Below are positions 1 through 31,476 of a stretch of 31,476 nt of DNA, piece after piece. Every line of letters begins with the position of its first letter. Positions within the stretch are counted from its first letter, which is position 1. The notes beneath the pieces were generated by a model that was not told where the DNA came from, searched no databases, and worked only from the letters and a program-made list of their open reading frames with translations. Origin of the DNA: a virus; IMG/VR virus record IMGVR_UViG_3300024262_000157, positions 1 to 31,476 of that record, one strand, 5' to 3'. Both the position numbers and the translations under genes were made by a program.

Positions 1-1453
1 AGTCCGAACTACACTGTTCTATTCGAATACCTTGTGTTTTAAGGTATAGTCGGATGCCTCTAGCGGCGACAGTGGCGATTCTTTGTACGATTCTCTCAGA
101 AGAAGGCTTATTTGCCAAATACAAGTTGGCAAATCTAAGCCACTCAACAATGCATTTTGATGAATTTCCAACAAAAACTCCTCGCCCATAAGTTTCTTCC
201 AAAACCTGTCGCACGATTCCAAAGAATATCGAGAAATCCGATTCTTCTGATTTGATGCTCCAGTAGCCGTAGCTTCGTAAGCTATTCGTTGAAAGGATGT
301 CGCCCAGGAGGTTAAGATCGACCTTTCTCCTATAGCACAGAACTCTGACATCCTGTACAAATGCCAATATACGCTCTGAGCTGAAAAATCCACAAAATCC
401 GGTTCCCTTATCTCCTTCAGCCCCGCTATGATAGAAATCGCAACATCGGCAGCCCTTTTCGGGATTTCTCTGTAGGCCGCTTGATTCAACAGCCTCTCGA
501 CTTCGTTCAGCATGTCGCTCACCAACCACTGCTGTTTCTCTAAAACTTCGCTCCCCCACTTCTCCAGGAAGACGTTGTATTGCCGCAGCTGAGAAAGCCG
601 GTAGGCTAGCATGGCTCTCGATATTGGTATGGCTGGTCTGAGATTTTTCTTCTGTCTCTCCGACATTACTTCCTTGCAGTATTCCCTCGTTGGAGTTTCC
701 AATGGATGTAACCAGTATTCGTCGAAGTCTAGTGGCGCAATATCTTTCCACCCAGCGATATCGTTTAGCGTAGTATGGGTCACCTCGGTGTTCCTCCAAA
801 ATCTTCATTAAATAATTTCTTAAGTTATTTAGATTACTTTCAGATGGATACCCCTTAAGATCTTCCCTTTTGAATTCCATAGACTCTGAAAAGAATTTAT
901 GAGCAGGGCCTTGGCGAGAAGGAGTAGCATTAACACGTCCTTCTTTTATCCAAGTGTTAAGGTGTTTGCTGTGGTAGAACCCTCTAGACATGGATACAGA
1001 CGAAGTAAAGTCAACATAATCCAATAGTTCAGAGAAATGCTTTGAGATTACACCAAGCTGTAAGTCTCGGTAGTAATCTGGAGGCAGTGTGGAATCTACA
1101 ACATAAACCATATGGTATCCAGAGTAGGATTGAACGAGCATCGGCTTGCTCGAATTAAGCTCTTGACAAAATCCATTGAAACAATGTTCAATGGTATCAC
1201 GTTCTGAGCATTTGTCAAAATCAATAATACAGACTGTTTGACGAGTATTACTCTGGACTTTCTCCACTCTTCCCCTTTTAACGACAATGGTAGGTATGTT
1301 GTAGAAAAGCAGCAATTGCTCTTCTTTTGGTCTGTTCTGAAGATAGTCGAGTTCATCTAAACTTATTCGTGAGGTAAGCAGCTTGGTTTGTGTGTATCTG
1401 ACCTGGAATGGGAAATAGCAAAATCGAAATGATCTTCCTTGAGCCTTTTTCAT
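1..1453 (-). CDS. AEP-type primase catalytic core (PrimPol-like), frame open to window edge
   Basis: The start is the ATG at 1453, preceded by GGAG about 6-9 bases upstream. The first ~223 residues carry the archaeo-eukaryotic primase signature in order: IIDFDK (metal-binding D78 and D80), SGYH (S111, H114, the sxH nucleotide-binding motif), then YVDFT (D148) followed by an SRGFYHSKH stretch (about 156-164) resembling the usual Arg-rich/SxH segment after motif III. The inferred role is synthesis of primers, or primer-polymerase activity, for phage DNA replication. This fits the divergent DNA polymerase III gene nearby. I read every codon from 1453 to base 1 and found no stop. However, below about 783 the translation becomes Arg/Ser/Glu/Cys-rich and looks like a shadow of the 254-codon gene in the +1 frame. 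The true 3' end is therefore unresolved: a stop beyond the window, a +1 frameshift into the other frame, or an indel. The motif-based assignment is made by eye. Confidence 0.6.
   Translation of the reverse strand, partial: MKKAQGRSFRFCYFPFQVRYTQTKLLTSRISLDELDYLQNRPKEEQLLLFYNIPTIVVKRGRVEKVQSNTRQTVCIIDFDKCSERDTIEHCFNGFCQELNSSKPMLVQSYSGYHMVYVVDSTLPPDYYRDLQLGVISKHFSELLDYVDFTSSVSMSRGFYHSKHLNTWIKEGRVNATPSRQGPAHKFFSESMEFKREDLKGYPSESNLNNLRNYLMKILEEHRGDPYYAKRYRWVERYCATRLRRILVTSIGNSNEGILQGSNVGETEEKSQTSHTNIESHASLPAFSAAAIQRLPGEVGERSFRETAVVGERHAERSREAVESSGLQRNPEKGCRCCDFYHSGAEGDKGTGFCGFFSSERILAFVQDVRVLCYRRKVDLNLLGDILSTNSLRSYGYWSIKSEESDFSIFFGIVRQVLEETYGRGVFVGNSSKCIVEWLRFANLYLANKPSSERIVQRIATVAARGIRLYLKTQGIRIEQCSSD
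19..783 (-). CDS. Unknown helical protein, possible primase C-terminal half
   Basis: A GTG start at 783 lies 9-10 bases after GGAGG, and a TGA closes the frame just upstream, so this is the only good start. The 254-residue product is Leu- and Trp-rich (about eight Trp) with many amphipathic helical stretches. It looks far more like a real protein than the overlapping primase frame in the same bases. I see no Walker motif, zinc site or signal peptide. It begins exactly where recognisable primase sequence ends, and it is shifted +1 relative to the primase frame. AEP primases commonly carry a helical C-terminal domain, so it may be that domain, made separately or by frameshifting. That role is inference; independently it is only a hypothetical protein. 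Confidence 0.7.
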   Translation of the reverse strand: MTHTTLNDIAGWKDIAPLDFDEYWLHPLETPTREYCKEVMSERQKKNLRPAIPISRAMLAYRLSQLRQYNVFLEKWGSEVLEKQQWLVSDMLNEVERLLNQAAYREIPKRAADVAISIIAGLKEIREPDFVDFSAQSVYWHLYRMSEFCAIGERSILTSWATSFQRIAYEATATGASNQKNRISRYSLESCDRFWKKLMGEEFLLEIHQNALLSGLDLPTCIWQISLLLRESYKESPLSPLEASDYTLKHKVFE

Positions 1454-1674
1454 ATGTTATCTCCAATACACCGTTTAGACATGGCTTTCTAACAAAGAAC
1501 GTATTAAATACTTCGCTCCCTTTAAGACAACTGTTCACCACTATTAGTGTTATTTCCCTCATAAGTACGGATACCCATCCAGAAGCCCCTTGCTGTCGGT
1601 TTAAAAACCCAGTATCAGGCAAAAATGTTTACTTAGCAACCCTGTATTCTTGTAGTAAGAGTAGGAGGACGAAG
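1454..1674. promoter_or_regulatory. Divergent intergenic region, primase gene / plus-strand genes
   Basis: About 220 bases separate the leftward primase start from the rightward small gene. The region should hold promoters for both directions. On the plus strand, TTTACT near 1629 is followed about 17 bases later by TGTAGT, a weak match to a -35/-10 pair. No strong consensus promoter, terminator or repeat is visible. A long plus-strand open frame begins at 1408, but it has no ribosome site and lies opposite the primase gene, so I do not treat it as coding before 1675. Confidence 0.3.
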
Positions 1675-1872
1675 ATGGCATCAAGAGTTTTTCTAGAAGA
1701 CCTATACGAATCCCTGGAAATAGAGGAACCACTTGAATTTGAGAAGAAAATCTATAACTTTGAGACTCAATCAATCAGGCCCTACGTCATCTACACCCAG
1801 CCACTAGATGACGCCAGCTTCTATGCTTTAAATTCTCCACACATTAGGTTCTTGGCCTTTACAGCACACTAA
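1675..1872 (+). CDS. Small hypothetical protein (65 aa)
   Basis: The ATG at 1675 follows a strong GGAGG (in gtaggaggacgaag) at good spacing, which fixes the start despite an open frame extending further upstream. The product is acidic in its first half (EDLYESLEIEEPLEFEKK) and then has a hydrophobic and aromatic tail. No known domain, transmembrane segment or cysteine motif is recognised. It is the first gene of the rightward unit containing DNA polymerase III alpha, 43 bases ahead of it, so the two are probably co-transcribed and it may serve replication. That is context only. Confidence 0.6.
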   Translation: MASRVFLEDLYESLEIEEPLEFEKKIYNFETQSIRPYVIYTQPLDDASFYALNSPHIRFLAFTAH

Positions 1873-1883
1873 CCGGCTGCTAC

Positions 1884-1914
1884 ACTTCTCGTTGCAACAA
1901 ACACAAGGAGAAGT
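1884..1914 (+). promoter_or_regulatory. Possible RBS-sequestering hairpin upstream of DNA polymerase
   Basis: ACTTCTC (1884-1890) is perfectly complementary to GAGAAGT (1908-1914), with a 17-base loop. The right arm contains most of the GGAGAAG Shine-Dalgarno of the polymerase gene, whose ATG is at 1916. If it folds, it would hide the ribosome site. A 7-bp stem with this loop is modest and could be chance. Confidence 0.35.
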
Positions 1915-1915
1915 T

Positions 1916-4900
1916 ATGCAATCAGAGACGTTCATGGGAAAGCCGCTAGCCTGTTGTTTCCATGCTCACTCAGATGTAGGCAGCTTAGATGGTTCCTCAA
2001 CAGTTGATGTCATGGTTCAGCGAATGAAAGAGGTCGGCATGAGCCATGTGACCTTTACTGAGCATGGAACCCTAAACAGTGCTGCCTCAGCCTATAGAAG
2101 TGCGACGAAACATGGTCTTAAGTGCATACATGGAGCAGAGGCTTACTTATACTGGCCTGACGACAAGTATGGGGAAACTAAGACCTACCACATTACCATC
2201 TTCTTTAAGACCAAAGAAGCTTACGAGATGTACTGTAAGCTCACTCCTCTCATGTATACCAAACCACGGTTAAAGGTGGCCTTTGGAGATGCTAAGGGCT
2301 GTATCTACTGGGAAGACTTCTTGCAATTAGTTGAGAAGGGCATAGTCGTTGGAACAGCCTGTATTGGCGGGTGGCTCAACGGGCCAATTATTGAACACGG
2401 GGACATCGAAGAAGCCAGAAAACGACTAGATCTAATGATCGCTACCCTCGGGGTAGAGAGTATATATGACGAATGGATTGTTGATGACCTAACCAGCGAT
2501 ATCCAGAAAACAGATTCTGGTCTGATTAATGTAGTAAACGAAATCAAACCATGGTTCAGTCACCCTGACGTCATACGAGAAAGCAACAGAATACGTTGGG
2601 AGTGTGTAACCAAACCTGCGGGTATAAAACGTCTAGCTTCTCAAGACGCTCATTATGCCCAAAAAGAAGACAAACTGATCCAGGACAACAAACGCTACGG
2701 TTCTGACTGGATCATGAGTTTCTATCAACATATTAAGGGTGCGAAGGAATATTCTGAGCTAGCGAAAACCACCCAAGGTCTTAGTGAGTATGAAATTTCT
2801 GAGCTAATAGACAACACCCACCTATTTGCCTCTCAATTTGGCTCCTATTCGTTTCTAACGGCCAAGGAGAGGGGTTTCCTCATACCAGAGTTTAATGGCG
2901 ACAGGAGAGCCGAAATCTACTCTAGAATGGGAAAAATAAATCGCATTGACCTAAGCAATGAAATATACCGTCAACGACTAGAGTATGAAATGAATGTGCT
3001 CAGTTCAAGCCCGTTACTGGACGGTTTAAGTTACATGCTATTGGCTAATGATATTGCGCTGTTAGCTAAAGAAAACGGAATACTTGTAAACTGCCGTGGC
3101 TCTGCTGGAGGATGTTTACTGGCCTTTGGCCTTGGAATCTCAGTGACTGACCCTATTCCCTATGACTTGCCCTTTGAACGATTTTTGACAGAGGGGAGGC
3201 TTAAGGCCATGACCCCTCCAGATATTGATATTGATATATCTGATAAAGATAAACTGTTAATGCTTATGAAGAAGGTGTACGGAGATAGGATGTTGCCTAT
3301 TTCCACTGATACCCTACTTAAGCCTCGTTCAGCCATGAAAGACATTGAGCGGTATAAATTCGGCAAAGTGCGTCAATCAACAGAAATCCTGACAAAGACA
3401 ATGCCTAGTGTGCCCCAAGGAATGAACGAGTCAGACTGGTTGCTAGGCTATGAAGACGATGAAGGTACTCATGTTCCTGGTGAAATTGAGAGAAACCCCG
3501 CATTACAGAAGTACGCCAATGAAAATAAAGAGATTTGGTCTCTAGTGACTCGAATGTGCGGGGTAATGAGGCAAAAGGGAATCCACGCATGTATATGCGG
3601 TGATACCCCGGTATTCAGTGACGGAATGGTGCAGTTATTACGAAACGCCAGATTGAGCGAAGGTAAACCGATATCAGTCTGGTCGACTGGAGTTAAACCT
3701 ACGATTTCTCTTGTTCTTAACAATGGAATTTGTCTGACCTGCACTAGCGATCATCGACTAATCCTTAAAGATGGCAGAGAAGTGGAAGCACGGCATTGTC
3801 TTGGTGAAATTGTGGACTATAGGCCCTTTGGAAAATTTGACGGCGAGTTTGAACCAGGTGAAAGCGAAGCGTTTGTTGCTGGCTGGCTGCTAGGGGACGG
3901 ATCAGCCAATAAGGGATATTTTACTCCAGGGAAAGACGATGAACCTCGCGATATCTTTATCCATTGGCTTACTACTAATAATATCAAGTTCTGGTTCGAT
4001 TCGAGAAGAAGGGATGTCATACATTTCGGCAAAAACAACTTTCCTGATTGGATGAAACAGCCTTCTAGAATTTTTAATAGACGCTTCCATTCGGAATTTT
4101 GGTCTATGACCGCCTCAGCGCAGAAAGCGTATGTTAGCGGCTTCATGAGCGCAAACGGTTGGTGTCTTTCAACGAACGGAAAAATAGCAGCTAAATCGGT
4201 TTCCATCAATCTTATATCAGATTTAGCTACTTACATGAATTCCCGAAATCTCTCTACCTGTTTGATAAAACAAAAAAGTAAAGAAATTCAATGGCATAAC
4301 GGCAAATACGTTTCAAAAAACGCCTACACTCTTGAAATAGGCAAGAAATTCTATTCTACTGATGTGTTTGAATTTAAGCAACGATACAAACAACAAAACT
4401 TAGAAGCCAATTTCTCACCAGAAAGAACAAGATGCTGGAGCAAAACTCACCAGAGAAAAGATATTTATGTCAAGGAAATACAGACTGGCCCTACTACTGA
4501 AGTATTCGACTTTAACGAGCCAAAAGAAAACAAGGGGTACATCGGAGGAATTCTAGTACATAATTGCGCCGTCCTAATATCTCCAGAACCTATTCACAAT
4601 ATCATGCCAGTATATCGAGTCGGCGGAGTTAATGGTGAATTAGCTACCGGATTTGGGCCTAAAGACGTGGAATACGTTGGTGGTCTTAAGGTTGATATCT
4701 TAAGAGTATCAGCACTAGAGACGATCCATCTTTGCAATGAAAAGATAAGAGAACGAGGCGGTGAACCTCTTGAATGGGGTGAATATCCACATGTAGACGA
4801 GGTTTACCAGAAGGTCTATTGGCCGGGGGCTACCGAAGCGACATTCCAGACAAAAACCACGGGTATTACGAATTTGTGTTTACAGACTAAGCCGTGCTCA

Positions 4901-5689
4901 ATTAAGGATTTGTCAAATCTCATAGCTCTGTACCGACCTTCTTCGCTTGATTGGGAATTCAATCAGGACGGCTTTAAGGGAAATGCTGTTGAATACTATA
5001 TCCAGATAGCCCAAGGAAAAGTTAGCCCATTCTACGTTCATCCTGATATTGAACCTATATTTAAGGAAACTCTAGGTGTACCCATCTACCAAGAGAGTGT
5101 GCTTAGAACTTTCCGGGATATTGGAGGAATGAGTTACGAGCAAGCTGAAATGGTGCGGCGAGCTATTGGCAAAAAGGACATGAAACTTCTATCTGAAGCA
5201 TTTAACACCTTAGCTAAGAAATGTGAAGAACGTGGCTGGTCAGAAGATCAAATATCAGGACTTAAGGCGATGATATTGGCTAGTGCTCGGTATTCGTTCA
5301 ATAAGTCTCACTCTGCTTCATACGGCATTGTGTCTTATGCAACAGCTTATCTTAAACACTTCTACCCGCTAGAGTTCTGGTGTGCAGAGCTTACGGTTGA
5401 AGCTGAAGAAGAAGATAAGATTCGTAAGTACGCTACGGTATTGGGTGATCTAGTCGTACAGCCTCAGGTTGGTGTCTCTCACTATAAGGACTGGCTAATA
5501 CAGAATGAAAAACTCATAGCTCCCTTGGTAACTATTAAAGGCTGCGGTACGGCTCTAATGGAAGATCTCAACGTACTAATCGAAACAGAAACCCTAGAAG
5601 AACTGAACTTGCTCCCCAAGCCCATAAAAGAGAAAAAGCCTTCCAAAAGGAAGGCTGCTTTACCTAAAGAAAATACCCTACCGCTTTAG
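1916..5689 (+). CDS. dnaE: DNA polymerase III alpha subunit (DnaE-type), intein-containing
   Basis: This is the replicative C-family DNA polymerase. The ATG at 1916 is chosen over the in-frame ATG at 1892 because GGAGAAG directly precedes it. The precursor has 1257 residues; removal of the intein (559-883) leaves about 932, shorter than the ~1160 of typical bacterial DnaE, mainly at the C-terminus. The N-terminal PHP domain keeps its metal-site motifs: HAHSD (H16, H18), TEHG, a GAEAY segment and a later DAHY. The palm has PDIDID (D436, D438) and, after the intein, KVDIL (D927), giving the catalytic triad. Downstream LYRPSS, VPIYQE, RRAIGKKD and YSFNKSHSASYG are classic DnaE finger-region blocks. 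The C-terminal OB and clamp/tau-binding regions look reduced. The intein splits the conserved GIHA/C-AVLISPEP segment. The gene converges on the following minus-strand gene with a 4-base overlap of stops. Confidence 0.95.
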   Translation: MQSETFMGKPLACCFHAHSDVGSLDGSSTVDVMVQRMKEVGMSHVTFTEHGTLNSAASAYRSATKHGLKCIHGAEAYLYWPDDKYGETKTYHITIFFKTKEAYEMYCKLTPLMYTKPRLKVAFGDAKGCIYWEDFLQLVEKGIVVGTACIGGWLNGPIIEHGDIEEARKRLDLMIATLGVESIYDEWIVDDLTSDIQKTDSGLINVVNEIKPWFSHPDVIRESNRIRWECVTKPAGIKRLASQDAHYAQKEDKLIQDNKRYGSDWIMSFYQHIKGAKEYSELAKTTQGLSEYEISELIDNTHLFASQFGSYSFLTAKERGFLIPEFNGDRRAEIYSRMGKINRIDLSNEIYRQRLEYEMNVLSSSPLLDGLSYMLLANDIALLAKENGILVNCRGSAGGCLLAFGLGISVTDPIPYDLPFERFLTEGRLKAMTPPDIDIDISDKDKLLMLMKKVYGDRMLPISTDTLLKPRSAMKDIERYKFGKVRQSTEILTKTMPSVPQGMNESDWLLGYEDDEGTHVPGEIERNPALQKYANENKEIWSLVTRMCGVMRQKGIHACICGDTPVFSDGMVQLLRNARLSEGKPISVWSTGVKPTISLVLNNGICLTCTSDHRLILKDGREVEARHCLGEIVDYRPFGKFDGEFEPGESEAFVAGWLLGDGSANKGYFTPGKDDEPRDIFIHWLTTNNIKFWFDSRRRDVIHFGKNNFPDWMKQPSRIFNRRFHSEFWSMTASAQKAYVSGFMSANGWCLSTNGKIAAKSVSINLISDLATYMNSRNLSTCLIKQKSKEIQWHNGKYVSKNAYTLEIGKKFYSTDVFEFKQRYKQQNLEANFSPERTRCWSKTHQRKDIYVKEIQTGPTTEVFDFNEPKENKGYIGGILVHNCAVLISPEPIHNIMPVYRVGGVNGELATGFGPKDVEYVGGLKVDILRVSALETIHLCNEKIRERGGEPLEWGEYPHVDEVYQKVYWPGATEATFQTKTTGITNLCLQTKPCSIKDLSNLIALYRPSSLDWEFNQDGFKGNAVEYYIQIAQGKVSPFYVHPDIEPIFKETLGVPIYQESVLRTFRDIGGMSYEQAEMVRRAIGKKDMKLLSEAFNTLAKKCEERGWSEDQISGLKAMILASARYSFNKSHSASYGIVSYATAYLKHFYPLEFWCAELTVEAEEEDKIRKYATVLGDLVVQPQVGVSHYKDWLIQNEKLIAPLVTIKGCGTALMEDLNVLIETETLEELNLLPKPIKEKKPSKRKAALPKENTLPL
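3590..4564 (+). other. Intein in DnaE with partly decayed LAGLIDADG endonuclease (325 aa)
   Basis: The intein starts at Cys in CICGDTPVF (block A), has TSDH as block B, VFDFNEP as block F and ends GGILVHN before extein Cys. Excision gives the normal DnaE sequence GIHACAVLISPEP, which fixes both boundaries. The centre holds a LAGLIDADG-type endonuclease: the first motif VAGWLLGDGS has its catalytic Asp. The second motif, YVSGFMSANG, has Asn where the catalytic Asp is expected. Splicing residues look intact, while DNA cleavage is probably impaired. It is nested in the polymerase gene and shares its reading frame. Confidence 0.93.
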
Positions 5690-8163
5690 TCTCGTTGCCA
5701 AGGCTTAAGGGCTTTACGGAGAGAAGCGATTCTATCTGGAAAGCTCTTTTTAGTCTTAAGATCAAGAGTCTTCATGTTAGGATCTTCTTGCTTCCGTCTA
5801 ACTTCTCTCATCTTGTCTATCCGACTTTTTATCGGTTCAGTCGAATCTTGGAAGATACTTTCAGCCTTACCTTCTGGACTATTCGGTCGGCTGAGTGTAT
5901 GTGGCTTAGCCTCCTCGCCAGTCTGAGAAGAGAACTGGGTCACAAAGTAGTTGTGCAGATTTGCCTGTGCTGAAGGTGTAATCGTAGAGAATCTTGTAGG
6001 ATCAGATTCTCTCAATATCTGCATAGCATATTTAGCCTTAGCGTCAGCCCCATGAATTGGATTCTGTTCATGTACCTTGTTGACGATGTTTTCCAAAGTC
6101 TGATTAGTCTGATCATCCCAAGAATTCTGCTTGACTGTATCCATTCGCTCACCACCAGCCGTTACTCTGGGTTTGCCCATGATTCGCTGCTGGCCAGTGG
6201 ATTGTGCGCCAGTGACTTTAGCCTGAGTTGCAAGGCTCTGTTTAGTCGCGGGGTCCAGGGCAACAGCAGGTGCGACTTCTGGCATGTTCTTAAATTTATC
6301 AAGGTAGGAAGTCAAGAACTTAGCTGAAGGATGGTTTTGGTCAATGCTGTCGCTTTGCATTACAGCAGGTAACGCCTGAGATGCAGTAGATACAATATTC
6401 ATGAAATGCTGATGATCTTTAGGACTTGCTTGTCCAGTTTTTATCTTCTGATCCAGATCTCTTTTGCTTGTCTTAATAATATCTCGAACTTGTTCAGTTT
6501 TTAAGGCGGAAGCATTCCGTTCTGCTTTTTGCCTGAGAGCGTCTCTAGTTCTTATGATATTGGGGTGTAGATTCACCTCTTTAGTGGGCATAGAAGTCAC
6601 TGCATCAAATAGCTCACGGTCTTTGCCAGTTAGGAAGTTCTGTGCATGGCCAACATCCATGAAAGAATTGAATCCAGTAGACTTCTTGTGAGTATCTTGG
6701 TCGGTTACCTCTCTAAAGGAATTGTCGCCATTCGCAAGGTAATGACTATGGAGTAAGTTGGCAACTTTTCCAAATTTATCCCAAGCACCGTGAACGTCCG
6801 TAGCCTGTAGCGTCTTAAGAGACTCGCTCATTTGTTGCGGATTAGCTTCAGGAGAAACCACGGTTCCTCCAACTTTTCTTGCTTCAACGAAATCTTTAGG
6901 CTGAGTGGTTTTGTCGGGTGTAATGCGATTCATGATTTGGCCAGTTTGTGGATCTCGGAACTGTCGCCTTCTCTTTTCGAGAAAAGCGTTAATCCTTTCT
7001 TTATCAGATCCACCCAGCTTTGGGTTTATGCCAGTCTCTTTCCTTTGTAGGCGATTCCAATCTGAAAGAAGTCTTTCTTGGTTTCCATCTGGAGATGGTT
7101 CTGCACCAGTCGGGGTATACGCAGGCATCTTGAGAGCTTGGTCGATTGCTGATATAGCGGCTCTATGATTCTGAGAACGGTCTTGGTCTCTAAGGCGCGG
7201 GTTAGCCTGTGGAGAATTGCTCATTCTATGCGAATTAGTTGTCTGATGGAGTACGCTGTCAAGTAACCCCTTGAAAGTCTGGTGTTCGCTGTAGGGGTTC
7301 TTGCCAGCTGTACGGGCTTCCTCATGGGCAGCCACGATAGACTGTAGCTGTTTTCCTGGATTGCCCTCTCCTGAAGCTTCGTTCATTGCGCTAGGCCGAA
7401 CTCTCATACTAGGAGATTGACGCTGTATTCTCGGATCATATGGAGCCTGGATTTCTTTAGGAGAAGGGACGACTTTGCCTCCAGCCTCTTCTTTAGCGCC
7501 AGTATAGGGTAACGGTAATCTATTTCTAGCTGTTTGGTCTTTTCTGTTCATCCTGTCAATATCGGGACGAGTGTCCTGTCTAGCTGTTGGTCCAGGCTTT
7601 GGCTTATTGGGACGATCAACAATAGGAGCATCCGGTTCAAGAGGAAGAGCAACACCAGGAGCTGTCGAACCTGCTCCCTCGGACAATTCTCTAATCCGTT
7701 GAATAGCAGGATGTTCTGAGGGAGCAGAGGTGGGAGCCTGGGGTTGAACGGGCCTTACTGTACCTTTTGGCAGTGTCCTCTGATTAGGGACAAAATCCCC
7801 ATATTCTGCTCCAGGAACAGCAGCGACCTGCTCCATCTTCTTTCTTTGACCTTCACCGAATTCTCTTTTTTCTCTATCTTGTGTGGCTTTAGCCCCCTGA
7901 TGGTACGCCTTTGCATCCGGTACACTTTCTCCCCCTGGAAAGTCAGTGGGATCATACACTTCCGAAGGGTAGTACCCCTTTTTTCTTGGTACAGAACGAT
8001 CCACATGTGTCGGTTTAGTCTGATCCTCTGTAGAACCATCCCAATCCTTAGGTTTTGGTCCTTGACTATAATTCCAGCGAGGCTTGACTTTAGGTGCTTT
8101 GGTGTCGTCAGGTGTATTCGCCTTAGTCAATATTCCGCGCATTTTGCTTATTCGGTTTCTCAT
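5686..8163 (-). CDS. Large low-complexity hypothetical protein (825 aa)
   Basis: The ATG at 8163 follows GGAGG (tggaggtttaac). The product is rich in Pro, Gln, Lys, Arg, Asp and Asn and has almost no long hydrophobic stretches. The first ~400 residues look mainly disordered, with many short Pro/Arg/Gln segments. The second half has more regular helical stretches (for example around the LATQAKVTGAQS segment), and the C-terminus is strongly basic. No enzyme motif, zinc site or signal peptide is seen. It lies 14 bases downstream of the prohead protease on the same strand, so a role in the capsid interior or assembly (scaffold- or core-like, or a protease substrate) is plausible but unproven. Its stop overlaps the polymerase gene's stop by four bases, leaving no room for a terminator between the convergent genes. 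Confidence 0.8.
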   Translation of the reverse strand: MRNRISKMRGILTKANTPDDTKAPKVKPRWNYSQGPKPKDWDGSTEDQTKPTHVDRSVPRKKGYYPSEVYDPTDFPGGESVPDAKAYHQGAKATQDREKREFGEGQRKKMEQVAAVPGAEYGDFVPNQRTLPKGTVRPVQPQAPTSAPSEHPAIQRIRELSEGAGSTAPGVALPLEPDAPIVDRPNKPKPGPTARQDTRPDIDRMNRKDQTARNRLPLPYTGAKEEAGGKVVPSPKEIQAPYDPRIQRQSPSMRVRPSAMNEASGEGNPGKQLQSIVAAHEEARTAGKNPYSEHQTFKGLLDSVLHQTTNSHRMSNSPQANPRLRDQDRSQNHRAAISAIDQALKMPAYTPTGAEPSPDGNQERLLSDWNRLQRKETGINPKLGGSDKERINAFLEKRRRQFRDPQTGQIMNRITPDKTTQPKDFVEARKVGGTVVSPEANPQQMSESLKTLQATDVHGAWDKFGKVANLLHSHYLANGDNSFREVTDQDTHKKSTGFNSFMDVGHAQNFLTGKDRELFDAVTSMPTKEVNLHPNIIRTRDALRQKAERNASALKTEQVRDIIKTSKRDLDQKIKTGQASPKDHQHFMNIVSTASQALPAVMQSDSIDQNHPSAKFLTSYLDKFKNMPEVAPAVALDPATKQSLATQAKVTGAQSTGQQRIMGKPRVTAGGERMDTVKQNSWDDQTNQTLENIVNKVHEQNPIHGADAKAKYAMQILRESDPTRFSTITPSAQANLHNYFVTQFSSQTGEEAKPHTLSRPNSPEGKAESIFQDSTEPIKSRIDKMREVRRKQEDPNMKTLDLKTKKSFPDRIASLRKALKPWQRD

Positions 8164-8177
8164 GTTAAACCTCCATC

Positions 8178-8942
8178 TTACATAAATGGGTCAGCGGTTC
8201 TGGCTCGATAGAGGTCGAGCATACTGAATCTCTCGCTACAAGCAGTGCAACGGTTGGGTAATCTGGACTTCATGAACAGCTTTGCCTCACCGCAATTCCA
8301 GCACTTCACCACTGTAGCTTGGTCTATCGGTTCTCCTGATTTTAACAAATCCTTAAGATCACTGAGAAGTTCCGACTTTGCTAGTAGTCGCTGCTCTTGA
8401 GATGGCAGATTATAGAAATGCTTTCTTCCGGCTATTGAATCTTTGTAGTGTTCCGGCAATTTCTTAATCTCGAAGGATTTAGTTAGATCGATTGCAGGAA
8501 ATACTATGCACTCGGTATTACATGGCTTCACTGTAAGAGAAGCAGCAATAACCTTGGTTTTAGACAAGAGTTTATCTTTTCTTTCTACTGTGGCCCCCTC
8601 TACGGAAAAACCTACAGGAAAGCCAGGATTCTGTGCAGAGTATTTAATAAGACCTTCAGCAGCAGAAGCGTTTGGATGTTCTGGTGTAGCTAATGAGCCG
8701 TAAATATAGATAAAAGGCTTCTTGACTCGATTCCAGCATTTTATTTCAAACTGGTCTTCACAGTCTTGAGATTTGTAGATTTTCTTGGCCTTCTTAACTT
8801 GACCAAGAATGTCAAAACATCTATCTGACTTATGTTCATCATTGATGAATCTTAAATCAGAGATATCAGCCCCATCTATACTCAGCACCTCACCGACACG
8901 GTCAGGAGTCTCGGTTGCTAGAATTCCGTAAATGTCAAACAT
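8178..8942 (-). CDS. Prohead (capsid maturation) protease with C-terminal zinc ribbon
   Basis: This is probably the serine protease that processes head proteins during capsid maturation. The N-terminal half shows the prohead-protease pattern: LSIDGADIS (20-28), then NDEHKS with candidate catalytic His37, then DILGQVKKAKKI (44-55). Next come HPNASAAEGLIKY and PVGFSVEG with candidate nucleophile Ser113. A later segment, KVIAASLTVKPCNTECIVF, matches the usual strand before the end of these domains. I cannot tell which family (S77, S78 or S80 type) it belongs to. The C-terminal part adds a zinc ribbon, C214-x2-C217 and C232-x2-C235, which is unusual for a simple prohead protease. The ATG at 8942 has GAGG 8-9 bases upstream. 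It leads the long unknown protein in a minus-strand group. Confidence 0.75.
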   Translation of the reverse strand: MFDIYGILATETPDRVGEVLSIDGADISDLRFINDEHKSDRCFDILGQVKKAKKIYKSQDCEDQFEIKCWNRVKKPFIYIYGSLATPEHPNASAAEGLIKYSAQNPGFPVGFSVEGATVERKDKLLSKTKVIAASLTVKPCNTECIVFPAIDLTKSFEIKKLPEHYKDSIAGRKHFYNLPSQEQRLLAKSELLSDLKDLLKSGEPIDQATVVKCWNCGEAKLFMKSRLPNRCTACSERFSMLDLYRARTADPFM

Positions 8943-8980
8943 TGGATGCCTCGCATAAAGAATCGTTAGTTCTAAAGCGA

Positions 8981-8986
8981 ATTATA
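8981..8986 (-). promoter_or_regulatory. Candidate -10 element (TATAAT) upstream of prohead protease gene
   Basis: On the minus strand TATAAT lies 38 bases before the protease start, in the 72-base gap after the upstream gene. No convincing -35 sequence is found 16-18 bases further up. It could be a phage-type promoter that needs only a -10, or it could be chance. Confidence 0.3.
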
Positions 8987-9014
8987 GATTCCATAACGAG
9001 GCCGAACGATAATC

Positions 9015-9527
9015 TTATCTCTTTCTATTTGATGAACACATTCTTTCCAGGATTGGATCGTAGTCTTCATGGAGGCTATTGCGCTTAGGCTTATCGTTAC
9101 GGATGGGCGTTACGTTGTTCTTGACTAGTTCTACTTTAGGATACTTGGAGGCAATGTAATCCTCTTCTGCTTTCTGGACTCTTTCGTCATTCTGGTATTT
9201 GTCTCTAGAGATTCTTCTAGCCGGAAAAAAGCGACCATCGCTTTGTGGGCATAGGCAAGTCTCTCCGAGCAGTAGACCTTCAAACAACCATTCAAATCTA
9301 TGGTCTACTATCAGGGTTTCCTCTTGTTCTTCCCAGATGAAGGTAGCAACACCGTCTTTTACTCCGATTAGCATACCAAGGGGATCACAGTCTTTGCCGA
9401 GTTCATCACAAACAGTACCAGAGACAAGTTCATAAATCTTATCTTCCTGGTCCTTTGTGGACACGACTAGATAAAGAGTTTCACCAGATGATTCATCGTA
9501 CACCCAATATGTTGACTGTCTTAGCAT
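9015..9527 (-). CDS. Hypothetical protein (170 aa)
   Basis: The ATG at 9527 follows GGGAGG (actgggaggccagccaaa). The N-terminal ~100 residues look like a compact beta-rich domain with alternating hydrophobic strands (STYWVYDESSGETLYLVVS, GVATFIWEEQEETLIV) and scattered Cys. The C-terminal ~60 residues are charged and probably flexible. No family is recognised. It is the first gene of the leftward group with the prohead protease, divergent from the rightward structural genes, so a morphogenesis role is possible by context. Confidence 0.65.
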   Translation of the reverse strand: MLRQSTYWVYDESSGETLYLVVSTKDQEDKIYELVSGTVCDELGKDCDPLGMLIGVKDGVATFIWEEQEETLIVDHRFEWLFEGLLLGETCLCPQSDGRFFPARRISRDKYQNDERVQKAEEDYIASKYPKVELVKNNVTPIRNDKPKRNSLHEDYDPILERMCSSNRKR

Positions 9528-9628
9528 TTTGGCTGGCCTCCCAGTTTTTGTTTTGCCGTCTTCATTATCAGGGAGAGTAGACTCAAAGAGAAGATAATAA
9601 TTACGAGTATTACTTAGGAGATAATGGT

Positions 9629-10486
9629 ATGTCTATCGACCCTAACCGACTATCCGGTACAAAAGATCCGTCTGAAGCACAGACGATACCTACGGGGGTC
9701 TATCCTCCTGGACCATATTCTCCTGCCGGTGTCTTCAGTAACGATGTTCACGACAATCTATTGAAGAGCAAGGGATTTAAAGCGATCCACTATCGACATG
9801 CTCTTAATCCCATACGTCGTACACCCGATGAAGGCGTATTGCTAGACCAGATGGATATGACAGGTTACAGGTTTTACGACCCCAAAGAACTGTACATTGT
9901 CCCTCAGAATCTATCTTGGGAAGATTCCTTTATGGTACATGGTGTCCATGGCAAACACACCATGACAATAAACCACACCGGGAAGTACACTGACGAATCC
10001 GGTGGACGAGTTTTTCTTAGATCTGGTGATTTGATAGTTCTTGAGGGAGTAGACACTCCTTTGGTTATGATGGAAGATCTTATCGAATATCCTACAAGTG
10101 GAATAAATCGTCTTCGATTTCCGGTTTATGGCGTGGACTATATGGCAGATTCCACTAGGCGATACGAAGAAGGTAACGATTTCCTTGTGATAAATGGCGA
10201 AATTGTGTGGACCCCTTCACCGCTTGGAGCCACCAAGCCTGGTTTCGGTCATCCGATACGAAATCAGCCAACCCTAAATGGTGGAACCACTCTCTCCTGC
10301 GTATATTGGACGAAGCCATTTCTTGTAGTTATTGATACTCCCAGAGTATTTAGAATGGTATGGTCTAATACAATAGCTAATGCCGGAGAAACATCACAAG
10401 CAACGTATCTTCCGGGTTCTGCTGTGGTGGGCTTGTCTTGGCTCCATCCACACGCTAAACTTAATGAAGATCTATGGCCAACATAA
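9629..10486 (+). CDS. Probable virion structural protein (285 aa)
   Basis: The ATG at 9629 has TAGGAGA seven bases upstream. The start region is Pro/Gly-rich (PTGVYPPGPYSPAGVF). The rest alternates short beta strands with Gly and aromatic residues and contains little predicted helix, for example FLRSGDLIVLEGVDTPL. No catalytic or metal-binding motif is seen. It opens the rightward head/neck/tail cluster. The beta-rich character and position point to a structural part, perhaps a head or baseplate-associated protein. The exact role is unknown. Confidence 0.6.
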   Translation: MSIDPNRLSGTKDPSEAQTIPTGVYPPGPYSPAGVFSNDVHDNLLKSKGFKAIHYRHALNPIRRTPDEGVLLDQMDMTGYRFYDPKELYIVPQNLSWEDSFMVHGVHGKHTMTINHTGKYTDESGGRVFLRSGDLIVLEGVDTPLVMMEDLIEYPTSGINRLRFPVYGVDYMADSTRRYEEGNDFLVINGEIVWTPSPLGATKPGFGHPIRNQPTLNGGTTLSCVYWTKPFLVVIDTPRVFRMVWSNTIANAGETSQATYLPGSAVVGLSWLHPHAKLNEDLWPT

Positions 10487-10497
10487 GAGGTTCCAAC

Positions 10498-11220
10498 ATG
10501 CTAAACCCAGTCGAAGACAATCGAAACAACGAAGAAGTTGAGCCTGCTCAGCTTACTAACACCCAGCCTCGAATCCTCGATATGAAAGTACACTCGGTAA
10601 ACAACAAGCCAGTGTTCTATGGTTACGAAGATGAGGATAAGGCATTCTGCGTCCCCACTAAGAGCTGGGAAGATAAGCCTACCTATCTGGACTATTTTGA
10701 TACAAGAGATCTAGAATCTGAAGACCTTGGGGATATCGTAGTTAATGGCCTTCTCGATAAGTCAGATTATCAGAAGCTAAAGAGCACTGGCGTCATGGAC
10801 CCGATGCTTGAACAGCTTTTTGAGAAAATGCAAGAGCTGAATGACAAATTGGTCACTCTCGAAGCAGCGATGGAAGATCAGAAAAGCAAGCAAGAACTTG
10901 AAAAAGTGAGTGATTCTCCAGTAGACGATAATGGTGTAATTGACGAGGGAGCGGATGACGGTAAAGTCCAAATCCTTCAAGAACTGTTGGATATCGTTAG
11001 AGGCGACCACACAACAGGTTCCTCTGTACTGGATCTAATCGTATCAGCTGTTAGAGGCGACGATATAGATACTCAGTCGATACGAAACGCTTTGGCTGGT
11101 GGCAGTGATGGAAACAGTGTTTCTTCGAGAAAAGGAAATAAAGACAGTAAAGCAGGAGGCAGCGAGAGTTCAGAAGGATCTGACGAACAGGATTCTGAGA
11201 AAACTGAAGACCCGAAATAA
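10498..11220 (+). CDS. Acidic hypothetical protein, probable virion or assembly protein
   Basis: I chose the ATG at 10498 because AGAGG lies just before it. The in-frame ATG at 10474 overlaps the previous gene and lacks a good ribosome site. The ~240-residue product is strongly acidic. A middle segment (MLEQLFEKMQELNDKLVTLEAAMEDQ in two overlapping pieces, about residues 100-125) should form a coiled coil. The last ~40 residues are Ser/Gly/Asp/Lys low complexity and probably disordered. No known family is recognised. The following gene's frame begins about 120 bases before this one ends, so the disordered tail is encoded by bases shared with the next gene's N-terminus. Confidence 0.65.
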   Translation: MLNPVEDNRNNEEVEPAQLTNTQPRILDMKVHSVNNKPVFYGYEDEDKAFCVPTKSWEDKPTYLDYFDTRDLESEDLGDIVVNGLLDKSDYQKLKSTGVMDPMLEQLFEKMQELNDKLVTLEAAMEDQKSKQELEKVSDSPVDDNGVIDEGADDGKVQILQELLDIVRGDHTTGSSVLDLIVSAVRGDDIDTQSIRNALAGGSDGNSVSSRKGNKDSKAGGSESSEGSDEQDSEKTEDPK

Positions 11221-12019
11221 GCCCACCTCTTTAGCCCTTGAGGTTGAGGAATCCGTTAAAGGCATCATGCCTGATATCGTAGCTCTGGCTATGAAGGATT
11301 TAGAAGAACGAGCCGTGGCGTTTATCACTGAAGAGGTTAAGCGCCTCCCAATTTCTGAAGCTCACAAAGACGAGTACTCTTCAGCCTTTACCGTTGTTTC
11401 TGATTTCCATACAGAAATCGTACATATCGCCTTCTCGACAACGGAATGGGCTGTCTTTGCTATGGAAAGCGGGTGCCCCCCATTTTCAATAAAAGACAAT
11501 CTACTCAGAAATGCTGTCAAGGTTTCCAAGAAGGGTTACCGATACCGAACTATTCCAATGACTAATAGAATCCCATCGACCCTGACCAATAAGCAAAAAG
11601 AGGATCAGTTCTGGGGCAAAAACATTGAACGGGATTTGATTAAGTCTGTGATAAAGAAGCTTAACTATAAGTACCAGCTTATAGAGGAGAAAGAACAGAT
11701 TCGGCCAACCGGCGAACCTTCCTTTATTCGTAGAGAAGTCTTCACTGTACCGGCAGAGAAGCCGGGAGCTAAGCCAAGGAAACTCACTGAGAGAGTCAGG
11801 GTGTTTGCAACAAAAGACGCCTTCAAACGTAAACAAAAACCAGTGATGACTACTTTCACGAATTTCAAAACTGTGTCAGAAAACCCAGAAAGTCAGACGG
11901 ATTGGGTACACCCTGGCTTCTCTGGCTATAATTTAATTGAAAAAATCTCTTCGTGGTGTCAGAATCAAATACCGTCAGCTTTTGGCAATACGATAGACAG
12001 ATTAATGAGGGAAGTATGA
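11099..12019 (+). CDS. Possible neck / head-tail connector protein (up to 306 aa)
   Basis: The start is uncertain. GTG at 11099 or ATG at 11108 would overlap the previous gene by about 120 bases in the +1 frame, and neither has a strong ribosome site. The first ~45 residues form a Lys/Glu-rich likely coiled coil. The body contains WAVFAMESGCPPFSIKDNL, KKGYRYRTIP, FTNFKTVSENPESQTDW and VHPGFSGYN. This layout (A-x2-x-E-x-G-x3-F-x-xK, then K-x-G-x-x-Y-R-x-IP, then TVS..W.HPG) resembles HK97 gp10-like neck/tail-completion proteins of tailed phages. I place it there tentatively. It overlaps the next gene by an ATGA junction, implying coupled translation. Confidence 0.5.
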   Translation: MAVMETVFLREKEIKTVKQEAARVQKDLTNRILRKLKTRNKPTSLALEVEESVKGIMPDIVALAMKDLEERAVAFITEEVKRLPISEAHKDEYSSAFTVVSDFHTEIVHIAFSTTEWAVFAMESGCPPFSIKDNLLRNAVKVSKKGYRYRTIPMTNRIPSTLTNKQKEDQFWGKNIERDLIKSVIKKLNYKYQLIEEKEQIRPTGEPSFIRREVFTVPAEKPGAKPRKLTERVRVFATKDAFKRKQKPVMTTFTNFKTVSENPESQTDWVHPGFSGYNLIEKISSWCQNQIPSAFGNTIDRLMREV

Positions 12020-12888
12020 ATCTGCTGCCACATGTGATTGTTTTACATCACATCAGAGAAACCTTCGAAATCTTTCGTAAAGATCCTGAAATGCTTAATT
12101 TCATATTAGGCGGATACATGGTCACAGATTCCATGGTTGATGTGTATGGCAGTGATTTTATCAATTCTGCTATACGCTGGATTAGGGACGACGAATTTAA
12201 CTATTGTCTAGGTTACCGTCTGGATACAGCTAAGGTTCCTAATATCAGCGTCATGTTCGAAGGCGGTACAGAGAACCAGCAGTTCATCGGAGAATATGGT
12301 TACCGTGAAAGTCTAGCGATTACTCCCGCATACTATGGCACATTCCATGCTTCTGAAATCAATGAGGATGGGGGGTTAGTAATCTCTGAAGATTACGACC
12401 TAACGAATAAGCTATGGCCAGGACTATACATTAAAAACGACAAGGTGACTAGACAAGTAACTGAAATGCTTAAGAATGGCGACTATACCGTTACCCTGGA
12501 TTCTCCCGTAACCTTAGCGGATGGGCTGGATTCTTGGAAAATCTACAGTAGTGTCACCACTAAGCAGCGAGAAGTCGGCGTCAGTCTAGACCGAATCACA
12601 ATAAAGATTTATCTCGATGTTCCAGGAGATCCTGAGGCGTGTGAGGTAGTCAGCTGTATTTTACGAAACATCCTTAAACATTCCAGACTAGTGCTAGATG
12701 TCTATGGTATCAACGCTCCTACTTTTTCTTACTCAGCTATAGGAAAAAATGAGAGTTATACCGGCCAAAATGTCTGGACTGTTGAATTTACGATTTCAGC
12801 TCTTATGACTGACCAGTGGATTTTGGCGACAACTAAGGGCGTAGACAGACTCACATTGAACATCGGTGGCGCGTGTTGCGGCAACTGA
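12016..12888 (+). CDS. Probable tail-terminator or neck structural protein (290 aa)
   Basis: The ATG at 12016 overlaps the upstream TGA in an ATGA junction and follows GAGGGA, so I prefer it to the in-frame start at 11953. The product has an N-terminal helical region (LPHVIVLHHIRETFEIFRKDP, about 3-23) and then mostly beta sequence with alternating hydrophobics. The C-terminal third (VWTVEFTISALMTDQWIL) looks like a self-assembling beta domain. The position, just before a small gene and the sheath and after a neck-like gene, is where myoviruses often place a tail terminator or neck protein. No diagnostic motif supports this beyond context. Confidence 0.5.
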   Translation: MNLLPHVIVLHHIRETFEIFRKDPEMLNFILGGYMVTDSMVDVYGSDFINSAIRWIRDDEFNYCLGYRLDTAKVPNISVMFEGGTENQQFIGEYGYRESLAITPAYYGTFHASEINEDGGLVISEDYDLTNKLWPGLYIKNDKVTRQVTEMLKNGDYTVTLDSPVTLADGLDSWKIYSSVTTKQREVGVSLDRITIKIYLDVPGDPEACEVVSCILRNILKHSRLVLDVYGINAPTFSYSAIGKNESYTGQNVWTVEFTISALMTDQWILATTKGVDRLTLNIGGACCGN

Positions 12889-12902
12889 CTGGAGGATTAG
12901 TT

Positions 12903-13226
12903 ATGGGAAGACGTCGTAATCTGGTTTCAAAAGAGAGTAGAGAAACTCCGGTAGAACCAGTAGAAACCATTGAGCCTGTGGCACAAGTGGCTCCTATCGT
13001 TGAGCCAGAAATCAAGAAAGAAGAACCGGTGAAGGTCATCGTAAGGCCCGTTCTCATGCTTGAGGAAATTGCAAGGACTTATAAGAACTTCAAGCCTCAT
13101 CATCTGCCTGCTATCGTATCATTTTTTCAATCCAAAGGCTTTGCATTAAGGGGCATGGAAGAGCAACTCGAACAAGGTCTCGAAGCCTTCGGGTGGAAGA
13201 AAAGCCTACGTAGCAAGCCTCGATAA
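12903..13226 (+). CDS. Small hypothetical protein upstream of tail sheath (107 aa)
   Basis: The ATG at 12903 follows GGAGG with proper spacing (ggaggattagtt). The N-terminal half is low complexity, with repeated Val/Glu/Pro units (PVEPVETIEPVAQVAPIVEP). The C-terminal half is a compact basic helical region (LMLEEIARTYKNFKPHHLP and following), ending in KKSLRSKPR. It resembles short linker or regulatory phage proteins, but no family is recognised. It lies between the tail-terminator-like gene and the sheath gene. Confidence 0.6.
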   Translation: MGRRRNLVSKESRETPVEPVETIEPVAQVAPIVEPEIKKEEPVKVIVRPVLMLEEIARTYKNFKPHHLPAIVSFFQSKGFALRGMEEQLEQGLEAFGWKKSLRSKPR

Positions 13227-13273
13227 TCTCTATTCAAAGATTAAAAAGAATCCTAAACAACGATTTGTGCTCC

Positions 13274-13279
13274 TATAAT
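13274..13279 (+). promoter_or_regulatory. Candidate -10 element (TATAAT) before tail sheath gene
   Basis: TATAAT lies 48 bases upstream of the sheath start in a 101-base gap. No good -35 is seen. It is flanked by a short inverted pair (CGATT/AATCG, 13261-13281). A separate promoter for the abundant sheath protein would make sense. The evidence is the hexamer only. Confidence 0.35.
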
Positions 13280-13327
13280 CGTGTGTAGTAATCTATAGTT
13301 TTCAACTTCTAGAGAAGGGTAGGAAAC

Positions 13328-16186
13328 ATGACTATCGCAATAACGATTTCTGGAGCGAAGGTCGTAGTTCCTGGAACATACTCTCAATTCACTGTTGAGG
13401 ACAGTCTTACCAGCGTTACCCCAGGCGCTCGTAACATTGTGATCATCGGCGAAGCTGAAAAAGGTGCTCCTGGCAGCGTACTCGACATTCGTGGTGTTTA
13501 TTTCAATGAATACAATAAGCTGAGAGAATACTACGGTTCAGGACCGATAGTTGATGCGGCTCGTATGTTATTCACAACACAGGCTTCCCCTGCGTTCGCC
13601 GGAAGTGTTGGCAATGTGTATGTCTACAAGACAAACGCAAGCGGTCTCGCTGACGCCAATGTTCTTCAATCCGGCACAACATACGGCGTAATCAACTCCG
13701 CTGAATACGGAGAAGAGGGTAACCTCATCAGCAAGCAAGTAATGGCGGGAACTACAGAAGTTCTTCCTACCTTTACTTCTTATTGGATTCCAAAGGCTGA
13801 GGCAGCTAGCTTCCGAGCAAGGGTCTCCGGTGGTGCTGAGCAGACAGTTACCGTAGCATCAGAGGCACTTCCATCCGAAGTGGCTACTGCGCTAAACGGC
13901 TTAACTGGTGTTGCAGCGACAGGCGGAACACTTAAGGAAGTCGTGACTGTTGCTCAGGTAACAGCTACCGATGAGCTAGCCGTAACCGCTGCTGGTCATC
14001 GAATCACTATCGAAGCATACCTTACTGGTGGTGCAGTGCAGACCACATTCGCAGGTGCAAATATTGCTTCTGTAGTTGCTGGTGACATCCTGTACATTCC
14101 TGCCGGTTCTGCAATCAAGGGCGCTGGAGACGAGAACGTGGGTTCCTACGTTATTGTGTCTGCTTCTAGCTCTGAGATTGTTGCTGACAAGATCTCCTCT
14201 ACTGCCGCTGGCGTAGAAGTAGCTCCTGTTGCTCCTGCTTCTGTTGCTTCTACGGCAATGGCTGGAGACCAGACTATCGCAGCTGAAGCTGAATTGATGG
14301 TGTTTGAACCAGTCGTTGTGTCTGTCGATGCAGTAACGGCTATCGGTACAGGCGCGTCCCTGGAGCTATACAATGCTTCCGGAACACGAAACATCGCTCA
14401 ACGCTTCTGGTATCCTACTGTTCAACGTAATCCAGTAACTGCGGCGACTGCGGCAGCTGCTAGCGTTGGAATCGCAGTAGCTTCCAATGTCGGCGTAATT
14501 ACTATCTCTGGTGGCTCCTTCTCAGGAACTACACGAGTTGGTGAGATCATCTGGATTAAGCCCGACTCTCCTCTTGCTGGCGTTGGCTCAGCAAACGTTG
14601 GCGCTTGGACTGTGACAGCAGCTGGTTCCACAGCAATCACAGCAAGAAAAGTAATCAACGGCGGAATCACCGTGGCTTCTGCTGCCCTAACAGGCACAGA
14701 GAATCCATTCGTAATCCAAACAGGTTTCGCTTCTACAGTTGACTCAGCTATTCTGCACAGCAGCGGAGCTGAAGCTCAGGTGTACCTAAGCGTTACTCGT
14801 CAATCCGATGGCGCAACATTCCCGACTACCCTAGTTGGTGGACGCTGTGTTCTAGGTGTTAGCTACACAGGAACAGGAACATCAGTATTGTCGATCTCCA
14901 GCAGTGGAATCCTGACAACAACATGTACTGACTCCAATGACGACCTGAGAGTTAACATCAACCAGTTCAATACGCTGTCTGACCTTGCTGTTTACCTCAG
15001 CACGAAGACAAACTACGCGGCAAGAACTCTATCCAATACTTACAACTCTCTATCGCCAAGTGTGCTAGACGAAGTTCAAGCAATTGGAATTTCCGGTGGT
15101 GTGTCCGGTGCAGCTGCTTACAATGGCAGAATCAAGGCTGACTACTACGACTTCAAGGCTCTAGTAGACTCCGATGTTACTCTGATTGGCTTCCAAGAGT
15201 CTGCTCTTCTAGTCAATAAATCTGGTCTACCTTCAGTGGAAGCTGTTGCAACATTCCTGACTGGTGGCGCTATCGGTGCAACAACCGATGCTGCAATTCT
15301 CGACGGTTTTGATGCTTCTCTGAAGATTTATGCCCGTATGGTTGTTCCTCTGTTCTCCCGTGATGCATCTAAGGATGTTGAAGACGGAATTACAAACGAG
15401 GCGTCCACCTACTCGATCGACGCAATCATCCAAGCAGCTAAGTCCCATGTTCTAACTGCTAGCAATGCTCTTAACCGCAAGGAAAGATTCGCTGTTATCG
15501 GTTATCACGGTAGCTTTGAAGATGTGAAGTCAATGGCAGGCATCATTGCAAGCGAGCGCATCCAAATGTGCTTCCAACTTGTACGTACTACAGGCAGTGA
15601 CGGCAACATCCGTTGGTTCCTCCCATGGATGGAAGCTTGCTCCCTGGCCGCTGGTCGTGCTCAGGCTAACTCTGGTGTGGCTCTACTTCGTAAGAGCTTC
15701 TCCGTTGCAGACGTCAAGCATATCGGCGACCTAAGTCCATACAGCGATACCCTCGTTGTTGACTTTGATCCTGACACAAAAGACCTTGATGAATCAATCG
15801 AAGCTGGTCTAGTTTCTCTACGCCCTGTTTCTGGCTTTGGAATCCGTATGGAATCTCCAGATGCTTCTACTCGTTCGAGAGATAACGATCCTAAGGCTTG
15901 GGTTTATGAGCGTGTTTCGGTTCTGTTTGTTTGCGACGAAGTGTTGGACGCTTGCCGTACAACTCTCGATAACTACATTGGCAACAGAACCACAGACGTA
16001 TCGGCGGCTCAGCTTCAGAACGCTCTGAGCAAGACCCTAGATACCTTCGTAGCAGCTGGCGCTCTTAAGAGTTACTCTGTAGACGCAATTCGGCTAATTG
16101 GCAATGGCTACGAAGCTGATGTCAATGTGCTCCCAGCAGAAGCTATCGAGTTCATCACTCTTAATGTTACGGCATCAAGAACCTAA
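13328..16186 (+). CDS. Tail sheath protein (952 aa)
   Basis: This is the contractile tail sheath subunit. The N-terminus has the usual sheath opening (VVPGTYSQFTVEDSL, then NIVIIGEAEKGAPGS and a YYGSGPIVDAARMLF segment). The C-terminal ~300 residues are sheath-like, including NIRWFLPWMEACSLAAGR, RPVSGFGIRM and KAWVYERVSVLFVCDEVLD. Between about residues 120 and 500 lies a large Thr/Ala/Val-rich beta insertion with two copies of a ~45-residue unit. At 952 residues it is much longer than most sheaths (about 400-700). The ATG at 13328 follows GGGTAGG. Codons are Ala/Thr/Gly heavy, as expected for a highly expressed structural gene. Confidence 0.88.
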   Translation: MTIAITISGAKVVVPGTYSQFTVEDSLTSVTPGARNIVIIGEAEKGAPGSVLDIRGVYFNEYNKLREYYGSGPIVDAARMLFTTQASPAFAGSVGNVYVYKTNASGLADANVLQSGTTYGVINSAEYGEEGNLISKQVMAGTTEVLPTFTSYWIPKAEAASFRARVSGGAEQTVTVASEALPSEVATALNGLTGVAATGGTLKEVVTVAQVTATDELAVTAAGHRITIEAYLTGGAVQTTFAGANIASVVAGDILYIPAGSAIKGAGDENVGSYVIVSASSSEIVADKISSTAAGVEVAPVAPASVASTAMAGDQTIAAEAELMVFEPVVVSVDAVTAIGTGASLELYNASGTRNIAQRFWYPTVQRNPVTAATAAAASVGIAVASNVGVITISGGSFSGTTRVGEIIWIKPDSPLAGVGSANVGAWTVTAAGSTAITARKVINGGITVASAALTGTENPFVIQTGFASTVDSAILHSSGAEAQVYLSVTRQSDGATFPTTLVGGRCVLGVSYTGTGTSVLSISSSGILTTTCTDSNDDLRVNINQFNTLSDLAVYLSTKTNYAARTLSNTYNSLSPSVLDEVQAIGISGGVSGAAAYNGRIKADYYDFKALVDSDVTLIGFQESALLVNKSGLPSVEAVATFLTGGAIGATTDAAILDGFDASLKIYARMVVPLFSRDASKDVEDGITNEASTYSIDAIIQAAKSHVLTASNALNRKERFAVIGYHGSFEDVKSMAGIIASERIQMCFQLVRTTGSDGNIRWFLPWMEACSLAAGRAQANSGVALLRKSFSVADVKHIGDLSPYSDTLVVDFDPDTKDLDESIEAGLVSLRPVSGFGIRMESPDASTRSRDNDPKAWVYERVSVLFVCDEVLDACRTTLDNYIGNRTTDVSAAQLQNALSKTLDTFVAAGALKSYSVDAIRLIGNGYEADVNVLPAEAIEFITLNVTASRT
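14072..14665 (+). repeat. Duplicated beta units inside tail sheath insertion
   Basis: Two diverged copies of the same unit are encoded here. The first is near 14078-14206 (GDILYIPAGSAIKGAGDENV then GSYVIVSASSSEIVADKI). The second is near 14537-14665 (GEIIWIKPDSPLAGVGSANV then GAWTVTAAGSTAITARKV). The shared pattern is G-[DE]-I-hydrophobic-Ile-x-P-x-S-x-[IL]-x-G-x-G-x-x-N-V-G. DNA identity is low, so this is an old duplication. Confidence 0.65.
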
Positions 16187-16219
16187 TACTTCTGAGACCC
16201 CACAACCAATACCCCTTAT

Positions 16220-16242
16220 GGGCTAGTCTTTTGGATTAGCCC
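16220..16242 (+). terminator. Possible terminator hairpin after tail sheath gene
   Basis: GGGCTAGTC (16220-16228) pairs with GATTAGCCC (16234-16242) through nine pairs, one a G-U wobble, with a five-base loop. The T-run after it is weak (AATTTG), so it may be an inefficient terminator or a transcript-stabilising hairpin for the sheath mRNA. It lies in the 115-base gap before the small-terminase-like gene. Confidence 0.5.
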
Positions 16243-16301
16243 AATTTGATCTTCATCATAGTGCAAAATTTTAAGTGTCTTTTGGAAATTGTGGAGGTCA
16301 C

Positions 16302-17006
16302 ATGAGCTTCAAGGATAAGCTACAGCAAAATCGTCTTGGCTGTTTTGATAAAGCACGGCCACTCGATATTACTGAGGGCCAATGGGAAGCTGCTAAACAA
16401 CACGCGCTAACTCACGGCAGTCGTCTATCGGCTGAAATAGAGCAGTCGGCCTATTACTTCTACTTCATCGGATATTCTTTCGATGACATTGCTGCTAAGC
16501 TGATGATTCCGGTAGAATCTCTAATCTACACCTGTCTATTCTATAACTGGCATGAAAGACGAGAAACCTCAGATAGCACCAGAGCCGGAGCCAAAGTAAC
16601 CAAGGCCGATGCTGCGGCTATTGACCTGATAACGGACAGCATCGTAGCTACTGCTGCTCTATATAAATCCAGATTACATGAAGCAATCAAAGATCCAACT
16701 AAAGCTAAGGATTGTCCATTTATTCCTAAGAATTTCAAGGAATTACAGACTTTGCTTACAATGCTACAGAGCCTACAAACAGAGAAACCAGGGGAATCCG
16801 GCAAGCAATCTATCAACGTAAATATTGCGAACCTAGCAGGGAATAACGCTCACCCAACCTCGTTACCTACCTCTCAACGTCCTGGTGTAATCGACGCAGA
16901 AACTGTGGATGTGCTGCCTGAGCATAAATCGGAAGACACACTGGGATTGGAAGCAGGGGAAAAACTGGACCTGCTGAAACTATTAGAAAAGGTGCGTAAA
17001 TCATGA
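16302..17006 (+). CDS. Probable terminase small subunit (HTH protein, 234 aa)
   Basis: The ATG at 16302 follows GGAGG, which decides against an in-frame start at 16275. The N-terminal third contains a helix-turn-helix-like segment, GYSFDDIAAKLMIPVESLIY (about 51-70), followed by W/H/R-rich residues. The middle is helical with possible oligomerisation segments (FKELQTLLTMLQSLQ). A Pro/Ser/Thr linker and an acidic C-terminal helix follow. An HTH domain, helical core and acidic tail of this size fit phage small terminases, which recognise the packaging site. It lies upstream of the large terminase in the same strand unit, with the modification enzyme and RNA ligase between them. Identification rests on this architecture and context. 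Confidence 0.55.
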   Translation: MSFKDKLQQNRLGCFDKARPLDITEGQWEAAKQHALTHGSRLSAEIEQSAYYFYFIGYSFDDIAAKLMIPVESLIYTCLFYNWHERRETSDSTRAGAKVTKADAAAIDLITDSIVATAALYKSRLHEAIKDPTKAKDCPFIPKNFKELQTLLTMLQSLQTEKPGESGKQSINVNIANLAGNNAHPTSLPTSQRPGVIDAETVDVLPEHKSEDTLGLEAGEKLDLLKLLEKVRKS

Positions 17007-17941
17007 GCATACCAACTGCTATCCCTAGTTTAGAGGTTCTGTATCACCACTGGCCTAAGTATCAAGAATTTCCAGAATGTAAGGGCAAAGACTTTGAGGT
17101 TGCCCTAGACACTTCTACAGAAGAAGGCTTCTGGGATTTCATGAAAGAGCGAATGAATATTTGGCATAGGCGCAACTCCGGGCTTCCTGCGCCTTGGACT
17201 GAAGACGAAGTAATTCAGAAGTACCGTTTCACTAATATTTACAGAGAATTAGATTGGCAGACGCAGGTGTGGCATACCTGGTTAAAGCAGTTTGAATACA
17301 ACTTCGATCTGTGGTTCATGAACATGCTTCATTGCCGTCTAGTATGTAAACCCGACACCATAGACAAAGTCGGATTCTTGGCTTTTAGTGACCAGCTTAA
17401 TGAGACGAGACATCAGGCTTTCCTGGATCTTCCTTCTCCCCGGTCTGGTTCTAGCTACAATTTTGCTCAGTATGAGTCGATGTTAATGGGCTACGAAGGA
17501 AGGCATGACGTGTACTATGTGCATGTCCCTAAAGTAGCAAAAGCCTGTGCTCGCGTTTTCAAATCTGGAGCAGATTCAAGTATTCACGACATGACCGAAG
17601 ACATGGTGATTGCCTTTGAAGGAAGAATGAGATTCATTCTTGCTGAAGTCATTATGGATTCTGGTTATCAAAAGCCACAACATGTCAATGAATTCAAGAT
17701 GTTCCCGATTGGCCCTGGTGCATCTCCAATGTGCAAGGAACTGAACAAGAAAGCCAAAGTAAGGCAAGTAGCTCTTACGCTTATGTCTAAGCAGCCTTCA
17801 GACTTTCCCTATCTAATAATCAATGGCAGGCCGGTATTCCTTACCACCGCCGCGATTGAACAAGGTCTGTGCGAATATCGTAAGTACAAGAACATAAAGT
17901 TCGACAATGGACGCTCTCGTCCCTTCACGCCGAGAAAATAA
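17003..17941 (+). CDS. Thymine-hypermodification enzyme (aGPT-pyrophosphorylase / 5-hmdU kinase helical-domain family)
   Basis: The start overlaps the previous stop in an ATGA junction, implying translational coupling. The 312-residue protein carries the family's hallmark N-terminal block: FWDFMKERMNIWHRRNSGLP, then PWTEDEVIQKYRFTNIYREL followed by D-W-Q-T. This corresponds to the alpha-glutamyl/putrescinyl thymine pyrophosphorylase family, related to the helical domain of 5-hydroxymethyl-dU DNA kinases. Family members act in phage pathways that replace or decorate thymine in DNA after replication. There is no P-loop kinase domain, so this is the helical (DNA glycosylase-like) module alone. 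It ends with a basic tail (SRPFTPRK). The hydroxymethylase and other enzymes of such a pathway are not in this window. Family membership is fairly secure; the exact base made is unknown. Confidence 0.8.
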   Translation: MSIPTAIPSLEVLYHHWPKYQEFPECKGKDFEVALDTSTEEGFWDFMKERMNIWHRRNSGLPAPWTEDEVIQKYRFTNIYRELDWQTQVWHTWLKQFEYNFDLWFMNMLHCRLVCKPDTIDKVGFLAFSDQLNETRHQAFLDLPSPRSGSSYNFAQYESMLMGYEGRHDVYYVHVPKVAKACARVFKSGADSSIHDMTEDMVIAFEGRMRFILAEVIMDSGYQKPQHVNEFKMFPIGPGASPMCKELNKKAKVRQVALTLMSKQPSDFPYLIINGRPVFLTTAAIEQGLCEYRKYKNIKFDNGRSRPFTPRK

Positions 17942-17970
17942 TCACTGCGCCCTTGCACTCAATACAATTT

Positions 17971-17987
17971 CTTGTTAACCTAACAAG
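17971..17987 (+). terminator. Hairpin between modification enzyme and RNA ligase genes
   Basis: CTTGTTA (17971-17977) and TAACAAG (17981-17987) form a perfect 7-bp stem with a three-base loop, followed by GTCTTTT. The stem is AT-rich, so a terminator would be weak. It may instead shape the leader of the RNA ligase mRNA: AACCT in its centre is complementary to part of the ligase ribosome site AGGAGGTT. Confidence 0.4.
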
Positions 17988-18009
17988 GTCTTTTAACACA
18001 GGAGGTTGT

Positions 18010-19107
18010 ATGTCTTCTTTGATTGTCAAGGTAGTTAAGATAACAGAAATCGTACCGCACTCCAATGCAGATAGGCTTGAAGTCGCTCTGATTGGAGGAT
18101 GGAGATGTATTGTTGCAAAAGAACGGTTTAAAGTCGGTGATCTGGCGATCTATATCCCGATTGACTCAGTTCTATCGGAAGCAGTTGAAGGTAAACTGTT
18201 TACTGATAGCAAAGTGAAACCAAGCAAGGGACGAATCAAATCTGTCAAGATTAGAGGAGAAATCAGTCAAGGTCTTCTCGCTCCTTTGGATATCCTGGAT
18301 AACCCCGAATCTAAAAAAGAAGGCGATGACGTAGCCGCTGAACTTGGTATCACGAAGTATGAACCGCCTGATCCTTCTATGGCAGGATACAAGCAGTTCC
18401 GTTCTAAGGCTCCACGTAAGAGGAACCATAACTTCAAGAAATACACTGACATAGAGAACCTCCGATATTACGGTGAAGTCTTTACAGAAGGGGAATTCGT
18501 CCAGATTACTGAGAAACTCCACGGAACGTCGGCAAGGTTTAGCTGGGCCTTGAAGGACAAGTCTTTACTGAACTGGTGGCAGAGATTCCTGTTCTGGCTA
18601 GGAACAGTCTTCAACAAGAAATCGTGGCAGTATACTTGGGTGGTTGGTTCACGGAACATGGATCTTAACCCTGAACTATTTGATAACATCTACACACGAG
18701 TAGCTGACTTCTATTCGTTGAAACGAATTCTGAATTACGGGGAAGCTGTTTATGGCGAAATTGTTGGTGAAGGAATCCAGAAAGGCTTCGACTACGGTTT
18801 GAAGGGAGATGATAAGCGTCTGTACCTGTACGATGTTATGGTTGACGGGAAGTACCTTAACCACGAAGCATTCTTGCAGTTCTGTAGTCAACGGTATCTA
18901 CCGGTAGTACCGCAGTTGTATCGAGGAGTTTACAAACCAGAGCTAATAAAGCTATTGGCTTCTGGCCCATCCAAGCTTACTAAGAACCATATCAGAGAAG
19001 GCATTGTGGTTAAGCCTGTCTCTGAAGAGAACTGCAAGATTGGTCGAAAAGTCCTCAAATATGTGAGTGATGAGTACCTGTTGAAGGATACCACCGATTT
19101 CCACTAA
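18010..19107 (+). CDS. RNA ligase, DRB0094 family (365 aa)
   Basis: This is an ATP-dependent RNA ligase that seals RNA breaks through a lysyl-AMP intermediate. The ATG at 18010 follows GGAGG, and the open frame further upstream (from 17953) lacks a ribosome site. The N-terminal ~110 residues form the OB-like domain typical of this family (VVKITEIVPHSNADRLEVAL, then GDLAIYIPIDSVL, KIRGEISQGLLAPLDIL). The nucleotidyltransferase motifs follow: motif I EKLHGTSARF with lysine K169, motif III region VYGEIVGEGIQKG, LYLYDVMVDGKYL, motif IV REGIVVKP and motif V LKYVSDEYLLK. All expected catalytic residues appear present. Phage RNA ligases commonly counter tRNA-cleaving host defences. Here no tRNA or polynucleotide kinase gene is adjacent, so its target is unknown. 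Confidence 0.88.
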   Translation: MSSLIVKVVKITEIVPHSNADRLEVALIGGWRCIVAKERFKVGDLAIYIPIDSVLSEAVEGKLFTDSKVKPSKGRIKSVKIRGEISQGLLAPLDILDNPESKKEGDDVAAELGITKYEPPDPSMAGYKQFRSKAPRKRNHNFKKYTDIENLRYYGEVFTEGEFVQITEKLHGTSARFSWALKDKSLLNWWQRFLFWLGTVFNKKSWQYTWVVGSRNMDLNPELFDNIYTRVADFYSLKRILNYGEAVYGEIVGEGIQKGFDYGLKGDDKRLYLYDVMVDGKYLNHEAFLQFCSQRYLPVVPQLYRGVYKPELIKLLASGPSKLTKNHIREGIVVKPVSEENCKIGRKVLKYVSDEYLLKDTTDFH

Positions 19108-19122
19108 GACTTGCCCAAATCA

Positions 19123-19164
19123 ACTCCTGGGTTGACTATAACTATATTTAGTCAATCTAGGAGT
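19123..19164 (+). promoter_or_regulatory. Long hairpin sequestering the terminase ribosome-binding site
   Basis: ACTCCTGGGTTGACTA (19123-19138) is complementary to TAGTCAATCTAGGAGT (19149-19164) over all 16 positions, with two of the pairs being G-U in RNA. The loop is 10 bases. The 3' arm contains AGGAG (19159-19163), the Shine-Dalgarno for the ATG at 19170. As RNA this stem would fully hide the ribosome site. As DNA, the inner TTGACTA/TAGTCAA dyad could also be an operator. No T-run follows, so it is not a standard terminator. Confidence 0.75.
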
Positions 19165-19169
19165 CTCCA

Positions 19170-22100
19170 ATGTTTAAAACAGAGCTAGAGCGCAAGAAAC
19201 TTGAAGCTAAGTTAGACGATCTTTATGAGAATCTGCTTTTCACTCCTTGCCAGACAAGAGATGAACTAAAGCAGTGGATCATCACCTTCCTTGGCATCGA
19301 TCTTCCAGACCAGACTCTTTCCGAAGACAGCAACAGTAACCCAATTGATTTTATCTGGGCTGTCTACCAGTGCGCCCTTACAGGTAAGGGCAACAACTCC
19401 TTCGTGGTTGCGGCTAGCCGAAATAGCTGTAAATGTCTCGCAGAAGGAACGGTGGTGGCTACGCCTTCTGGTCCAAGATGCATAGAAGACATCGAGGTTG
19501 GCGATACCGTTTACGACGAAAACTCCAACCCAATAACTGTGACCCACGTACACGATCAAGGTATCCAGAACTGTGTTGAACTTGTGTGCAATAAGACTGG
19601 GCAGACCTTAGCTGTCTGTACAGTAGAACACAAATGGATGTTAAAAGACCAAACCGTGCGGAAAGTCAAGGATTTTCCTCAGAACACCGAACTGCTTATC
19701 AGGCATCCCCACCAGACGTTCGGCCCAATAAACGATTCAGATGGATATATCTGGGGCTGTTTGTGCGAATCTCATTCAAGAATGACTCTTGATGATTTGA
19801 TTAATTACGACAGAGAGTATCTATGTGACTTCCTGGCTGGATTATTCGATACATACGGAATAGATGATCGGGGAATCTTCAAGTTTTCTAGCTATTCATT
19901 AAGAATAACGTCTATAGCGAGAAACTTACTCCTGTATCTTTATCAGGTTCAGATCCCTGTTTTATCTAACTACACCCTAAATCGCTCTGTTCACGATTTG
20001 GAATTGAATCTAAAAGTCGAGTCACATGAAAGAGCTTATAAGGACATATATCGTAGACGATGTAATCCAAAATTCACAAATACGACACCCAGTGAAGAGA
20101 GCGCAGTAAAAGTTAGTCTGCGAATAGTGGGAGAAAAACATTGCTACGATCTCACCGTTGATTCCCCTAACTCTCTGTATTGCTTACAGAATGGCCTAGT
20201 TACTCATAATACCTTGGCCGCTGCTATCATCGAATTCATGCTGATGCTCCACTTCGGTAGAGACATTATTCATCTAGCCGCTATTCTTGACCAGTCTGAA
20301 GCCGCTATTAAATATCTGAATAGATTCCTACGAATACCAGCAGTCAAGAAATATTCAAAGACAGACAACAAACGCTTAAAGGCGATTGCAAATCTACCAC
20401 TAAGCGAATATCGACCAACTAATGGCTCAGAGCTTCGTGTTCTTGTTGCAAGCAAGGAATCCTCTAATGCTCAGCGAGCCTCCTGTCTGCCAGGAAATGC
20501 TGAGATTCTAATAAAGAACGGTGAAAGCATTAGCTGGTGTACCGCAGAAGAGGTTTTCTCACTAATCCAAAAAGATACAGAAATCTCCTGTTTAAGCGTA
20601 AATCCAGAGTCAAGACTAACGGAATGGGCCAACATCGTAGCTGCAATGAAGCAAGAAAAAGAGGAGCGAGTAACCGTCGATGGTCAAGGATTCAGTTTTA
20701 CCGTAACCCCCGATCATCTGGTCGCAACTCCTTCGAAATCCGGAATAATATACAAAAAAGCAGCCGACCTTAACGTAGGCGAATTCATACTCACAACTCC
20801 AGAGCGACCCATATTGCATCAGAAACAGCGTTACCCTGATTTTGAAGAAGACGGGTTTTCTTTTCAAGATCTCATGGACGGTCACATGCTGGGGGACGGC
20901 GGAGTCTACCGAAGACCTAAGAACAACGCCAGATTTCAGATGTCCAAAACTACCGCAGCTGAAAGCTACTTGACCTGGCTATCCGACAGAATGAAAGATG
21001 TTTTACCCATAAAGATGTTCGACTCAAAGAGCGGCTATACCGGACAGCGACTGCTCCGAGTGGCTTCTGGCTGTTCCGCTTCATTAAACGCAACAAGAGG
21101 GCGATGGTATCCCGGCCAATCACGCTTCAAGCGTTTACCTGACGATCTTGAATTGACTTTTCAGAAACTTGCTATCTGGATTTGCGACGATGGAATATCA
21201 GGATTAAGGCGAATCTGTTGTGCAAGCTACAGCCAAGAAGAAACTGAGATACTGTGTAAAAAAATAAACAATCTTGTAGGATTTGATTGTGCATCTCTAT
21301 CTTTTACGAAAAAGGGAAAAACACGGTACCCGGATATAGCTCTGTCTTGGCCCCAAGATAAGCGAGAGGTGTTCTATCATCTTATTTCATACATTCATCC
21401 GTATTATCGCTATAAGCTGAGGAATACGACTACGACATGCATTGGCTGCGGAACAGACTTCCACAGGCACAGTGCTGAAGCTAAATGCAATTCTTGCCGT
21501 TTTTCAGACAGAAAAACTCAACAAAGAAAAGTGACTAGAAAGAGCTTTCTTATCGAGAAAGCCTCGCCCTTTGTTTATGATTTCGAAGTCGCGGACAACC
21601 ACAATTTCGTGGCTTATCGCTGTAACTCAGTGTTATTACACAACTGTCTTATATACGATGAAGTCGATCTCTTGGACAAGAGCATTCTTTCAGAATCTGC
21701 CATGATTGGTGACCCTGACAGAAATGGAAAACCACCAATCTTCGTGTATTTATCCTCTAGAAAGTCAGCTTCTGGCCCTATTCAGGAGAAGATTGACCAA
21801 AGTGCGGATGAAAAGAACGGAATCGAACTTCATAAGTGGTCCGGCATTGACCTAATGAAGAAGTGCGAGACATCTGTTCACAAGCCGCTACTCCCTAAGG
21901 TGGCTATTTACATCAATAAGGAAACACTGGAACAGCGAACCGAGGATGAATACAACGCGGTACTGGAAGAATTCAAGCCACAGTACGAACGGATTGAAGC
22001 GTTTGCTGGTTGTGTTGAATGTCCAGCGTTCCTAGTGTGTAGAGCTAAAGCTCCAAACCAGGAAAGTGAATCGTCTATTCTCCGAGACATTCCCTTCATC

Positions 22101-24287
22101 CGAACGATTGTTCGAGAAACTGGTGATATCGAGCAAATTAAAGCTCAGATTCTCAACCAGAAACCAGAAAGTACAGGTACAGTCTTCAACAAGTTCTCAA
22201 GAAGCCTACATGTGAGATCTCTGGAAGACTGCTACTATTTCGCGTATGGCGTTAAGCCTGTGAAACCCTTGGAGAAAACAGCATTTATCCATGAGCTTAG
22301 ACTGAATGGCTGGAAACTGATATGCGGGGTGGATTTCGGGTATATCGACCCGGCTGCGGCTGTCTTGATTGCGTATCATTCAAAATTTGATAAACTAATC
22401 GTACTGCATACGGAAATGTGTCCAGGGTATTCTAATCAGGATTGGCTGGTTTACGTAAAAGACACTATCTTCGATGTTTATGGCTTTGATCTCCTATGTC
22501 CTGATACTGCGGATAAGTCAAGCCCAGCTGTGGCTGGAAGACTTGGAATGCCAGCCAGAAATAAGAAGCCGTTTAAGATAGATAGCGGAGTCAGTTGGCT
22601 TCGCGCAAGGCTGTGGTCTGTTGATAGAAGACTGGCCTCTTTGGTGGTGCTGAACGATCCTCGTAACGAACCTCTGATGAAGAGTTTCGAACAATGGCAA
22701 TACAAGAAAGGTCCGATGGGCTTCATGTACGGAGTGTTTGAAGAAGATACCTTCGCGACCCATTGTTTTTCTCCCGACACCCTGGTCGAGACTGCATCTG
22801 GATTCAAGCGAATAGATGAAATCTCTGTAGGCGAACTCGTTTTAACTAAGGAAAAAGTCTATCGCCCTGTGACCAAAGTTTTTAAGAGAAAATACGAAGG
22901 CGAAATGGTGAAGATCTCTGCTTACGGTAAGGAGCCTCTACTGTGTACCCCGAACCATAACATCTGGACAGGCCGGTGGGAGCGTTCAAATGAGGGTCAG
23001 AAAACGGGCCAGCTAGCGCATAAGGGGAATCAGTACACTGAAGCAGGCGATCTATCTCCCACAATTAAGAACGCCAAAGCAAGAGCTACCGTAATTTACA
23101 GAGTACCGGAATTTGATGACACCAAAATCACGTTAAACCTACAAGAATTCGCACTTCCCGGTAGATACATGATCGAAAAAGACCGGTTTACAACAAACAC
23201 GGGATACCAGGGAAAGAAAACTAGTTATCCGAATACTATTGAAGTTGACTATAGACTGTGTTTTATCTTCGGTTACTTTGCCGCTGAAGGCTCTTGTTCC
23301 AAGAAAGCTGGTATAGTAGACTTCGCCTCACACAAAAGAGAGAGCAAGTTCAGGCAGTTCTGTAGCTCCTATTTTAATACGTTGGATCTCCGCTCTGTAG
23401 AGAGGAAGACTAGCGACAAAGGGGTCCGTCTCTGTTTATATTCTTCTATTTTTACGAGAGTTTTCGACAGTCTTTGCTATAACACAGAAAGAGACAAGGT
23501 TCTCCCTCACTTTTTTAGAGGACTCGGCAGGAAAGAGGCTGTTTATCTTCTTGCCGGACTTTTCTTCGGTGATGGATGTTTTTCTGATAACATTAGGATA
23601 AACCTGACCTCTAAACAATTAATCCTTGAGGCTTTGCATCTTTTAACGAAACTGGGAATTTCCGCACTTTTTAGGAAAATCCACAAAGCTGGCAGATTCC
23701 CGTGCGATCAGGGTAGCCAGGTGAAGGACCAGTATGGAATCAGTCTTAATAGAACAGAATCTCAGAAGTTTTTGCAAATTATTGGCGAATACGAAGACTT
23801 GTCTCTTATGTTGAAGGGCAAAACGGTAAGAATAGACACTCCTAAAACGAATTCATGCAAAAGCCGTCATGTTGATGGAGAAACTCATTACCAATTGAGA
23901 TCTATCGACAAAGTATCTGGCTGGAGTGGCTATGTATACAATCTCGAAGTAGATGAGCATCACTCATACATTGCAAATGGGATTTGTGTAAAAAACTGTC
24001 TTGATTCTCTCAGATATTCGATTGATCCTTTTGTTGTTAGCTCTACAACTAAGTATTCTATGGATACGACAGGAGTAACGAGACGTCTACCAACAGAACT
24101 AGAAGCCAAGATTGTTGTTACTTCAGCCGAAATATCTCTAAGCAGTCCAGAGAGTATGATGAGTACGATACGAGAACAATATAAGGATTTGTATCACATA
24201 GACCTTGAATCTCGTAACGCACAAGAGGATAATAAACAAAGTGATACCGAAGTAAAAAACCGAGGTAGCTTCCTTTTTAGCTTCTGA
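19170..24287 (+). CDS. terL: Terminase large subunit with three inteins
   Basis: This is the DNA-packaging motor (ATPase plus headful nuclease). The precursor has 1705 residues. Removing inteins at 89-347, 439-825 and 1199-1609 leaves 648, a normal TerL size. In the spliced protein, the Walker A is ASRNSCK/TLAAA (split by intein 1). The Walker B is LIYDEVD (D830, E831), directly after intein 2, followed by a likely coupling segment FVYLSSRKSASG. The RNase H-like nuclease has GVDFGY (D1055), CPDTADK (D1112) and, right after intein 3, CLDSLRY (D1612). A Cys cluster CVECPAFLVC (before intein 3) may bind a metal or support folding, as in some large-phage terminases. The ATG at 19170 follows AGGAG that lies in a long hairpin. 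The next gene starts 14 bases after the stop, leading to the portal. Confidence 0.93.
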   Translation: MFKTELERKKLEAKLDDLYENLLFTPCQTRDELKQWIITFLGIDLPDQTLSEDSNSNPIDFIWAVYQCALTGKGNNSFVVAASRNSCKCLAEGTVVATPSGPRCIEDIEVGDTVYDENSNPITVTHVHDQGIQNCVELVCNKTGQTLAVCTVEHKWMLKDQTVRKVKDFPQNTELLIRHPHQTFGPINDSDGYIWGCLCESHSRMTLDDLINYDREYLCDFLAGLFDTYGIDDRGIFKFSSYSLRITSIARNLLLYLYQVQIPVLSNYTLNRSVHDLELNLKVESHERAYKDIYRRRCNPKFTNTTPSEESAVKVSLRIVGEKHCYDLTVDSPNSLYCLQNGLVTHNTLAAAIIEFMLMLHFGRDIIHLAAILDQSEAAIKYLNRFLRIPAVKKYSKTDNKRLKAIANLPLSEYRPTNGSELRVLVASKESSNAQRASCLPGNAEILIKNGESISWCTAEEVFSLIQKDTEISCLSVNPESRLTEWANIVAAMKQEKEERVTVDGQGFSFTVTPDHLVATPSKSGIIYKKAADLNVGEFILTTPERPILHQKQRYPDFEEDGFSFQDLMDGHMLGDGGVYRRPKNNARFQMSKTTAAESYLTWLSDRMKDVLPIKMFDSKSGYTGQRLLRVASGCSASLNATRGRWYPGQSRFKRLPDDLELTFQKLAIWICDDGISGLRRICCASYSQEETEILCKKINNLVGFDCASLSFTKKGKTRYPDIALSWPQDKREVFYHLISYIHPYYRYKLRNTTTTCIGCGTDFHRHSAEAKCNSCRFSDRKTQQRKVTRKSFLIEKASPFVYDFEVADNHNFVAYRCNSVLLHNCLIYDEVDLLDKSILSESAMIGDPDRNGKPPIFVYLSSRKSASGPIQEKIDQSADEKNGIELHKWSGIDLMKKCETSVHKPLLPKVAIYINKETLEQRTEDEYNAVLEEFKPQYERIEAFAGCVECPAFLVCRAKAPNQESESSILRDIPFIRTIVRETGDIEQIKAQILNQKPESTGTVFNKFSRSLHVRSLEDCYYFAYGVKPVKPLEKTAFIHELRLNGWKLICGVDFGYIDPAAAVLIAYHSKFDKLIVLHTEMCPGYSNQDWLVYVKDTIFDVYGFDLLCPDTADKSSPAVAGRLGMPARNKKPFKIDSGVSWLRARLWSVDRRLASLVVLNDPRNEPLMKSFEQWQYKKGPMGFMYGVFEEDTFATHCFSPDTLVETASGFKRIDEISVGELVLTKEKVYRPVTKVFKRKYEGEMVKISAYGKEPLLCTPNHNIWTGRWERSNEGQKTGQLAHKGNQYTEAGDLSPTIKNAKARATVIYRVPEFDDTKITLNLQEFALPGRYMIEKDRFTTNTGYQGKKTSYPNTIEVDYRLCFIFGYFAAEGSCSKKAGIVDFASHKRESKFRQFCSSYFNTLDLRSVERKTSDKGVRLCLYSSIFTRVFDSLCYNTERDKVLPHFFRGLGRKEAVYLLAGLFFGDGCFSDNIRINLTSKQLILEALHLLTKLGISALFRKIHKAGRFPCDQGSQVKDQYGISLNRTESQKFLQIIGEYEDLSLMLKGKTVRIDTPKTNSCKSRHVDGETHYQLRSIDKVSGWSGYVYNLEVDEHHSYIANGICVKNCLDSLRYSIDPFVVSSTTKYSMDTTGVTRRLPTELEAKIVVTSAEISLSSPESMMSTIREQYKDLYHIDLESRNAQEDNKQSDTEVKNRGSFLFSF
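19434..20210 (+). other. TerL intein 1, in the Walker A motif (259 aa)
   Basis: It begins at Cys in CLAEGTVVATPSG, has TVEH as block B, CYDLTVDS as block F and ends GLVTHN. The following extein residue is Thr. Excision restores NSCKTLAAA, the P-loop Lys-Thr, which fixes the ends. It is the smallest of the five. A single recognisable LAGLIDADG-like motif, FLAGLFDTYG, remains, and the first motif region (YIWGCLCESHS) is degenerate. The endonuclease is likely decayed or reduced, while the splicing residues look intact. Confidence 0.92.
20484..21644 (+). other. TerL intein 2, before Walker B, with LAGLIDADG endonuclease and zinc ribbon (387 aa)
   Basis: It begins at Cys in CLPGNAEIL, has TPDH as block B, FVYDFEVAD as block F and ends VLLHN before extein Cys. 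Excision joins NAQRAS to CLIYDEVD. The endonuclease has both acidic motifs, MDGHMLGDGG and LAIWICDDG, and looks active. Near its C-terminal side is a zinc-ribbon-like CIGCGTDFHRHSAEAKCNSC (nt about 21437-21500), unusual within an intein and probably involved in DNA recognition. Confidence 0.93.
22764..23996 (+). other. TerL intein 3, at the last nuclease motif, with LAGLIDADG endonuclease (411 aa)
   Basis: It begins at Cys in CFSPDTLVETASGFKRI, has TPNH as block B, YVYNLEVDEHHSYIANG as block F, and ends ICVKN before extein Cys. The penultimate residue is Lys rather than the usual His, so Asn cyclisation may need other residues. The endonuclease motifs CFIFGYFAAEGS and LAGLFFGDGCF keep Glu and Asp, so it is probably active. 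Excision restores FATHCLDSLRYSID, the region of the third nuclease acid. Confidence 0.92.
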
Positions 24288-24301
24288 CAAGGAGTCTCAG
24301 A

Positions 24302-25300
24302 ATGGCTTACCTAAATATGAATATATCCAGAACTGCGTATAACGATGCAGTTCCTACGCCGATTCCAACAAGAAAGCTGTTCGACTATACGACTTCAATT
24401 GAAGGTCTAGTAATCAGCCGTCCCTGCGGTACAGTGAAACTGGTTTACCCCGGACAGACGGAACTTCTGGATTCTACAAGTCGAACTCTTACATACGATG
24501 CTACCTCGGAATTTGATGTTTCAATTCCATCACTAGGATACGCATCAACTACTCGTCTTCGTTGGACTGGTGTGGGCACTCATCCTGGATTTAGGACATA
24601 TCGCAGTACATTGGGCGGTGCAGACACCGTAGTGAATGTGGATAGAGTGTCGAATACCTCTCTTCAGATCACCTACGACTCTGGCACGGCACTAGATTTC
24701 TCAACTTGTGCCATTGGTGACGACATTTACTTCCAGATTAGCGATGACGTGTTTACTAACCCGTTCACGGCCAATCTACAGGGACAGTATTTCAAGGTAA
24801 CCAAGGTTGATCCTCTCTATGTTGTCATCAGGGACAACGGGCTTGGCTCTAATGTGACTGGTCTTGCTCTGGGCGCTGACTATGATTCTGCTTTTAGAAT
24901 CTTTTCAAATAGTGGAGTTCAGGCAGGAGACAAAGTCTCCTTCTCCTCAACAGCCAACATGTACTACGATAATGCCCACTACGTTGTTGAAGTCACTGCG
25001 GTTACTGACCGAGATATCTACTACATTAACCCCTACTCGATTCCTGAGACAACGATCATCGGCGCAAATGCGATGAGCATCTATAACACGATTCTCAACT
25101 TTGTGATGATTGAAGCAACTGGACCAATCAAGTTGCGTCTTGGAAGCAGTGCAACAGAGCAAATCCAATTGAAAGAGTTTGCTAATGGCCAAGCGTTCTT
25201 CATGGGAACCCTGCAACTTGATGATATCTTTGCGATAAACGATACAGACTCTCCAATCGAAGTAATAGTGCAGACATGTTCAATTAGCGAAGGAACCTAA
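24302..25300 (+). CDS. Beta-rich virion structural protein (332 aa)
   Basis: The ATG at 24302 is preceded by AAGGAG. The product is dominated by alternating hydrophobic beta strands with Ser/Thr/Asp/Asn turns, typical of phage virion proteins. Around residues 139-181 and 207-245 it has two related units (GDDIYFQISDDVF… and GDKVSFSSTANMY…). They resemble, in layout, the repeat units in the tail sheath insertion. It lies between large terminase and portal, close to the portal start (2 bases). No catalytic motif is seen. It could be a head decoration, fibre-base or neck component; I cannot say which. Confidence 0.6.
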   Translation: MAYLNMNISRTAYNDAVPTPIPTRKLFDYTTSIEGLVISRPCGTVKLVYPGQTELLDSTSRTLTYDATSEFDVSIPSLGYASTTRLRWTGVGTHPGFRTYRSTLGGADTVVNVDRVSNTSLQITYDSGTALDFSTCAIGDDIYFQISDDVFTNPFTANLQGQYFKVTKVDPLYVVIRDNGLGSNVTGLALGADYDSAFRIFSNSGVQAGDKVSFSSTANMYYDNAHYVVEVTAVTDRDIYYINPYSIPETTIIGANAMSIYNTILNFVMIEATGPIKLRLGSSATEQIQLKEFANGQAFFMGTLQLDDIFAINDTDSPIEVIVQTCSISEGT

Positions 25301-25302
25301 TT
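25282..25302 (+). promoter_or_regulatory. Hairpin presenting the portal ribosome site in its loop
   Basis: AATTAG (25282-25287) and CTAATT (25297-25302) form a perfect 6-bp stem whose 9-base loop CGAAGGAAC carries the portal gene's Shine-Dalgarno. The ATG follows immediately. The 5' arm is within the end of the upstream gene, so translation of that gene would unwind it. The stem is AT-rich and may be incidental. Confidence 0.3.
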
Positions 25303-27258
25303 ATGGGGTGGTTTGATTTCCTTAAACCTTCCAAGAATTCGATAACGGCTTCCTTTCCTGTTGAAAGTCTTGAAAAAGCTGTTATTCCAGTGGATATCTC
25401 TCCGAAACTGGAAGGTTTATTAGAGAAAAGTAAGGTAGTCTTTGACCTTGAATCTACTAAAGCTACCGTAGACAACATCTACGCAAAGCTTGGCCGATTG
25501 TCGGACAAAGAACTTAGAGGTATTTCACAGTACGACTCGATTGTTTCTCTAATTATTACAACGAGATGCAATCAAGTTATGCCTTTTGGTGGCAAATCCA
25601 AAGGTAAATACCAAAGAGGATTCGTACTACGAGAGCAAACTCCAGTACAAGATGATCCCAACATACCGGCTACAGAGAAAGAAGCCGAAGCTGATTACAG
25701 AACTCGGCTATCCTCTGTGATAGCTGCCTGGATTTCTAACTGCGGGTCTAAGAACGAAGAAATCGTAGATTACGTATTTGAGAATTCTGACTCTACATTC
25801 AAAAAATGTTCTCTCAGCGACTTCATGAGCGCACAATGCCGGAATCTCCTTACGTTCGGTAGATATGCGACTCAAATCATAAGGAATAAGGACGGAATCC
25901 CCATTATGTGGCGTCCTATTCCAGTGGAGACCCTGTACAGGGTTATTGATGGTAGACTCGTGAACATGACTGGTCAGGACCAGGATGTTAACGATGAAGC
26001 TGCCGAAGATGCTAAGGAATGGAATAAGCTAGAAGAAGATAGCCAGCCAATCGCCTATGTCCAAAGAATTAACGGCAAAAATGTGTCGTTCTTTACTGAG
26101 ACAGAGGTAAAGATTGGTTATTATCAAAAGCAAGCTTTCGAAGGTCTAAACGGTTATCCGCTAGCTCCGATCGAGCTAGCATACTATGCTGTTCTGATGA
26201 ACTTCCATTCACAGATGTATCTACAGAATGCTTTCACCAAGGGTCTTGGCTCTAAGGGTGTAATTGTTCTCAAGACTCAGGATGGAGCGGCTTTATCTCA
26301 AGATGACGTAGAGAACTTCAGAAAACAATTCAGCAACTATGTAGCCAGAAACGATAACTCGGCAACTATTCCGGTTATTTCTGGACCTATTGAAGTGAAC
26401 TGGATTCCACTTTCTGCCACTGCAAAGGATCTTGAATACGTAAACCTATTTATTCGAGTATTACAGTTAGTTGCAGCCAGCTTTCAAATCAGCTTACATG
26501 AAATCGGTTTCGGTGGCATGGACCCCGAACAGCCAACGCTAGCTGATGGAATGAAACAAGACCAAGTAATCCAAGGCGAAGAGCGCGGATTACGCATGAT
26601 CATAGAAGAGTTGTACCGCCACCTCTATGATATTATCGAAGAAGCATTCCCGCAGGCTAAGGATGTATTCTATTTAGATGGAGTTGGCTTAGGCCAGAAT
26701 ACTAAAGAAGCGGATCTGGCCATCTACAAGGAAGAGCTACAAACATCAGGTACATTCGCCAAAATCTGGTCTGATTCTGAGCGTTCAGAAACATTCCCGT
26801 ATGGCGGTCATGTTCCTACTTCTCCTGTGTTCCATGAGAATGTAGCTAAGTACATGAAATATTCCAAGTTTATGTACTACTTCTTCCATGAAGAAGATGC
26901 CATGAACAATCCTGCTTATGACTTTATTATTGATCCTGCTCTTAACGAAGCTTATCAGACGCTTAAGAATGAGATGCCCGATCTGCAAAGAAAGCAAGCA
27001 GAGCTTGACGTTGCTGGAAAAGAAGCTGAAATCCAGCAGATGCAGACTCCACAAGAACCGGAAGTAGAGAAAGCGTCAGAACTTCCTGAAATGAATATGG
27101 AAGCCGAGAAACAGAAGATGCAGCTGGAGAAACTCAAACATGCTCAGAAGATGAAGCATGAAAGAGAGAAACATCACCAGAAGCTGGCTCTGGAGCGAGA
27201 GAAACAGCAAATTAGCCTGCGTCAAAACTACATGAATGCGTTGAATCGTCCGATTTGA
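25303..27258 (+). CDS. Portal protein (651 aa)
   Basis: This forms the dodecameric DNA entry channel of the head. Portal features in order: N-terminal MGWFDFLKPSKNS, an alpha-rich wing region, LLTFGRYATQIIRNKDGIP (the conserved G-x-[AS] segment) with MWRPIPVETLYRV, an extended central part, then the helical stem/crown region. KDLEYVNLFIRVLQLVAASF and ISLHEIGFGG are typical of the portal C-terminal half. The last ~100 residues are a charged Lys/Glu/Gln coiled coil. The start is the ATG two bases after the preceding gene's stop, with AAGGAA upstream. It is the next gene but one after large terminase, as expected for a packaging module. Confidence 0.88.
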   Translation: MGWFDFLKPSKNSITASFPVESLEKAVIPVDISPKLEGLLEKSKVVFDLESTKATVDNIYAKLGRLSDKELRGISQYDSIVSLIITTRCNQVMPFGGKSKGKYQRGFVLREQTPVQDDPNIPATEKEAEADYRTRLSSVIAAWISNCGSKNEEIVDYVFENSDSTFKKCSLSDFMSAQCRNLLTFGRYATQIIRNKDGIPIMWRPIPVETLYRVIDGRLVNMTGQDQDVNDEAAEDAKEWNKLEEDSQPIAYVQRINGKNVSFFTETEVKIGYYQKQAFEGLNGYPLAPIELAYYAVLMNFHSQMYLQNAFTKGLGSKGVIVLKTQDGAALSQDDVENFRKQFSNYVARNDNSATIPVISGPIEVNWIPLSATAKDLEYVNLFIRVLQLVAASFQISLHEIGFGGMDPEQPTLADGMKQDQVIQGEERGLRMIIEELYRHLYDIIEEAFPQAKDVFYLDGVGLGQNTKEADLAIYKEELQTSGTFAKIWSDSERSETFPYGGHVPTSPVFHENVAKYMKYSKFMYYFFHEEDAMNNPAYDFIIDPALNEAYQTLKNEMPDLQRKQAELDVAGKEAEIQQMQTPQEPEVEKASELPEMNMEAEKQKMQLEKLKHAQKMKHEREKHHQKLALEREKQQISLRQNYMNALNRPI

Positions 27259-27292
27259 CGTATTAAACTTGAGATTTATAAGAAAACTCAGT

Positions 27293-27329
27293 ATCCTCTT
27301 TTTAGATCAATTAAAAAGAGGATCTTTTT
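27293..27329 (+). terminator. Rho-independent terminator that also carries the next gene's RBS
   Basis: ATCCTCTTTTT (27293-27303) and AAAAAGAGGAT (27313-27323) form a perfect 11-bp stem with a nine-base loop. CTTTTT follows. This is a good intrinsic terminator for the portal transcript. The 3' arm includes AGAGGA, the only ribosome site for the gene starting at 27330. The structure can therefore both stop transcription and hide translation start in any read-through RNA. Confidence 0.8.
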
Positions 27330-27728
27330 ATGACAGCGAAGATATTCACCCTTCCTGGGGTTACCCTACCATGTGAACCCGAAGCAATTGACTCTATGCC
27401 CGAGCTGAGCAACTCGATAAGCAATCTTGGGATAACATCCTCAAAAGCTATGGATTTTGCCCAAAGACTTACGAAGATTACTGAAAAGATTTACACTCTT
27501 TACAGTAACAACCAAGAAGCAGTCGGATTTGATCCGGCTTTTTCTTTGTTATTCACTACCGCACTGGTTAATATGGCAACAGACGAACTAATGAAATTAG
27601 GTCTGTGCAGCGCCGTAAACCAGAGCTTGTTCGAAACTTGCAGACAAACAGCAATAAAAGGTCTTCAAGAAGTTGAATATATTGAGACTTTTGACGAAGA
27701 TTTTGACATAACAGGAGAAGATAAATGA
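27330..27728 (+). CDS. Hypothetical protein (132 aa)
   Basis: The ATG at 27330 directly follows the terminator-like hairpin; AGAGGA within the hairpin arm is the ribosome site. The product is mostly helical with an N-terminal short beta segment (KIFTLPGVTLPCE) and an acidic tail (DEDFDITGEDK). I see no known motif; several Cys are scattered. It overlaps the next gene by an ATGA junction and heads the small-gene cluster before the sigma-like gene. Function unknown. Confidence 0.6.
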   Translation: MTAKIFTLPGVTLPCEPEAIDSMPELSNSISNLGITSSKAMDFAQRLTKITEKIYTLYSNNQEAVGFDPAFSLLFTTALVNMATDELMKLGLCSAVNQSLFETCRQTAIKGLQEVEYIETFDEDFDITGEDK

Positions 27729-28024
27729 AAGACCCGATCAACCTTACTCATTTGCCTCATGAGTATCTGGAGTTCTGTGTAAAGCTAGGCAATACACCTC
27801 TTTGCAGAGCAGTACAAATTGACCATGATTTCTGTCTAGACCCTGAAGAGGGAAAGCAGCTTAAGCGTCACGGCGCAGCTGGTGACTACATACTGGATTA
27901 CGGGCGACGTAAAGAAATCGTTCGTAAAGAAGACTTCGAAAGAACTTACGCTTTTTGTGAGAGAGATATAGACGGGAACTTGATTGTTCCTCTAGGAATA
28001 CTAACAGGAGATTCTCATGGGTGA
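27725..28024 (+). CDS. PGDYG-like small protein (99 aa)
   Basis: The ATG at 27725 overlaps the previous stop (ATGA), implying coupled translation. After an N-terminal region with a Cys/His-containing segment, it has GAAGDYILDYGRRKEIVRKE followed by DFERTY. This matches the layout of small PGDYG-type domains (GDY-[IL] then basic residues then F-x-x-TY) found in many phages and bacteria. The biochemical function of those domains is unknown. It overlaps the following gene by eight bases. Confidence 0.6.
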   Translation: MKDPINLTHLPHEYLEFCVKLGNTPLCRAVQIDHDFCLDPEEGKQLKRHGAAGDYILDYGRRKEIVRKEDFERTYAFCERDIDGNLIVPLGILTGDSHG

Positions 28025-28247
28025 TCTTTTCAGTGGCGTTAAAGCCAAGACCAAGAAACAAGAAAACAAAGAAGGCATGGAGAACTTCAGAAAGCAGATG
28101 TACGACTTCATGACTGCGGCTGAACTAATCAATAACCGCCTGGATGTACTAGAGAAAGGTCTAACCTATCTCTTGTCCAAAGATGAAGATTTCATCAAGC
28201 ACCACGCTCAAGAGGAAGCCAATGAAAAACCAGAAACCCCAGAATAA
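28017..28247 (+). CDS. Small coiled-coil hypothetical protein (76 aa)
   Basis: The ATG at 28017 lies inside the end of the previous gene, after AGGAG. The 76 residues are nearly all helical and charged (MENFRKQMYDFMTAAELINN and then RLDVLEKGLTYLLSK), probably a coiled coil, ending in an acidic Pro-containing tail. It overlaps the sigma-like gene start by 26 bases. It could partner the proteins around it. No family is recognised. Confidence 0.6.
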   Translation: MGDLFSGVKAKTKKQENKEGMENFRKQMYDFMTAAELINNRLDVLEKGLTYLLSKDEDFIKHHAQEEANEKPETPE

Positions 28248-29787
28248 TGCCTTTAAGGAAAGGTGTCTCTTGGGACTGGACGAACCAGAACAACTGGAAG
28301 GCTTCTGCCCTCATGGATTAGCCAGAGCGCAATGGTATTCCGATAATCCTGGTTCATCCGCTTCAGAGGAGCAAGCCGCGCCTGGTTGTTTCGTGCCTGG
28401 TACGCTAGTGAAAACTCTGTTCGGCTTTAAGCCAATTGAAGAGATTCTACCTGGCGACAAAGTCTGGACTCATAAGGGGCGCTTTCGTAAAGTAAAGTAC
28501 GTTACCAACCGCCAGTACGACGGAATAGTCTACAAATGGATTGGCGGTAATTCGATTGAGAGTAATACGCTGTTCGACAGTCCCTGCTGGATGACAGGGG
28601 ACCATTTGGTCTACACTCCGTTCAATACTACGGAGTGGCAAAAGAGCGAAAGTCTCTTTGAAATCTTCGATGAATGTGCGGAAAATATACCGTCGTTTGC
28701 TGCGGCAAAACCGGTTGTCTGCGACATCCCGTTTCGACTCCCTTTCACTCTAGAAAGATTTGAAGCATATAAGGAAGATATCCTCTGGTTATGCGGACTC
28801 TGGCTTAACAGAGGACGAGTGAGCGAAAACGATTTCTTTACCATCTCAGTAAATCGGCTCATGGTGAACAAAGTAGACGAGAAACTGAGAAGACTCCTTA
28901 CCATAATGAACGGCTGGGTAGAAATTGAGACTGAAGACGAGTACATCGTTTTCATCTGTCACCACAAGGTCTTAAATTCTTGGTTCAAAAATCATTTCGG
29001 TGGCTCCTACAGCAGTAAGCGACAGAAATGCGTTCCTAAAGAATTCTGGCTTATTCCTGTTTCGGAATTTGAACAGGTCTATCAGGGAATGACCGATGCC
29101 ATTTACCTTAGAGATGGAGGCAGTCTTTCCCGATTCTTTACTGATTCCAATAAGTTAGCGGCGTGGCTTCATACCATGCAAGGGAATAAGGGTATTTATC
29201 GACCTCTGCCTAAGCGAGGAATGGGAGATCTTGACACTTATGTTCTGGATATGCAGGAAGATAAGGATAAGTGGTACGTGGACATGGGTTCTTATTTCAT
29301 GTTCAAGCCAACTTGGTGCATGAGAAGAAACTATTCGGGTAAAGTATATGACCTAACAGTTGAAGACGACGCATCCTTTGATGTTGGTTTCATCGTACAT
29401 AACTGTAATTACTCCGTTATCTCGGAAGATGAAGACGGATACTGCTTTTACAAGATGATGAAGAATAAGGAAGGGCGAACATTCTCTGATGAAGAGATTG
29501 CTATCAGATTAGGATTAACTTCCTCTCAAGTAAGAACTATATACACCAGAGCATTGGCTAAGCTACAGAATACGGAAACCATCAAAGAAATAGATGAACT
29601 CCGCAAAGCTGGCTGTCTGTTTGATCAGCCAGAAGCAGATGACGACATCTACTATCCTGATGTAGTTTCGGATTCAGCTGATGGCGGGTATTGTGAAGAA
29701 GTTGAAGATACAGGAGGCGGAACCTCTAAGAGAAGAGGACGTCCAAGAATGTCCGGCAAACTTGCTATCGTCAACCCTGACGCTTGA
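28222..29787 (+). CDS. Sigma-region-4-like DNA-binding protein with intein
   Basis: The ATG at 28222 (after AGAGGAAG) is preferred to the in-frame ATG at 28183. The precursor has 521 residues. Excising the intein (56-394) gives a small protein of about 182. Its C-terminal half has a helix-turn-helix typical of sigma-factor region 4: FSDEEIAIRLGLTSSQVRTI, then YTRALAKLQ (about 421-450). The N-extein has GFCPHGLARAQWY and the splice junction Cys followed by CNYSVISEDEDGYC. These Cys/His residues could form a small metal site split by the intein. A basic GTSKRRGRPRM patch near the C-terminus, of AT-hook type (RGRP), may add DNA contacts. It is likely a phage transcription regulator or sigma-like factor for late genes. 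The exact partner is unknown. Confidence 0.75.
   Translation: MKNQKPQNNAFKERCLLGLDEPEQLEGFCPHGLARAQWYSDNPGSSASEEQAAPGCFVPGTLVKTLFGFKPIEEILPGDKVWTHKGRFRKVKYVTNRQYDGIVYKWIGGNSIESNTLFDSPCWMTGDHLVYTPFNTTEWQKSESLFEIFDECAENIPSFAAAKPVVCDIPFRLPFTLERFEAYKEDILWLCGLWLNRGRVSENDFFTISVNRLMVNKVDEKLRRLLTIMNGWVEIETEDEYIVFICHHKVLNSWFKNHFGGSYSSKRQKCVPKEFWLIPVSEFEQVYQGMTDAIYLRDGGSLSRFFTDSNKLAAWLHTMQGNKGIYRPLPKRGMGDLDTYVLDMQEDKDKWYVDMGSYFMFKPTWCMRRNYSGKVYDLTVEDDASFDVGFIVHNCNYSVISEDEDGYCFYKMMKNKEGRTFSDEEIAIRLGLTSSQVRTIYTRALAKLQNTETIKEIDELRKAGCLFDQPEADDDIYYPDVVSDSADGGYCEEVEDTGGGTSKRRGRPRMSGKLAIVNPDA
28387..29403 (+). other. Intein in sigma-like protein, decayed endonuclease (339 aa)
   Basis: It begins at Cys in CFVPGTLVKTLFGFKPIEE, has TGDH as block B, KVYDLTVED as block F and ends FIVHN before extein Cys. 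The central region has only traces of LAGLIDADG motifs: ILWLCGLWLNRG with Arg where the first Asp should be, and YQGMTDAIYLRDGG as a possible second. The endonuclease is probably inactive, while splicing residues are intact. Confidence 0.92.
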
Positions 29788-30121
29788 AGTCTAGCCGGAC
29801 ATTCTTAAAGAACTGATCTGCACTAACAATAACAGCAGCGCGATCCCTCAGACGAAAGATATACCAGAACCAGAACTGCCAAAAACCCCATTGAAAATAA
29901 ATGGTTATGCGATTGGCCTCTGTATCATAGTGCATCTCTAGTTGCTGAAACTCATCACCAAACAGGTTGACAAGCATACTGCGAAAGAGATGCAGGGTGT
30001 ATGATGGTCCGATCGCAGTTCCGTCAACTAGATTGCCTTTTCCTGAAAGGTAATCCTTGCATTGACCAAAGAACTGGCTGATTTCTTCCATTTCAGACGA
30101 GTTCTGGCTCTTTGACTTCAT
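29771..30121 (-). CDS. Hypothetical protein with aromatic-rich hydrophobic stretch (116 aa)
   Basis: The ATG at 30121 follows AAGGAAG and lies within the end of the upstream minus gene (29-base overlap). Residues about 70-95 form a very aromatic run (ITIYFQWGFWQFWFWYIF) flanked by charged residues. This could be a membrane segment or a buried beta/aromatic patch. The rest is mixed helix and strand. It converges on the sigma-like gene with 17 bases of overlap. No known family. Confidence 0.6.
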   Translation of the reverse strand: MKSKSQNSSEMEEISQFFGQCKDYLSGKGNLVDGTAIGPSYTLHLFRSMLVNLFGDEFQQLEMHYDTEANRITIYFQWGFWQFWFWYIFRLRDRAAVIVSADQFFKNVRLDFKRQG

Positions 30122-30623
30122 CTTCCTTAGCTTCCATCGTGAAAACTTTATCCAGTGTATCTATCAACTCTGCATCCATAAGAAGATTCATGCAGGGGAG
30201 TTTAAGAACAATGGGTTCTGTCTTACCATCAACCCTAGCTTCGTACATAACTTCAAGAGCTTCAAAAGCCTCGTCATCAGTCATGTAGAATTCAATCTTC
30301 TTGAGGTCTTCAACCGCAAGCTGATCATAAGGGAACTCTGATTCAAGAGAGGAAATCTCGTTCAGCTTATCCGCCAAGTCATTCAGCCAACGCTCATGTT
30401 TCTTGACCTTAAGAGGAGCCTTAGGTGGCTCAACCTTCATGAAAAGCTGCCACAGAAGACTTTCGACACTTAGAGTTAGCTGTACTGGTAGGTTCTGATA
30501 GTCTTTGACTTCCTCAGAAATACCAAGAGCTTCTCTCAGCTGCTTCTCTTCCTCTTCAGAAACATCTCTATCTTTCGGCATAAAGGCTTTTACAGTAATG
30601 TCATGGACAAATTTTCTTTTCAT
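30093..30623 (-). CDS. Hypothetical acidic protein (176 aa)
   Basis: The ATG at 30623 has AAGGGA about 12 bases upstream, a somewhat long spacing. The product is acidic, largely helical, with Glu/Lys-rich segments (VSEEEEKQLREALGISEE; MEAKEDEVKEPELV at the C-terminus). No enzyme motif or metal site is seen. It overlaps the next minus gene, implying co-translation of the pair. Function unknown. Confidence 0.65.
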   Translation of the reverse strand: MKRKFVHDITVKAFMPKDRDVSEEEEKQLREALGISEEVKDYQNLPVQLTLSVESLLWQLFMKVEPPKAPLKVKKHERWLNDLADKLNEISSLESEFPYDQLAVEDLKKIEFYMTDDEAFEALEVMYEARVDGKTEPIVLKLPCMNLLMDAELIDTLDKVFTMEAKEDEVKEPELV

Positions 30624-30656
30624 ATTGCACCAATTCCCTTCTATACGTATGTAATC

Positions 30657-30675
30657 GGGTTAACTACAACTATAT
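30657..30675. repeat. Copy of a 19-base motif shared with the terminase leader
   Basis: This sequence, together with 19129-19147, reads GGGTTRACTAYAACTATAT on the plus strand: 17 of 19 bases are identical. Here it lies in the 54-base gap upstream of the minus-strand gene at 30623 and slightly overlaps the end of the previous gene's stop region. It could be a regulator-binding site. Two copies only. Confidence 0.45.
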
Positions 30676-30677
30676 AT

Positions 30678-30920
30678 CTATTCTTCGGTATTGTCAACCT
30701 TGCGTTTATAGCGTCTCTTCCTAAGAGCATTAATATGATCAATCTCTTCAGGGGTAATGTTGGCCCACTTATCAGCAGCCTTCTCCTTGCCGCCTAGTTC
30801 GTGGTATTGCTTCCGTCTCCATGCTTTACACCGGTATGGACGCTCTTTTCTAAATTCCCAATATTCGCTAGTAGTCGGATGATGCACTTCGCAGTGCTTG
30901 CACCACTTCATTGTTTCCAT
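30678..30920 (-). CDS. Small zinc-finger-like protein (80 aa)
   Basis: The ATG at 30920 is preceded by an AGGAGAA sequence. The N-terminus has WCKHCEVHHPTTSEYW and then RPYRCKAWRRK: Cys-x2-Cys followed later by His and a third Cys, a layout common in small phage zinc-binding proteins that often accompany HNH or DNA-binding proteins. The rest is strongly basic (RKRRYKRK), suggesting nucleic-acid binding. No catalytic HNH residues are visible. It is the first gene of a leftward group, divergent from the ClpP-like gene. Confidence 0.6.
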   Translation of the reverse strand: METMKWCKHCEVHHPTTSEYWEFRKERPYRCKAWRRKQYHELGGKEKAADKWANITPEEIDHINALRKRRYKRKVDNTEE

Positions 30921-31002
30921 TCAGTTATTCTCCTTCTCCAAAATCCTAACAAAATTATAGAGCGTAGAGAGAGCCTAGAATAGATAGTAGACTTATTGTG
31001 TA

Positions 31003-31015
31003 CTCCCGATAGGAG
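31003..31015 (+). promoter_or_regulatory. Short hairpin over the ClpP-like gene RBS
   Basis: CTCC (31003-31006), loop CGATA, GGAG (31012-31015) form a GC-containing four-pair stem that contains the Shine-Dalgarno of the gene starting at 31024. The upstream 80 bases contain AT-rich stretches (ATTATAG near 30954, TAGAAT near 30976) that could be -10 elements for either direction, none convincing. Confidence 0.3.
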
Positions 31016-31023
31016 AAAACTTC

Positions 31024-31476
31024 ATGGTATCACTATTGCCAGCAGTGCTAAGTCCTCAACAAGAAATGATTCTTCCTCCTATTGTTATGTATGATAGCCA
31101 TATAAAAATTGGTCTCATCTCGTCTAGAACTGTAAAGAAAGTTCGTTTCTCTGTATTAAAACGACTGAAAGAGCTTGGTAACCCGTCGGAATTCATACTG
31201 AACATTGATTCCAGAGGTGGTGACGCTTATGCGATTCTTGCCCTAGTGGACATGATTGAACAGCTCAAGGCTAGCGGTAAGACTGTTATTACCTATTGCT
31301 CATCTAGAGCCTTCTCAGCGGCTTCCCTTCTTCTCTGCTGTGGTTCAAAGCGTATAGCCAGCCCGCTATCTACTGTTATGCTCCATTCAGTTCAAGTGTG
31401 TCCTGGCGAGGGTCGATTTTCCGACGTAGAAATTGAAATGAAAGAGGCTAAACGTCTTGAGGGTATCCTCTTTGAT
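31024..31476 (+). CDS. ClpP-like serine protease, 3' end cut by window edge
   Basis: The ATG at 31024 follows AGGAG. The 151 visible residues have the ClpP fold signature: ILNIDSRGGDAYAILALVDM with the GGD turn, TVITYCSSRAFSAASLLLCC with candidate nucleophile Ser98 in AFSAAS, and STVMLHSVQ with catalytic His121. The third catalytic Asp would lie past the window end. The conserved G in the usual G-x-A-S is replaced (RAFS), as in many phage ClpP-like proteins. In phages such proteins serve as head-maturation proteases or in unknown processing. A prohead protease of another type is already present at 8178-8942, so its role here is uncertain. Confidence 0.85.
   Translation, partial: MVSLLPAVLSPQQEMILPPIVMYDSHIKIGLISSRTVKKVRFSVLKRLKELGNPSEFILNIDSRGGDAYAILALVDMIEQLKASGKTVITYCSSRAFSAASLLLCCGSKRIASPLSTVMLHSVQVCPGEGRFSDVEIEMKEAKRLEGILFD

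Follow-up and report, generated by a model that had tools for sequence, protein, structure and literature searches.

How can a phage terminase gene be translated when its ribosome-binding site is folded into a long hairpin? The question is raised by a 31,476-base viral contig (the whole stretch analysed, hereafter the window) from a tailed phage to which no named phage is closely related, in which a stem-loop precedes the gene for the terminase large subunit (Table 1). The terminase exteins match Myxococcus phage Mx1 only, at 31%, and the portal shows remote similarity to Mx1 and SPO1-like phages; also present in the window are genes for DNA polymerase III alpha and an RNA ligase, an hmUDK-like gene (5-hmdU DNA kinase helical domain) and a sigma-like gene. 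Single-sequence searches of viral contigs with the terminase, either its N-terminus or the full protein with its inteins, and with the portal gave no match, an exact DNA search with the 3′ arm of the hairpin gave none, and no DNA similarity to the window was found in the phage collection or among genome contigs. Two of the three terminase inteins (19170-24287) have LAGLIDADG domains, one further intein lies in the sigma-like gene (28183-29787), and the DNA polymerase III alpha gene (1892-5689) probably holds another, seen as an intein-like insert between polymerase domains. Intein-like inserts also occur in the terminases of the relatives L035, L053, L008 and L013.

Table 1. Positions of the hairpins, promoter-like element and genes discussed, in window coordinates.
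Feature	Positions	Strand	Detail
RBS-hiding hairpin with internal loop, before the minus-strand gene starting at 8942	8948..9002	-	TATAAT-N6-TAG (8986-8972) in loop
RBS-hiding hairpin of ligase gene, 14 bp, 3 G-U	17962..18011	+	buries AGGAGG; TACAAT (17963-17968) in 5′ arm
RNA ligase gene (DRB0094 family, TIGR02306)	18010..19107	+	likely start ATG 18010
16-bp stem-loop before terminase gene	19123..19164	+	Shine-Dalgarno AGGAG (19159-19163) in 3′ arm 19149-19164
Promoter-like element TATAAC-N6-TAG in hairpin	19137..19151	+	predicted start ~19150, second base of 3′ arm
Terminase large subunit gene, three inteins	19170..24287	+	extein tblastn matches annotated Myxococcus phage Mx1 terminase
RBS-hiding hairpin after portal gene, before gene at 27330	27293..27323	+	U-run in window only

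The arms ACTCCTGGGTTGACTA (19123-19138) and TAGTCAATCTAGGAGT (19149-19164) pair contiguously at 16 of 16 positions, two of the pairs being G-U, and enclose a 10-nt loop, TAACTATATT (19139-19148); the terminase ATG, at 19170, follows the stem after a gap of 5 bases. An earlier sequence-only reading of this DNA had described full-length pairing with AGGAG wholly inside the 3′ arm, and this is exactly what we find. That reading had proposed folding the leader as a check: by computed folding the stem alone reaches −23.3 kcal/mol with a shuffle z of −8.3, and the leader (19110-19200) has a z of −5.2. In dinucleotide shuffles of the whole window with loops of up to 40 nt, stems of at least 16 pairs with no more than two G-U are expected 0.02 times per window on both strands, and 0.3 times if any number of G-U is admitted; the terminase stem is the longest on the plus strand of the window. 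The hairpin is genuine, and a chance fold is ruled out. No Rfam family matches at gathering score anywhere in the window. The two G-U pairs had further been taken as a sign of selection for an RNA fold; they are present, but the argument is weak because the arms differ at just two positions, both pairing-preserving transitions on this strand, and the chance that both differences keep pairing on the sense strand is, by rough estimate, about 1 in 9. Elsewhere in the window, a 16-bp inverted repeat with a loop of 36 and two G-U on the minus strand (29742-29809) lies where the sigma-like gene ends, in the overlap between two convergent genes.

Opening the terminase ribosome site was computed to cost 13.9 kcal/mol when the 5′ arm is present and 1.9 kcal/mol when it is missing, as in RNA starting at 19150 (P = 0.015 relative to shuffles of the upstream sequence), which supports the occlusion proposed from the letters alone. 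That reading went on to suggest that terminase translation may need a trigger. The likeliest trigger, and the best supported of the options considered, is one that it had left out: the start site of the transcript, set by a promoter inside the hairpin. Messages from upstream, running through the hmUDK-like and RNA ligase genes, would carry both arms, form the 16-bp stem and hide AGGAG, so that, judging from the computed folding, terminase would hardly be translated from them. A message begun at the promoter-like element within the hairpin would lack the 5′ arm, leaving the site open and allowing terminase to be made. The hairpin would thereby act as an insulator like that of T4 gene e, with terminase translation set by where the message starts and read-through messages staying silent. 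We give this reading a probability of about one half; the read-through from upstream and the low translation of long messages are its predicted components.

The element is placed as this reading would have it. Its −10 spans the end of the 5′ arm and the loop, and the 3′ arm opens with its TAG; because the predicted start lies where the 3′ arm begins, RNA made there would be without the 5′ arm. TATAAY-N6-TAG, a pattern chosen partly with the terminase site in view, matches three times in the window, each time 33-54 nt upstream of a gene start, against 0.52 expected. Two of these are exact copies of TATAAT-N6-TAG, both upstream of genes, and the terminase copy is the one-base variant TATAAC. The 187-kb contig of the closest relative, L053, holds three copies of TATAAT-N6-TAG, all of them 39-60 nt upstream of starts and all within the 7% of sequence that is non-coding, and (T/C/G)ATAAT-N6-TAG precedes the sheath gene in the window, L053, L035 and L036 alike. 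By this placement, TATAAT-N6-TAG marks gene starts in this lineage. With one mismatch allowed, its frequency in the window does not exceed chance; the last −10 base of the terminase element, C, is such a mismatch, and no sigma-70 −35 partner was found for it. We dropped a sigma-70 promoter with a −35 in the terminase leader as a candidate, the sigma-70 score being unremarkable in that 19% of random stretches reach it. Promoter activity at 19137-19151 is putative.

We then asked how often sequence upstream of a predicted start hides a ribosome site, taking each non-coding TATAAT that lies 25-75 nt before a gene start and comparing the opening cost with and without that upstream sequence. Of the 12 TATAAT promoters in the set, which does not include terminase, 6 become costlier to open by at least 6 kcal/mol (Fisher P = 6 × 10−5 versus shuffles), and 5 of these 6 individually reach P of at most 0.015 versus shuffles; by comparison, 16.5% of other genes with intergenic leaders show such a gain (P = 0.008 versus the TATAAT promoters). 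The pattern recurred when the comparison was repeated in G001 (4/14, P = 0.0016) and G010 (2/2, P = 0.03), and was not found in G011 (0/1) and G012 (0/4). One of the four G001 cases, a GH19 lysozyme-like gene, has an occlusion gain of +13.9 kcal/mol. Lineage-wide use of promoter-bearing RBS-hiding hairpins is likely rather than established, since a simple home-made caller supplied the gene starts of the relatives and the P values rest on small sets. A broader claim, that a whole large-phage lineage unrelated to T4 silences structural and lysis genes on read-through messages by such hairpins as standard, swapping them with terminators at the same boundary during evolution, is tentative, with the odds somewhat against it.

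Individual leaders give further cases of RBS-hiding hairpins. Before the minus-strand gene starting at 8942, upstream sequence raises the opening cost of the leader from 4.6 to 13.0 kcal/mol (P = 0.005), and the arrangement matches that at terminase. The G008 and G003 orthologs share this layout with other sequences, making three genomes with the window. Orthologs in L035, L037 and L040 have the TATAAT and no hairpin over the ribosome site. For the ligase gene the cost rises from 4.8 to 11.0 kcal/mol. In the closest relative (L059 1409-1807, minus strand), a 21-bp hairpin with a loop of 3, the longest of its kind seen, directly precedes a small gene on the minus strand, whose RBS region is buried.

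The hairpin after the portal gene speaks for a different account of the terminase leader. It is present at this boundary in all relatives examined (L053, L035, L037, L040, L041, L047, L005 and L013), with differing arm sequences and with the Shine-Dalgarno inside the 3′ arm in nearly all; its conservation is of position and fold only, the MAFFT alignments being out of register. It has no promoter inside, so hairpins without an embedded promoter do occur in the lineage, and the terminase site, whose occlusion is well supported by folding, could likewise be freed on the long message itself, by a protein, by a small RNA or by RNase III cleavage of the stem that releases the 3′ arm. However, the hairpins showed neither a conserved loop nor a conserved protein-binding motif, 16 bp makes a short stem for RNase III, and such a trigger leaves the promoter-like element at terminase unused. 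We consider this account unlikely, though it is the strongest of the competitors.

The leader hairpin is absent before terminase in every relative found: in L005 terminase follows the hmUDK gene after 9 nt, in L012 a 2OG-Fe(II) oxygenase-like gene (8336-8989) lies between the two, and in L013/L014 terminase comes directly after the preceding gene. None of the relatives seen has the RNA ligase gene at this position either, a remote ligase (28%) lying elsewhere in the L053 contig. The terminase hairpin thus belongs to an insertion, consisting of the ligase gene with its own RBS-hiding hairpin and then the terminase hairpin. L035 has a 145-aa gene (9596-10033) at the boundary where the window has the ligase and L012 the oxygenase-like gene, and on these sequences the hmUDK-terminase boundary looks to be a hot spot for gene gain. 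Lack of conservation in relatives was one half of what the sequence-only reading took to count against it, and the outcome is divided: the hairpin is missing before terminase in all of them, but RBS-hiding hairpins turn up at other places in the lineage, and one has persisted at its gene boundary while its sequence changed.

In the two closest relatives, L053 (sheath 67% identical) and L035 (61%), intrinsic terminators directly precede terminase, at the boundary where the window has the ligase gene and hairpin. Under the insulator reading, the hairpin would shield terminase from read-through, a job apparently done in L053 and L035 by these terminators. Their position also suits a stem that serves as a boundary element for the ligase mRNA (3′-end protection, processing or weak termination) and buries the terminase site as a side effect of tight spacing, as does the 13-bp post-portal stem of L005, the exception in leaving GGAGG just outside. 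Against this, the terminase stem ends in CTCCAATG, with no U-run, and no terminator is called in 19000-19260, so that we rejected it as an intrinsic terminator. Moreover, strong stems in four genomes overlap the Shine-Dalgarno zone 8 times against 0.6 expected with shifted gene starts, a contrast that overstates the case because hairpins prefer intergenic DNA anyway, and that counts among the 8 an apparent RBS hairpin in G001 (105392) at a doubtful gene, otherwise given no weight. A boundary element is improbable, and we rank it next.

Translational coupling, in which ribosomes finishing the ligase gene would open the stem for the terminase start, is suggested by the adjacency of the two genes on one strand and had been among the triggers first proposed. 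However, the ligase stop (19105-19107) lies 15 nt short of the stem, which begins at 19123, and a ribosome at that stop should not reach the stem, given the size of its footprint, so coupling is very unlikely. Least probable of all is a DNA inverted repeat acting as an operator or as a packaging or nuclease recognition site, for although the DNA is symmetric at 14 of 16 positions and terminase adjoins, both asymmetric positions keep sense-strand RNA pairing, the 3′ arm coincides with the Shine-Dalgarno, and likewise-placed hairpins at other genes share no sequence.

The insulator reading has a close model in T4. Long early transcripts of gene e, encoding lysozyme, fold and are translated ~100-fold less, whereas transcripts from the late promoters within the structure are open (PMC3014915); the soc, 49 and I-TevI leaders are grouped with gene e as having an inhibitory helix on long early transcripts and late promoters inside it (reviewed in PMC3014915). 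The terminase leader resembles gene e in its Shine-Dalgarno, which by computed folding lies in a stable helix on upstream-started transcripts, in a promoter-like element whose predicted start would give a short transcript without the 5′ strand, and in a structure found in some relatives and missing in others; the G001 lysozyme-like gene shares the layout as T4 lysozyme does. It differs in that T4 uses the late promoter TATAAATA with gp55, whereas the element here is TATAAT/C-N6-TAG. Neither the window nor the relatives examined contain the T4 late promoter, and the window leader therefore falls outside the T4 set. The gene, too, is different, being a terminase, and the phage is only remotely like SPO1 and Mx1.

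A second parallel is offered by the leaders of T4-group homing endonucleases (I-TevI, II, III, segB, mobE), in which an RBS hairpin silences the inserted gene on polycistronic messages (PMC2988022). Here, similarly, an RBS hairpin precedes both the inserted ligase gene and its downstream neighbour, but the insert encodes an RNA ligase and the essential gene downstream is hidden as well. The IS10 and IS50 transposase genes are protected from read-through in a like manner: transcripts entering from outside fold so that the transposase start is hidden, and those from the element's own promoter do not; unlike at terminase, that helix derives from the transposon end sequence.

If the insulator reading is true, promoter-bearing hairpins protect against read-through outside T4 as well, whether this evolved there or was retained, and would serve many genes including terminase. 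The locus would also offer a case of terminators and RBS hairpins replacing each other. A promoter inside a hairpin would then be a simple sequence rule for predicting the timing classes of genes in uncultured phages.

Follow-up and report, generated by a model that had tools for sequence, protein, structure and literature searches.

An intein placed directly before an invariant cysteine of a core, sigma region 4-like protein in an intein-rich group of tailed phages

The stretch of DNA analyzed here (the window) is a virus record of 31,476 bases, a fragment of an uncultured tailed phage. A reading frame that is open over 28183/28222-29787 encodes a precursor composed of a 55-aa N-extein, a 339-aa intein, and a 127-aa C-extein, and a good ribosome-binding site (AGAGGAAG) lies directly 5' of the ATG at 28222. 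The main features of the locus are as follows:

25303..27258, + strand, portal gene, used as the marker for syntenic relatives
28017..28247, + strand, small upstream gene overlapping the precursor start; by eye, the relatives inspected have look-alikes in front of the gene
28222..28386, + strand, N-extein, 55 aa, carrying cysteines 1 and 2 of the four-cysteine site
28387..29403, + strand, intein, 339 aa
28387..28416, + strand, splicing block A, CFVPGTLVKT, including the intein nucleophile Cys1
28594..28620, + strand, splicing block B, TGDHLVYTP (T-x-x-H)
29338..29370, + strand, splicing block F, GKVYDLTVEDD
29389..29403, + strand, splicing block G, FIVHN (penultimate His, terminal Asn)
29404..29784, + strand, C-extein, 127 aa

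Two family matches, both over the cut-off, identified the intein: Hint_2 at residues 69-113 of the longer ORF (E 1e-7) and TIGR01443, the intein C-terminal region, at residues 387-408 (E 4e-5). The borders (nt 28387-29403; CFVPG...FIVHN followed by C) leave a predicted spliced product of 182 residues. Intein-free relatives align with the exteins at precisely the intein junction, so that the assignment cannot be attributed to chance, and the intein in ORF 28222-29787 is real. A sequence-only reading of this locus had proposed an intein within a small host protein of ~182 residues after splicing, and both the coordinates and the length were confirmed by the domain matches and the extein alignment. 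Cys1, the block B TxxH, the penultimate His, the C-terminal Asn, and the +1 Cys are all present; by these motifs the intein is of class 1 type with its splicing motifs intact, from which we infer splicing activity.

The window contains four inteins in 31 kb, the other three being located in the terminase large subunit (1705 aa, 19170-24287):

19434-20210, terminase intein 1, 259 aa, between K and T of what we take to be a Walker-A-like motif
20484-21644, terminase intein 2, 387 aa, just before a presumed Walker-B-like motif
22764-23996, terminase intein 3, 411 aa, adjoining the C-terminal D of what is presumably the nuclease part

In the terminases of L089 (20-2161) and L109 the intein at the second site is short and leaves little space for an endonuclease, and the L091 terminase is without an intein; inteins have been gained and lost across the phage group. 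Elsewhere in the window, 17003-17941 encodes a 5-hmdU DNA kinase-like protein (PF18723, E 1e-20), and the phage DNA may carry hypermodified thymine, while 17953-19107 encodes an RNA ligase with a PHA02142 OB domain and 1892-5689 a phage DNA polymerase III alpha, in which ~567-885 falls outside the best family matches. The genes at 5686-8163 (-), 8178-9527 (-), and 9629-13226 (+) have almost no Pfam or PHROGs match.

Searches with the exteins alone returned nothing significant in viral contigs or isolate phages (tblastn), isolate-phage searches with homologues as queries were likewise without a significant match, and the portal alone retrieved no relatives from the viral contigs. Relatives were reached through the neighboring portal gene by means of profiles of four and then six portals, which retrieved close relatives with portals about 39-62% identical, and the orthologue behind each portal was then located by a profile of the spliced protein. 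The gene was present behind the portal in 21 of 26 close portal loci, a set from which 16 remote portal matches (E 2e-10 to 6e-4) were excluded. The five gene-less contigs (L102, L112, L113, L117, and L121) all end within 1.8 kb past the portal match, with 593, 0, 3, 1765, and 1712 nt remaining, respectively. The extein family is a core gene of this phage group. After removal of duplicates (e.g., L104/L111 and L105/L106), the 21 loci yielded 19 distinct sequences, and the family alignment comprised 20 rows, i.e., the spliced window protein and 19 intein-free homologues, with a median pairwise identity of 26%. Five remote members (L163-L166 and L169), one of them (L169) from a phage with a portal of only 22% identity, were added later and stand outside the 20 rows. 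Among 30 records of more distant portal carriers a convincing member was found in G011 only; weak matches in five other such records were left uncounted. The family was absent near the portal in Mx1, SPO1, and LysYB1, whole-record searches of Mx1 and SPO1 gave weak matches only, and no relative emerged from bacterial genomes scanned with subgroup A10. Two sets of candidates were dismissed: a LysYB1 match that crosses a stop and is near chance (13 bits), and Arthrobacter phage matches, which are full sigma-like proteins without the cysteine domain.

Four cysteines of the N-terminal domain were invariant across the alignment (20/20 rows for each):

28264..28266, + strand, codon of invariant Cys1 (C15 of the spliced protein)
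28306..28308, + strand, codon of invariant Cys2 (C29), the C of C-P-H
29404..29406, + strand, codon of invariant Cys3 (C56), also the +1 splicing nucleophile
29443..29445, + strand, codon of invariant Cys4 (C69)

Only five columns were invariant, these four and one Leu of the helix-turn-helix (HTH) described below. A crude hypergeometric estimate, which ignores relatedness and the general conservation of cysteine, gave P 1.7e-6 for at least four of the five invariant columns falling on the protein's six cysteines. The spacing C-x9..13-C-x18..29-C-x11..12-C held in every row, and the CxxC pairs of a zinc ribbon or knuckle were absent among the invariant cysteines in all 20. The intein sits between Gly55 and Cys56 of the spliced protein, at a junction with Gly at -1 in 18/20 rows and Cys at +1 in 20/20. 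The third cysteine directly follows the intein and so serves both as an invariant residue of the site and as the +1 nucleophile; with two cysteines on either side of the intein the site is split in the precursor.

The sequence-only reading had suggested that splicing may assemble a Cys/His metal site, with intein-free homologues as the check. The cysteines flanking the junction were kept in 20/20 rows, whereas the His of C-P-H, two residues after Cys2, occurred in only 3/20 (the window, L089, and L090); the cysteine part of the proposal thus stood, and C-P-H was rejected as a Cys/His ligand pair. The same reading had counted a single N-extein cysteine, that of C-P-H, and had placed the second C-extein cysteine 14 residues on; the relevant N-extein cysteines are two, C15 and C29, and the C-extein distance is 13 (C56 to C69, with 12 residues between). 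The joint conservation of four cysteines in all 20 rows is what a metal-binding Cys4 site would show, and four cysteines, not a Cys/His combination, probably make up the putative metal site. Among the remote members, L164, L165, and L169 retain the four cysteines, as does L166 by eye, with a shorter first loop and two cysteines that the automatic alignment misplaces. L163 (member at 2459-3034, its neighboring portal sharing 55% identity with the L125 portal) lacks both Cys2 and Cys3, a joint loss as would be expected of a joint site; it shows that a family protein can exist without the four-cysteine site and offers a natural experiment on the need for the putative metal site.

Downstream of the junction lies the second domain of the spliced protein:

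29491..29568, + strand, sigma-70 region-4-like helix-turn-helix (PF04545)

PF04545 scored 25.6 bits in the window genome search, over the cut-off, and 23.6 bits against the spliced window protein alone, just under the cut-off of 24.1; in the L008 record it reached 26.6 bits, also over the cut-off. Across 12 records the match was over the cut-off in two and at E<=1 in 11, some of these in other genes, and Pfam placed Sigma70_r4 at E<=1 in five of seven members. A profile of the seven members searched against the PDB gave best matches that were mostly sigma region 4 (best E 0.0026), and VIA-align placed residues 394-466 onto sigma region 4 with weak Z scores of up to 3.8. A region-4-type HTH after the junction, as had been proposed from the sequence, is therefore upheld by the PF04545, PDB profile, and VIA matches. 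Sigma region 2 (PF04542), which a complete sigma-70 factor would have, was found in 0/11 virus records of the group, most of them fragments, and the sole match among the 12 records was the isolate Mx1. An RNA polymerase Rpb2 domain was not found in five records, mostly fragments, and the PHROG match to late activators was not significant (best E 0.078, in one of seven members). On these sequence matches, a role in recruiting the host polymerase is plausible. In Myxococcus phage Mx1 the annotated sigma factor (L002 1166-2173) apparently stops, by eye, within region 4, and may need a separate region-4 partner.

Two AlphaFold models were weak: model A8 (L089, 19 rows) was mostly helical with a mean pLDDT of 62, and the second, that of the precursor, had a mean of 50. 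In the precursor model, residues 11-60 and 411-460 averaged pLDDT 73-92 per block of ten and the intein was mostly below 50; since the precursor exteins were modeled through the intein-free homologues, AlphaFold provides no test of precursor folding. Neither model matched a PDB entry in Foldseek at E<=0.001, and two viral proteins were matched in BFVD (E 8e-4 and 6e-3), one of them named sigma-70 region 4. The VIA listing was without a metal-domain family, an absence that is not evidence.

These data bear on two other views of the mature protein. The protein might be a DNA-binding accessory of packaging or head assembly rather than a transcription factor: the gene is located between the portal and the prohead protease, and no sigma region-2 partner appeared in the 11 virus records. 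We think this unlikely, since the HTH is of the sigma region-4 type, the kind that binds promoters and the beta-flap, and since a terminase-small-subunit-like HTH protein may already exist at 16275-17006 (a weak Terminase_5 match, below the cut-off). Somewhat less doubtful, and still tentative, is the view that the four-cysteine domain holds a [4Fe-4S] cluster instead of zinc, which would make the mature protein a redox-responsive RNA polymerase partner, WhiB-like in function. WhiB proteins have four cysteines, spaced C-xn-C-x2-C-x5-C, and a link to sigma region 4. Consistent with a cluster are the four invariant cysteines without CxxC pairs, the mostly helical model, the aromatic residues surrounding Cys3 and Cys4, and a sigma4-like domain on the same chain; the WhiB cysteine spacing, however, is not found here. 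The window family thus resembles WhiB in its four cysteines and its sigma region 4 connection but joins both in one polypeptide, and is set apart by its cysteine spacing.

The intein itself retains traces of a homing endonuclease:

28786..28824, + strand, degenerate LAGLIDADG motif 1, WLCGLWLNRGRVS, with Arg in place of the acid (register by eye)
29077..29130, + strand, degenerate LAGLIDADG motif 2, VYQGMTDAIYLRDGGSLS (register uncertain)

Where the terminase inteins read FLVGYFLAEGSCS or FIFGYFAAEGSCS at motif 1, the window intein has Arg at the position occupied by Glu in the related inteins, which indicates, in this by-eye register, that the acid has been lost. Motif 2 is disturbed and ambiguous, and the family search of the window returned no LAGLIDADG match at E<=0.1; in the same register, the catalytic acids that an active LAGLIDADG homing intein carries in both motifs were not found together, and the endonuclease looks dead. 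Of the inteins found, the one in the terminase of L125, a related phage, came closest, at 61% across the first 46 aa and 36% across the final 64 aa; next was terminase intein 3 of the window itself, at 31% across 124 aa. There was no close relative in the viral contigs and no PDB sequence match at E<=0.1. In the family tree the window groups with the intein-free L008, L089, and L090 (support 100/99), and a single gain on the window's branch would be the simplest account. Most likely the intein was once mobile and descends from the lineage of terminase inteins present in this phage group, an origin that rests on short local similarity.

The location could also be explained on purely selfish grounds, conserved DNA with a +1 Cys accounting for the site, the role of the cysteines being irrelevant, and splicing being constitutive. 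The intein is carried by one of the 20 family members, the terminase inteins of the same phage likewise occupy conserved motifs, the endonuclease is degenerate, and the base composition of the intein resembles that of the rest of the window. We consider this account likely and found nothing decisive against it; it is compatible with our best explanation, for whose evolutionary part it is the default.

Our best explanation, to which we assign a probability of about 0.72, is that a stranded mobile intein must splice for the Cys4 site of a core DNA-binding protein to be assembled. The host is a core phage protein with a four-cysteine N-terminal domain followed by the sigma-70 region-4-like HTH. 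From established intein chemistry, Cys1 of the intein would attack the Gly(-1) bond, the thioester would move to Cys+1, the third cysteine of the site, Asn339 would cyclize, and an S-to-N shift would give back the free thiol. Splicing would thereby rejoin the 2+2 cysteines without a scar; binding of a metal, either Zn or an Fe-S cluster, and folding of the mature protein would then become possible. The intein would have landed on a highly conserved site that already supplied the required cysteine, and would have lost its endonuclease since. We infer splicing activity, metal binding, the transcription role, and the origin of the intein from sequence. The chemistry is ordinary; the host protein and the insertion site are unusual for an intein.

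MoaA is an Fe-S enzyme. Its intein in Pyrococcus abyssi forms a disulfide between Cys1 and an N-extein cysteine that acts as a redox trap, as described in the available portions of two reports (PMC10663303, PMC3922620), and available text of the latter gives a Cys1/Cys+1 disulfide for the Pab PolII intein. Excerpts describe Zn on the catalytic Cys of a mycobacterial DnaB intein (PMC7360933), and a DnaB intein and peroxide provide another precedent for conditional splicing (PMC6195587). With these precedents, and with a nucleophile that is the invariant Cys3, the intein might be a sensor, as the sequence-only reading suggested. A +1 nucleophile that doubles as a metal ligand would put splicing under the control of metal or redox state, and the spliced factor would go on to activate late genes. 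Transthioesterification should be blocked when Cys56 holds a metal, and a Cys1-Cys+1 pair might form under oxidation. The MoaA intein is likewise found in a cysteine-dependent metal protein and pairs a catalytic with an extein cysteine; according to those same portions, however, its N-extein Cys is at -3, whereas the nearest one here, C29, is 27 residues upstream of the intein Cys1 and the site residue is the +1 nucleophile. Since no N-extein cysteine lies near the junction, a MoaA-type Cys-3 trap is absent and was rejected; the hosts also differ, an oxidoreductase in one case and a phage HTH protein in the other. Because only one of 20 members carries the intein, any switch would be private to this lineage and the sensor idea is weakly founded; a single occurrence speaks against regulation as a conserved design. 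Gating of splicing by metal or redox state is thus possible but unsupported, and we judge a sensor improbable. We give equally little credence to its fuller form, in which a ligand cysteine of a phage RNA polymerase-binding factor serves as nucleophile and metal or cluster occupancy and redox state time the mature factor; if true, it would mean a post-translational metal/redox gate on phage gene expression.

Among other known systems, the archaeal MjaTFIIB intein (335 aa) is of similar size and has a small transcription factor as host, to judge from the accessible part of its description (PMC8966425), but it is not from a phage and its host is not sigma-like. Phage terminase inteins, as partially documented (PMC5050341; PaBG group, PMC7412058), are of the same phage-borne kind, and the nearest relatives found for the splicing domain of the window intein are the terminase inteins of this phage group; the window intein differs from these in its new host gene and site, its length (339 versus 411-416 aa), and its degraded endonuclease motifs. 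T4 gp33 and the minimal single-HTH sigma factors of jumbo phages are also small phage HTH proteins that may bind the RNA polymerase flap (excerpts of PMC7824862). The window family differs from them in its Cys4 domain, in having no detectable sigma region 2 in the group, and in that a sequence link to gp33 was not found. A partial literature search returned no report of a phage sigma-like protein interrupted by an intein, or of an intein located at a zinc site.

The locus offers a clear natural example of an intein whose catalytic +1 residue is an invariant residue of a putative metal site, and the intein-free orthologues permit direct comparison, so that the debate over host regulation by inteins can be put to the test here. 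It also reveals an unnamed core family, with a putative Cys4 site and a sigma4-like HTH, in an intein-rich phage group.
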